From: Mesostigma viride
Lineage: Eukaryota > Streptophyta > Mesostigmatophyceae > Mesostigmatales > Mesostigmataceae
Length of the DNA stretch: 64,000 nt
NCBI GenBank assembly: GCA_009746045.1
Contig: RPFO01000026.1
Location: forward strand, 1,403,515-1,467,514
Direction: 5' to 3'
A program made the translations under genes and the position numbers. How positions within the stretch are numbered: position 1 is the first letter of the stretch; every line of letters starts with the position of its first letter. Below, piece after piece: positions 1 to 64,000 of the stretch. Under the pieces are notes generated by a model that did not search any database, was not told the origin of the DNA, and was given only the letters and a program-made list of their open reading frames with translations.

Positions 1-473
1 CTGCTGCTCGGCAGCCGCGCCGGCTGGGCCGGCTGCGGCGGCTGCGGCTGCAAACCGCCGGCGGACGTGCGGGGCACGGCGAGGGGGATGATGGCACTCG
101 CGCCGCCATCGCCGGCGAGCCTGAGCGTCCCGCCGGTGATGATGGCTTCCGCGCTGAGGCCCAGCACGGCGGGCCTTGCCCGGCCCCGGCGCACGGAGAC
201 CACGTCGCCGTCGCGCAAGAGAGAGATGTCCTGCAACGGAGGGAGGACGAACCCGTCCACGAGAAGTTGGATGCCCTCCGGCTGGGCGGACGCGGCCATC
301 GGGAATTCATGCAGAAGCCTTTGAATGAGGTCGCCTATAAGATGCAGCCGTGACGGGACTAGGTACCAACTTCGGCTGAAGTCTTGGGCGTCGGCCTCCA
401 GGAGACCTGCCTCGAACGTCAGCCTGATTCTTGGCTGCTGACCCGATGAACTCGCGAACGGCGTAGGCGCCAT
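1..473 (-). CDS. COIL: Coilin-like protein, N-terminal domain (partial, runs off left edge)
   Basis: An open frame of 157 codons starts at the ATG at 473..471 and runs without a stop to the window edge. Residues 14-19 (RIRLTF) begin a ubiquitin-like fold. There follow SRSWYLVPSRLHLIGDLI and then LLVDGFVLPPLQDISLLRDGD and VVSVRR. This order (hydrophobic strand, W-hydrophobic-P, 'DGF-LPP', 'LRD-D-V-V+R') is the signature I associate with the self-association domain at the N-terminus of coilin, the scaffold of nuclear Cajal bodies, especially plant coilins. After about residue 95 the sequence becomes Ala/Gly/Pro/Gln rich, as expected for the disordered middle. No intron is needed in the visible part. 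The upstream 870 bases up to the hAT element would hold the promoter; I see no clear core motif. Alternative: another ubiquitin-like nuclear protein. Family assignment is by eye from pattern memory. Confidence 0.78.
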   Translation of the reverse strand, partial: MAPTPFASSSGQQPRIRLTFEAGLLEADAQDFSRSWYLVPSRLHLIGDLIQRLLHEFPMAASAQPEGIQLLVDGFVLPPLQDISLLRDGDVVSVRRGRARPAVLGLSAEAIITGGTLRLAGDGGASAIIPLAVPRTSAGGLQPQPPQPAQPARLPSS

Positions 474-1348
474 TGCAGCCAAACTACACACACATAAATC
501 CAGCAATCAGCTGCCTACACATGTGCGGTAATCACGGCTCCACCCTTGGCGGGCCGGAGCTGGGACAGCATGAAGCGCATCCACGAGGAGGAGCGATGCG
601 AGAAATTACACGGGGTGAAATGTGTCACGAGTCTTCCTCAAGCTGCATTCACCCAGAAACCTGAACTACTCTAAAACGCAGTCTACTTTACATAACATTA
701 TCAGGAGTTTCATCCATCGTATTTGTTAATCAAAGTTGCCGTTTGTTGCGGCACATCTGCGCCACTAGCGACGAAACCGCCATGGCCGTGTTTCGCGACA
801 TTCTTTTCCCGGCAGTTCGATCTAGTACAAGTAGAGAGATATGAACCAGGTCAGGACCAGGTCTTTGCTTGCCGCTTGGCGTTCAATAATTATCTCATCA
901 ACCTGGGCAGGGTCCGTATTCAAGGGTCGTACCCCGAATGACTCTCTGCGGCCCATGTGCGGCGTGGGAAACAACTGAACTGAACTGAACCCCGCATGTA
1001 CAATTGCACAGTCATGGCGCGCATGCCGCAACTCCGCACATCCGCAAGCGAACTGGCACCTCGCAGCACGCCGCGCCGCGCCGCATGCAAGCTTGTTGTT
1101 GTTGTTGTTGCCCACGTCCCCACGCCGCACATGGGCTAACGACCGAGGGCCAGAACACTGAACAGCATGCCAGAGCACTGAACTACCTAGTCTATTATTT
1201 CTGACGATTAGTAGTACAAGAATGGTATGGTAGTAGTTGATATTATCCACGCGTCTGCTGCCCATGTGCAACAACAACAACAAAAGTTGGCGAGTTGGCG
1301 TGGGCAGCCAATAACAACAGCTGCTGCGCGTCTAGAAGCTTCTAGAAG
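474..1348. other. Intergenic region upstream of coilin; no gene seen
   Basis: No supported coding sequence. It holds a short (GTT)n run near 1092-1109 and a (CAA)n run near 1269-1283 in loosely inverted arrangement with flanking CCCATGTG-type sequence. The right end (1331-1348) carries two abutting TCTAGAAG words, one of which is the target-site duplication of the neighbouring hAT-like element. Confidence 0.5.
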
Positions 1349-2469
1349 TAGGGTTGTACCGAATAGCGTTTTGGCTTGCCGAATCGGATACTCGGACCAG
1401 GGGGGTGCCCCGAACCCGATGCCGAATATATTTGGAGCCTCCCGATACCGATACCGAATATGTTCGGAGCTGAAGGGCCCTTCCCGAATCGAACACCGAA
1501 TAGTTCTCCGAACTACACCCTCCGCATTGGTAGTTTTACTAAATAATTATGAGGCTGGGCGCCGGCCAGCTGCAAACGATAAATAAAACAAAAGAATTTT
1601 AATTAACTAATTCCCGAGTGTACTGACCTGTAGTTTTTGAAGCTACCAAACAAATAAAGAAAGTGTAAATAAATAATTTGACTGCCAAGAGCGCTTCTTT
1701 TGCGGTAAAAAACAAAGAAATATTAAATCTCTGGCTGAAAAATGTGCTTTTACTAGCCGTAAGAGCAGTGCATCCGGCTGGGTTATACAAAACAAACAAA
1801 GAATTATTAAATTTCGCAGCCGGTTTAACGGTTGTTCGGTAACCAAACAAACAAACTAATAATTAATTAATTGGGCGGACACAGTAACACTTTCAACCAA
1901 TAAAACGCTAATGTCTAATTCCGAAGGGCCTTTTGGCCGAACTGAATTAAAACTACCAATGCGGGGGGTGTATTCGGACGCCGATCGAATAATGACGACA
2001 GTAGCTACTATAACGTATTAGGTAGACAACTTGTATCATTTATATTAATGAGACTTATATTAATTATTTTGTATCAATTATATATTGAGATACACTTAGG
2101 CTCTTAGTGTTTAATACTTTAGACGAGCACAGTTGCCTTCCCTGCATAGTGCATTCAGCTTTTGGGCGTTGGCCTAACTCTGAGTCGGCGGAGGCATGAC
2201 CGCGCCAGCTGGTGAGTGGAGGCTGGAGGCTGCGCCGCCCGCTAGTAGGGGTACTACTATTCGATATTCGGAACTACGAATATATTCGTCGAATAGTAGG
2301 GTGTCCCGATTTCGATACCGAACATATTCGGAAGTAGAGCTTGCCTCCCGATACCGATACCGAATATGTTCAGACGGACAGACCGTTCTCCGTATACTGA
2401 ACATATTCGGTGTTCGGTTCGGTATTCGGGGGATATTCTGTATTCGGAACACTATTCGGTACAACCCTA
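1349..2469. mobile_element. Non-autonomous hAT-like DNA transposon (MITE), 1.12 kb
   Basis: The element begins TAGGGTTGTACCGAATAG and ends with its inverted complement CTATTCGGTACAACCCTA. It is flanked on both sides by the identical 8-bp word TCTAGAAG (1341-1348 and 2470-2477), the TSD length typical of hAT transposons. Both subterminal regions are dense in CGAATAT/ATATTCGG words in both orientations, which would be candidate transposase sites or hairpins. The AT-rich middle has no transposase-like frame, so mobility would depend on an enzyme elsewhere. Confidence 0.85.
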
Positions 2470-3249
2470 TCTAGAAGCATGCAGCTCTAGCTGCCCAGCT
2501 GCTAGCAGTTGAGTTGGGTTGAGTTCAGCTGCTAGCAGAAGGCAAGCAACGACTGACACTCGGGCATACAAAGTTACAAACCTTTTGGTCATGGCGTCTT
2601 GTTTGCCAGCGTAAAAACATAAAAATGCGTTGCTTCAAATCTGTTCCACCCGGCAACCCGCTGCATGCGGCATTATCAGGCGGAGCCAATTTTCGGAAGA
2701 ACCGTCAGGTTCGCCAGAATTGGCGAAGCTTATAAGGCCGTACACGTGAGAAAACATAGGAATAGGGGATGAAAATCCGTCAATCCATCCATACATACAT
2801 CCATCCATACATACATCCACCGAATTTGTCCCGAATTTGCAAGCATAAGGGTGAGGTTCTTCCGAAAATTGGCTCCGCCGTAGAGTTTCAACGGGCAAGT
2901 TGCAAACACGCACGTTACTTGATACCGTAAGAAAAAGCCAGTGTTTTCTGGTTTTGTGAGTGTTCTTGGGGGTCGATATCGAAAGCGCGATTGATTGCGC
3001 AAGGGTTAGATGTTGAAAGTGCGATTGATTGCGCAATTGATGCCCTACCAACATAATGGCCGGCCTTTGTAGATGGACTCCTAGGCTGTCATTGGATACT
3101 CATACTTTCCTGTCTTTGGCATGGTAGTAACTCATTGGTCACGCACTTCTTTGTAACTACCTCGATAGTCGCAGTAGCGAAGAAGCCATCTGCCCTTTCC
3201 TCAGTATTGCTGTCTGTGTATGCTAGATTGAGCTCCCATACGTGCCTGA
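2470..3249. repeat. Intergenic DNA with a perfect 25-bp inverted repeat
   Basis: 2679-2703 and 2855-2879 are exact reverse complements (GGCGGAGCCAATTTTCGG at the left arm start), separated by 151 bp that include CCATACAT/CCATC runs. A second short direct repeat (GCGATTGATTGCGCAA) occurs at about 2985-3000 and 3022-3037. No gene is seen. The arms could be remnants of a small inverted-repeat transposon or could form a hairpin. This stretch also contains the promoter region of ARPC5. Confidence 0.55.
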
Positions 3250-5116
3250 ATGGAGAACAAAGGCGAGACGCCCGTAGACATCGCCACCGTCATGCGAGAT
3301 ATCGCCGCTAAAGCTAGCGAAGTCGAGCGCCTGATCGGCACTGGAAGGTTTGCCGAAGCGCTTAAGTCGTCTTTGGCTGATCCACCTTTGAGTATCTCAG
3401 ACCAACAATGCAAGGTAATGGGGTGACCCGATACGTTGCAGCGTGTGTTCTTCATCAAATCGTGCCATCGGGACCTGGCAAATGCAGAAAGTCTATAGGT
3501 AACTATAACCTGAAAGCTTTGCTGAAAGCGGATTAAATAACCTTACATCGTTACCGATGCTTTCCACGTATTCTCGCATGCAGACGGCCAACTTCGCTGC
3601 TGTCTACAGTGCTCTCTTGTCGCTCAAAGCCGAGAAGGACATCGATGCCGCTTTGGCGATCCTATCGGTGGATGAATACGATGTTCTCATGAAGTGAGTG
3701 ATTGCTCGTGCTCCTTCAGTGACGCACTGTTGCTCCGTGTGTGTGTGTTTCCCCCCCAATTGAACCTCCATGTAGGCAACATCTGTGTGGCGAGCTCTGC
3801 AATGAGCAGGTGCTCCTCAGAAACTCGATCTGCATCATGCCTGAACAAACAAACTCACCATGGTGGCACATTCTTGTTTATCTCTCGTGCAAATGGCAGT
3901 TTCAGCACGCGATCAGTTTTCAGCGCGCCATGATGCCCATGTTTCTTCTACTGATTTCTCCTTTTACTCACTGTCCTGCCAGTATAGTAAGCTTGTTAGC
4001 TTGCCCAAACTGTATTGCTTTGGATGACATAGTCACCGACCATTGATCCCCAAGCCCCCTCCCGGAGCCCATTACAAGCCCATGAAACAAGCCCCCTCCC
4101 GGAGCCCATTACAAGCCCTTCCCAGGCCGTTACTGCAAGAAGGCATGCTTGTGCGCATCTTCCTTTCACCACAGGTGCCCTCTATCGTGCCTTGCATTCC
4201 CAATTGCCTTGTAGAGCCATGGCTCCTTTTAAACATGTCCACTAAAAAGTATATATATATCTTTACGAGTGCAATGTTTGGCATCCATCCGTACAACGGT
4301 AAAGGGTCGGCGGTCCGCCCTGATGTATCAGTAATTGTTACTGAAAAATCTTAGATGTAAGGATCTTGGAGGTTTTAAGAATGAGGATTTCATCGGCCTC
4401 AAAGACCGGGAGTTGTCACCCCCGACATGGCCTCTGCTCTGGTAGCCAATACCAACGGTATCCAGCGACCCGAGAAAGGTGCAAAACAGTTATGATGTAG
4501 TGATATATCCCAGCATAGACAGGGGTACACGAGGGTATCCCTACCATGAGTAGCATGGAATGTTGTGACCTTGACCCTGCCATGGGCGGATGGGCCATCT
4601 TGACCCTGCCACGGGCCATCACTGCGTAACGGTGCAAGCATACTAAAATGTTGTTGTCACGATCATGGTTGGACTGCCATGACGGCAACTTGCTCCGGAC
4701 CTTTCCTTGTGCATGACTTGCATGTCTTCATTCCCACCTCCCTTTTTCCTTCACGTTTTTCTCTCGCCACTCTTTCCCCACTCCTTCCTGCCTCCCACCG
4801 TCTTCCCAACCTTTTTTCATCTCTTATCTTTTTATCTTGTAATTCATCTTCTCTTTTCCACTTGTCTTTTCATCTTCTCCTCCCCGTAATTATCTGTGCC
4901 TGCCTGTCCACGTGCTCCTTCCTCCTTCTTCCTTCCCCCTTCCCTCTTCCCCCTTCCCCCTTCCCCCTTGCCCCCTCCCCCAGGTACCTCTACCGCGCGC
5001 TGTCCATAGGGGAGAGCAACACGTCGGCCATCTGCTTTCGCCTTCATGAGAAGCTCACGGAGAAGGCCGGCGTGGGCACCATCATCCGCGCGCTGTCATC
5101 CGGCACGTCCGTCTGA
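3250..5116 (+). CDS. ARPC5: Actin-related protein 2/3 complex subunit 5 (p16-Arc), 3 exons
   Basis: Exons 3250..3414, 3584..3693 and 4984..5116 join in phase (GT-AG borders CAAG/GTAATG, TCATGAA/GTGAGTG; acceptors GCATGCAG and CCCCCAG) and encode 135 aa ending at TGA 5114-5116. The product is all-helical in appearance. Exon 1 has RDIAAKASEVERLI and FAEALKSSLADPP. Exon 2 has a 'DIDAALAIL...YDVLMK' helix. Exon 3 has YLYRALS, LHEKLTEKAGVGTIIRAL and ends in TSV. These match the ARPC5 family in order, length (about 130-150 aa) and C-terminus, and the short N-terminus and 'LHEKLTE+AG' resemble plant ARPC5 most. The protein is the smallest subunit of the Arp2/3 complex, which nucleates branched actin; it binds ARPC1 and ARPC4 in the cytoplasm. 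Intron 2 (1290 bp) ends in a long C/T-rich tract. The ATG at 3250 is the first in frame. Confidence 0.92.
4051..4118 (+). repeat. 31-bp tandem duplication in ARPC5 intron 2
   Basis: A 31-base word beginning CAAGCCCCCTCCCGGAGCCC is present exactly twice (4051-4081 and 4088-4118) with a 6-base spacer. It is a recent duplication with no evident function. Confidence 0.8.
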
Positions 5117-7576
5117 CCGGTGATACCTGCCGCATGGGCGGGCACGACCGCCCGCGTTGTGATTCAGCCTTCTTATGGATGCAGCTGGCGTGATTGTCCA
5201 TTTATGCCATCCGGCGCGTCCGTGTGACGTCGCTGAATAGCTCCAGTCTCCGCTCAATAGCTCAGTAGCTTGCAGCGCCGGCGCATCACGCCACATGGGT
5301 GCACATGATCGCCAGCTCGTGATTGGCAAGCAGGTGTGATCGTCAGGCACCGGCAACGGGCAGCGAATTGTGTTCGTTACTTTGCTGGGGACTGGCAGCT
5401 GACACGATTGTCAAATATTACAGGTGACAAGCGTATGGCATGATGGCAGCATGAGGGGGAGCCCCACGGCTGAAAGCGACCTGCATGGCTGTACGTTGTT
5501 CTAATGTGGCTGGCCTTGGTTCCACATTTGGCTGTGGTTCCATGCATGCCATCCTTTCAGGGCCCACTTACGGCCTCAACATTTGCTCCGGCATGACCCG
5601 GCTTACGTCCCTGGATGACCTTTCGGTTGTGGCGTGTTGGACGAGCTGTGATGACGCATTTTCTTTTAGGTGGCACGGGTGCTTTTAGGTGCCTTTTTCT
5701 TTTAGGTGGCACGGGTGATGTTGTGGGCACTGTGATGGCCCATTGTACGCACCATTGCTAAATCTGCTGACAGTGGGATCAGCTTGTTAGGTTGCAGGAT
5801 AACCGGCTGCTGGAGTGGGCAGAAAGGACGGGCGGTTCTTGTTGGAATTCAGCAAACGCCGTCCTGGTTGGGAATGTCATCAAGGTGAGGGCAATGCAGA
5901 AATGGGACGGCTGGTTTTTGGAGGCGAGAGTAGGGATGGAGCCATGCACCCGATCACAGCAGTGTTCAGAGGTAGAAGTCTTCCACTGCTGTGCAGCAAT
6001 TGACTGGTGTTCATTGATGCATGGCAGCAGTGCGCCTTGGATTATTGTATCTGTTTGCTACCTTGGATTATAAACTTGGTTGTGTTGAACTGAACTATTG
6101 GGACAAATCACGGATTGTGCCAGCTGGAGTGCTGACGTTAGAGGGTTCTAGCTTGTGTTTGTTTTCACTTTCGATTTCGTTTTCGGTCGGTTGTTTATCG
6201 TTATGTCAGATGTCAGATGTTCAGGATCAGTTTTTAAAAGTAACGGGATTACGGGAAATAACGGTCATTTTTTTCAGGTTTTTCGCCTTTGTTTCGGCCA
6301 TAATGTGACTTTTTCAATTTCGCCCTTGATTTCTGGGTACGTGGCAAGTGCTGAAGGCATATGAAGAGGCAGATGCCAACGCAAGATCAGTTGTCGTTCG
6401 AAGGCTCGAAGCCCGTACGTCACGTGCGGTAAGCCTGTTGCAATTTTCGACCCCCGACCCGTTTGTTGGCGACCCGGGCCGTTGTCGCTAACATGTCATT
6501 ATGTCATCTCCTCTGACAGACGGTCATCAATAAGAAAATCTCAAGGAGACAACCAGCGCAGGCCAGAAATCGGGAGAATCCTGACCATACATGGTAGCTC
6601 GAGCCTGCCGTTATAACCCATGGCCCCGAACTCCTCCGAGACAAAGGGCACCACGTACCCGGTGGTGCCCGATGTTGCCATAGCCCGTGAGCTTGGCCCG
6701 CTCAGCCCGATCGATCCGACACGCCGAGTAGCCCGCGCCGCCTGGGATGCACCAACCACATGGCTAACTTCCAGCGTGCATAGCACGCGCAGCCTGCATT
6801 AGATGCACCAACCACATGGCTAAGAGCCATGCAAGGGGCAAGCCAAAGAAACGTCAATGAGTGCATGCAAGTGCCGGCCACCTCCCTCAAAGTCCAGAAC
6901 CACGATGTCAGGTCGGTGGTTGGGGGAGTACTTATAAAGCCGCGCCGTCCGCATCCTCAGACTGGATGTTCGCGGGGGGGGGAAACATACGGACCGGACC
7001 ATGGCGAGCACCAACGTCAGGAGGACCGTGTGCAAGTACAAGTACCAATTCTGACAAGTTGGCCACCCATGCGCATGACAGGTAGGGGGTCCCACCCAGG
7101 CCTGCCCACAGCTACCACACTGAGGTCCGCCCTGTGGGAACAAGAGGTTGCGGGGCAAACAGTTGGTGTCGCAGTGCCAGTGCGCCACCGGAAAGTGACT
7201 GGGCGCCAGCTAGGACAAATGGGGGGGCCATAGGGAGAGCGCGGAGGTAACCCGAGCCCACACTCCGCAACGAGAGTGAGAACAGCCACGCACGACCCTG
7301 GGCATTGAGGTCATCAGAAAGAGCCATGGATCCAATCCGCCGTCATTGTGCAGAATGCCCGCGCGTAGGTTTTCTGGTGTTTATATCGATGGCGTGGGCA
7401 GGGAATGCTGCGGGGCCGGGATACCTAGTACGGTGGCAACCGAGCTAGGAGTGCCCTGAGGAAGGCGGCGTATATGTTGGGCAGCGGCCTGCTCAAGCGG
7501 TGCGGATGGTAGTGCAGGCCTGCTGGATCTCAGCATAACTCATATGGATCCTGGATGGCGGTGATGAAAGGGTAGG
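5117..7576. other. Long intergenic stretch after ARPC5; no gene recognised
   Basis: No frame here resembles a known family. At 5207-5228 there is a near copy of the last codons of ARPC5 (CATCCGGCxCGTCCGTxTGA), followed by further degenerate duplications. Other short direct repeats are a 'TTTCTTTTAGGTGGCACGGG' word twice near 5658-5720 and GATGCACCAACCACATGGCTAA twice at about 6746-6767 and 6801-6822. A dispersed repeat lies at 6530-6612. The 3' UTR and polyadenylation site of ARPC5 must lie in the first few hundred bases but are not evident. Confidence 0.45.
6530..6612 (-). repeat. Dispersed repeat, copy 1 (unknown family)
   Basis: Read on the minus strand this contains CAGGCTCGAGCTACCATG, GATTCTCCCGATTTCTGGCC and TGCGCTGGTTGTCTCCTTGA. 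The same block recurs at 10160-10240, 20115-20190 and 59780-59850, so it is an interspersed element. It could be a SINE, but no complete pol III promoter is visible. Confidence 0.6.
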
Positions 7577-7589
7577 AGCCCTATATATA

Positions 7590-7964
7590 TTAAAAAATAA
7601 TATTAATTAAATCCTTTACGTTAACTTATATATATTAAAAATATAATTACTTACAACAGAGTGAAATCACTCAAACCAAAGCAAACGCCCAGCTATAAAC
7701 CTATATACAGAGCCATGTCAAAGCTCTATACTACGATAAGACCAATGGAAACGCCTAACGGGAGGAACCTAATAGCCCTGCTGCACCGCAAAATCAGCCC
7801 GCGTACGGCGGAGCATGATGTCAGCCATGGCCCGAGTCAGCGCCACCGACAAGCGCTGACGCCAATATGACGTCCAGGTCCGCGCCGACCATGGGGCCCG
7901 CTGGCCCTCCAGGTCCAGCCGGTCCTCCCGGAGCCGGCAACACTCCTTGAAGAAGGCGGAGGTC
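7590..7964 (-). mobile_element. 5'-truncated LINE, family 3 (3' end of ORF2 plus 3' UTR)
   Basis: The insert is bounded by a 13-bp TSD AGCCCTATATATA (7577-7589 and 7965-7977). Read on the minus strand, a short C-terminal coding tail (ending FAVQQGY, stop) is followed by a 3' UTR with a CCTCCCGTTAGG hairpin and an AT-rich tail. A second truncated copy of the same 3' end lies at 51904-52059. There is no reverse-transcriptase core in either copy, so assignment to a LINE rests on structure: poly-AT tail, 5' truncation, TSD and coding tail. Confidence 0.65.
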
Positions 7965-8144
7965 AGCCCTATATATACACAATCGGAAATCAGAAAATAC
8001 ATAACTTTCCCCACTGAGTCCACCCATCAAGTGCGAGGACGCGGATGGAGCCGCCAGGTCTTCCGGTTCACCCATGCAACCACCGCCCCGAAATTACCGT
8101 CATGCTTGACTACGACGGGTACGGGTTGCCACCGGCCTGCTCAT

Positions 8145-9990
8145 CGGGTTCCACCGGCCAGCGTTTATTGCTGCGCGCCATCGATCGTCGACTGTATATG
8201 AGCTAGGGCTCCCAGGCAGTAGTGCGGACTGCGGAAGGCACCACCCGACCATTCCCCCTTCAGCTGACCACGGGGTGTCCTGTCCCCATGGATATCTGTA
8301 CTAATTCATTATTGTCGTGGACCAAGTCATGCGCCGGGCACGTGCGCGCTTTACGTATACTGCCTGGCTGGGGTTCGAGACTTCGAGCCCGGCTTGGACA
8401 TCCTTAACGAGCGAGAGCACGTCGGCGGGGTTGGCACTGGCTACCGCCTGGCCGACCTGATTTATGCGGACGACACCACCGGCTCATCGCGCGCCCCGAG
8501 CACATTCAGACCTGGCTGGACTGTCTGGGCTTGGGGGCGAGGGCGGTGGGTTTGGAGATGAGTGTCAAAACTGAGGCGATCGATGCCATTTGATTGGGGC
8601 CTCCAGTCGCCCAACGCTGCCGCGACTGCTTGACGGGACGGAGGTCCGTGGTTCCGTGATCGCTTCAAACTGTTGGGGAGCATGCTCCCCGACACCGCCG
8701 ACGGACGATGTGGACATCCGCATCGGCCTGGCCTGGGCCAGGCTCCGTTCGCTCAACACCTCTACTGGCGCTCGAAGGGCAGGCCTGGGCGTCGAGCACC
8801 GCAAGCGCATGCTCTTCAAGGTCCTCGTCCTAGCAAGGTGCTTGTACATATGGCGCCGAGACCGGCGTGGACACTCACGGACGTACACACTGGCGGCTAA
8901 GCTAGAAGGCACAGTTTACAGGATGCTCCGATAGGTCCTGAATGTAGGGCTTTCCAAGCGGCATAGGTCATTAGAGTCTTTGTATCAGGGTATGCCTCAT
9001 ATTTCGGACGATCTCGATTAGGCAGCGTAGGATAGCATTTGTAGGACATCTTGCTCGCACTAGCCAGGTCCGGACACCGCCCTTAATTGGTCTGGCCGGC
9101 CCCCAGCGCCACTTGGCCAATTACCAGGGCGGCATATCTTGACCTGGCCCGTGGCCCCAAGGCCGACATTCCTAGGAAGCTATAGGCAAACCTGCCATGA
9201 ACTACTACGTCTACACCCAGATGTTGCTGGCCGACCTAGTGGTCCCAGCTCAGTTTGAACACCGCATCCACTCCCTCTCCCTTCTTTGGACTGCCATGCA
9301 GAACAAGAAGCGGTGGCAGAAGATTGTCCAGGCCGGGCTCCAGCTAGGCGCACACGCCAGCCCCGGCCTGTGGGCAAGCCACCTCCCCCCAAGAGGAAGG
9401 GGCGTTTTGCTGAGTTACTAGTGTAGTTAAGATTTTCTTTAATACTAGAAAGAGCTTTAAAGGAGTTAGGTTAGTTAGTTCGATTCCGCGGCTTCGTCCA
9501 CCTCCATCCACTGATCCAGCAAGGAATATGTTCCCTTCAAAGAACAGCTGGTAGAGGACATGAGGGGCCTACTAGGCCTCTCCGTGATTTGGAAGATGAT
9601 GATGGACATGCAAGGCCAAGTGGGCCCAGGTCATAGAGGACATTAACGAGCCCCCCCCCGTGGGGAAGCGCCCGCGTCAGTGTGCAAACCCGCGGGAGGC
9701 ACGCCAGACATGCAGCTCCCCTAGGGTACCTAGCGTGGTGTTGTTTAGATAGATGTTGTAGTTAGTGATGTTGTTTAGATAGATGTTGTAGGTAGCTGAT
9801 AGTAGATAGATTAGACCGGTAGGACGGTTTGCACCCATCAATCCATCCATCGGATCACCCTGATCTAGTCCGTGACTCCCCAACGGGAGCACGAGTCTAA
9901 TTAATTAATAAATTAAGGAATATGTGCTACATGATCTCCCAACGGAGGCATGATGTTATAATTTAATTTAATTTTAATTTAATGCATGTT
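8145..9990 (+). pseudogene. 5'-truncated LINE relic, family 1 (RT C-terminal half), with nested insertion
   Basis: Broken frames from about 8145 match in order the 3' half of the reverse transcriptase of the complete LINE at 38642-43797. There is a degraded palm motif region (IYADDTT split by a frameshift near 8475), 'IGASSRPTLPRLLDGTEV', 'HRKRMLFKVLVL' and the C-terminal 'YTQMLLADLVVPAQFE'. Multiple frameshifts and stops make it inactive. Its 3' UTR is split at 9521-9925 by a family-2 LINE. The terminal part resumes at 9926 (GCTACATGATCTCCCAACGG) and ends in AATTTAATTTAA. Confidence 0.85.
9532..9914 (+). mobile_element. 5'-truncated LINE, family 2, inserted in the family-1 relic
   Basis: It is flanked by the 11-bp TSD AAGGAATATGT (9521-9531 and 9915-9925). 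It contains the C-terminal coding end of family 2 ('GLSVIWK-MMD' followed by the V-GKR-R tail), a 3' UTR with TAGATAGATGTTGTAG repeats and CCATC units, the hairpin CTCCCCAACGGGAG, and an AATTAATTAAT tail. The TSD interrupts the 3' UTR of the older LINE exactly. Confidence 0.9.
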
Positions 9991-10700
9991 GTGTGTCGCA
10001 CCTGGAGGTATGACTGCATGCTCACTTCGATCTACCGACCATGCAAGTAGTCAGTCATATATGCAGTACTTTATATGCACTAAACACATTTTACTCCGCA
10101 CCGCGCGATCTATTATATACCTCTTATTATAGACAGTTGTCTCATAAAACAAGCAAGATTGCATGAGCAGGCTCGAGCTACCATGGTCCGGATTCTCCCG
10201 ATTTCTGCATGGCCTGCGCTGGTTGTCTCCTTGATGAGATTGCATGATATTTAAAAATCACAAGTTGCTTGAACATGTTGTGGTATAGCACTTGAAGCTT
10301 ACCTCGAAGTATACACCCTGTTACTGATATAGATGGTTCTATATAGCTAGCTCAGTCAATGGTCTTTTCTTTCGTCTTCACTTTCACTTTGTCAATCAAT
10401 GTTAGAACATATGCTAGGAGCGTACCTTTTCTACTAATTCTACTTTGTTTTCTGTCTAGCAATATTTAATTTGCATTTTCCAGCAGCCTCCTACATACTC
10501 TCAACGTCGCTTCCCAGCTCTACCGGTCGGGATGCCTCCACACACCTTTGGTAACCCTTGTTAACATGCATCTTTGGGCTGCATGCTCCCTCTTCGTCAC
10601 TTCTACTTGTAAGTAAGTTCTCACACCTCACACACTAGGCCTGTTTTTTTTTTTGTGTGTGTGTGTTGTCATGTTGTTGTTGTTGTCATGTTGTACGTCG
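9991..10700. other. Intergenic DNA with dispersed repeat copy 2; no gene
   Basis: AT-rich sequence. 10160-10240 is a plus-strand copy of the dispersed repeat (GGCTCGAGCTACCATGGTCC ... GGTTGTCTCCTTGAT). The remaining part shows no coding frame of interest and leads into the GGT array through TGTTGTTGTTG sequence. Confidence 0.5.
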
Positions 10701-12204
10701 TGGTGGTGGTGGTGGTGGTGGTGGTGGTGGTGGTGGTGGTGGTGGTGGTGGTGGTGGTGGTGGTGGTGGTGGTGGTGGTGGTGGTGGTGGTGGTGGTGGT
10801 GGTGGTGGTGGTGGTGGTGGTGGTGGTGGTGGTGGTGGTGGTGGTGGTGGTGGTGGTGGTGGTGGTGGTGGTGGTGGTGGTGGTGGTGGTGGTGGTGGTG
10901 GTGGTGGTGGTGGTGGTGGTGGTGGTGGTGGTGGTGGTGGTGGTGGTGGTGGTGGTGGTGGTGGTGGTGGTGGTGGTGGTGGTGGTGGTGGTGGTGGTGG
11001 TGGTGGTGGTGGTGGTGGTGGTGGTGGTGGTGGTGGTGGTGGTGGTGGTGGTGGTGGTGGTGGTGGTGGTGGTGGTGGTGGTGGTGGTGGTGGTGGTGGT
11101 GGTGGTGGTGGTGGTGGTGGTGGTGGTGGTGGTGGTGGTGGTGGTGGTGGTGGTGGTGGTGGTGGTGGTGGTGGTGGTGGTGGTGGTGGTGGTGGTGGTG
11201 GTGGTGGTGGTGGTGGTGGTGGTGGTGGTGGTGGTGGTGGTGGTGGTGGTGGTGGTGGTGGTGGTGGTGGTGGTGGTGGTGGTGGTGGTGGTGGTGGTGG
11301 TGGTGGTGGTGGTGGTGGTGGTGGTGGTGGTGGTGGTGGTGGTGGTGGTGGTGGTGGTGGTGGTGGTGGTGGTGGTGGTGGTGGTGGTGGTGGTGGTGGT
11401 GGTGGTGGTGGTGGTGGTGGTGGTGGTGGTGGTGGTGGTGGTGGTGGTGGTGGTGGTGGTGGTGGTGGTGGTGGTGGTGGTGGTGGTGGTGGTGGTGGTG
11501 GTGGTGGTGGTGGTGGTGGTGGTGGTGGTGGTGGTGGTGGTGGTGGTGGTGGTGGTGGTGGTGGTGGTGGTGGTGGTGGTGGTGGTGGTGGTGGTGGTGG
11601 TGGTGGTGGTGGTGGTGGTGGTGGTGGTGGTGGTGGTGGTGGTGGTGGTGGTGGTGGTGGTGGTGGTGGTGGTGGTGGTGGTGGTGGTGGTGGTGGTGGT
11701 GGTGGTGGTGGTGGTGGTGGTGGTGGTGGTGGTGGTGGTGGTGGTGGTGGTGGTGGTGGTGGTGGTGGTGGTGGTGGTGGTGGTGGTGGTGGTGGTGGTG
11801 GTGGTGGTGGTGGTGGTGGTGGTGGTGGTGGTGGTGGTGGTGGTGGTGGTGGTGGTGGTGGTGGTGGTGGTGGTGGTGGTGGTGGTGGTGGTGGTGGTGG
11901 TGGTGGTGGTGGTGGTGGTGGTGGTGGTGGTGGTGGTGGTGGTGGTGGTGGTGGTGGTGGTGGTGGTGGTGGTGGTGGTGGTGGTGGTGGTGGTGGTGGT
12001 GGTGGTGGTGGTGGTGGTGGTGGTGGTGGTGGTGGTGGTGGTGGTGGTGGTGGTGGTGGTGGTGGTGGTGGTGGTGGTGGTGGTGGTGGTGGTGGTGGTG
12101 GTGGTGGTGGTGGTGGTGGTGGTGGTGGTGGTGGTGGTGGTGGTGGTGGTGGTGGTGGTGGTGGTGGTGGTGGTGGTGGTGGTGGTGGTGGTGGTGGTGG
12201 TGGT
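10701..12204 (+). repeat. Pure (TGG/GGT)n microsatellite, about 1.5 kb (about 501 units)
   Basis: From 10701 to 12204 the sequence is an uninterrupted trinucleotide repeat with no visible variant unit. Every frame is open, which creates spurious poly-His, poly-Pro, poly-Val, poly-Trp and poly-Gly ORFs; none has gene-like flanks. The G-rich strand could fold into quadruplexes. Such purity over 1.5 kb implies either very recent expansion or an assembly artefact, so the copy number should be treated as uncertain. Confidence 0.97.
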
Positions 12205-12344
12205 TCCACCGCGCCACAGGCATGACTAAGCCGTCGCCGCCCATTTCCGGTGGCTTGCGCCACCTTTACCCCAGTCAACCTGACCCGTCGCCCCTCGTGT
12301 TGGGCCGGGGACAACGCCTCCACCATCCGACGGCCCCAATCCCT

Positions 12345-12484
12345 CGCGTCGCGTCTATGCGGTTTTTCAGTTCGGTTCCCTCGCGTCCGGTCACGTCTAT
12401 GCGTTTTTTCGGTTCCCTCGCGTCGCTTCTATGCGTTTTTTCGGTTCCTCGCGTCGCGTCTATATACTATGCGTTTTTTCGGGT
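12345..12484 (+). repeat. Degenerate tandem repeat of about 35-40 bp, 4 copies
   Basis: Four copies of a unit containing CCTCGCGTC, TCTATGCG and a T-run (GCGTTTTTTCGG) with small length changes. No coding role is visible. Confidence 0.75.
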
Positions 12485-13719
12485 GCGGTACCTGTCAGTC
12501 GGGCCGTTTGATTCACACATCTGACGGTCGTAAATTGCCGGTGGGAGAGTAAATGGGTGGGAGAGAGGAGCATTCTTGTTGTTGTAAAATTTTTGTAAAA
12601 AAAATTGTACACTTTTTTATTCCAACTTTGGATTGGCAAAATATAAAATTTATTCCTTTTTTATCAATTTCTCTTTTGTAATAAATTGGCACTTTAGGCA
12701 TTATTTTCTTTGCAACTGATTTTCTTTAGAGAACCTCCTAGAATTATTAATGTTTCCAAAGAATCATTTTGAATTTAAATTTCTTGATAAAGAAAAGGTA
12801 CCTAATAAAGTTAAAAAGCGTGCTTGTTTTGTTGTGTTCTTGTTGTTGTGGTGGTGTGAGTGGTGGTTGTGCGCGGGTGGTGGACTGGTGGTGGTGGTGG
12901 TGCCCCCCGGTCGCGAAGTTGTTTGTCGTAACTTGGTCGTAAAGTGATTTTGACAACTACGACATAACGGCGTGGGATTAAACTAACTAACTAACTAACG
13001 ACATATAGGATTCCTCTGAATTGCCACGTGGCAAGAAGGCTGACATAACAAGCCAAAGTGTACACGTGGCAGTAAAGAGTGGACTTGGGCTCAGGGTACA
13101 GCCGCCGACAGCTCTTTCAGCTGCAGCCCCGGGCAAGACCCTGTTACCAGAAAAATTTCTCTGGGTACATCTAAAGGGAGGCCCGGAGTATACGGATAAC
13201 CGTACAAGTTGTATCTTTCCTAACTGGCCACTTTCCTAACTGACTGCGGCGTGGGACACAACAACAACAACAACAACAACAACACACTGGCCACAGAAGA
13301 TTCTGATTCGTCTTGTCACGATGTGGATGTCCAACTTGGGGGATCTTCTTGAACGACACGTGTCAAATGCCACATGTTCCGTGTTTTGCTCTGTAAAACG
13401 TTTTCGTTTAGGGAATTACGTGGTTTTGGGACAAAGATCTTCTGACGGCAGCCATGGCCCTCGGTAAATATGCGCTGTGATGCACTGCAGTGGCGTAAAG
13501 GTAGCCAACTATGAGGCGTCTAGCGTTGATGGAAGCAGTGACACATTAGGCGGAGCTTAGCAGGTGGCCAGGTGCCACTCAGCGGGGTAACTTGGGTTGG
13601 GGCTTGAATAAGGCAGCCTTTGGTTGTAAAGTAGTGAGCAGACGAAACGTAATTCTAGCCTTGCTGGCAAGAAAGAATCGAAAAGCTCTGCTTAGATTAT
13701 AATCTGACTGTTGGCAGCG
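12485..13719 (+). promoter_or_regulatory. Region upstream of the copper ATPase (promoter inferred)
   Basis: No gene is seen. 13022-13035 is the palindrome TTGCCACGTGGCAA, which contains the plant G-box core CACGTG; further ACGTG words occur at about 13063 and 13350. A short (CAA)n run lies at 13258-13283. The 320 bases before the ATG at 13720 have no recognisable TATA box at a usual distance, so the transcription start cannot be placed. Whether the G-box acts on this gene is inference. Confidence 0.3.
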
Positions 13720-16700
13720 ATGGGGTCAGACAACAAGGAACGACACCAGGAGCTGGTGCCTTTGACGCTTGGGCAGCCTTCCTCTACGAAAGCGCCGGGG
13801 AAGGCCAGGCAGATAACTTCTGTGAGGATTATGGGGATGACATGCGGCGCTTGCAGCACTAGTGTCGAGAATGCGCTAAAAGCTGTTCCTGGAGTGCACG
13901 CGGCATCTGTCTCGCTGATTCAGAACCAAGCAAGCATCACGTATGATCCCAGCGTTGCCAGTGTAAGCAGGGCTGTCTTGCTTTGCCAGTCATGCCGGGT
14001 TGTAAAAGGATAGCTCTCGCCACCCTTACGCAGTATTACTGAGTGCACATCTACATGGCTGCAATAATAGAGTTGCTGTTTGCTTCCCGGCGCCTCGCTG
14101 AGCGTGCCATGGCACTCGGGGCTTATTAATCAGGAGATGCAGCCACGCGTATTCCGCATGGTATAGTTGAAGCGGATGGAATATTTAAATCATCCGAAAG
14201 AAGCTCCCCTTGGATGTTGGCTGCACGTGCAGTCTATTAGCGCCGTTTGCACGTTGGTTAGGGTCACCCTGCGTCACAGTCCCTTGAATGCAGCACGGCC
14301 GACCCCATACCAACGTCTGGCCAGGGCACACTAATCACTTCGGCTGCATGTGGCAGTTGCTCTTGCTGAAGGGGCTCGTGAATGCGTAGTAGGTTGTGCT
14401 AGAACGGGCTTTTGTGGGGGGTAGAGGTAACGGACATGCACTGCGGGCTACGCTTTCCTTTGCATCATTTCCCTATTTGTTCATGTTTCTTACTTATCTA
14501 TGCCATGTTGCTTTATGTATGGAATCTCCTGGCAATCTTCAGACAGCTTGGCATTGTGCACACAGCGTTGCCAACAGTATTGTTGACACTCACCGGTGCT
14601 TTTGTGATGCCGTCGGGCTAGCTGTACCTAAAATGGATCACCCCTTTGATGGCTACCTGCTGCTGATGGAAGGAAGGTCCTATCCACCCCCCTCTCCTGG
14701 CATCTTATTTGGGCAGTCTGTGTCATACGCTTTGAAGGTAAGTGGCCTGCTGCTGTTTTCTTTCAACCGTGGAATGCTCAGCATAACTTTGCGAGTTATC
14801 CTGCTCTTCCTATCTATGCTGCAAATACTGGCTTCAATTTCTATTTCATTTTCTCTCTATTCCTGAACTATGCAAGGTACCCCGTCTCTTTCTATCTATG
14901 CTGCAAATACTGGCTTCAATTTCTGTTTCATTTTCTCTCTATTCCTGAACTTGTTTTCCACTTTTGTTTTTGTAGTTTTCTCGTCAGTACCGTCCATTGG
15001 GGCCACCCATCATAACGGATATGCCCACGACCGCCTGAAATAGTAATGCCCACTGCCTAAAGAAGCATTGCCCGCCTGACATAGCCAATGTCCGCCGCCG
15101 CCTACTACACTAATTGTGGCCACACCTGATATACTATGGTAATGCCTCCCACCGCCTCATATTCACCGACCCATCTCACACCCTGCCGCCTTACACGTAC
15201 TAATTCACGCCTCCGCCACACTAACCTTGACGCTCCACTTACATCGACTTTCATAAACATACAATATATTTTCAATGCATATTAACTCTGTCATATATTC
15301 TCAATTAATTTAATACTCACGCCTGCCCCCCACCAGGATGCCACCCTGCTAGAGGCGATTGAGGACTCTGGTTTTGAGGCCGAGGTGCTCCCCGGTGGGG
15401 GCTCGTGCGTCTACCACACGCTCGAGGTGGGCAGCTTCAGCGTGCCCGGGCTGTCGTCGGGCCATGACGCGCGCATGCTGGCGGACGCGGCGCGCCAGCT
15501 GGCGGGCGTGTTCTCGGTGACGGCATTTCCCGAGGCAGAGAAAGTGGAGATGGAGTTTGACCCTCAGGTAAGGTCGCTCTTTATAGTGAACTTGTAGTAA
15601 GATCTGCTGATGGTGTGGTTAGTGGCACAGAGAGTGGAGATGGGGTTTTGCCCGCAGGTAAGGCCGTTTGTTCGAGTTTGAAAGATGCCCTTGTGGGGGT
15701 GGTGGGAGGGAGAAAGTGGAGATATAGTTGTCTCACTTTTGGTGCCTCCCCCCCCCCGGTCACCAACATGCTTTTTTCCCTTACGTACAGGCAGCTGTCT
15801 GTCTCAGTTAATGCCTATCAAATGCTACCCCCCTTTCCCCCTTTCCCCCCTTCCCCAACCTGGACCACTAGGCCAACCCATGGCCACGGCATACGTATGG
15901 TTTTCTCACTCAATGCGTATAAAGAACTCTCTTCCCAGTCCCCCCCAACACAAGACGACACGATGCGACGCGACGCAGCACAGCACAGCACAGCACAGCA
16001 CAGCACAGCACAGCACAGCACAGCACAGCACAGCACAGCACAGCACAGCACAGCACAGCACAGCACAGCACAGCACAGCACAGCACAGCACAGCACAGCA
16101 CAGCACAGCACAGCACAGCACAGCACAGCACAGCACAGCACAGCACAGCACAGCACAGCACAGCACAGCACAGCACAGCACAATCCAGCGCAACACAACA
16201 CAATGCAGCACAATCCCCAGGTCCCCAACGACCACGGCATACATGTGGATGTCTCACTTGATGCCTATTGACCTCTTGATGCCTATTGAAAACTCTCCTC
16301 CCTCCCCCCCCCCCCCCGCACCACCACCACCACCCCCTCCCGCCAGGTGACGGATGGCCACGGCATCGTCGCGACGATGGAGTCGATGGGTTTTGAGCTG
16401 GAGCTGCTCACCCACAGCGCCCAAGAGGTGACCACGCTGCTCGTGTCCGGCATGACGTGCGCATCCTGCACCTCCAGCGTGGAGCAGGCCATCCGAGGAA
16501 TACAAGGGGTGCTCTCGGTGGACGTCAGCCTGATGACGGAGCAGGTATACGTCGTGATCATGAATGTGGTCAGGTGTTCGCTATTACGAATGTGGTCAGG
16601 TGTTCGCTATTACGAATGTGGTCAGGTGTTCAATATCATGAATGTGGTCAGGTGTTTGCTATTACGAATGTGGTCAGGTGTTCAATATCATGAATGTGGT

Positions 16701-19700
16701 CAGGTGTTTGCTATTATGAAGGTGGTCAGGTGTTCGCTAGTGTGAATGTGGTCAAGTGTTTACTATTACGAATGTGGTCAGGTGTTCAATATCATGAATG
16801 TGGTCAGGTGTTCGCTATTATGAATGTGGTCAGGTGTTTGCTAGTGTGAATGTGGTCTGGTGTGCACTAGTGTGAATGTGGTCAGGTGTTCGCTAGTGTG
16901 AATGTGGTCAGGTGTTCACTAAAAGGCACAGCACTTGAGTGCTCCGCGAATGTCTGCCTGACGATTGAGCACGTAGGGTCCATTGACAACCTTGTCAGTA
17001 TAAACATACTAGTTTGTAATAACAGGCATGTGCGAAGCCTGCGGCGGCGTCCATGTCCATGTGGACGAACCTGCAGCTAGATCAGGTATTTTTCGTGGCT
17101 TGTTTTACTACTTTATGCTCGTTTTGCTAATATTTTCGGTGAGGCAATGTGTGCCCCTCATTGCACCTGTTGCGCATTCCTCGCCCATGTAAGACTACCT
17201 CAGCGCCTTATTGGGATCCATCACCCCTTATTTCCCATTGTATTGCCCCTATACTACGGGCCTCTTTGCCCCGCCCCCCACCCCCCCACCCCCACCCCTG
17301 TGTACCTGTATTGTGCGCTTATTCCCCCTATTACACACACCCTGGTCTCGTCCCCCCCCGGCCCTGCCCGCTCCTGGCCCCTCAACCTTCTCGCCCTTCA
17401 TCCCCCCGGCCTACACCCCTCAACCCCGCCGCAGCGACTTTACCCCCCCTCTTCCTGACCCTGCAACGTCTTTGCCCCTCAACTTCCTGACTCCGCAACG
17501 TCTTTGCCCCCCAACTTCCTGGCCCCGCAGGCGGTGATTCGTTTCAACCCCAACGTGACCGGCCCCCGGTCGCTCATCCAGGCGGTGTCAGACGCCGGCT
17601 TCACTGCGCGGCTGTACCTGGAGGATGAGCGCACGTTGGGGCCGGCGGCCAGCTCCCACCTGCAGGAGATGCAGCGCTGGCGGTCACTCACCATCATGAG
17701 TGCACTATACACGGTGTGTGGGTGCGCGGTGATCTTTGGGCCTTGACTGGGGTGGTGGTGTATTGTTGAGGCTTAAGTTTAGGTGCATTGCGTGTGTGCT
17801 AGCTGGAGCGGCCTCCAGCTCCCCAACCCGCGGGAGATGCAGTTCTGGCGGTGACTCACGCCCCCACAAGTGCTCTCTGGATAGTGGGGTATCGGGAGTA
17901 GGTTAAGTTCCGCATGAAGTTGCCTTCACAAGCAAGTCGAACGAGTTGAACATAAGATAGCGCAGCTTGCTGATGAGTTTCAGGCTGTGAGTAGCACGTG
18001 GAGTCGTGGACGTCCGACACAAGAACGGCATTGGCGTGAAAAGGACTGGGGAAGCAAATGCGGGGCGGAGGCTTCACTGTTCTTTTTTTGGGGGGGGGGG
18101 TGGAAGGGGGGGGGGAGAGATTACTGGGTAGGAGGGGGGTCAGCCGGGGGGGTAACCCAATGTTGTAGGTGTCTGCAAATGCTGCACTCTTTGCTCTCTC
18201 GCCTACAGCTTGCAAGCTATAGGTGCAAGCTTCACAACTGTCTTGAATCCCGTACGCTTGTGTTTGTGTCCTGTGAGCTCAGTAGCCCCAAAGTCAGGTG
18301 CGTTTAGTTGAACAAAGAAACTCCCCCCCTTTCAATTATACCTCCTGGGCTTGAGCTTTTGACGTGTTCTTAGGACATCATTTTTGTGTCACTCTTGGCT
18401 GATTTTCGGCCTAATGATTGCTCTCTTTGCCCGAGCCACCCCACAAAGATCCCCCCACGGGTCTGCCCTTTGCCTAGCAGCCACTCCCACCCAATTTGGT
18501 CCCCATACTTACTCGCATCCCTTCCGGCACCTCTTCCGTGCCCCGGTATGCCCCTCCTCCTCCCCCCGCCCCCCCCCTCCAGGCGCCCCTCTTCCTGATC
18601 GCCATGGTTCTCCCCCACATCCCCGGCCTCTGCGCCCTCCTTGAGTACAAGCTCTGGATGGTCGGGCTCGGTGACCTGTTCAAGTGGGCGCTCTCCACCC
18701 ACGTTCAGTTTGTCGTCGGCTGGCGCTTCTACGTCGGCGCCGTCAAGTCGCTGTCCCACGGCGCCGCCAACATGGATGTGCTGGTTGCGCTGGGAACAAA
18801 CGCGTCCTATTTCTACTCGGTCTTCTCGGTGCTCTATGGGGCTATCTATCCGGACTACCACGGCACCGATTTCTTCGAGACGTGAGTGTTTGGGTGGATG
18901 CGGGTGGGGTAGATTGACCACCTGGCTGGCTGGTTTTGACTGCCGGTTATTTAGGTGGGGTTATCTCGGCTGAGAGACCACCTGACTGCCTGATTTGTTC
19001 GAGACATGAGTGGGCTCTAGAAGCTGGGGACATGGGTTATGTAGGTAGGGTTATTTAGGCTGAGAGACCATGTAGCTGCCTGATTTGTTCGAGGCGCGAG
19101 TGGGTTAGAGAGACTTCATTGTCAGTGGGCTTGAGAGGCCTGATTATGTCAAGATGTGAGCCTTTGGATGGACCATGTGACTGCTTGAGCCTTAACAGTA
19201 CGCTTTTAAAAGTACACCTATTACGTAGACCTGTGTAGGTTAGGGAGGCTTGTGTTATTCCCTTATTATTTTAAGACTTGAGTGGGTTAGGACTTGCATA
19301 TGTGACATGAGCTTGTCTAGTGTGTCTTGATAGTGTCTAGTGCTGGGATCCATCCAGGATACCACCGTGGGATATCAGCAGTCTGTACCCTGCCCTTGCG
19401 TCCATCACAAGCTGCCACAGAGTCTTCTTCGGTTTGAGGTATCCCTCTGTGCTTATTCTATCACCTCCCCCATGCCCTGTCCCTGCCCCACTCATTTCAC
19501 CCCATGGCTGTTTTCAACCTTCAGGTGTCATCCGGCTTCCTGCCCCCTTCCCTGCCCCCTTTGCTGCCCTCCTCCCTACCCCCCTCCCTTCCCCCCTCGC
19601 TGCCCCCTTTGCTGCCCTCATGCCTACCCCCTTCCCTGCCCTCCTCCCCGCCCCCTTCCCTGCCCTCATTGAAAATGCCTGCCCACCTTCAGCTTTGCGA

Positions 19701-22700
19701 TGCTGATCACATTTGTCCTGCTCGCCGCTCCCTACCCCTTTCCCTTCCCTCTTCCCTGCCCCCTTTCCTCAATGGAACAGTTTCCTGTTAGCTGGGCAAT
19801 GCTGATAACGGTCGTCCTGCCTCCTTCCCCCTTCCCTACCCCTTTTGATTGCCCTGTTTCCTTGTCGGCATATTCTCTGGTATTTCCTTCTAAATGGTGG
19901 GAGAGCGATTGCAGCAATGGTGCTCACCACTAGACACTCCCAGCCAGTTAGGCTCGAAACACACGCCCTGATCACGCAAGATGTTTCCGGCCCCACCATC
20001 TAGGTCATCTAGTTGCTCTTAGCGTTCGCAAGCCATGATTTCAACGAACAAGCCTACACATTTCCATCTCCATTCATATCCATCATCATGAACGACTTGA
20101 AAACGCGGATAAGAGAATGGCAGGCTCGAGCTACCTTGGTCCGGATTCTCCAGATTTATGGCCTTCTCTGGTTGTCTCATTGATATCCCTTCAGCTCTCT
20201 CTGATGCTGATCGCGTTCATCCTGCTTCCTCCCCCCTATCCTGCCCCTTTCGCTGCCCTATTTCCTTATCGACACATCCCTTCAGCTCGGCGATGCTGAT
20301 CACGTTCATCCTGCTGGGCAAGTGCCTCGAGTGCCTGGCCAAGCATAAGACGAGCGAGGCCATCTCGAAGCTGATGCAGTTGGTGCCACCGTCCGCCACG
20401 CTCATCACGGTCGACGTGGATGGCAACGTGGTCACCGAGGAGGAGATCGACTCCACACTGGTGCAGCGGGGGGACCTGCTCAAGGTAGGACGAGAACGGC
20501 TCATAGAATAGCAATCTGGGTCGTTGGCGTGGGTAGTGTGGCAATGTGTTGATGGAGGAGGAGATGGACTCCACGCTGGTGCAGCAGGCGGACCTGCTCG
20601 AGGTAGGAGGAGAACGGTTCATAGAATAGCAACCGCGGTGGGGTGTTGTTGGTGTGGGTGCTTTTAAACCTGGGTAACGGAGGAGGAGATGGACTCCTAG
20701 GTCTAAGATACAGGGTATGAACGTACATAGTGAGAGTACGGGCACGGGTGGGTGCGTAAATACGTTAGGTACGTGATGCGGAGGAGATCGGATGCACGCT
20801 GGTGCAGAGGCGGGACCTGCGCAAGGTATCAAGCCGATGGGCCGAGGGGCGGTAGCATTAGGTGGGAACAAGTCCCGTGACGCCTGCCCGGCTCTGACGT
20901 GTTTTATCGAGCACCTCCTCAATAGCTATATCGTATAGCATAGCTGCGACGAGCGCTGTCTAAGTGTGCTTGTCCCAGCTGTGCTAACTTCAATGGTTGC
21001 CCTGGAGCCTCCATGCTGGCTGCTTCTCCCCCTCTCCGCCCCCTCCCCCCCCTCTCTTTGATCATGCCGGGCACCGGAATGTTCGCCTAACTGACGTATT
21101 CATGCCACCCAGCTCCGCCCGCCCGGCCGCCCCTTGTTGTTTGCCTCCCCCCCATCCCCCCAAAAATCCTACCAGGCCCTCTACCAGGCCCTCTATGGAT
21201 GCTACTACTGAAATAAGTCATGGTTTCCCCTCCGCCATAAGTCATGCTGATTGCCTGACCCCCACACCAGATCCTTCCCGGCGATGCTGCGGTGTTGCAT
21301 CTACTACGCCTTTGGCCCCCCACGCTGCGTCTCGGGGTCTGCCTCTCCCCCCCCCTACCTCCCTTTATTCCTACATGACGCAAAGAGACATTTCAGTCAT
21401 AAGTAATAGCAATGCCTTTATTGATACTACTGGCCCTTTTATTTACACTACTGGCCCTCCTTTATTCCTACATGACGCAAAGAGACATTTCAGTCATAAG
21501 TAATAGCAATGCCTTTATTTATACTACTGGCCCTTTTATTTACACTACTGGCCCTCCTTTATTCCTACATGACGCAAAGAGACATTTCAGTCATAAGTAA
21601 TAGCAATGCCTTTATTAATACTACTGGCCCTTTTATTTACACTACTGGCCCTCCTTTATTCCTACATGACGCAAAGAGACATTTCAGTCATAAGTAATAG
21701 CAATGCCTTTATTTATACTACTGGCCCTTTTGTTTACACTACTGGTCCTCCTTTATTCCTACATGACGCAAAGAGACATTTGAGTCATAAGTAATAGCAA
21801 TGTCTTTATTGATACTACTGGCCCTTTTATTTACACTACTGGCCCTCCTTGTGCCTCCCCTTCGTGTTTGCCTCCTCTTCCCTCCCCCCCCCCCCCCCCC
21901 CCCCCTTTTTTCTAAATCCTGCCCGGTGCCAAGATGTTTTCTTGGCTACTTGGTGCTTGCCATGCTCTATTTTTACTGCTGGAACCCGCCCCAAATATGG
22001 ACCCCAGATCCTACCCGGCGCCAAGATCCCGGCGGATGGGACCGTTGAATGGGGCCACTCGTACGTCGACGAGTCGATGCTCACCGGCGAGAGCGTCCCC
22101 GTGGGCAAGCGGCCCAAGGACCGCGTCATCGGCGGCACGGTGAACACCACGGGCATGCTGCACGTGAAAGCAGAGCATGTGGGCAGTGACACGGCGCTGT
22201 CGCACATCGTGAGGCTCGTGGAGGCGGCGCAGATGAACAAGGCGCCGATCCAGGGGTTTGCCGACAAGATCTCCAGCTGGTACGTGCTGGGTGGGCCCGC
22301 ATGCGTGTATCCTTTTTCTTGTTAGAAGCAGCGTTGCAGGGTCGCTGGGTGTTGGAGAGGCATTTTATTGAGCCAAGCACCGACAAGGTCTCCAGCGCGT
22401 GCGGGGTTCATGGTCCTGCTTACGTGTGTATTGCTATCTGTTACGCGGCTATATCGCTATCGTTTGCGTGGCTGTATCGCTATCGTTTACGCGGCTATAT
22501 CGCTATCGTTTACGTGGCTATGTCGCTATCGTTTACGTGGATATATCGCTATCGTTTACGTGGCTATGTCGCTATCGTTTACGTGGATATATCGCTATCG
22601 TTTACGTGGCTATATGGCTATCGTTTACGTGGCTGTATCGCTATCGTTTACGTGGCTGTATCGGTCTCATTGGTGTCAGTGCAGGGAAATAAGCACCTGA

Positions 22701-25700
22701 CTTTGATGCCATCTCCAGCTGGTACATGGTTGCAGGCCTGGTGATGGTTATTTTAAAAGAGCGTTTCGACCGTACAGGCACTGACACGATGTCCAGCTGG
22801 TGCATGGTACATGGTTTTTGTATCCATATTTTATGATTACCACTACATATCATATAACTAGAATATTACGACCACGATCGCAGCGGTTCCTAGTGAACAT
22901 GTAAAAACGGGTGGTCCCTGGCGCACTTGATGCATCGAGCATATTATTACTACCATTAGTTTAGCTACCTTTGCTATCGGATAAGCACCAACACGATCTC
23001 TCTAGCGGGTGCATTATGACCTAAGGCCCAGCTATGTGTTTAGGTGCGGTCCGTGAATAATATGCGCTACTTGGGCGGTTCCTTGTAAGTCTTGGCACAA
23101 ACAGCACCCCCAGCAGTGCCTTTTCCCTCCCTCGGCACGCTTTCCGCCATTTCCCCCCGACTTTTCACCCCCTCCTTTACCCCCCTCCCCCTCGCCCCAT
23201 CCCCCTCCATGTCCCCCCCCCCCCCCTTTCCCCCCTTCTCCTCCCCCTCTCCCCTCCCTGAAACCCTTCCCCCCTCCAAAACCTTTCTTCCCCTCCCTCG
23301 TCCAAATCCCCCCCCCCCCCAAACCCCAGGTTTGTCCCCGCGGTCGTCGTGCTGGCGTTCTTCACCTGGCTTGTCTGGTACATCTGCGGCCGCATGCGCA
23401 TGTACCCGGCCTCGTGGCTGCCGGAGCACACGGACGACTTCCTGCTGGCGCTCCTGTTCGGCATCGCCGTGTTGGTGATCGCGTGCCCGTGCGCGCTGGG
23501 CCTGGCCACGCCCACCGCGGTCATGGTGGGCACGGGGGTGGGCGCGATGCAGGGGATTCTGATCAAGGGAGGGGACGCGCTGGAGCGCACGTACAAGGTG
23601 GGTGGTGGTCCATGGTCCGTGGAGGGCAGGGTCTACATGGGAAGGCGGTGGTGGTCCACGTTGGTTGCGGTCAAGGTGGGCGGCGGGCTGCTTACATGGG
23701 AATAAGGCACGGTGGATTAGGGCGGCATGCAGGAGTTCTTAGTCAAGGGAGGGGACGCGAGGGAACGCACGTACCAAGTTGGGTGGTCGATGCTCCGTCG
23801 GGGGCAAGGTGGGCGGCTTTTCTCCTACGAAACCAGCTCTTGATGCGGATCCCAACAACAGCCGCGCCAACATCTTGCAACGTCACCAACAACTGCAACG
23901 GCACCGACATCCCGCAACGTCTGTGATGTTTCACGATGACAGCAGCACCTCCTAGCAAGACTTTGACATCTCGTGATTTTACTGTTGTAAGTAACATACT
24001 GTTATAATAATGTACTTCTAGTAGAAGTACCATTTGCTAACAGCATGGAAATGCCCCTTTCTCTCCGGTGGCTGGTCCTTCTGGCCTTGGTCACATATCC
24101 TCTGGTCCCGCAGATCTCATGCGGCGTGTTGGACGAATATGTATGGTTTGTAATGTTACCCACTCGACAGCACAGACGAACTCAGGGGGTTGGACTGTGA
24201 AAGTCTTGGCTGAAACGTTCCACTTCTCTCGTGGCAACGCGCGCAGGTCTCGTGCGTCGTATTTGACAAGACGGGCACGCTCACGCAGGGGCGGCCCGAG
24301 GTCACCTCCCACAAGCTGGTGCACGCCTCGCTCAAGATGAACGACGTGCTGCCGCTGGTCGCCGCGGCGGAGGTAGGAGGACCGCCACTCGTAGCGTACT
24401 GCTCTACATATCGGCGCTAGCCAGCATTTAGTTTACCATTACCATTTAGTTTGCTGCTTGCCTTGACGATATGTATAGTCGTGTAGGAGCACTCAAATAC
24501 CAGCTCAAGCGCCACACGGTGACGCTGTTGATGTCGTGGCAGAAGGGCATGCAGCTGCTGGTGGCCGCGGCAGAGGTTATGTGGTCGCGCTGCCAGCCAG
24601 ATTGTCATGGCCAAAGATGCCGGCTTGCTTACCCGGGTGGGATATCATAAGCATGCGGGTGCCCAGTGCCAGCCTACCTACTCCCACCAACCTTGATGGT
24701 GATAGCAGCATGCGAGAGCCCTGTGCCAGCCTACCTACTCCCACCTACATTTTGCGGTGAGCAAATGGCCCCCCATGGTAGTTGTCCCGTCTGAGGTGCG
24801 TGGCGGATCTAAACTAGCAGCTGTGGTTCAAAGCGTCGATCATCGAGAAGATAAATCTAAGACAAGAGATAAATTCTGTGAGTTTCAAAACGCGGTAATG
24901 GAATCTTAATCATAACTGTTTATCTAATTCACTTTGGGAGACCCATGGACCTATTTTCCTACTCATTTGCGCGAATATGCTTTCCTCATGTGGCGCTTGA
25001 TAGACTTTGGCTTGGCTTTTTGGCTTTGGCTTCGGCTTTGGCTTTTCGGCTTTGGCTGCTTTGCTTGGCCTTTTTGGCTTTGGCTTTGGCTTTGGCTTTT
25101 TGGCTTTTTGGCTTTGGCTGCTTTGCTTGGGCTTTTTGGTTTTGGCTTTGGCTTTGGCTTTGGCTTTTCGGCTTTGGCTTTTTGGCTTTGGCTGCTTTGC
25201 TTGGGCTTTTTGGTTTTGGCTTTGGCTTTGCACATGCATCTCAGGAAACACTATGCAGTAGTTAATTGCAATGTTCTGTGATGTGTTAGTTTCAACGCTT
25301 GGGCTTTTTGGTGTTGGCTTTGGCTTTGCACATGCATTTCAGGAAACACTATGTAGTAGTAAATTGCAATGTTCTCAGGATACACTATGTAGTAGTAAAT
25401 TGCAATGGTCTGTGATGTGTTAGTTTCAACGTTCTGTGATGTGTGCCTCTTGACCGCCACGCTTCCCGGATGAGTGCTAGTGGGCAGTCTCCATCCGTTG
25501 TTTTGTCTATTGGGCAGCCGTGTGGCGGCGGCGCCACTTTCCCCAAACCTCCCCCCTCTAACCGCCTCCCCCCCATCCTCCCCCTCTTTAACCGCCTCCC
25601 CTCCCCCCCCCCCCCCCCCGCGCCCGGGTATGCGGACGATTGGGCCCCACCAGGCGTGCAGCGAACACCCACTGGCCCAAGCCATCATGTCATTCGCGCG

Positions 25701-28700
25701 GCTGCAAGTATTGGGACCCAGCGAGGGCAGCCAGTCCAGCCACCGGGGTGGTTCGGGCCAAGGTGCGGAGTGGGGGGCCTACTGTCAATTTCCCATAGCT
25801 TGCAATAGGGAGGTTTGCCGGATGCTCGTGTTTCCACTACTACATCAGTTTTGCATATTTTCTATTGATTTCCCGTTGCCACGTTCCTTGCCGCGTTCCT
25901 TTGGTTGTGAAAGGTGCCACCTGAGACTTGTTACTAGGTGTACGTACCGCCCTCTGAAACGGCCGAAACTGGTACGCTGCCACGATTCAAGCGCAGGACC
26001 TCTGGCAGACGTTCCGCTACTGCATGGGTCTCTCGATCCAAAGGCATCCCAAACCTCTGCCTGTTGCCAATCGTCTGCATGCTCATGCCCATCTCAATGT
26101 TTGGCTCGGTCAGTTGTATGCCTTCTTTGTTGATCGTATGATCCGATGAGCGCTTTTCTTGAGCTGCGCTGTGTACTCGGTTGACAAAATTGGACATTTC
26201 CCTGACACCCCTCCACCCTACTACCTTGCGACCCTGCAACGCCCTGCACCCCCGACACCCCCTGGCTACACCCCGCTAATCCCGCACAGGCAGCAGTAAC
26301 CGCGCCAACGGTGCCACTCCACCCCCCGCAGGCACCACCACCAACAAGCCCTCCCCATCCAGCAACCCCACCTCCCAAGCCACCGGTGGGAGCAACCGAG
26401 GCAAGCCAGGCGGCGGGGCAGGCAAATCCGGGGTCGGGGGAGGAAGCGCCCACGGCAGTGTGGCCAGCCAAGATGTGTCGTGGTACCCTCGTGCTGAGGA
26501 GGTCGTGGTGGAGACGGGCAAGGGCATCCGCTGCCGCGTGAACGGGGCCAGAGTGTTGGTGGGCAACCGGATTCTGCTCGTCGAGAATGGGATCCCGGTC
26601 CCGCCAGAGGCCGAGCATTTCCTGACCGACGTGAGTCCAGGCATGGCTAGTCACTACACCCTAGACCTTGTACCCTAGACCTCATACCCTAGACCTCATT
26701 CCCTAGACCTTGTACCCTAGACCTTATACCCTAGACATTATACCCTAGACATTATACCCTAGACCATATACCCTGGACCTTTTACCCTAGACCTCCTATC
26801 CTAGACCTCATACCCTACACCCCAGAGCACGAAATGGGATATCTGTCTAGGATGCCGAGCACTCTATAACCAACGTGAGTATATGCGCGCTACAGGTAAG
26901 ACCTGGTCTTCAGACCTAGGCAGTGGATGGTAGCATTATAGTCGGGGCACCTTGAACCAGCGTGAGTATAGAACATGCTGGAATCTAGACTGTTGGCTGT
27001 TTCAATTCACTTCCTTGACCCCGCCCTTTTCCCCACAATTTCCCCATGCCCCCCCCCCCCCCGCCGCCCTCCTCGTACCCCCAGGTCGAAAGCCGTGCGC
27101 ACAAATTACCTCGCCAATCTAACCTTCCCGTATATTCTTCATGCCGCCAACTTTTGTCCACCATTCTTCTTTGTCCTCAATTCCTCCCCCCCCGCCCCAG
27201 GCCGAGAGCCGCGCACGCACGGGCGTGCTTGTTGCCATCGATGGCACTGTCGCTCTGGTGCTGGCGGTGTCGGACCCGCTCAAACCGGAGGCCGCGATGG
27301 TGGTGGCCGCGCTGCACCAGATGCGCATCACGGTCTTCCTTGTCACGGGGGACAACAAGCGCACCGCGGCCGCGATTGCAGAGGAGGTGAGGGGCTTTCT
27401 TACGCGAGGATCCAAAGAGGAGGTGGGGGAGGTTCATGCTGAGGAGGGGCATCTTCTACGTGGCCGACACTGCTGTTCTGTAACATGCTACTCCGATGCC
27501 CGAAGTCTATCTATCTGAAGTCTATCTGTGCAATGTCTCGACCCAACCGCCAGCCCAGGGGGCATCTTCAATGTGGCTGCCATCCTGCTACCTGACATTC
27601 TACCCCTAGTGTTTTGAATCTATCTGTACATGATTATTCACTAGACACTTCGGCTTCTTCCATAGGCCTCCGACCAACCCCCGGTGACATCTTCAATGTG
27701 GCGGCCATTGTGTCACCTAATACTCTGTTCCTAGTGTTGGAATCCATGTTGTGTCACCTAGCACTCTGCTCCTAGTATTGCAACCCATGTGTAATTTTGT
27801 ACCTGCACCCGCCCCCAGGTGCGCATTTTCAACGTGGCGGCCCATGTGTCACCTAACCATGTGTTCCTAGTGTTGGAATCCCTGTGTGATGAATTGAATC
27901 CATGTGTTCGTACCTGCACCCGCCCCCAGGTTGGCATCTTCAACGTGGCGGCCGAGGTCCTCCCCGCCGGCAAGGCCCAAAAGGTGAAGGAGCTCCAAAG
28001 CGACGGCTTTGTGGTGGCCATGGTGGGAGATGGCGTGAACGACTCGCCCGCGCTGGCGGCCGCGGATGTGGGCATGGCGCTCGGGGCGGGGACTGATATC
28101 GCGATGGAGGTAGGCTATATTGTAATTGTAGTATAGAACAAGAGGCCAAAAAGCGATATGAGTGGGTAAGTGTTATTTCTCAAACATGGGCATCACGATG
28201 GAGGTGGGTTCTTTATTATATAGAGCAACAGGCCAAACACAGCGCTAGGATGCGTTATTTCTTATACATGGGCATAACGATGGAGGTGGGTTCTTCTTAT
28301 ATAGAACAACAGGCCAAACATGGCGAGAGGATGCATTATTTCTTATAGTAGTGCATGAGCATCGCGATGGAGGTGGGGTGCTCTGCATCAAATGACAGGC
28401 TGGCATAGCGATTTGGATGGGCCATTCCCTTAGTCATAATTTTGTCATTCCCTTATCATGGACCCACATGGCGATGGAGTCGGTTAACATATAGAATGGA
28501 CATGAAGCGAATCAAGTGGTGTTTTCTATTTATTAGTTGGATTGACACTGTGAAAGACGTGGGTTATATTTAGACTGGGAGTATATGGATGGGTCGGCAT
28601 GGGTAAGGAAAGGGGTTGGCGTTTATAGACCAACATAGCATCTCCTGCCCCCTGTCTCCTGCCCCTTGTTCCCTGCCCCCTTTCCCTGCCCACCTTCCCC

Positions 28701-29069
28701 CTGCCCCCCGCCTCGTATCCCCCCCATCCCCCCCCGGTGCAGGCGGCGGATTTCGTGCTCATGCGCAGCAACCTGGAGGATGTGATCACCGCGATCGACC
28801 TCTCCCGCAAAACCTTCCTCCGCATCTGCCTCAACTACATCTGGGCGCTCGGCTACAACGTGCTCTCCATCCCGATCGCCGCCGGCTTGCTCTACCCATC
28901 ACTCCGCTTCCGGCTGCCCCCATGGGTTGCTGGCCTGGCCATGGCCTTCTCTAGCGTCTCCGTCGTGTGCTCCTCCCTATTGCTGCGCTATTACCAGCGG
29001 CCCACATTCCCAAGTTCGGTCCCCCGGAGGCCCGAGGTGCCTACCAGACGGGGGAGTGACAGTGTGTGA
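13720..29069 (+). CDS. HMA7: P1B-type copper-transporting ATPase, RAN1/HMA7-like, 14 exons, 1053 aa
   Basis: Exons: 13720..13962, 15337..15567, 16347..16544, 17531..17713, 18583..18881, 20286..20484, 22008..22279, 23330..23597, 24247..24372, 25654..25762, 26290..26630, 27201..27386, 27930..28109, 28743..29069. All junctions are GT-AG and in phase (3162 nt). Order of parts: metal-binding domain 1 (GMTCGAC, Cys42/45), a second domain without cysteines (82-158), domain 3 (GMTCASC, Cys196/199), membrane helices, TGES actuator loop (477-480), CPC metal site in the membrane (594-596), phosphorylation site DKTGT (Asp638), SEHP (His678), ATP-binding domain with a Gly/Ser/Asn-rich linker (about 695-745), TGDN (872-875), GDGVND (918-923) and two final helices. 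The enzyme pumps Cu(I) out of the cytosol, in plants and yeast into the Golgi/secretory route. [19 protein letters not shown] and LSRKTF closely resemble plant RAN1. Introns are swollen by minisatellites and by copies of exon edges. Substrate and orthology are inferred from motifs. Confidence 0.95.
15976..16182 (+). repeat. (CAGCA)n pentanucleotide array in ATPase intron 2
   Basis: About 41 nearly perfect copies, decaying at the right end to CAATCCAGCG and CAACACAACA. It is open in several frames on both strands but lies between two well-defined exons and is not coding. Confidence 0.95.
16552..16925 (+). repeat. 26-bp minisatellite in ATPase intron 3, about 14 copies
   Basis: The unit is approximately GAATGTGGTCAGGTGTTCGC followed by TATTAC or TAGTGT, with variants CAATATCAT and TTTGCTATT. 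It starts directly after the exon 3 donor (16545). Confidence 0.9.
17809..17878 (+). repeat. Decayed intronic copy of the exon 4 3' end
   Basis: It shares CCAGCTCCC, GGAGATGCAG, CTGGCGGT and ACTCAC with the end of exon 4 (17649-17713), about 80% identical by eye over about 55 bp, and lies 96 bases past the real donor. The frame is broken, so it is not an exon. Confidence 0.75.
18990..19290 (+). repeat. Four decayed copies of the exon 5 donor edge
   Basis: The real edge TTCTTCGAGACGTGAGTG (18870-18887) recurs as TTTGTTCGAGACATGAGTGG at 18994, TTTGTTCGAGGCGCGAGTGG at 19084, ATGTCAAGATGTGAG near 19145 and TTTTAAGACTTGAGTGGG near 19269. Surrounding CTGACTGCCTGA words are also repeated. Confidence 0.7.
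19686..20230 (+). repeat. Three decayed copies of the exon 6 acceptor edge, plus a dispersed repeat
   Basis: The real edge (20281 onward) reads TTCAG then CTCGGCGATGCTGATCACG. Copies lie at 19688-19725, 19788-19822 and 20190-20230, each with GCTGATMRCRxTxxTCCTGC. Between them 19895-20190 carries interspersed sequence also found at 56700-56840 (GCAGCAATGGTGCTCA-CACTAG) and at 59710-59850 (GGCTCGAGCTACC). Confidence 0.7.
20540..20830 (+). repeat. Three decayed copies of the exon 6 donor edge
   Basis: Exon 6 ends with GAGGAGGAGATCGACTCC ... CTGCTCAAG then GTAGGACGAGAACGG. The block is repeated at 20540-20632 (donor kept: CTCGAG/GTAGGAGGAGAACGG), in part at 20670-20700, and at 20775-20830 (CGCAAG/GTATC). 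The first copy still has an intact-looking GT donor. Confidence 0.8.
21365..21850 (+). repeat. 97-bp tandem repeat in ATPase intron 6, 5 copies
   Basis: Near-identical 97-bp units containing TTTATTCCTACATGACGCAA, AGAGACATTTCAGTCATAAG and TACTACTGGCCC. Starts of equivalent words are at 21412, 21509, 21606, 21703 and 21800. Each unit is open in one frame, which produces overlapping 62-residue ORFs that are not genes. The few base differences (GATACT, TATACT, AATACT) show recent amplification. Confidence 0.93.
22430..22668 (+). repeat. 22-24-bp minisatellite in ATPase intron 7, about 10 copies
   Basis: Units of the type CTATCGTTTACGTGGCTATATCG. It follows the first decayed copy of the exon 7 donor edge. 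Confidence 0.9.
23721..23820 (+). repeat. Decayed copy of the exon 8 donor edge with a lost GT
   Basis: It aligns over about 95 bp with the last 60 bases of exon 8 and the first 35 of intron 8 (ATGCAGG, AAGGGAGGGGACGCG, CGCACGTAC). The donor AAG/GTGGGTGG has become AAG/TTGGGTGG, so the copy cannot splice normally. Confidence 0.85.
24997..25335 (+). repeat. (TTGGCT)n-type hexanucleotide array in ATPase intron 9
   Basis: Degenerate TTTGGC/TTTTGG/CTGCTT repeats, open in all frames (Lys/Ala or Gly/Leu/Phe-rich). A partial unit with GCACATGCATxTCAGGAAAC recurs at 25227 and 25327. It is intronic and not coding. Confidence 0.9.
26650..26822 (+). repeat. 14-15-bp minisatellite in ATPase intron 11
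   Basis: About 12 copies of TACCCTAGACCTCAT variants begin directly after the exon 11 donor. They resemble telomere repeats only superficially. Confidence 0.9.
27552..27850 (+). repeat. Three decayed copies of the exon 13 acceptor edge
   Basis: The real exon starts CCCCCAG/GTTGGCATCTTCAACGTGG (27923 onward). Copies lie near 27558 (GGCATCTTCAATGTGGCTG), 27687 (GACATCTTCAATGTGGCGG) and 27812 (CGCCCCCAG/GTGCGCATTTTC), at a spacing of about 120-130 bp. The third has an intact AG and an open frame. Confidence 0.85.
28178..28485 (+). repeat. Four decayed copies of the exon 13 donor edge
   Basis: The real edge is ATCGCGATGGAG/GTAGGC. Copies: ATCACGATGGAG/GTGGG near 28190, ATAACGATGGAG/GTGGG near 28270, ATCGCGATGGAG/GTGGGG near 28360 and ATGGCGATGGAG/TCGG near 28470. 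Three keep a GT. Confidence 0.8.
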
Positions 29070-29485
29070 TCCAGATCCCGGGTTGATTCTCGTGGTAAAA
29101 CTAGAGACATTCATCTGAATCCTAGCGAATGAGGCAATTGTTAGCTAACAACCTTTGTTGCGCGCAGGTCCGGTCAGCTGTGTAACTTTATCATCGTTCC
29201 CTTTCATTTAATATTTACTGGCGTTACCCATAGCAAACAGAGAAGTGCACGTGTTTAATGTACGAGTACATTCTGCATGCTTTCAATTGAGACAACTCTG
29301 CGTCACATACTACTATAGCAATAAATATATGCTATATCGATCCACTGATGTTTCATGTCACGTACCAAGTAATATATATCGTTCTAGCACAGTTTCCGAA
29401 TCACTGGCACCACTAGTTATCCTGGTTATGAAGAGTTTTTTTTTGCGATTGGGCTGTTGCTTGGGATGCCTAGCTACGGATCAGG
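29070..29485. other. 3' flank of the copper ATPase; no gene
   Basis: AT-rich sequence after the stop. A TGTAA word occurs at 29180, a motif used as polyadenylation signal in chlorophytes, about 110 bases after the stop; its use here is inference. No coding frame is supported. Confidence 0.35.
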
Positions 29486-29498
29486 AGAGTACCCATAT

Positions 29499-32400
29499 TA
29501 ATTAATTAATCAATTAATTAATTAATTAGGAACATAAATCCGTTGGGAGTATCTGTAGCACATAGCCCTTGAGAAGGGGCATATGGCCTATAATACATTC
29601 TAAGCTACTTCCTGCAAGGGTGGGAATGTAAACAACACTTGCTCTAGGTGCCCTAGGGCACCTGCACCACCCAGAGTCTCGGGCAACTCCCAGCTAAGGG
29701 GAGCCCGTCATAGGTGGGGAAGATCATCATAGCTATACAAAAGCTAAAGCGTGAGCCCTCTCAGCAGAGAGCAGCTCTCTGCATGGGCACAGCTTAACCA
29801 GTGTTTTTTTACAACGCGATACATCGCGTACGTTGTAGGGTTAGAACGCGATGTATCGCGTTGTAATCTGACACGTGGCAAACCTATTCAAGATGCGATT
29901 TTTGGTCTGAAACTTTCAACATAGGTCAGAAACATCTCATAGAATTCAAGAAAAAATCCTGGTATTTTTGGTATTTTTTTTTGTGACAGCTGCAAACAAA
30001 TACGTACCACTGAAATCAGGCATTTTCGCGGGACGAAGGTGAAGACGACGGCGATGGCGGCAGGTAGATCTTGCCAGTTTTCGCGCGAAATTCAGTGGCT
30101 GTTGGGTAGCACGACCATGATGCCATGACAGTGATGCGTTCAAAGGTTGATAATTATGTTTCTACGAGTTTGTTGAGGTACTGGGGCAAAGGAAACGTAG
30201 TTTTTTCCAGTTTCTCACCCAACTTTCATGCGAAACCGGCATACATATTATTACGTCAAGACTCGGGTCTGCTGCGGCACCATGCTTGGTATTTCCATGC
30301 TTTCGACTTCTTAGCACATGTTTATTCATTCCGAACGCCCGGCCGACTCTCGGCTAAACTGAGATTTGTGCAGACTTTTATTGGGTTGCTCCGGGCATGA
30401 TGGTGCCTGCAAATAGCGTAAGGCGTGACCGTGGCTATTGCTACGGTATGCTGTATTTTCCTGGAAATGGCCTCTGCCCCCGGCTCAATAGTGCTTGCAG
30501 GCGTAAGTATATCGTGTTTCTACCTAGTTTCTGCCAGTTTTCCACTTATTTCTACCGACCTCTGCCCAGCCTCTCTAAGACCGCCATCCTACTCGACGTT
30601 GCTTGCATGTCAGCCATAGCAGGTTGCAGTTGTGCAGTATTTAGGTGCTGTATACGTCGTCAAGCCGTGCATATATCGTGAGCCTGGATTGGATGTTGAT
30701 GGTTTATACTGCGTTGATTGTGCAAGAAGATCAGCTAGACCTGTGCCCATAATCATGGTGTATAATCATGTGTTGTTAGCATCTTGCCACATGCATTTGC
30801 TAGCATGCATATTCCAGCGTCATCTTTGCCTGCATGTAAGCTCATGGATGACTCAACCTATCCAAGCCTTGCATTATACACGTGCCTCTTTCTTTCAGTA
30901 TTCACACGCGTAATGTGGAATGAAAACCCAGCACCTCCGTTCCCACGAGGCATGTGCTCAACACGTTGTGAGAGTGGATGATGCTTTGGCTATGGCTGCC
31001 TGATTCAGTCATATTAGGTCATCCAGTCATGATGTTTGATGCATGTTTGATGCTGTGTAACTGATACAACACCTATTTTCAACGTTTTGACCCTCCAAGC
31101 TCACTATGGCCCCGTTTATGGGGCTCGTGTCGTTGCGTAGTGTTGTGGAGGGCTCTCATGTTTCCCACTGCGTTGTACTGCATTGTAATTGTGATGCTAA
31201 TGAAAAATAGCTCCAGTGGCCCAATGGGCCTGAGTTTTGTTTTACAGAGCCTGCATATGTTGCCCATAGCTCGTGCAAGAAGCCAGATTTTTTTCATGAA
31301 CCATTTGTGAATAAGCACACGACTTGTGACCTATAGTAGGGTCAAGAAATCGCGGTCATGGTCAGACCCCCCTGTATTCAAACCAGTGTATCTCTCTAAT
31401 GAATAAGCACATTGTCTACAGGTCTGAGTAGCTCAAAAAATCCTTTGATTTATGGGCTTTGAACAGGAAAGTATATACATGACCATGAAAAAAAATTTTC
31501 CTTAGGTGCTATACGCGTTCTAAAAAAAGCTTACAACGCGATATATCGCGTTCTAATTAAAAAAACACGGGTTAACTAAATAAATCTAGGCATCATCTGG
31601 GGTGTGGCACATCATAGGCACACATGTACATGGCTAAATAATGCTCGTGAATCAGCTGGTATAGTGCCTCTAGGAGGCGTACATGTACATGGCCACGGTC
31701 TATCTATTCTATAATACTACTGCTGTATTCACCTAAGCTGGGGCGTGTGGAGTCGTTGGGGCCGCGGGGGTCGCATGCCAGGGCTTGTGGCCGACGTAGA
31801 TCGATGGCCGCCCCCTTCCAGTACACCGGCTGCCCCGCCTTGGTCTGCCGGAGCTGGAGGTAGGTCGGCCATAGCCCCCGTCGCCGTTGTTGCTGCGCCA
31901 GGGTCAAGTCGTCGTCAAGGGTGAAGTGAGTCTTCTCGAGCCGCTTGCGGCGTCTGAGGAAAGAAATCTTGTCTGCCGGTTTCTGAAAGGTGAGAAGGAG
32001 CGGGGGCGCCCCTGCCTTACCCCGCGCGCGGGGAAGGCGGTGGGCGACCAGCTCGATCTCACCATTCAGGCCCATGCGACCAAGGATTTCTCTCTCAAAC
32101 GCACGCGTAAGCTTGCTTCTCGGAATTCTCACCCGTCCTCCATGTCGAAGTTCCTGACAATGAGGTTTAGGCTGCGCTTGGCAAGCTCGGCCTCCTCGCG
32201 GAGGTCAAGCGTCTGCCTCTGGAGCTGGGCTGCGACGGCGGAGGTGGTGGAGGTGGTATGCTGCTTAAGCATGTCCGCCCAGGTCGTGATGGGGGGAGCA
32301 TCGCCGGCCAGGCCAGCAGGGGCTGGCTTGGCGGCAATGTCCTTCACCGCCTGGGCGGTGAGGGCCGCGGTGTTCTGCAGGACCTCGATAGCGATGGCAT

Positions 32401-33332
32401 TATCCTTAAGACGCTGGTCAATGTCGCGGAGCTGGGCGGTGATGGAGTCGGTGGAGGCGGAGCGGGAGGGGCCGGTGGAGGCGAGGAGGGTGGCGGTGGT
32501 GGTGGGGATGGTGCATGGGGAGCTCAGCAGCCAGCGTGCGACCCACAGCTGCCACATCTGCAGTTAGGGGCGTCACGTGCTGTGAGATGGCTTCTTGGAG
32601 GTGGAGGAGGAAGGTGGATTCGGCCAAGGGGGAGGGGGTCGGGCCAGAGGTCCGTGACAGAGCGCTGAAGGATGGAAAAGAGGGCGGCGAGCTGAAGACG
32701 GGGGCAAGACCAGTGGGCCAGGTTCTCAGGTCGGTGAGTAAACCGGCCGTCAGGTCCAGTGCGGAGGCGACTATGGCTTTGAAGGCGCTGGCACAGGTCG
32801 AAAATGGAGGCGTATGACCCATAAAATACGAGCTCCAGTATCCTGATATGGGCGGCATGTCAAAATAGCTGGGTCTGGCGTCGTCGAAGGTGAAAAATAA
32901 CCCGTCGACGTCAAAGTCGCGCTCAGACCAGCTCGGTTCGGCTGGCGGCTGCGTTTGGGCTCAGGCGAGGCTGAGGGCGAGGCATGAAGCCCGGGAGGGT
33001 GCTGGGCGACCACCAGTGCGCGACTAGTGTCACTGCTGCCGGCTGCCGGGCTTGAGGGCAAAGCTGCAGCCGGAGCTGCAGACGTATTTTCATTGCATGC
33101 GGAGCGCAGCCGTCAGGCTGCGTTTCGTCGATGGGCGTTTGCTCATCGTATATTGCGTAATAGCTGCGGAAAATTATATCAGCATGTGCGTCGTAGAAAG
33201 ACGCGTCGATTGTGATATTCACAGCTAAATTCGGTGCTCAAACGTGAAAGTTATGAGCTCCGCCGTCAGCCATGGCTACCTCGTTTTACTCTTTGGACTG
33301 AGCTAGCTTTACACCTGCTGTTTGTAGACATT
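29499..33332 (-). mobile_element. ORF1-only retroelement, copy A (about 2.06 kb net), split by a TTAA transposon
   Basis: It is flanked by a 13-bp TSD AGAGTACCCATAT (29486-29498 and 33333-33345). Read on the minus strand, a 5' UTR is followed by a frameshifted ORF1-like reading frame (about 33222 to 31704) and a 3' UTR ending in a CTCCCAACGG hairpin and an (AATT)n tail. The protein relic has 'KRSLNLIVRNFDMEDGENSEKL', then 'VAHRLPR', 'LLLTF', 'DKISFLRRRKRLE', 'DDDLTLAQQQRRR' and 'PTYLQLR'. This is the layout of the RNA-binding and C-terminal domains of L1 ORF1 protein. No endonuclease or reverse transcriptase is present or fits in the length. Confidence 0.85.
29798..31571. mobile_element. TTAA-flanked DNA transposon, family T1, copy 1 (1774 bp), non-autonomous
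   Basis: The ends CCAGTGTTTTTTT and AAAAAAACACGGG are inverted repeats flanked by TTAA on both sides (29794-29797, 31572-31575), the target duplication typical of piggyBac-type transposons. Subterminal palindromes ACGCGATxxATCGCGT occur twice at the left end and once at the right. No transposase frame is visible; the longest frames are under 100 codons. It interrupts the 3' UTR of retroelement copy A; copy D at 57018-59238 gives the uninterrupted version. Confidence 0.85.
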
Positions 33333-33345
33333 AGAGTACCCATAT

Positions 33346-33590
33346 AGCTGCACGGAATCATTCATGCAGAGGTCCTTGTTCGCCGGAATATACGTGCTGG
33401 AGCCACGTTTGAACGTACTTCATTCGCGCTTTCGCGTCCCGGCGTTCGGCAGCATTTAGTTTACTAACATATATTTTGCGTCGACAATGTGCGATTTCCA
33501 TATTGTGATCGATGTGCGGGTCAATGGGTATGGTGATCCATCCAACACACAGAGGATATGGGGGGCCTCTCCGTGATTTAATTGGAAAAA
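33346..33590. other. Short spacer with remnants of a plus-strand family-2 LINE
   Basis: From about 33551, GAGGATATGGGGGGCCTCTC matches the plus-strand coding end of family 2. The match resumes at 33966 after the minus-strand insertion, showing one LINE broken by another. Confidence 0.55.
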
Positions 33591-33963
33591 TTAATTAATT
33601 AATTAATTAGACTCGTGCTCCCGTTGGGGAGTCACGGAGCATTAACCCCGAGGGATGGATGGATGGGAGCAAACAGTCCTACCGGTCTAATCTATCTACA
33701 TCGGCTACATACTACATCTATCTAACAGCATTCTAACTACAACATCTATCTAGACAGCCGCACGCTGCCCTAGGGGAGCTGTCTGGCGTGCCTCCCACGG
33801 GATTGCACACGCGGGCGCTTCCCCACTGGGGGGGGCTCGTTGTCCTCTATGACCTGGGCCCACTTGGCCTTGTCCATCATCTTCTTCCAAATCACAGAGA
33901 GGCCGAGGCCCCCCATGTCCTCTACTAGCTGTTCTTTGAAGGTGCGAAGTGCGGCGTCTTTAA
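33591..33963 (-). mobile_element. 5'-truncated LINE, family 2, inserted in an older family-2 copy
   Basis: Flanked by the 11-bp TSD AATTGGAAAAA (33580-33590 and 33964-33974). From left to right it shows the (TTAA)n tail, the CTCCCGTTGGGGAG hairpin, GGATGGATGG units and the family-2 coding end on the minus strand. Confidence 0.9.
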
Positions 33964-33974
33964 AATTGGAAAAA

Positions 33975-34424
33975 GATGCGGGACAAGGCCAAGTGGGTCC
34001 AGGTAGACGAGGACAATGACCCCCCCGCTGTATGGAAGAAGCGTGCTAATTTGCACTTAGTGGTCAAGAATGCTAGAAGAGACAGCTAGAGTCTGGCTCC
34101 CTCTAATTTAATTAAGAACATACCTCCGTAGACTTGCTCTACATCTAGTCACCCCCCCGAGCGCCGCCGCCCCTGCCCCCGCCCTGATTGGACCTGCCTA
34201 CGCGCCCCGTCTGCGGGCGCCGGGAGAAGTGGTCCGAGGAGGAGACGCGCCGCGACGCACTCAGGTCTGCCTTCGTGGCGAGCTGCGCAACCTTTGATGC
34301 ACCTGGATGCCGAATGCGGCATGGATCTCACGCCACCCTACGAACTGTTCTGCATGGAACTACAACATGCAACATAAGTGAGGTTGTCTCCTTGATAAGT
34401 GTGTACATATCGACGTCATACACA
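33975..34424 (+). other. Older family-2 LINE remnant and unassigned DNA
   Basis: 33975-34110 continues the plus-strand family-2 coding tail (KMRDKAKWVQV-like) and an AATTTAATTAA tail near 34110. The rest (to about 34424) has no recognised content apart from a GGTTGTCTCCTTGATAAG word shared with the dispersed repeat. Confidence 0.45.
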
Positions 34425-34785
34425 CATAGCTCGCACCAGCCAGGTAGACACCTCACGTGGCCCCTCCGCAGGGCTGCGCCCCGCTCAGCCGGGCAGTCAC
34501 CTCCTCACGTGGGCCGGGCCCAGCCAGGTTAGACGCCGCAAGGCCCGCGCACCTTCAAAGCTACAGCAGCTCGTAGAGGACATGGGGGGCCTAGGCCTCT
34601 CTGTGATTTGGAAACAGATGATGGACAAGGCCAAGTGGGCTCAGGTCATAGAGGACAACGACCCCCCTGCAGTGGGGAAGCCGCGCGTTTGCTCACGTGG
34701 GAAGCATGACAAGACCCCTAGGGTCGCGGGCACTATAGATCTAGAGTAGGACTGGTTTTGTAGATAGCTTAATCCGGTAGGATTG
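34425..34785 (+). pseudogene. Family-2 LINE, C-terminal ORF2 fragment
   Basis: An open frame (to the TAG at 34747) reads LARTSQVDTSRGP and [20 protein letters not shown], then [11 protein letters not shown], which matches the family-2 copies at 9532, 33591 and 49440. It leads directly into the expanded CCAT/CCAC array, the position where other copies have 3-7 CCATC units. Confidence 0.75.
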
Positions 34786-35426
34786 CGTGTACCCATCCAT
34801 CCATCCATCCATCCATCCATCCATCCATCCACCCACCCACCCACCCACCCACCCACCCACCCACCCACCCACCCACCCACCCACCCACCCACCCACCCAC
34901 CCACCCACCCACCCACCCACCCACCCACCCACCCACCCACCCACCCACCCACCCACCCACCCACCCACCCACCCACCCACCCACCCACCCACCCACCCAC
35001 CCACCCACGCACCCACGCACCCACGCACCCACGCACCCACGCACCCACGCACCCACGCACCCACGCACCCACGCACCCACGCACCCACGCACCCACGCAC
35101 CCACCCACCCACCCACCCACCCACCCACCCACCCACCCACCCACCCACCCACCCACCCACCCACCCACCCACCCACCCACCCACCCACCCACCCACCCAC
35201 CCACCCACCCACCCACCCACCCACCCACCCACCCACCCACCCACCCACCCACCCACCCACCCACCCACCCACCCACCCACCCACCCACCCACCCACCCAC
35301 CCATCCATCCATCCATCCATCCATCCATCCATCCATCCATCCATCCATCCATCCATCCATCCATCCATCCATCCATCCATCCATCCATCCATCCATCCAT
35401 CCATCCATCCATCCATCCATCCATCC
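34786..35426 (+). repeat. Tetranucleotide array (CCAT/CCAC/CCACGCAC), 640 bp, mirror-ordered
   Basis: The array runs CCAT (about 10 units), CCAC, a central block of CCACGCAC, CCAC again, and CCAT (about 31 units). All frames are open on both strands. It sits at the microsatellite position of the family-2 LINE 3' UTR, so it probably grew from that seed. Confidence 0.95.
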
Positions 35427-35683
35427 AAATAAGTAAGTACTTGTGTGCCATGCATGGGGCCATGTCTTGGAGTACTACACTAATTATAGGCTGCGCTAAG
35501 CGCTGTAACACATGAAGGGGGCAGAGACACCAGGCCTTCTCTCACGTGCTGAATTATCACATGCTTATATGACCAATATATGGGTAAGACACTGTATAAA
35601 TCAACGACATGCACCCTTGTGCATGGATGAAAGTGCTTACTGACAAACTTGAACAGAAATCGTGGCTACAATACCTGCTATGG

Positions 35684-37394
35684 TCATGAGCGGGCCTTTA
35701 TCTGGCTGGCTACGTACTCCTCATAATCCGTGAGAAACCGTACCGGGTCCGCATCAAACACGTTTCCTTTCCCAATCAGATAAAACTGATGGCCTTTCAG
35801 CCCGTCCGACTCCTGCCGCGTGAGCTTGGTCCCATAGTAATCCTGGGGCCCGACCGCGGCTTCAATAACCCCTCCGCTCTGGAAGCTCGCCAGCGCCGCC
35901 GCCGCGCACGTCCCGTGCAGCGCGGTCATATTCCCACCGACAAAAGCCAGCGCAGGTTCCGCGCATTGCAAAGGCAGGGTGTTCTCGATCACTTGCTTCA
36001 GGAAAGTGGCGCGCGCGAACGCCATCACGTTGGCGACTGTGAGCGGGAGGCCCTGAGCGGCGACCGCGTCAATCGTGTCATTTGTGAGCTGCTCGAAGAT
36101 GATGTCATCCTCCAGGCCCGCGTACAGTACAATAGGACTGCCATCCCCGTCCACCGGGTCATTAAACGTGATTTGGACGGTGTTGGCGGTCGGCTTGACG
36201 ACGGATAGCGACTCGCCCAGTGGGGAGAAGAAGGTGACGTTGCCGGAACCTAGCCACTGGAAGCCTTCCACTTGCATGGATCGTAGGGAACGCTGTTGCA
36301 GGAAGGAGATGGACTGAATCATCGACAGCTCGTCAAAGGGGAGGAAGCCGATGCGGGTGAGGCGGAACTCTGTATAACAATCAGGTGCGCAGTAAAAAAA
36401 AGTCATGAGAGTTTGAGTAAGAATATGGAGGATGGAGTAAGAAGATTCAGAGACAGCTGTGTGCTACAATGCCTGCTACAGTGACCATGGGTACAGTGAC
36501 CATGGGTACGATGGGAGCAATGGGTACAGTGAACGCACGCTCGCTATATGATGGGCAACACCATCAGCCTCCTGCGGGCTACTAGGTCCGCCACCTAGCT
36601 GGGGCCTGGGTGGTCCGCCACAGCTCGATCCTCATTAGCTCTGCCGGTTAACCGGCATGGGGATAGTCTGAATGTTTGACTGGCTTCACAGGATCTTGAC
36701 AAGAGCTCAACAAGATGTTTTGACACCATCCCAACAAGATCTGCACAAGCCTTTGTCAACATCTCGACAAGATGTCCCCAGTAATTTCACAGATCTTCGC
36801 AACAGCTTCCAATATGTCAGAAACAGATGGCCAGACTTCATGACAAAGCTTTGTTTGCCATTAGGAGCAAAAACACATGCCACTGCAAGGCGGAATCACT
36901 GTAGAGACTGCCCGGGGCATGGACTTACCATACAATGCCGTCCCCGTCTTCACCACTGCAGCGCTGCCCTTCTCCCTTAGAGTAAAGCCACCTAGATCCC
37001 CTCTCGACTCCACGTCGGCCTCGTTGGTGACGTCATTCGCCCACACGCTAATCCCTAGGATAATCGCGAAGCAGCACACTGCGAGTATGATCAGACCTGT
37101 CAAGTACATGCCCCTTCTCTTATTGTCGAGCTGAAGCTTTGCGTGCTCCATCGCCGCACCCTTCATTTCCAAACGGCTGATTATACCGTCGCCGTCCGTG
37201 TCCCACTTTTTCAGCCAGTCAACGGCATTTCTACGTGTTTTGCCCGGATCGCTCGCACCCGTGCCCACGCCTGAAAAGATCTTCTCGAATTTGCTGTCGA
37301 GGAGAGAATGAGCCACTGCCTTCAATTGATCATTGTCGGCATTTTCCAGATCATGGGCCGTAGATAACGGTGTTTGGGTTTTCGAAGCCTCCAT
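35684..37394 (-). CDS. EF-hand, single-pass membrane protein of unknown function, 2 exons, 383 aa
   Basis: Exons 37394..36929 and 36369..35684 (minus strand) join in phase through donor TATG/GTAAGTCC and acceptor TATACAG. Residues 65-76 form a canonical calcium-binding EF-hand loop (DTDGDGIISRLE) preceded by an amphipathic helix. Residues about 97-119 (YLTGLIILAVCCFAIILGIS) form one transmembrane helix. The C-terminal 260 residues contain N-glycosylation sequons (NVT, NDT, NMT) and two cysteines in 'QCAEPALAF' and 'HGTCAAA', which fits an extracellular or lumenal domain with the EF-hand in the cytosol. There is no signal peptide. I recognise no family for the C-terminal domain; the protein could be a calcium-responsive membrane sensor, but that is inference. 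The first ATG in frame is at 37394. Introns show no inserted transposon. Confidence 0.85.
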
Positions 37395-37755
37395 ACCTAC
37401 AAGATATGCAATCAGCTGGATTTGCGATTGAGGAACCGAGTCCGGCAATACAAAGGTTTTAGTTTAGAAAATCTGGCCCGCCCTGATCGAGGTCCTTCAG
37501 ACAACGCAAAGCCGTTTCTGAAAATAAAAAACAGTCGAAAGCGATTTAAAATCAGTCGCACAAGCTGATTGGCGGCGCCGCATCTCGTTTCGCATAATTA
37601 TGTTGCAGCAAGAGAAAAAATGATAACCACGACGGCGACGAAGGGTTCCTTTCTCGAGAGAAATTTTCCTCTCGTTGCCATCGTACGTTATTTAGCAGGC
37701 TGCTTGTGCATGAGCTACTGATATACACAATGACGAAGTCAGTAAAATGACCTAA

Positions 37756-38188
37756 CCGGCTGTTTGCGACACGCCCGGAGCGACTACAGTACTGTAGCGA
37801 GTGTGGGCACTACCCGCCCCCCCTGACCAGGGGTGGGGGGGTGGGGGGCGTCTGACCCCGCCCCCCCACCCCCCCCTCGAGGGGGGGGGAGGGGGGGGCG
37901 GGGTCTCAACCCACCCCCTCACCCTCACCCCCTACTGTACAAGGGGGTGGGAGGGTTCGGACCCTCAACCCCCCCACACCCACCCCTATTTCCCCTGCCA
38001 GTACTGCAGAATGGGGGCAAGGGGGGGGGGGATCTCGACCCGCACCTACCCCCTCGACTAGTACTAGGGGGGGGGGGGTTCGGACCCTCAACCCCCCCCC
38101 CCCCGACAAGGGGTCCACCGCGGGGCGGGGGGGTTCTGACCCCGCCACCCCCTTGCACACTCGCTCCGGGCTTGTCGCAAACAGCCAG
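37756..38188. mobile_element. GC-rich inverted-repeat element (putative MITE), 433 bp
   Basis: The ends 37756-37783 and 38161-38188 are inverted repeats of 28 bp with 2 mismatches (CTGTTTGCGACA...CCCGGAGCGA). The interior is made almost wholly of G-runs and C-runs (GGGGGTGGGG, CCCCCCACCC) with CGGACCCTCAACCCCCC repeated. No clear TSD; flanks CTAA and TTTAG leave the superfamily open. Confidence 0.65.
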
Positions 38189-38631
38189 TTTAGATTAGCG
38201 TCTGGATCCAGCTTTTGCTCTGTAATGTGCAGCTGGTAGGAATCTCCGCGTCGCCGTGCTCATTCTCTCATACAAACGTCTCCTGTATCGTACTAGTAAC
38301 GACGAAATTATAGTTTTATCTACACCGTATGAAATATGTTGAGTTGAGTCCAGTTTATTTAAGGTGAGGGTCCTATGCCAGACCCCCCAAAACCATAATA
38401 TGGAATAAGATGCTGGCCTTGGGGCACCCAAACTATGATTTTGCCATGTAAATGGGATGTGTGGGGGTCCATCCCACCCACTGATGGGGGGTATATACCC
38501 CTTTTAGTGACCGGTATTACGCAAAAACGGACAAAAGACGCTACTCTAGGGGCATATCCCCTAGGACAATGGGGGCACAATTACTCATGTTTCAATATAT
38601 TCCCATATAAAATCGTATATGGTGAGGTTGC
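38189..38631. other. Intergenic DNA left of the complete LINE; no gene
   Basis: No coding frame of interest. Several short G/C hairpins (GGGGTCCATCCCACCC, GGGGGGTATATACCCC, AGGGGCATATCCCCT) are present. Confidence 0.4.
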
Positions 38632-38785
38632 CTACCTAATTAAAAAAATTAAATTAAATTATAACATGTCTCCGTTGGGAGATCATGTAGCACATATTCC
38701 AGGTTGGATGGGTGGTGTGGAGGAAGCCGCGTAATCGAACTAACCTAACTCTAAGCTATATCTAGTCTAGAAAAGCCTATCTACG

Positions 38786-41700
38786 CTACTCATCAAAACG
38801 GCTCCTCCGTTTGGGGGGAGGCGGCTTGCCCACAGGGGCTGGCGTGTGCGCCTTGACAATCTTCTTCCACCGCGTCTTGTCCTGCATGGCAGTCCAAAGA
38901 CGGGAGAGAGAGTGGATGCGGTACTCAAACTGGGCTGGGACCACTAGGTCGTCCAGCAACATCTGGGTATAGGTCATGGCATGTTTCCCTACCTTTTTAG
39001 GAATGTTCTTGGGGCCAGGCCAGGTCAAAATGTGCCGCCCCGGTTGGCCGAGCCGCTGGGGACCGGCCAGACCAAGGGCGGTGTCGACCTGGCTGGTGCG
39101 AGCAAGATGTCCTACAAATGCTATCCTACGCTGTCTAATCTCGTCCGAAATACGCGGCATACCGTGATACAAAGACTCTAAGGACCTACGCTGAGAAAAC
39201 CCGACATTCAGGACCTGTCGGAGCATCCGGGTTACCGTGCCGTCTAGCTTGGCTGCCAGTGTTGCCGTGAGTGTCCATGCCTCGGCGCCATACGTGAGCA
39301 CCGTGAGGACGAGGACCTTGAAGAGCATGCGCTTGCGGTGCTCGTCCAGGCCCTTGGAGCGCCAGTAGGTGTTGAGCGAACGGAGCTTGGCCCAGGAAAG
39401 GCCGATGCGGGTGTCCACATCGTCGGCAGTGTCCGGAAGCCAACTCCCCAACAGCTTGAAGCGGTCGCGGAGTGGGACCTCCGTCCCGTCTAGCAGGCGC
39501 GGCAGCGGTGGGCGACTGGAGGCCCCAATCACCATCGCCTCAGTTTTGACACTAATCTCCAACCCCACCGCCCTCGCCTCCAGGCCCAGACAGTCCAGCC
39601 AGGTCTGAATGTGCTCGGGGCGCGCGATGAGGGTGGTGTCGTCCGCATAAATCAGGTCAGCCAGGCGGTAACCCGTGCTAACCCCGCCGTGCCCACGCTC
39701 GTTAAGGATGTCCAAGCCTGGCTCGAACCCCTTAAGAGCAGTAAAGCGCGCACGTGCCTGGCGCATGACGTGGTCCACGACAATAATGAACAGGTATGGA
39801 GACAGGACACAACCTTGCCACACCCCGTGGTGAAGGGGGAATGGTGGGGTGGTGCCTTCCGCAGTCCGCACTACTGCCTGTGAGCCCTCATACAGTCGGC
39901 GAATGGCAGCAATAAACGCTGGTGGCACGCGGTCCAGAGCTAGGATGGCCCAAAGAGCCTCCCAGAGGACCGTGTCAAAGGCCTTGATATAGTCAACAAA
40001 AATGAGGACCAGCGGCAAACTGTCAGGGGGAAGGCGACGCACCTCCTCCATCAACCGGCGCGCGACAAACACAGCCATGACAGTGTTACGACCACTACGG
40101 AAACCCATCTGAGACTCACCCAGGTGTGGGTCCAGCGCGGCGCGGAGCCTGTGCAGCATCATGCGCATGAAGACCTTCAGCGCGGCGCTCTGGAGGCAGA
40201 CACCCCGGTAGTTACCGGGGTCAGCAGCAGAGCCCTTCTTGTACAGCATGACGCGGATGGCCGTCTGCCACTCAGCAGGCGGAGGCTCGTCAGAGAGCAG
40301 GACACGGTTGCAGAACGCCAGCAGAAGATCCCTAACCGCCAGATCAGGGGTCTTCAGCAGCTCAGCAGAAAGGTGGTCGGCACCGACCGCCGCATCGTAC
40401 CGCAGGCGAGCAAGGGCGCCGTCCAATTCCTCCAAAGTGAAGGGGTGGACGACGTCGTTGGTGGCAAGGCAGCCCTCCTTCAAGGCGGGGACTTGGTAGT
40501 CCGCGGCCGAGGAGGGGGGCGCTGGCGGCGGCGGGGGTCCGGCGACCCCGAGGCGGGCGGCCGTCTCGGGGTGAAGCGGCGGGGGGGGGCGCGAGCCCCA
40601 CCGGTCAAGGAAACATTGTGGGCCAACCAGCGGTCAAGGCTTACCGGCGCCGTGCCGTCCCCCGTGTGCTCCACCGGGGTGCGCTGCCGCCGGCCGCCGA
40701 GCCGGTCGAGGTGGTACCACATGTCCTTGCCCTGGTTGCGAGCCTGGCAGGCCTTGGCATCCGCGATGCACTGGGCCGCCTCCGCGTCCTGAGCGTGCTC
40801 GTAGGCCTCCACAAGGGCGGCCTTGAGCAATGGTTTCTGCAGCGGGTCCCGGTTACGCTTGAGGCGGTGCCGGGCGGCCAAGACCTTGGGGTCCTGGCGG
40901 TAGAGCGGGCCGGGGCGGCGGCGGGGCATGACCGGCAGGTGCCGGGCCGCCAGCAACGGGGCACGGGCCGCAAAGCCCGCAAAAATGGCTGCGTTGGGGG
41001 CACCATTGTCCAGCTCGTCGACGTCCGCCCGGGCGTCCAGTGCCGACAGGTACTTCCGTCGGCACCAGTTCCGCTCGTGCTCGGCGTCCGTCCAGTCCTC
41101 AGGATCTCCCTTGACCGGACGTAGAGCAGACCAGTCAGGGCGGACCACTGGGGCGCGGCGCGCGGGGACGTGGAACCGGAGCCGAAGGGTCGCGCGCACC
41201 AACCGGTGGTCAGAGCACACCGTGGGCGTGTCAAACACTCGGGTGTCCAGAACCGAGGTACACCTGGGCTGCCGTACCACCACGTAGTCCAGACAGGCCT
41301 GACGGCCGTTAGGGCCACGAAAAGTGACCAAGTCCTGGGAGGGACGTTGGAAGTGGCAGTTGACAGCAACCATCCCGCTATCCCGCAAAAAGGCAGAAAA
41401 CAGGGGAGTGTTGTCATTAGCAGCAGTGTCAGCAGGCGCAAAGCGACTGCCAGCAGTACCCACGGGGAGCGTGGCATTGGCGTCTAGCAGCATAACCAAA
41501 AAGTGGCGGGCCGGGGTGGCCCCCTCAAGGCTATGCAAGTCCTCGAAGAACTTCTGGCGTTCCAACGCAGGTAGACCACTATGGGGTGCGTAGCCCACCC
41601 CCACCGTGAGGTGGTGTTTAGACCGCCCCTCGACGGAGGTGAAGTGTGCTACCATAAGGCGTGGCGTTAGAAACTTAAGCGTGCTGAGGCTAGCAACTGC

Positions 41701-42261
41701 CAGCGGCGAACACAAAAGACCAACACCACCTTGGCCAGACGTACCGCTGCCAGCGAAGAAAAACCGCCAGCCACCCGCCAAGCGATCAGTGCTCACCATG
41801 CCAAGTGGCACCGTGCGGCGGTGTTCCTGGACGCCTAATATAGACACACGATGCTCAATGCAGAATGCGACTAGCTCCTCTACCCGGCAGCTATGGTCGT
41901 CATCTAGCAATGTGCGGGTGTTAAAAGTGGCAAGGGCCAAGGATGCCTGCTGGCCCACCAGGGGAGGACGACGATGGGTGATGGGGGTGGATGCGGCGGG
42001 GGGTGGAGGTGGGGGTGAAACGGAGGGGGGAAGGGAAGCGGTAGAAATAGTGCTTTTCATCGCATTTATTTTGTCCTGCAAGCGTAGGATGCGAGCCTGC
42101 CGCTTGCTCGGGGTATTCGGGGTTGGGGCTGATTGCACAACGCCGAGGCGTAGGTAATCTAGCAAACGTTGGGTTTTACGAATCTGACATTTGACAGATG
42201 AGGTTGTGGCCCGAAATACCGGCACCACCATGGCTTTCACCCGACGGTTAGGTCGAGGCAT
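38786..42261 (-). CDS. LINE ORF2: AP-type endonuclease and reverse transcriptase (one frameshift)
   Basis: The ATG is at 42261. The endonuclease half has TFNTRTLL, QEHRR, a GGVGLL loop, LLDANAT and SDHRLV, the order of conserved AP-endonuclease motifs. The reverse-transcriptase half has PGNYRGVCLQSAALK, MGFRSGRNT, FVDYIKAFDTV, GVWQGCVLSPYLF, the catalytic YADD, then the thumb and a C-terminal 'RRIAFVGHLAR' stretch, ending at 38786. The two halves are in different frames, the switch falling at or near a run of nine C (40582-40590 read on the minus strand); one extra base would restore a single protein of about 1158 aa. The enzyme would nick target DNA and copy element RNA onto it in the nucleus. 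Active-site residues are intact, so this copy may be young. Confidence 0.92.
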
Positions 42262-42303
42262 GGTAGTGGAACGGGACTGTTTAGAGGCTGTCTCCGAAGC
42301 CTG

Positions 42304-43513
42304 TTAGCCGCGAGCCGACGAGGAAGGTTGTCTACCTACGTCACCACCGAGGCAGCACCTTCCTGCTAGACACCTCACGAGACTCCGCTCCGGGGGTGTT
42401 AATCTGAACACCTTTAAGCTGCTTCCCTCAAAGAATGCTGCAAAGGAGCCATCCTGAAGCAGACGCAGCTTAATGCGCTTACCCGGGGCCTCTTGCTCCT
42501 TGGTTGCCTGGACGATGGGGCTGTTCCACACCGCGCTCCTCGCCTTCAGTTGAGCCGTCGTGTAGTCCTCGTCGAGGCTGAACTCACCGCGCTGGAGCAG
42601 ACGACGTGCTCCCAGAACGAGGCGTTTGTCGTGCATGGAGGCCATGGTGACGACGACCAGGCCCATAGGGCCTGGCAGCCGAATGGCACGTTCAATGGCA
42701 ACACGGTTCTGGAGCTGCAGCTTCCCAGAAACGCTGGGCCGCGCAGCACCTCGGTAAGTGAGTGTGCTGTCTCATGGGCCTCGCCTTTCTGGAAGTTCTT
42801 GATTACCATATTGCGTTGGCGTTGCTGCACTGCATTCTGGGTGACCGCAGCGGTAGCGGCAGACTTGGCCGCCTGTTGAACAATGGTGGTCAACTGCTTG
42901 CCGGTAACGTCGGCAAACGTGGTCGTTTTGGCGGGGGCTGCCATGGCTTTCTTCAGCTCCAGCAATGGTGCTGTCGCAGCTGCAGACGCCTCTGTCAGGA
43001 CCTTAATTTCGCCCTGCACGGTCGTAAAAGACTGTGCAAGGTTCTGCAGTTGCCCGGTAATATCGGACGCGGGGGCTGGCCCGGCGATGGCTGTCGCCGG
43101 CAGCTCGACAAGCGCAGGGCAGCACGAAATAAGACAGGCAAGCCGACGCTGGTCCGGCTCAAACCCACCCCACTCATCCTCAGGAGCGGCCATAATCTTG
43201 CCTGTGGTAGGGTGGCGAACCGGGCGTCGTTGTCTCTGCGGAGCTTCAGCACGCTGGTTACGGCGGCGTCGTTGTAGGCGAGTAAGGTAGCGATGTTGGT
43301 CAGGCTCAAACGCTGTTCGGGAATGTAGAATGCTGAGGGAATGGCTTCCGGCAAGGAGGTTTCAGTATCTATCGGAGTTGCTTCCGAAGTCTTGGGCCGC
43401 TTTTGAGCGGCGTTCTCGGCGGCGACATGGCTGTCGTTGGCGATTTTGTTTGCAGCAAGCTGGGCATCGGTAGACTCGGCGACAGAAGCTGAAGACGATG
43501 CGGGGGCCTCCAT
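42304..43513 (-). pseudogene. LINE ORF1 (RNA-binding protein), frameshifted
   Basis: Three overlapping frames give one protein: about 43513-43205 (MEAPASSS start, 'LSLTNIATLLAYNDAAVTSVLKL'-like helix), about 43193-42700 (Ala-rich coiled-coil region, 'QRQRNMVIKNF') and about 42690-42304 ('KRLVLGARRLLQRGEFSLDED', 'QLKARSAVW'). The order coiled coil, RRM-like strand, basic C-terminal domain with 'DEDYT..Q' matches L1-type ORF1 and is parallel to the protein in the ORF1-only elements. At least two frame changes separate the pieces. Confidence 0.75.
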
Positions 43514-43807
43514 ATCTACGTTTAATCACACCTAGACGAGGGCAGGGGGCGCAGGCACACGGTTCACGTGCGTGGTGCCGCCATATCGTGCAGAAAATAG
43601 CGATATCTGCTGGGCAGGCCGCTGGCGATAACTTGCGAAATCCTGGGCGATGGCTGCCAAAAATTAGATCAGCGTGTTCGTCATCAAAAAGCGAGTCTGT
43701 TGCAATTTACCCGACCAAATTTCACGCCCGGAGTCAAAAGTTATGAGCATTCTCGGCATCCATAGCTCGACGCACCAAATCCATACGATAGGCAGGTCTA
43801 CCTAATT

Positions 43808-45452
43808 GGAGCCCCGGAATGATGAGTATTATTGAAGTTATTAATTTTCCCCTAAAAACCGTACTTTTCTAGGCTGAAAAAAATAAATCAAATAAAAAAC
43901 ACATATTTAGAGCCTGGGGAGATATACATAAATACTACACATATCGACAATTAATGCCACAAAATCTGAGCTCATTCTGAGTACAAACGTAGAAGTTATA
44001 GCGTTTGGCAGTTTGCCACCTGTGCAGACGCTAAGGAAGGCAATAGTGAGTATTAAGGCACACTAACACTTCCTATGCCATCCAAAAGGCTCCTCACCAT
44101 GCCCAATTTGACCACCATGTACAAGGAGGTGGCTGGGCACGTCATGTGCCCTTGCCTTACCTCGACACTGGCAACCTGTTGCGTGTGTGCACAACAATGA
44201 GGCAGGTAGCTCTGCATGCCTAGCCAACACTTCTAATGCATATTCCAGGTTCATGGTGTGGGCATCATCCCAAAACCAAGCTGTCCGAATTCAAACACAC
44301 CCTGGAAAGCCATATCCACTAATTGCCCAACCAAGGGTAACAACAGACAGTCCACAGAGAAAGCATAAGTATCATACATGCTGCTTGCCAAGGCTTCTTA
44401 CCATGGTTACCTTGCCTTGCTAGCATATGAATTAGGTCTCTCCCATTAGCGGGAGAAAGGCCAACAAGACAAAGATAACCCCTACCTACGTGCAGTTCCA
44501 CCCATGCAGTATGGCCCTCAGAACAACCACTGCCACCTTTCTTTCCAGCGCAATTGTTTGCCAAGAAACAACCTCAAGCTTGTGAGCCTCTAACCACAAT
44601 GAGGCCGCTGCTAAGAAAGGCTGCGTCAATATTCACACAAAACTGAGTGCTGTTAGCAATCTCCTTCCAAGAAACCACTCAGCAAATCCCTGACAACTTG
44701 ACGGCATGCCACGGCTCACGCTTTGACACGTCCCAGCCATGCAACGTACATAAAAACCACTAAAAGGTGCCAGGACTTTGGCGATGCGCAGCACGGAATG
44801 GCATTCTACCTGGCGCTAACTGCACGGAAAGAAGCCGAAAACTTGCGTTGATAACCCATAAAGGAAGCGAAACATCCATAGGGTGACGCTGAGCACACGA
44901 TCGTACCATTACCGGCGTTGTCCTTCGCCCAGCGGCGCAGGAAAGAACAACCTTCCATGGAATAATAAGACGCGCATCCCGCGAGCCTGGAGAGTGTCTT
45001 ACCGATCATGAAGGAAATCTTGCCGAAACCCGGCATTTTTTTAAAAGCTTTACCAATAACAATTTAAACGCATCCTTGATGCTAGGTAAAGCCCATAAAA
45101 CCTGACAATCACCGCCGTCAGCGTGCATTCTAATTTATTCCTCTCGATGAAAACTTCAGATTGGACCCCCGTGGCGATGGTCATCAATAAAATCATCGAC
45201 ACTGCAAAAAACGCGAACTCCGCTGAGAAGTAATATCATTTACTCATCGTCTTTAACCCCTCATTGGTGGGGATTCGCTCAGTTTCTCTGCATGCCGCGA
45301 GCTATCTTTTTCTACTCTGCCTGAAACCACGTCGCCATGGCCAGCTCCGGTAGTGGTGCGCGCACCGTGCACCACTTTTTCACGGTACGGACGGGTACCG
45401 CGAATTTTTTTTTTTCGGCGCCAAAAAATTCGCGCCGGGACCGTCACCTTAA
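43808..45452. other. Unassigned DNA; possible small minus-strand exon at 45036..44806
   Basis: Moderately AT-rich. A minus-strand frame from the ATG at 45036 (MPGFGKISFMIG, then a GTAAGACA donor-like word and CTCTCCAG) could be a first exon, but no continuation or family is recognised. Elsewhere nothing is supported. Words such as CTTACC occur several times but do not assemble into a gene model. Confidence 0.25.
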
Positions 45453-45464
45453 TCCGCGCATTAA

Positions 45465-45702
45465 TTAATTAATTAATTAATTAGACTCGTGCTCCCGTTG
45501 GGGAGTCACGGAGCATTAACCCCGATGGATGGATGGATGGGTGCAAACAGTCCTACCGGTCTAATCTATCTACATCGGCTACATACTACATCTATCTAAT
45601 CTATCTAACAGCATTCTAACTACAACATCTATCTAGGCAGCCGCACGCTGCCCTAGGGGAGCTATCTGGCGTGCCTCCCACGGGATTGCACGCGCGGGCG
45701 CT
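45465..45702 (-). mobile_element. 5'-truncated LINE, family 2 (238 bp)
   Basis: Exact 12-bp TSD TCCGCGCATTAA at 45453-45464 and 45703-45714. It contains the (TTAA)n tail, the hairpin CTCCCGTTGGGGAG, GGATGG units and 3' UTR only. Confidence 0.95.
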
Positions 45703-46034
45703 TCCGCGCATTAAGTTATATATTTAGGATTTGTTGATACTCATTCCCCATTTCACATCTCTGGTCTATCATAATTGGATAATAAATATACCCATTTCCC
45801 CCGAAAAAGTTTATTTCCGCGCCGGTGGGTGGTCCGACAGGGTTATTAATTGTGGATCCATAGGCTGGTCCGACCTTATGGGGGTGGGGCTTGAGGTCCG
45901 GTGGGGCTTGAGGCCCGTGCAGTGGATGGGGCTTGAGGTTAGCAAGAAGACAGAGGCCCTGGCGATTGGGCTCACCCACCCGCCAGCCCTCTTCTCCTTG
46001 ACGGCTCTCGAGTCCTATATCGGGACCGCGTTAA

Positions 46035-49000
46035 CCCGTGTTTTTTTAATTAGAACGCGATATATCGCGTTGTAAGCTTTTTTTAGAACGCGTATAGCAC
46101 CTAAGGAAAATTTTTTTTCATGGTCATGTATATACTTTCCTGTTCAAAGCCCATAAATCAAAGGATTTTTTGAGCTACTCAGACCTACAAAATGCTTATT
46201 CATTAGAGAGATACACTGGTTTGAATAAGGGGGGTCTGACCATGACCGCGATTTCTTGACCCTAGGTCACAAGTCATGTGCTTATTCACAAATGGTTCAT
46301 GAAAAAAATCTGGCTTCTTGCACGAGCTATGGGCAACATATGCAGGCTCTGTGAAACAAAACTCAGGCCCATTGGGCCACTGGAGCTATTTTTCATTAGC
46401 ATCACAATTACAACGCAGTACAACGCAGTGGGAAACATGAGAGCCCTCCACAACATTACGCAACGACACGAGCCCCATAAACGGGGCCATAGTGAGCTTG
46501 GAGGGTCAAAACGTTGAAAATAGGTGTTGTATAAGTTATACTGCATCAAACATGCATCAAACATCATGACTAGATGACCTAATATGACTGAATCATGCAG
46601 CCATAGCCAAAGCATCATCCACTCTCACAACGTGTTGAGCACATGCCTCGTGGGAACGGAGGTGCTGGGTTTTCATTCCATAACGCGTGCAATACTGAAA
46701 GAAAGAGGCACGTGTAATGCAAGGCTTGGATAGGTTGAGTGATCCATGAGCTTACATGCAGGCAAAGATGACGCTGGAATATGCATGCTAGCAAATGGTG
46801 GCAAGATGCTAACAACACATGATTATACACCATGATTATGGGCACCTAGCTGATCTTCTTGCACAATCAACGCAGTATAAACCATCAACATCCAATCCTC
46901 ACGATATATGCACGGCTTGACGACGTATACAGCACCTAAATACTGCACAACTGCAACCTGCTATGGCTGACATGCAAGCAACGTCGAGTAGGATGGCGGT
47001 CTTAGAGAGGCTGGCTGGGCAGAGGTCGGTAGAAATAAGTGGAAAACTGGCAGAAACTAGGTAGAAACACGATATACATACGCCTGCAAGCACTATTGAG
47101 CCGGTGGCAGAGGCCATTTCCAGGAAAATACAGCATACCGTAGCAATAGCCACGGTCACGCCTTACGCTATTTGCAGGCACCATCATGCCCGGAGCTACC
47201 CAATAAAAGTCTGCACAAATCTCGGTTTAGCCGAGAGTCGGCCGGGCGTTCGGAATGAATAAACATGTGTTAAGAAGTCGAAACACCATGGAAATACCAA
47301 GCATGGTGCCGCAGCAGACCCGAGTCTTGACGTAATAATATGTATGCCGGTTTCCAGGGTTTCCGCATGAAAGTTGGGTGAGAAACTGGGAAAAACTACG
47401 TTTCCTTTGCCCCAGTACCTCAACAAACTCGTAGAAACATAATTATCAACCTTTGAACGCATCATCATGGTCGTGCTATACCCAACAGCCACTGAATTTC
47501 GCGCGAAAACTGGCAAGATCTACCTGCCGCCATCGCCGTCGTCTTCACCTTCGTCCCGCGAAAATGCCTGATTTCAGTGGTACATATTTGTTTGCAGCTG
47601 TCACAAAAAAAAATACCAAAAATACCAGGATTTTTTCTTGAATTCTATGAGATGTTTCTGACCTATTTTGAAAGTTTCAGGCCAAAAATCGCATGTTTAA
47701 CCCATAGTCCGTAAACACTATCGTATACGATAGTGTTTGGGTTCCCGCCAGAAACGGCGCGGCGCCGGTAGCGCCGCGCCACTTCTGACGGAGGACACGT
47801 GTCCGGTGGGTCTGGGAACACTTAGGGACGAAGGTGGTGCATAGGTTTGGGGGGTATATTCGCCATAGCCTGGTTATTACAACGTGAATTGAGAATGTAT
47901 CACGTGACTTTGGCGGGAAATTTTCACTCGCGCGCGCGCGTATCGAGATATGGCTGCAAACGTGCCGTTATCACGGAAATTTTTGCGTCTCCCGGCCTGA
48001 GACGGTTCAGAATGTCGCTCAGAATGACGATGCGTGTTTTTCCTAGGTCAGGCATGGCCAGATTGGTAGGACTAGGAAAATACAGGTAGGAAAATACTGC
48101 CTTCTTGGTCGTCAGTGCCATATGAGTTATAGCTTACCATATTTCGATTTTCTCTGTATGGCCGAGCAGTCTGCGCCAGCCCGAGCATCCAGGTTTGGTA
48201 CGGGACATCTGCTGCAAGGTTTGCTGGGATTGCGGACGCGTTTGTAGGTCATCTTTGCACGGAATATCAACGTAGTAACCATAGCGGATGCATGCATGAT
48301 GCGGCTATGGCGGCCTATGCCTGTAGCGCACTAGTATGTGTGAGATATGAGGGTCCCGGCCAGCAGAATCCGGGCGGGACGTGAATGAGCCAGGTACGGC
48401 AACGTGTTTGCATGTTGTTTGCCGCGGAATACGCCTGCCATGCATTATAGTTGACGAGTTTATTGGTGCAGCATTTAGCAAGCTTCCATGCCTGCTGTAA
48501 AGAGTGGTATCAGCCCTGTGAGTGCTCAGTTTATGGCATTTCCTTAGAGTATACCACCCCGTTAGTTCAGGTAGGCAACCCGTTTGCATTCCAGCACTTT
48601 TTCCAGTCTTTTGTAGCTTGTTATAATGCATTGCTGTGTTGCATGTCATAGATGGCTGTCTACGCGCGCGTAACCCACACACATATATGAGCGTGGTGCC
48701 ATGTGCAAAACTCAATTCTGAGTGGCCCCCCTGGTATGGGGATGCCTGAACTACCTAATAAAATTATCCAACCTTGACATTGGTGTTTACAACCCTCCCC
48801 TGAAAAAAAGGGGGGGGTTCCATGGTGTGATGCATGAAAATGTTCGTCTTTTGTCCAACTTTGACTGAGAATATCATGCAACCCACTTACGGGACTCAAG
48901 ATATTATTGCATATTCTGAAAGCCCTTGAAGTGTAGATATTCCTGGCATCTTGGTTGAGGGTATTTGGAGTAGCGGTCTGGGAGTTATGATTTTTTTAAT

Positions 49001-49134
49001 TTTAGGGGGTATGAAAGTGCCAAAAATGGCTCTACGGACTATGGGTTAATAGGTTTGCCACGTGTCAGATTACAACGCGATACATCGCGTTCTAACCCTA
49101 CAACGCGATGTATCGCGTTGTAAAAAAACACAGG
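46035..49134. mobile_element. TTAA-flanked DNA transposon, family T1, copy 2 (3100 bp including a nested element)
   Basis: TTAA at 46031-46034 and 49135-49138; ends CCCGTGTTTTTTT and AAAAAAACACAGG. It is the reverse orientation of copy 1 (29798-31571), nearly identical through most of its length. Without the nested element (47701-49045 plus one TTAA) it is 1751 bp against 1774 bp in copy 1. No transposase frame. Confidence 0.93.
47701..49045. mobile_element. TTAA-flanked DNA transposon, family T2 (1345 bp), nested in T1
   Basis: TTAA at 47697-47700 and 49046-49049; inverted ends CCCATAGTCCGTA and TACGGACTATGGG. Just inside the left end are a perfect 26-bp palindrome (47712-47737, centre GTATAC) and a GC-rich hairpin (GGCGCGGCGC...GCGCCGCGCC, about 47757-47781). 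No transposase frame is visible. Confidence 0.93.
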
Positions 49135-51903
49135 TTAAGCTGCTAGGCAGCCTGCTCCCCAGCTGCGAGGTTGATGTGGACCATCGCATCTCCCTCGCCT
49201 GGCACGCTTTACGCCAATACCCGGCCCTGTGGCGCAAGCCCCTTTGCAAGATAGAGAAACATGACCTGTTTAAGGTCCTCGTCCTTCCTGTTCTTACCTA
49301 TGGGGCCGAGACGTGGCAAGCTGGACGGCGCGGTCACCAACATGCTGCGATCCATTTTCAGATCGAGTAGGATATGCTGCTCATGTCCGCAATGAGGACC
49401 TGTACCTTGGCATGCCATATATCACCAGCACCAAGGGTTAAGCAAGTTACGGCGCCTAGCTGCAGCTCGTAGGGCACCTAGCTCGCACCAACCAGGTATA
49501 GACACCTCACGTGGCCCCCCCGCGGGACTGCGCCCAGGTCAGCCCGGCCGGCACCTCCTGATGTGGGCCGGGCCCCGTGATGTTAGACGCCGAAAGGCCC
49601 GCACCTTCATCAAAGAACAGCTAGTAGTAGAGGACATGGATGGGGGCCGGGCCTAGGCCTCTCCGTGATTTGGAAAAAGATGATGGACAAGGCCAAGTGG
49701 GCCGAGGTCATAGAGGACACCGAGCCCCCCCCCGTGGGGAAGCGCCCGCGGGTCGGTGCAATTGGTCTGCAAACCCGCGGGAGGCACGCCAGGCAGATCC
49801 CCTAGGGTAGAGTTGATGTTGATAGATTTTGTAGATAGATGTTGTAGATAGCTGTTGTAGATAGATTAGACCGGTAGGACTGTTTGCACCCATCCATCCA
49901 TCCATCCATCCATCCATCGGGGTTAATGGTTGATCACTGACTCCCCAACGGGAGCACGAGTCTAATTAATTAATTAACTAATTATGGGGGTGGCAATCAG
50001 GTGAGAAAGGAACTTGACCCCTACATAGTACGTAAGCCCCGTTACATGCGGACACACAAGTTTTGCTACGGAAAATATGGTCACGACTGAACACTACCGT
50101 ATGCGGTCGTATTCACGCGGCCACGAGCCACGAGCCATGAGGTAGCCATGGCTGACCGGACGGCGGAGCTCATAACTTTCACGTTTGGGCACTAACTTCG
50201 GCCGTGAATATCACAATCGCTTCGTCTTTCTAATAAGACGCACACACTGATGCATGGAATTTTCCGAAGCTATGACGCAATATTTGACGAGCAAACGCTA
50301 CTCCACGCAACGCAGCCTGGCGGCTGCGCTAAGCCCTGAAACTACGTCTGCACTGCTCCGGCTGCAGCCTCGCCCTCAGGTTCGGAAGGCAGTGGTGACA
50401 CTATAGTCGCGCACTGGTGGTCGCCCAGATCCCTCCCGGGCTTTCCTCGCCCTCTGCATCGCCTGAGCCCAAGCGCAGTCGCCAAGAAGGCGAACCTGGC
50501 TGGTCTGAGAGCGATATTTTGACGTCGACAGGCTATTTTCCACCTGTGACGACAACAGGCCGGGCCTTTTCGACATGCCACCCATCAAGATACGGTGAGC
50601 TCGTGTTTTACGGGTCACATGCCTCGCTGCTGCATGGCCCTGTGCCACCACCTCACCAAATTCAATTTTTTCCGCAACGGAGCTGACGGCAGGTTTTCCC
50701 ACCGCGCATGTGGCATGCCGACCCACCTCTCCGGCTGGTCTCGCCCCCGCCTTCAGCTCGTCGCTCTCTTACCCATCCTTAAGCGCGCTCGATCTGCCGA
50801 GGACCTTCTGAACCCAGTCCCCTTAATTGACCGAATCCACCTTCCTCCTCCATGCACCTCCAAGACGCCAGATCTCACAGCAGGTGACGCCCCTCGCTGC
50901 AGATGTGCATGGCAGCCGTGTGGGCCGCACGTTGGCTGCTGAGCTCGATCCCGGCCCGCCATTTCCACCGCCACCTCCACTCCTTTTCGCCTCCAACCCC
51001 ACCCGGCCCCCACACCGCCTCCACCGACGACATCACCGCCCAGCTCCGCGACATCAACAAGCAAGCGCCTCCAAGACAACGCCATCGCCGTTGAGTGCCT
51101 GCAAAACACCGCAGGCCTCATGCACCGCCCAGGCGGTGAAGGACATTGCCGCCATTGAAGCCAGCCACCGCTGGCCCGGCTGGCGATGCCCCTCCCTTCC
51201 AGACCTGGGCGGAGATGCTCAAGCAACACACCACCTCCACCACCTAGCTCCGCCGACGGTCGCAGCACGTACATGCAGCCGCTACAGCAGCAGACGCTCG
51301 ACCTCTGCGAGGAGGCCGAGCTCGCCAAGCGCGGCCTCTGAAACGTCATCGTAAAGAACTCGGCGACCTGGTGGAACTGGTGAGAATTCCGTGACGCTTG
51401 CACAGGCGTTTGAGAGAGAAATCCTTGGTCACATGGGCCTTCTTGGTGAGATCAAGCTGGTCGCCCACCGCCTTCCCCGCTCGCGGGGTAAGGCAGGGGC
51501 GCCCCCGCTTCTTCTACCCCCGCCGGCGGACAAGATTTCTTTTCTTAGACGCCGCAAGCTCGGCACTCTCGAGAGAAGAATCCCTTCACATGGAGGACGA
51601 CTTGACCCTGGCGCAGCAGCAACGGCGACGCCGGGGAGCTAATAATGGCCGACCTACCTCCTGCTCCGGCAGACCACGGCGGGGAAGCCAGTGTACTGGA
51701 AGGGGGCGGCCATCTACGTCGCCCACAAGCCCTGGCTCGCGACCCCCGCGGCCCCAGCGACTCCAGGCGCCCCACCTCAGGGGAATACAGCAGTACTTAG
51801 TAGTGTAGAATAGTCAGGCGCCCTGTACGGCCACCGTGGCCTTGTTGTACATGTACGCCTATATTATACTATTATAAAAAGGCACTATCTATATATACCA
51901 GCT

Positions 51904-52059
51904 TTGCGGTGCAGCAGGGCTATTAGGTTCCTCCCGTTAGGCGTTTCCATTGGTCTTATCGTAGTATAGAGCTTTGACATGGCTCTGTATATAGGTTTAT
52001 AGCTGGGCGTTTGCTTTGGTTTGAGTGATTTCACTCTGCTGTAAGTAATTATATTTTTA
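51904..52059 (+). mobile_element. 5'-truncated LINE, family 3 (156 bp)
   Basis: TSD ATATATACCAGCT at 51891-51903 and 52060-52072. It starts in the last codons (FAVQQGY-stop equivalent) and holds the CCTCCCGTTAGG hairpin and an AT-rich tail; it matches 7590-7964 in the opposite orientation. Confidence 0.85.
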
Positions 52060-52090
52060 ATATATACCAGCTGATGCATGAGCATTATAT

Positions 52091-52317
52091 TCTGATCAGA
52101 CACTCCGCAAAGGTGAAAACCTTTACGTTCAGTGCCAGGCCGCGGAAAACGCGGAAAACGCGATCTGCAAATGAATCCGACCGGAATCGAACTGGGGACC
52201 TCTCGCACCAATTTTGCTGACTATAGGACGGACGTCTCCGGATACCATGGCATCGCCAACTTACACCTACAGTCATCCGCAAAAGTTCTCCTGTCCGGGG
52301 AGTGATGCAAGCCTTTC
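52091..52317 (-). mobile_element. SINE-like insertion with tRNA-like block
   Basis: Exact 18-bp TSD GATGCATGAGCATTATAT at 52073-52090 and 52318-52335. On the minus strand it contains AGTTCGATTCCGG, a good B-box of a pol III promoter, preceded by TATAGTCAGCAAAATTGG, a weak A-box, and a TCCGTCC/GGTCGGA pairing like an acceptor stem. The anticodon arm is missing, so it is not a tRNA gene. Confidence 0.55.
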
Positions 52318-52739
52318 GATGCATGAGCATTATATAGTCATGTACATATAGTACATGTGCATGTGCCTATTATTGATGTGCCACACACCAGATGATGCCT
52401 AGCTAGCTTTATTTATAGTTATGATGTGACCCCATGCAGGGAGTTACTCTCTGCTGAGAAGCCATGCCCTAGCTCGCCTTTGTATAGCCATGCTGCTCTT
52501 CCCCCCCTATACCTATGCCAGCGCCTTTCGTTACTGTGCTAGGATAATCATAGCACTTGGTGTGCCGGTGCACTTTGTGCATGCCCAGAGCAGGTGTGCA
52601 TGTTTACACCCTACCCTTGCAGGAAGTAGCCCAGAGTGTATAAAAAGCCATATGCCCCTTCTCAGGGATATGTGCTACATATACTCCCAACGGAGTTATA
52701 TGTTCCAATTCAATTCAATCCAATTTAATTCACGCGGCC

Positions 52740-53105
52740 GGCCTACCTATCGATCGGGCGGGCTCCTCAGCCATCACTGACTACGCTGCATTTCACCGCA
52801 CGCTATTTACCCCCGGCATCATTTCGGCGCGTGCAACTAAAGTACTGTAGCGTGACCCGCTGGCTTTGCCCAGCAAATAAATGTCACTTTTGGGCGGTAG
52901 AGAGAGAGAGTCCACGGAGGGACTGCCCGCTGCCCGCTGCGGCCCGCTGCCCGCGGCTAGCTGCCCTCTCACTGCCCGCTGCATGCCCGCTCGGCTGCCC
53001 GCCGGGCCGGCATGCCCGCCGGCTGCCCGCTCAGCTGCCCGCTGCCCGCTGTGCATGGCGCCCGCTGCCCCGGCCAGCCGGCTCAGCCTGCTGCCCGGCC
53101 GCTGA
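52740..53105 (+). repeat. Spacer and (CTGCCCG)-rich simple repeat
   Basis: 52915-53105 is built from CTGCCCGCTG and GCCGGC words in an irregular array that truncates the 3' part of retroelement copy C. The ORFs here (Ala/Arg/Pro rich) are by-products of the repeat. Confidence 0.7.
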
Positions 53106-54440
53106 TCGTACAGCTCGTTCTCACCAGTAAGAAGGCGCGCGCGCCCACGCGACCAAGAATTAATTTCTCGCTCAAACGCACGCGCAAGCTTCTCGGAATT
53201 CTCACCTTCCTCCACTTCGAAGTGCTTGACGATGACGTTGAGGCTGCGCTTGGCGAGCTCGGCCTCCTCGCGGAGGTCGAGCGTCTGCTGCTGGAGCTGT
53301 GCAGAGACGCGGCGGAGGTGGTGGAGGTGGTGTGCTGGATGTCCGCCCAGGTCGGGATGGGAGGAGCACCGCCGGCCATGCAGACCAGCACGGGGCTTGG
53401 CTTGGCGGCAATGTCCTTCACCGCCTGGGCGGTGAGGCCTGCGGTGTTCTGCAGGACCTCGATAGCGATGGCATTGTCCTTGAGGCGCTGGTCGATGTCG
53501 CGGAGCTGCATGGGCGGTGATGGAGTAGGTGGAGGCGGAGGGGGGGGGGGGGGGGGGGGGCGAGGAGGGTGGCGGTACGTGGCGGTGGGGATGCATGGTG
53601 CATGGGGAGCTCAGCAGCCAGTTGACGCGTGCGGCCCACAGCTGCCACATCTACGGCTATAGGGGCTTCCCGTGCTGTGAGAGCTAGGGCTTCTTGGAGG
53701 TGGGTGACAAAGGTGGATTCGGTCAAGGGGGTGGGTTTCCAGAGGTCCGCGGCACTGCGCTGAAGGATGGAAAAAAAGAGGGCAGCAAGCTGAAGGCGCG
53801 GTTGGGACCAGCCGGTCCTGCAGGGCAGGTCCGCGCGGTGAGACTGAAACTGCGTGGCCATCAGTTTGGCTGCGGAAGCAATTATGGCGTTGGAGGCGCT
53901 GGCACAGGTCAAGAAGGGAGGCGTACGACCCATAAAACAAGAGCTCCAGTATCCGGATGCACATCCGGATACTGGAGATACACAGTACGTACGTGGCCAG
54001 TCGAAAAAGCCGGGTCTGTGGACGTCAAAGGTGAAAAATAACCCGTCAACGTCAAAGTCGTGCTCAGACCAGCTAGGTTCGGCTGGGCGGCTGCGTATAG
54101 GCTCAGGCGATGCAGAAGGCGAGGCAGAAGGCCCGGGAGGCTTCGAGGCGACCACCAGTGCGCGACTACTAGTGTCACCGCTGCCTGCCGGACCTGAGGG
54201 CGAAGCTGCAGCCGGAGCTGCAGACGTATTTTCATGGCCTAGCGCAGCCGCCAGGCTGCGTTGCGTCGAGGAGCGTTTGATCGTCATATATTGCGTAACG
54301 GCTTTGGAAAATTGTATCAGCCGGCATGTGCGTCTTAGAAAGACGAAGTGATTGTGATATTCACAGCTGAATTTGGTGCTCAAACGTGACAGTTATATGA
54401 GCTCCGCCGTCAGCCATGGCTACGTCGTGGCTCGATCATG
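53106..54440 (-). pseudogene. ORF1-only retroelement, copy C (3'-truncated relic)
   Basis: Minus-strand frames carry the family protein in pieces: 'MTIKRSSTQRSLAAALGHENTS', 'RSRPAEPSWSEHDFDVDG', and 'DLREEAELAKRSLNVIVKHFEVEEGENSEKLARAFE'. The conserved GAGCTCCGCCGTCAGCCATG of the 5' UTR is at about 54400. The part after about residue 'VGARAF' is lost at the GC-rich repeat, and there are several frameshifts. Confidence 0.8.
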
Positions 54441-54585
54441 GCTCGTGGCTCGTCTCACGGAATATGTGCCACCATTCCTGCCACGAACCCAGTTGCTGCC
54501 GGCACCAGACGACTTGTGCGACCCCAAACAATCGGTGGAGGGCATGCACGGAGCCCTAGCAATTGAACCCAGCTCCAACCTTTAA

Positions 54586-56284
54586 CCCCTAAATGGGCAG
54601 AAATACTGCCGATGCATCGGCTGTAACTTCACAATTTTGCAAACCAAATGCCATCCAACCCACCCATATCCAATGGCTGTCCTTGGGGGCCAAGCATGTC
54701 CATGAGTTGCCCTTCGGGTTGGTATATCACAACCTTACATATATGCAGGGTAGGCCATGTATAACTGCCGTCAAAGTCAGGGGGGTCAAGACGAGCGTTT
54801 TCATTTTTGGTAGAATGTGCATTTTGAATTAGGTTGTAAGAGCTAGGCACCTACCACTTCAGGGATGATAAACAATTAGTTGCTGAACAGTTTGAGCCAT
54901 TGGGGTCATCATTTGGGTGGGTATACCAGCAGTTACACCCAGTACAGCCCATAGGGGTACCGTTGGTAAAAAGCAACCAAGGGGGTAGGAGTGGGCATAC
55001 TACCTACTAATACCTACTAATATGGCCCCCAACCATGCCACACAATACATTTCCCTTCCACAATGATGGGGAAACATAACTGCATCATCACACTGCCCTT
55101 ACATGGCACCTATGTGCAGGTGCCAGCTTGTCCATGCACGTAGGTAACGTGGTACGGATACCCTACGCAAGGCATGCATTCTAGGAGGCAGCCACCAACA
55201 AACTAGTGATTTTAAGCCTATTTCAGCTTGCCCTAGCAAGGATAAACTAGGCCTAAGCTGCTATAGCTTGCCAGGTGATGGCCAGCACACCTGGTGGCAC
55301 ATGCTGACAATGGGAAGCTTCTACTCACCGGTTACATGCTTGATGATGCCACAGAGACCAGCCAACTGCCTCACACTCATGCAATATGTGTGTGGGAAAT
55401 GTATAACAAACATATATGGAGGTATTCAAACCCATACAGCCTCTGAAACTTATCACCATCACCCTGTGGCAGGTCAACTGACTGAGGGAAGCATCTAAGA
55501 AGGGTGTTTTAGAAAGGGGCCAGGCCAGGGTCAACAAAGAGCATGAATAATGCAAAAAGAATGTGCTACACAAGCTAGAACGTATATATAAACGTCAAAC
55601 ATCGACAAGAAAACGATAACTCAGCTTTACCTGGCATGGCTGGCATTACCTTGGCCCAGGCGGTGGCCGCAAAATGGCGCATTTCGGCACACCAAAGTTG
55701 TGCAGCATGGTCGCTGGATTCGGCGATTTCTGGCCACCCTTGCACGTTTACGACTACTATGTATCATAAAAAGTACAAAGAAACCAATATATCCTTTAAA
55801 ATACGCCGGAAAGGTATTGCTGTCAACGTTTCTATCGTCCGGCCTGATCGCATTTTTTTCCAGCAAGAACGCTGCCGACACCTATCAAATGGCATTCCCG
55901 CGAACCAAAAATTGGCCTGTATCATCTTTAGGACGTATAAAATCAATTTCCTGAGTTTGGTCAGAAAATTCGAACGAAAACGTAAATGCCATGCGTGGGC
56001 GCAAGCCGCCATGGCCAGGTCGTCGTTTTCCGGAATGCACGTTGTACGTGAAAAAGTACCCTGACCCCTTGTACTTTGACCGGCCAGAACACCTCTATAA
56101 CTTTGTCAGAAGTATGCAAACCCTAGTACCATGCTGTGAGGAAAATTATAAACTTTCGATCTTCTCAGCTAAACTTTTCCTAATTCTCAATAGTTTTCGC
56201 GGCATTTGGTCCCCCGAGAAGGGGCCGACGTGTCGGCTGTAACTCAGTTTTAGGCGGAAAATCGGCAGCCAGACCATTTAGGGG
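54586..56284. mobile_element. TTAA-flanked DNA transposon, family T3 (1699 bp)
   Basis: TTAA at 54582-54585 and 56285-56288; perfect 11-bp inverted ends CCCCTAAATGG. Subterminal GCCGATGCATCGGC-type and GGCTGTAACTxxxTT words occur at both ends in inverted orientation (54608-54632 and 56225-56250). No transposase frame of convincing size or motif is visible. Confidence 0.87.
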
Positions 56285-56288
56285 TTAA

Positions 56289-57006
56289 GCATCGGGATCT
56301 CCAGTTGAATTGGCCGGCGTCCCATCTTGCTCATGTTATTACTGAGATGGCACGGAAACTGCCGGCCGTCGCTATAAGCTAGGATTCAATTTCCTGTGCT
56401 ACGCCACAGTACAGTACTACTCTGAATAACCCTGTCGGTACACCGGCGCGTGAATTAACTCAACTCAACTCTGACAACAGTAACCTGATGTTTTCTGGCA
56501 TATACTGTACGCGGGCTTTTGCATGGTTCCCGTCGCACATTTGAAAGTGATGTCCTCCGGATTTTTGCCTTTGCACCGTGTGCAGCTCTTGGCTGCATGT
56601 GGAAACATGGCATGGCTAACGTAATGACTGACTATACTGTAGCTAGCTAGACCTTTTCAGTGGTTTCCCGTTTGCGGGTATTTCCTCGTTAATCGGGTGG
56701 GCGAGCGATCGCAGCAATGGTGCTCATCACTAGACACTCCCGGACAGAACTTTAGGCTCGAAACACACGCTCTGATCAAGCTAGCTGTTTACGGACCCAC
56801 CGTCTAGGCCGGTCATCTTGTCGCTCTTCGCGTAAGCCAGACATAGTTTCCGAAACTATGTCTGGCAATGATGAACAAGGCTATATACTGAATGTTAGCA
56901 ATGCCTAGCCTTGCCACCATACCTAGTCACGCCGCACCGCAAATTAACGCAAGGTATTAAAACAGCCAACCATAGCCTTTAAGCCTAGCATAATAGCATT
57001 AGTATA
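56289..57006. repeat. Intergenic DNA with a dispersed repeat
   Basis: 56695-56840 matches 19895-20035 in the ATPase intron (GCAGCAATGGTGCTCATCAC, GGCTCGAAACACACG). 56835-56865 contains an inverted repeat GCCAGACATAGTTTC/GAAACTATGTCTGGC. No gene is seen. Confidence 0.55.
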
Positions 57007-57017
57007 CAGCCAGCCAT

Positions 57018-59238
57018 TAATTAATTAGGAACATCACTCCGTTGGGATCGAGTATATGTAGCACATATAGCCCAGAGAAGGGGCATATGGCCTATAATAC
57101 AATCTAAGCTACTTCCTGCAAGGGTGGGAATGTACTAAACGACACTTGCTCTGGCACGCTGGGTGCGCCAAAGGGCACCTGCACCCCCCAGAGTCTCGGG
57201 TTCAACCCAACTATAAGGGGATCCTGTCATGGGGGGGGAAGATCAACATCAGTGGCTATACAAAAGCTAAGGCATGGCTTCTCAGCAGAGAGTGGCCACT
57301 GTCTGCGTAGTCACAGCATAACTAAGTAATAAAGCTAGGCATCTGACATCTGGTGGGTGGCGCGTCATGGGCACACATGTACATGACTAATTAATTGTTC
57401 ATAAGTCAGCTGGTATAGTGCTTGTTGTAGTAGGCGTGCATGTACAAGGCCACTGTCTAACTATTCTACACTACTACTGCTGTATTCACCTAAGCTGCAT
57501 GGGGTGTCTGGAGTCGCTGGGGCCGCGGTGTTTGCTGGGGTCGCGTGCCAGGGCTATGTGGCCGACGTAGATGGCCGCCCCCTTCCAGTACACCGGCTCG
57601 GTCCCGCCTTGGTCTGCCGGAGCTGGAGGTAGGTCGGCCATAGCTCCCGTCGCCGTTGTTGCTGCGCCAGGGTCAAGTCGTCGTCCACGGTGAAGTGATG
57701 ATTATTCTCCAGCCGCTTGCGGTGTCTGAGAAACGAAATCTTGTCCGCGGGGCTCTTAAAGATGAGAAGAAGCGGGGGCGCCCCTGCCTTACCCCGCGCG
57801 CGGGGAAGGCGGAGGGCGAACAGCTTAATCTCACCAAGAAGGCCCATGCGATCAAGGATTTTGCTCTCAAACGCACGTGCAAGCTTCTCGGAATTCTCAC
57901 CTTCCTCCATGTCGAAGTTCTTGAGTATGACGTTAAGGCTGCGCTTGGCGAGCTCGGCCTCCTCGCGGAGGTCGGGCTTCTGCTGCTGGAGCTGGGCTGC
58001 GACGGCGGATCGAGGTGGTGGAGGTGGTGTGCTGCTTAAGCATATCCGCACCCAGCTAGGTCTGGGTGGAAGGAGCAGCGCCGGCCAGCCAAGCCAGCGG
58101 GGGCTGGCTTGGCGGTGATGTCCTTCACCGCCTGGGCGGTGAGGCCTGCGGTGTTTCGCAGGACCTCGATGGCGATGGCATTGTCCTTGAGGCGCTGGTC
58201 GATGTCGCGGAGCTGGGCGGTGATCATGCAATGGTGCAGCGGAGGAGGGGGGGGTGGCGGTGGAGGAGGCGAGGAGGGTGGCGGAGGCGGCACCTGGAGA
58301 TGGTGGATCTAGGAGGGGGAGCTCGGCAGTCAGCGTGCTGCCCATGGCCGCCACATCTGCAGCGATGAGGGCCACGTGCTGCTCGAGGGCCTCCTGTTAA
58401 GGAGTGAGCGGATGGAGGATTCGGTCAACTAGGTGGTGGTGATGGGCTTGTGGGGCCAGAGCTTCCCCATGGAGCGGCCAAGGAGGGAGAAGAGGGCGTA
58501 TGTTTGCATGCAGCCGGGGGCGGGGGGCGGTGAGGATGTATTCGTATGGGCGCTTCCGAAGGCAGGAATCAACGAGGCGACCCTGGTGGAAGAGCTGTTT
58601 GCACACTTCGATAACGGCGAGGCGTGTGATCCCCAGAACACGTAGCTCAGGATGCGGTCTTCGTTGAGCTTGTCAAAAAAGCCGGGCTGGCTGGCGTCAA
58701 AGTCGAGCTCGTCCCAGCTCGACGGCTCGGCAGGGCGACTGCGCTTGGGCTCAGGCGACGCTGCGGGCGAGGCGAGCCCGGAAGGGGGCTGGGCGACCAC
58801 CGGCTAGCTAGAGCTCGGCTAGTGGCGCCACTGCCTTCTGGGCCGGTGGGCGAAGCTGAAGCCGGAGCTGCAGACGTATTTTCAGGGCCGAGCGCAGCCG
58901 CCAGGCTGCGTTGCGCGGAGGAGCGTTTGCTGGCCATAATAGTGCGTAATGGCGTCGGGAAAATATATCAGCGTATGCGTCTTAGAAAGACACCATGGTG
59001 CTTTGCGCAATAGCTGCAGGCTGGTCACAATACTGCATTACAGCTGTAACCGATGGTAGTAGCACGGATGCGCCTAAAAAAGACGCATCGGTTGCAAGTG
59101 ATCTGACTGCATTTGGGGCTCAGACGCAAAAGTTCTGAGCTCCGCCGTCAGCCATGTCCGCTCGTGGCTCGTGGCTACACGGATGGCTCGTGGCTACACG
59201 GATGTCAACAGCCACGCTACACACTAGCTATGCTCCGC
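57018..59238 (-). mobile_element. ORF1-only retroelement, copy D (2221 bp), uninterrupted
   Basis: TSD CAGCCAGCCAT at 57007-57017 and 59239-59249. On the minus strand: 5' UTR, start MASKRSSAQRSLAAALG (58937), several frameshifts, 'FLRHRKRLENN', 'DDDLTLAQQQRRRELWP', and a 3' UTR of about 500 bp ending in CTCCCAACGGAG-type hairpin and TAATTAAT. It is the best reference for the family because no other element interrupts it. Total length leaves no room for a reverse transcriptase. Confidence 0.88.
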
Positions 59239-59249
59239 CAGCCAGCCAT

Positions 59250-61489
59250 GCTACACCCTAGCTATGCTCCGCTTGCTTGGCCACGTTCCTGGCCATGACG
59301 GATATCAAAGAGACAACCATATATGCTCACGCGGGTCTTATTGCACCCACAGAAATTGCCCGATCGTCTATCGTGTCCGATTGCTGCTGTGGCATGCCTC
59401 TGGCATGAAGGAGAAAGGGGGTCTCTGCCCTTTCTTTCTGTTGTGCTTAATTAATTAATTAATTAATTAATTAATTAATTAATTAATTAATTAATTAATA
59501 AGCACGTGACTGCGTCTCGTGGGTGCCATTACAGAGTAAGGGAACCTTCGATGTTGTGCATATGCATCAGAATAAGAAATACATGTTGTGCAATATTGTG
59601 CAATGTTGTGCATATACAGGGATTAAACGCACTCCGGTGCTCCGTGACTCCCAGCCCAACGGGAGCACGTGTAATTTTATTAATAAATAGTTAATCAAAA
59701 TTAGTTAAGGCTACGTGCATTCCATCTCCGTTCATATTCATCATCCTTCAAACGACTGAAAACGCGCGGGGCAGATATAACCGCCGGCTCGAGCTACCAT
59801 GGTCCCAATTCTCCCGCGATTTCAGGCCTGCGCTGGTTGTCTCCTTGATAAATATGCATGGTTGGCCACGGCTCATAAGTTAGTGAGTACTTGCGTGTCA
59901 TGCGCATCTTTCGGCATGCCACGGATTACAATGCTAATCTCATTAGAAAAATAATTACACAAAAGTTTGAACAAACAGACAAATATTGTCTGCATCATGC
60001 CCCAACCATCATGCCCCAAGCCACGGCACATGCTCGGGCACCATGTCAAGGCAATGCACAGGCTAACTGTCACACATCAGCAGCCTGGGCCATGTCATAT
60101 GGTTATTTGACATCGAAATCTGAGCTATTTTCTATCCCTAAACCATGTGCGCTATAGTCAATCATAGACATCTGTCATCGACGACTATAGCTCAAATGAG
60201 CTTGGAACGCCGTGTGCATGTTGCGCATATTTCGCATAACTTGGTGCGAACTACAACCCTAAAATAATTGGGTTTCCGAGTGATTGATCAGCCTAGATCT
60301 GCCAGCACATGCAGTCAGTTTCTAACTCATACTTCCACCGCACTGCTGCTGGGATGCTCTGTTAAAACCTATATACTATCACATGTGGACAAAAATCAAA
60401 TATCATGAGCATGGCCAACACCCATGGCCCATGAGCAGTCAATCGTCGCAGCTCGATGCTGATCGAGGGTGATGGCTCGCGACTAGGGCTCCCTCGTCGT
60501 TGGTGTTGCAGCAAACTCCCAACCCAGCTATGAACTGGGCTCGCCATTCTCACTGGTCGCAGGTGCCCCCGGGATCATGGAAGGCAGCCTCCTTGATTGC
60601 TAGGCCTCGTAGCAGTGATGCAACCAAAGTTGCCAAAATTGCAGAGCGTCGCCTATCTCGCCCTCCTCCACCACGGAGGAATCCACGGTGCAGGTTACAG
60701 AATCCTATGTTGCCACGGATTTTCCTTTTCGGAGCGGATTCCCCTCTTGCCGCGGCAAATCCACGCCGCACGCTCACTACTATCCCAGGCTCTTGTCACG
60801 CGGCACCCGCCCGCACCCACAGGCGGCAGCAGGAAACGTCGCCACTTGTCACTGTGTCTCTGATGCCAAGCCGTAGGTTCATGATACCTACCAGTATGTC
60901 GGGTGATATCTGCCGCACCATGCATAGAGCCAGCCCATCCTCTGGGCCTTCCTCAGAGAGAAGTCCTCACTGGGCCTCACTCCCACCATCTCGTTGCCTT
61001 GGCAAGGCACCCACTCCACGGACGCGTGGGTTCTGATGATCCCTAGGAGGCGGGGCAAAGCCGCCCCCCCCCTAGGCAGCAGCGTGCTGGCAGTTACCAT
61101 AACGTCCCCTCCCATAACAGTAAGGCGACCAGTGTGGACCGGAAATCTGAGAATCCAGACCATTCACCCAATTATGCAGGTGTATCTGTCCACCGCCGGG
61201 GGGCGTACGCCCGGCGCCAACCGTACGCCACCGCGAGGCAAACATTCGTCAGGACACTGGTACAGCATCGACTAGACACTGGTACAGTGATAGGAGCTAC
61301 TTTACTGTTGATGGCTCTGCGAGGCAACCGCTCCAAACGTATCTGGACCCCAAGTCAAATACCACGGCGGTCACACACCATCTCCTCAACAAGCCGTATG
61401 GATCGCCTGGGCCTTCAACAGCCCGGCGGTGCGAAACCAACCGGACCCTAGACTAGCCTGTCTGTGCAAATCCACTGGGCCCTCTCCGC
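59250..61489. other. Intergenic DNA 3' of the channel gene; no gene supported
   Basis: 59447-59499 is a (TTAA)n run; 59630-59690 resembles a family-2 LINE 3' terminus (GTGACTCCCAGCCCAACGGG); 59710-59860 is a dispersed repeat copy. Frames at 60500-61160 are open on both strands but show no recognisable domain and are Arg/Pro/Ser rich, so I leave them out. The polyadenylation site of the channel gene should lie just left of 61490. Confidence 0.45.
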
Positions 61490-64000
61490 CTACACCATGC
61501 GACTTCTCTCCGGGGGCAACGCGGTAGAACCTTCTCGTATGGCCGCAGCGGACGCTGGCACACTCTCCTCCCGTGCAGCTCGTCCCTCGTCCCGATCAAG
61601 TGTCAGGGAGTGGGAGGAATGACCCCCCCGTGCCTCCTGCATGAGGCGTAAGGCTCGACGCGCCTTCCAGCCGCGCACCCTGGCAGGCATGGGCACGATG
61701 CCAAAACAAAGGATGGTTGGCGAGGTCAGCATACCGGCTTACTATGGTAGTTGATAGGGTACTTGGTGGTGGGGCCAGGCGTATTAGGGTAGTTGGTGTG
61801 AGACCAGGCTCTCATAGGGTAGTTGGTGGTGGGACCAGGCTTAACATAGTAGTCCATCGGGTGAGTGAGCAAAAAGCATGCTCAGACAACAGCACGCCAC
61901 GTTAAAAAAAGTCTGCTAGCATGCTGGAAGTTCCGTGCGCGAAATGCCTGACCCCCAACCCTATCTCCCCCCCCTCCCCCGCCACTTCCTCCCCCAAATC
62001 CCCTCATCCCATCCTGGGAGAAGACGGGCTCAGTATAGTAGTGACTAAACTCGAATGATCGTGACTGCTTACGATCCGTGATTCAGGATCTATAGTGCCA
62101 CCCAGCCCCCCCCCCCCCCCCTCCCCCTCCCTGGTGGGCAAAAACACTGGCGTCGTCGTCATGCGGGCGACAGAATTTAATATCGCATTGACTGCATGTG
62201 CATGGATGACTGCCTGCATGCGCATTGTCTGCGTGCCCGTGAACAAAACATTTTCATCGCCTCCACGTGGATGCCAACGATGGCGTCATAGGTGAGCAGA
62301 TGAGCGACCCACGCAGAGCATGCGTATGCAGCTGCCTGAAACCACTCCTGTTGACTAAGTGCTGAAACCGCCACAAACTGACGAACTGCTGAAAGCGCGC
62401 ACATTGCCTATACGGCGAAACCGACCGCATTGCTATGCGGCGAAACCGATCCCATTGGGGATCCTGTCAATCCTGTCTTTGCCGCATGGATGAAGAAAGA
62501 TACTCAGATCGTCTGAACGCAGATAACACATACACTCCCATTGCCTGGATGCAAAAATGACACTCTCACCCACATTGTCTGAATGCAAGAGTGGCAAACC
62601 CACCCGCGTTGTCTAGACACAGCCGACTAGAAACTTTCAATGTCTGTACAAGGTTGAAGCGAAGAACTCACATGGTCTGAATGCGGATGATCGCGACCAC
62701 CTTCCAGAGCGGCTGCAGGCTGTTGCGCTGAATCTTCTTCAACCCAGGGAACACCTTGAAGCTCTGCCGTCGCAGCCGATGCTCCAGCCTGGCTGGCAGC
62801 GGCGCGCCACACACCCGGAACGCCAGCGCGTGTAACAGCTGCAAGTAATGAATCCTCCCATCGGCCTGAACCTCCACGTCAAGCTGAGCCAGATACGCCA
62901 TGCTCGCACGCCGCAAGGACGCGCAGGGCGTCCCACGGGCGCTCCGCGCGTAGCCCGTTCGGAGCAGCCGGTCCAGGTTAGAGAAGGCACGACCCGAGGT
63001 GACCGCTGCCAGATGGTACAAGGCGGTCTTGAGCCGGTCCCGCATGCTGACATGTTTCTTGGCGGAATGCGCCGGGGTGGTCGGGGTGGTGGGGGATAGA
63101 GGCGAGAGGGGGGATAGCGGGGAGAGGGTCACTCCGTGGTGGCTGTTGGGAGACGAGAGCCCGCCCACCGAGCTGAGAGGGCTAAATGGGCTGCCAGGCG
63201 TGCTGACCCCGCTGTCTTGTCGGTACAAGCGGGACCGCCGACGGGACAGGTGACGTTTTGCAGGGGGTTCTGCGAGGCCTAGCGGGGCGCCGAGCTCAGC
63301 CAGCAGGCTCACGGCATCCTGGCCGCTGATGAGGAGGGTCCCGTACGGGTCGTATTTCTCCCACAGGTGTGTGAATTCGGAGAAGTGGGAGTGCGTGAGC
63401 ACGCCCACGTTCACGGTGGCAATCTCGCTGAAATGGTCGAGGATGACGGCGATGATGAGGTTGAGGAGGATGAAGTAGACTGGGGGTGGTGGGGAACAGG
63501 AGTTGTTGCAATGCATGGGCAGGGGGCGGGTGTGGTAGGGAAGACTAGGTGTTAGAGTGGCAGAGGATGGCGACGATGATGAGGTTGAGGATGAGTAGAC
63601 TGGTGGTGGTGGTGGGGTGGGGCTGGGGGAGGACGAGGGGTTGCAATGCAGGGGCGGGGTGGGGGAGTGGAGTGTTTGTGTGTGGGGTTAGAGGAGGGAC
63701 GGGGAAGAGGGTAAGAAATTGAACAGGGAAAGGGCAAGGATCACCTTTGGACCTTTGGACCAGAAAACAAGAAACGGAGACGGGTTCTCGACGTGTTGAT
63801 CGTAGGGTCTGGGGGCATGGAGGATGGAGAGCAGTTGGTTCATAATCCAATCTTGCGAAGCCGAAAGAAAGGAGTGACTTTGGTGCCGAGGATTGGGGTG
63901 GTCAAAGGACAGAGGCAGCAAGGGGAGGGCATGTGCATGTGCGTGCATCGCCATGGGTACAAGCCAAGGGGTCGTGGAGAGCACTGGCGACTTACCCTAG
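61490..64000 (-). CDS. Voltage-gated-type cation channel, C-terminal exons (partial, runs off right edge)
   Basis: Exons on the minus strand: 64000..63996 (last 5 bases), 63877..63753, 63479..62672 and 61679..61490 (TAG). All joins are GT-AG and in phase, 1128 nt with stop. The second ends in 'FLVFWSK', which joins 'VYFILLNLIIAVILDHF', the S6 helix of the last repeat. There follows 'SEFTHLWEKYDPYGTLLIS', the EF-like region found after S6 in four-domain calcium and sodium channels. Next is a Ser/Pro-rich linker, then 'LWKVVAIIRIQTM' joined to 'VRGWKARRALRLM'. The last junction creates a full IQ motif (IQTMVRGWKAR), a calmodulin site. The protein sits in the plasma or ciliary membrane; calcium selectivity is inference. 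The acceptor at 63877 is chosen because one at 63851 would place a stop at the junction. Intron edges carry decayed copies of exon ends. Confidence 0.85.
61735..61860 (+). repeat. About 40-bp minisatellite in the last intron of the channel gene, 3 copies
   Basis: Units with TAGGGTAGTTGGTGGTGGGA and CCAGGCT. No coding role. Confidence 0.7.
62490..62625 (-). repeat. Decayed copies of the channel exon donor edge
   Basis: The real edge on the minus strand is GCATTCAGACCAT/GTGAGTTC (62672). Copies further into the intron: GTGTCTAGACAACGCGGGTGGG near 62600-62620, GCATTCAGACAATGTGGGTGAG near 62570, GCATCCAGGCAATGGGAGTG near 62540, GCGTTCAGACGATCTGAGTA near 62505. Confidence 0.7.
63540..63605 (-). 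repeat. Decayed copy of the channel exon acceptor edge
   Basis: On the minus strand it reads CCACCAG/TCTACTCATCCTCAACC and continues with CTCATCATCG and CCATCCTC. The real exon starts CCCCCAG/TCTACTTCATCCTCC (63479). The copy has small deletions that break the frame. Confidence 0.85.

Follow-up and report, generated by a model that had tools for sequence, protein, structure and literature searches.

Local copies of exon edges and splice sites in the introns of a copper ATPase gene and of other genes in Mesostigma viride

The introns of a copper P1B-type ATPase gene of Mesostigma viride hold diverged copies of the exon edges that adjoin them, in many cases together with the splice site; these copies are real and beyond chance, and the pattern reaches beyond the ATPase gene to others in the same genome, with donors affected more often than acceptors. 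We consider it very probable that the copies result from ongoing local tandem duplication, which would be tolerated while the first-transcribed donor remains in use.

The copper ATPase gene

The gene lies in the window, by which we mean the whole stretch of 64,000 nucleotides that was analysed, and the limits of its 14 exons were placed by hand:

13720..29069, + strand: copper P1B-type ATPase gene, 14 exons
13720-13962, 15337-15567, 16347-16544, 17531-17713, 18583-18881, + strand: exons 1-5
20286-20484, 22008-22279, 23330-23597, 24247-24372, 25654-25762, + strand: exons 6-10
26290-26630, 27201-27386, 27930-28109, 28743-29069, + strand: exons 11-14

All 13 introns have GT-AG ends, the reading frame of 1053 amino acids is intact, the product carries the Pfam domains HMA, E1-E2 ATPase and hydrolase, and its top PDB match is the HMA4 copper ATPase 8q73, which we take to be a protein from rice; an earlier, sequence-only reading had also named the gene a copper ATPase. 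Paralogue regions are present in the same genome (L011-L015), and the viral contigs that were searched gave distant ATPases only. Matches to chlorophyll-binding proteins number 33, as befits a photosynthetic alga.

Copies of exon edges in the adjoining introns

The copies mapped in the ATPase introns are listed below, with the number of identical letters over the alignment length.

15629..15666, + strand: exon 2 donor edge (source 15539-15576), GT retained, 32/38
15706..15729, + strand: exon 2 edge, second copy, partial, 22/26
17809..17859, + strand: exon 4 edge (source 17643-17691), alignment ending before the splice site, 42/51
18976..19012, + strand: exon 5 donor edge, GT changed to AT, 30/38 (exon letters alone not significant)
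19082..19102, + strand: exon 5 donor edge, second copy, GT changed to GC, 18/21
19635..19722, + strand: exon 6 acceptor edge, AG retained, 66/91
19731..19820, + strand: exon 6 acceptor edge, AG retained, 67/91
20185..20225, + strand: exon 6 acceptor edge, nearest copy, AG retained, 36/41
20555..20659, + strand: exon 6 donor edge, nearest copy, offset 118 bp, GT retained, 88/105
20780..20828, + strand: exon 6 donor edge, farther copy, GT retained, 42/49
21264..21283, + strand: exon 7 acceptor edge, AG retained, 18/20
21916..21935, + strand: exon 7 start, 18/20
22380..22427, + strand: exon 7 donor edge, 38/52
22711..22728, + strand: exon 7 donor edge, GT retained, 17/18
22783..22801, + strand: exon 7 donor edge, GT retained, 17/19
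23706..23810, + strand: exon 8 donor edge (source 23529-23632), GT changed to TT, 86/109
24542..24577, + strand: exon 9 donor edge, GT retained, 29/36
27448..27464, + strand: exon 13 start, short copy, 16/17
27534..27581, + strand: exon 13 acceptor edge, AG retained, 41/52
27678..27706, + strand: exon 13 acceptor edge, AG changed to CG, 26/30
27777..27842, + strand: exon 13 acceptor edge, nearest copy, AG retained, 56/66
28192..28250, + strand: exon 13 donor edge, nearest copy, GT retained, 49/66
28278..28318, + strand: exon 13 donor edge, GT retained, 37/49
28361..28377, + strand: exon 13 donor edge, GT retained, 16/17

In our strict test, 60 exon letters alone were compared with the adjoining intron and with 200 dinucleotide shuffles of it, and a pass required a score of at least 24 that none of the 200 shuffles reached. 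Seven of the 13 donors (exons 2, 4, 6, 7, 8, 9 and 13) and four of the 13 acceptors (exons 3, 6, 7 and 13) passed, the score of donor 13 (24) lying slightly under that of the best non-adjoining intron (25). The sequence-only reading had placed copies at 15 listed edges and had described a pattern at nearly every junction, which is more than these counts bear out. From its list, the seven donors and the acceptors of exons 6, 7 and 13 stand at 0/200 shuffles. Donor 5 fails with exon letters alone, where 6/200 shuffles reach its score, and passes with a longer query, made up of 80 exon letters plus 60 intron letters (score 33, threshold 25). The remainder are weak or absent: donor 11 scores 20 with 16/200 shuffles (28 vs 26 with the longer query), acceptor 9 scores 20 with 22/200 shuffles (27 vs 24), and the exon-letters-only test found no edge copy at acceptor 12 (53/200) or at donor 3 (8/200), where there is only an intronic minisatellite with a 26-bp unit that starts about 13 bp inside the intron. 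Acceptor 3 passes the strict test and was absent from that list. At the two ends of the gene, a search for edge copies found none.

A second control used overlapping 40-bp exon tiles scored at 26 or more against the adjoining intron, other introns and the reverse complement. Tiles whose near end lies less than 20 bp from the edge matched the adjoining intron in 16/52 cases, other introns in 2/576 comparisons and the reverse complement in 0/52; at 20-50 bp the counts were 5/78 vs 5/864, and beyond 50 bp the adjoining intron was matched in 0/354, the reverse complement in 2/354 and other introns in 15/3934. Edge similarity to the adjoining intron is therefore far above that to shuffles, other introns and the reverse complement, and the possibility that the copies are chance or low-complexity matches, which draws on the C-rich acceptor tracts that match other introns too, is negligible and is refuted for the edges that passed.

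The arrangement of the copies is local and of one orientation. BLAST of the gene against itself, with low complexity masked, gave 45 same-strand and no minus-strand matches, of which 35 lie within one intron, one joins two introns and nine run from an exon to an intron; all nine fall in the adjoining intron, as expected from the earlier statement that copies occur only on the intron side. From source to nearest copy the distance is about 40-200 bp. Also borne out is the claim that copies become progressively worse: the nearest copy has the best score at 6/7 multi-copy junctions (P 0.011, a post hoc test). The intron stretch 20500-20700, searched against the 440-Mb genome by a method that passes over very common words, had no match besides itself and the junction of exon 6 at 20421-20572; a transposed origin was rejected on this search of one stretch and on the matching of edges to their own introns. 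At the same junction, the alignment of 20421-20572 with 20539-20697 extends beyond one whole unit. Most old ATPase copies do not align across whole units, so contiguity is seen for some copies only. The gene also contains head-to-tail minisatellite arrays with 26-bp and 23-bp units.

Occurrence in other genes and fresh duplications

Copies are also found elsewhere in the window, in a voltage-gated cation channel gene identified by PDB and Pfam matches and in an ARPC5-like gene carrying Pfam P16-Arc:

63563..63670, - strand: copy of a channel acceptor edge (63439-63535) in the upstream intron, from alignment
5205..5228, + strand: end of the ARPC5-like coding sequence, stop codon included, copied into the 3' flank of the gene

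With exon letters alone, the channel copy scores 49, where the highest of 300 shuffles reaches 33; the donor upstream of it, which its position and inspection by eye assign to this gene, also has a copy (score 44, a figure given without shuffles). The ARPC5-like copy scores 33, the highest of 300 shuffles 28, and the four exon edges tested in that gene showed no edge copies. Since a coding end at a stop codon is copied as well, splice sites are not required.

We surveyed 32 introns in 14 CCT and kinesin loci, with junctions picked by script from exon pairs with profile gaps of -16 to +12 (CCT) or -16 to +20 (kinesin). Copies were present at 9/32 donors and 2/32 acceptors, and the other 53 of the 64 edges showed none. 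The six CCT loci, from about 14 places in the genome, had copies at 4/17 donors and 1/17 acceptors; the eight kinesin loci, chosen for compact exon runs out of 129 exon matches, had them at 5/15 donors and 1/15 acceptors, a count that omits one junction that could not be placed (the first exon pair of L040) and includes three whose positions are probably off by tens of bp (the donors of the second pair of L040 and of L044, and the junction of the 718-bp intron of L041, with an 18-residue misfit). The pattern is thus not special to the ATPase gene, and the survey of the same genome that had been proposed shows it to recur. An effect specific to the ATPase was rejected on the copies in the channel, ARPC5-like, CCT and kinesin loci.

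Several duplications are fresh. At L040 a 70-bp unit across a donor is present twice with 0 mismatches, followed by a third, decayed copy. At L037, a 40-bp period crosses a donor, with 38 identical bp, of which 31 are exonic and 7 intronic, and this duplication recurs with one change in a 96%-identical contig, L038. At L034, an array repeats one donor junction in ten 48-bp units, the outermost included, that are nearly identical. The junctions of L037 and L034 were placed by eye; these two cases, L038 and the channel examples were found by eye or by repeat scan and are excluded from the counts. Head-to-tail duplications that cross the boundary are thus seen among the ATPase self-matches and at L034, L037 and L040. 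Being same-strand, local and, in the freshest cases, contiguous, they support the recurrent tandem duplication across junctions that had been proposed. An assembly artefact was rejected, as most ATPase copies are 10-25% diverged from their source and the 40-bp duplication is present in two contigs. A few of the fresh duplications with two copies have a match that extends 1-2 bp past the unit or ends 1-2 bp short, which hints at little microhomology in cases too few for a conclusion.

Donor bias and repeat families

Copies were found at 16/45 donors and 6/45 acceptors (P 0.026), and the paired comparison gives 13 donors vs 3 acceptors (P 0.021); in the survey edges alone, the bias is modest (P 0.043). 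Repeat families show the same preference, 17 of them touching donors vs 3.0 expected under random placement (0/4000 simulations) and 5 touching acceptors vs 2.9 expected (P 0.15). In the survey genes only, the numbers are 9 vs 1.4 at donors and 2 vs 1.3 at acceptors, and with matches of at least 90% identity, a cut that still lets in short pieces of old copies, they are 8 vs 1.1 and 3 vs 1.0 (P 0.08). This bias was absent from the sequence-only description. Nor did its junction-only picture include the 21 of 43 intron repeat families that touch neither junction. The donor excess may partly reflect an exon copy held constant by selection, which keeps old duplications visible. Visibility of this kind applies to acceptors as well as donors.

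Decay of the copies and use of the splice sites

The analysis of decay used the 27 copies that remained once alignments holding under 8 exon letters, and acceptor matches with short exon parts that scored below other introns, had been removed. Mismatches between copy and exon are more frequent at third codon positions (44/238) than at the other two (26/239 each; P 0.019), the distribution to be predicted for a copy decaying beside an exon that remained coding. Counting against the reading favoured below, the exonic portions of the copies have diverged to much the same extent as the intronic ones (13.4% vs 15.0%, P 0.51); faster intronic decay had been expected, and local alignment trims divergent ends. 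GT or AG has been lost at 4/21 mapped ATPase copy sites. Decay of the copies appears neutral, with no visible constraint.

The outermost junction is probably the one in use, judging from frame and stops, since use of the inner sites of the ATPase gene would, in 20/21 cases, disrupt the frame or introduce stops. Two cases count against our main reading: the inner acceptor at 27817, in the nearest exon 13 acceptor copy, would add 111 nt in frame and without a stop, and the 48-bp array of L034 is likewise usable in frame without stops.

Origin of the copies

According to the reading that we favour, short local tandem duplications would arise often in the genome of this alga, presumably through a step of breakage and repair, and a duplication across a splice junction would place the exon edge and its splice site twice in succession. 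At a duplicated donor, the upstream, first-transcribed GT would stay the one used; the mRNA would then be the same, and the second copy would be intronic and would decay neutrally. Repeated rounds would push older copies outward, leaving a series that is freshest beside the exon. At a duplicated acceptor, the upstream AG would be transcribed first and often chosen, which would bring extra sequence into the mRNA and disrupt the frame, and the more frequent removal of such duplications would produce the donor bias, for which first-come-first-served choice of splice sites is the probable cause. The earlier observation is partly confirmed and its interpretation partly supported by these results.

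A different account, which is possible and which we hold to be rather unlikely, is generic turnover of tandem repeats without any preference for junctions, the junction-spanning copies being merely easier to recognise next to an exon under selection. Direct local repeats are indeed widespread, covering 29.8 of 200 kb vs 2.0 kb for inverted ones in 20 stretches of the genome (one almost all tandem repeat, one all N and two half N, with six from ATPase or window neighbourhoods rather than taken as samples); the 21 families off both junctions and the copied stop-codon end agree with it too. However, random placement does not account for the donor-touching families, in the full set or at 90% identity, and a recognition bias should affect acceptors equally, yet these stand at 5 vs 2.9 and 3 vs 1.0 in the two sets.

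We are doubtful about the stronger claim that short tandem duplications originate in this genome with special frequency at 5' splice sites, as at a mutational hotspot, for which transcription- or RNA-linked breaks at exon ends might be the cause. If it were true, introns would grow directionally from their 5' ends and hold layered fossils of earlier exon edges.

It is improbable that the copies are retained for a function, as decoy or alternative sites that tune splicing. Retention of GT in 17/19 donor-spanning copies would fit, as would the open array of L034 with its ten donors, but identity in the donor nonamer (0.909) is not significantly above that in the rest of the copy (0.871, P 0.22), and both the sites without GT or AG and the damage to the protein expected from nearly all inner sites speak against it. 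Still less probable is that the introns themselves were born, as in the model of Rogers, from a duplicated exon segment containing AGGT. Several ATPase junctions read AG/GT across the boundary, a stretch near 27430-27470 resembles, by eye, two exon edges joined, and some copies align in their exon part only; nevertheless, most well-aligned copies consist of exon edge plus intron sequence past the splice site, rather than of an exonic AGGT segment giving both sites, which means that the junction predates the duplication. Introner-like or transposed elements bearing splice sites, known from a share of eukaryote species according to PMC9860276, are extremely unlikely here and are refuted for the junctions tested, since edges match their own intron and seldom others, and similar copies dispersed over many introns did not appear for the one junction searched genome-wide.

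Significance and relation to known systems

The lengthening of introns and the tolerance of duplicated splice sites have so far been mostly inferred from single events, and here one genome shows several stages, from a donor doubled without a mismatch to long-decayed rows of copies. The donor bias makes first-come-first-served choice of splice sites directly testable, the copies may record silent evolution of the adjoining exon, and gene finders based on exon similarity may be misled by intronic exon edges.

Tandem-duplication models for introns and repeat-rich intron ends in algae are known already; the serial, donor-biased pattern looks new, and among titles and abstract openings, a literature sample in which subscription papers are poorly covered, no serial, donor-biased junction copies are described. 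As outlined in PMC3443670 and PMC4974935, the tandem genomic duplication model (Rogers 1989; Hellsten et al. 2011; Gao and Lynch 2009) also has duplicated gene segments that give spare splice sites, one pair of which is used, but there a new intron arises from exon sequence, whereas here introns already in place become longer and retain their old junction. In the potato RdRp gene (PMC4974935), the duplicated segment likewise crosses an existing junction and inherits its signals; that case is a single acceptor event from which a new intron resulted, unlike the serial events, mostly at donors and in several genes, seen here. The same paper describes genes of fission yeast in which a 24-bp exonic repeat with AGGT occurs several times and introns extend over two or four repeats (Zhu and Niu 2013); these genes share the serial short tandem units with splice sites and differ in that exonic repeats became intron, in two genes. 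In Drosophila (PMC2891723, in part), tandem duplication also supplies spare splice signals, through exon segments with proto-splice sites and exon-internal events that gave a new intron in 5/31 cases; serial junction copies are not described in that part. In Chlamydomonas and Volvox, introns are the most repeat-rich part of genes and repeats lie toward intron-exon junctions, as here, and the portion consulted of PMC3887541 does not describe units of exon edge plus splice site, donor bias or an order of decay. With intronic minisatellites, finally, the copies share head-to-tail units of about 10-100 bp, as in the ten 48-bp units of L034 and the 26-bp and 23-bp arrays of the ATPase gene.

Copies of exon edges in the adjoining introns of the copper ATPase gene

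The exon limits of the copper P1B-ATPase gene were set by hand from its reading frame and GT-AG sites.

13720-29069 (+): copper P1B-ATPase gene, 14 exons and 13 introns

Its joined exons give an open frame of 1053 aa, and copper ATPases align with most of the length of this product. In our edge test, the 60 exon letters at each of the 26 edges were compared with three targets: the intron next to the edge, 200 dinucleotide-shuffled versions of that intron, and the other 12 introns. A score of at least 24 that also exceeded all 200 shuffles was obtained at 11 edges (donor n and acceptor n denote the end and the start of exon n).

Edges passing the test with exon letters only
Donors (7): 2, 4, 6, 7, 8, 9, 13
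Acceptors (4): 3, 6, 7, 13

These results bear out the proposal that the exon edges resemble their own introns more than shuffled or other introns, with the qualification that donor 13 scored 24 vs 25 in its best other intron. The sequence-only reading had also placed copies at most edges, which holds in part: the strict test supports the edges listed, donor 5 was gained with a longer query including intron letters, donor 11 and acceptor 9 gained only weakly with it, and donor 3, like donor 11, adjoins an intronic minisatellite (starting 13-17 bp into the intron). The likeness is confined to the edges, as 21 of 130 overlapping 40-bp exon tiles lying less than 50 bp from an edge match the adjoining intron vs 0 of 354 tiles starting more than 50 bp away. 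Self-comparison of the gene gave 45 direct and no inverted matches; the nine that involve an exon all lead to the adjoining intron, in agreement with the claim that copies lie on the intron side, and 35 of the remaining 36 are confined to one intron. Transposition from elsewhere is not favored by a search of the genome (440 Mb, 2243 contigs), where the sequence surrounding the copy of the exon 6 edge matched only its own junction. The window occupies 1403515-1467514 of contig C887 in this genome, whose 33 matches to the chlorophyll-binding protein family make a photosynthetic alga the most likely source. A second copper ATPase-like gene (stretches L011-L012) shows long uninterrupted tblastn segments, from which it is apparently few-introned, unlike the ATPase of the window.

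Junction copies in other genes

The survey of the same genome suggested by the initial reading found the pattern again, and junction copying is general in the genes sampled. CCT chaperonins and kinesins were picked blind to their introns. From 58 CCT exon matches, six of about 14 places were taken and 17 introns modelled, with copies at 4/17 donors and 1/17 acceptors; from 129 kinesin matches, eight compact loci were taken, with copies at 5/15 donors and 1/15 acceptors (one further junction was left out). At the end of the window, a voltage-gated channel gene also has a copied acceptor; upstream of it, L030 carries a copied donor (aligned without shuffles) that probably belongs to this gene too. 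In an ARPC5-like gene, edge copies were found at 0/4 edges, and its stop-codon end is copied into its own 3' flank.

Donor bias

Among the 45 introns of the ATPase and the survey, copies occur at 16 donors and 6 acceptors (Fisher P 0.026; paired comparison 13 vs 3, P 0.021), and in the 32 survey introns alone at 9 and 2 (P 0.043). The 45 introns hold 43 repeat families, whose random placement was simulated 4000 times.

Repeat families touching splice edges, observed vs expected
All 43: donors 17 vs 3.0 (0/4000 simulations); acceptors 5 vs 2.9 (P 0.15)
Matches of at least 90% identity, 23 families: donors 8 vs 1.1 (0/4000); acceptors 3 vs 1.0 (P 0.08)
Survey genes, 23 families: donors 9 vs 1.4 (0/4000); acceptors 2 vs 1.3 (not significant)
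ATPase, 20 families: donors 8; acceptors 3 (observed)

Copies are easier to recognise because selection holds the exon copy constant, an effect that is equal at both ends. A duplication hotspot at donors may produce the bias; we read it as selection, since a duplicated donor would leave the first-made donor in place, while a duplicated acceptor would present the wrong acceptor first.

From fresh to decayed copies

Several stages of the process can be recognised. In L037, a 40-bp period at a donor (31 exonic plus the first intron letters) is doubled with 0 mismatches; L038, 96% identical, carries this doubling with one change. These two contigs, probably two haplotypes, also differ by one extra 43-bp unit in a different intron, and one intron is longer by about 3.1 kb in L038 owing to an insertion (3544-6669, against about 3436 in the reverse complement of L037). 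The L040 donor has a 70-bp unit doubled without mismatch, after which comes a third copy that has decayed, and a CCT donor junction (L034 as fetched, 4474-4953) consists of ten 48-bp units, open in frame, with GTGAGC donors in most copies and GTGCGT at the outermost. Duplication is recent in ATPase intron 6 as well, where the units of an array match at 97%.

21362-21850: 97-bp tandem array, five units, ATPase intron 6

The ATPase junction copies are mostly 10-25% diverged. In the 27 copies counted for divergence and frame, 13.4% of exonic and 15.0% of intronic letters differ, and third codon positions show the most copy-exon differences (P 0.019), as expected if the exon stays selected and the copy decays. 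Use of the inner sites would shift the frame or add stops at 20 of the 21 mapped, the sole exception being the acceptor copy at 27817. GT is retained in 17 of 19 donor-spanning copies from the ATPase, CCT and kinesin introns, in which conservation of the donor nonamer does not significantly exceed that of its surroundings. The copy nearest to the exon scores best at 6/7 multi-copy junctions (P 0.011; post hoc test), as anticipated by the statement that copies become progressively worse away from it. Judging from these sequences, we read the copies as decaying neutrally while newer ones displace them from the exon. Intron sequence at 27430-27470 resembles, by eye, the ends of exons 12 and 13 joined without an intron, possibly an older state or chance.

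Relation to known processes and other repeats

Intron gain by tandem duplication is described as an accepted route (PMC3443670), a duplication across an intron-exon boundary is on record in potato (PMC4974935), exon-segment duplications are reported to explain some novel Drosophila introns (PMC2891723), and tandem repeats in two green algae are reported as densest in introns and near intron ends (PMC3887541). Since these related processes are known and our literature search (titles and abstract openings) found no account of introns growing through serial junction copies with a donor bias, we take the pattern as a variation on known tandem-duplication processes.

Across the window there are 47 direct pairs separated by less than 1 kb, of which 41 start in the ATPase. 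Local direct repeats are widespread in 20 further genome stretches (one all N, two half N); in L024 they cover 9733 bases, nearly the whole 10-kb stretch. Other repeats in the window are as follows.

10700-12204: perfect GTG trinucleotide array, about 500 units
15976-16182: perfect CAGCA array, 41 units, ATPase intron 2
38789-42303 (-): retrotransposon ORFs of LINE type, whose domains include endonuclease and reverse transcriptase; region matched in part at 8158-9531
31573-33284, 50120-51817, 53143-54449, 57319-58991: repeat family present in both orientations, members about 1.3-1.7 kb long with roughly 74-80% identity
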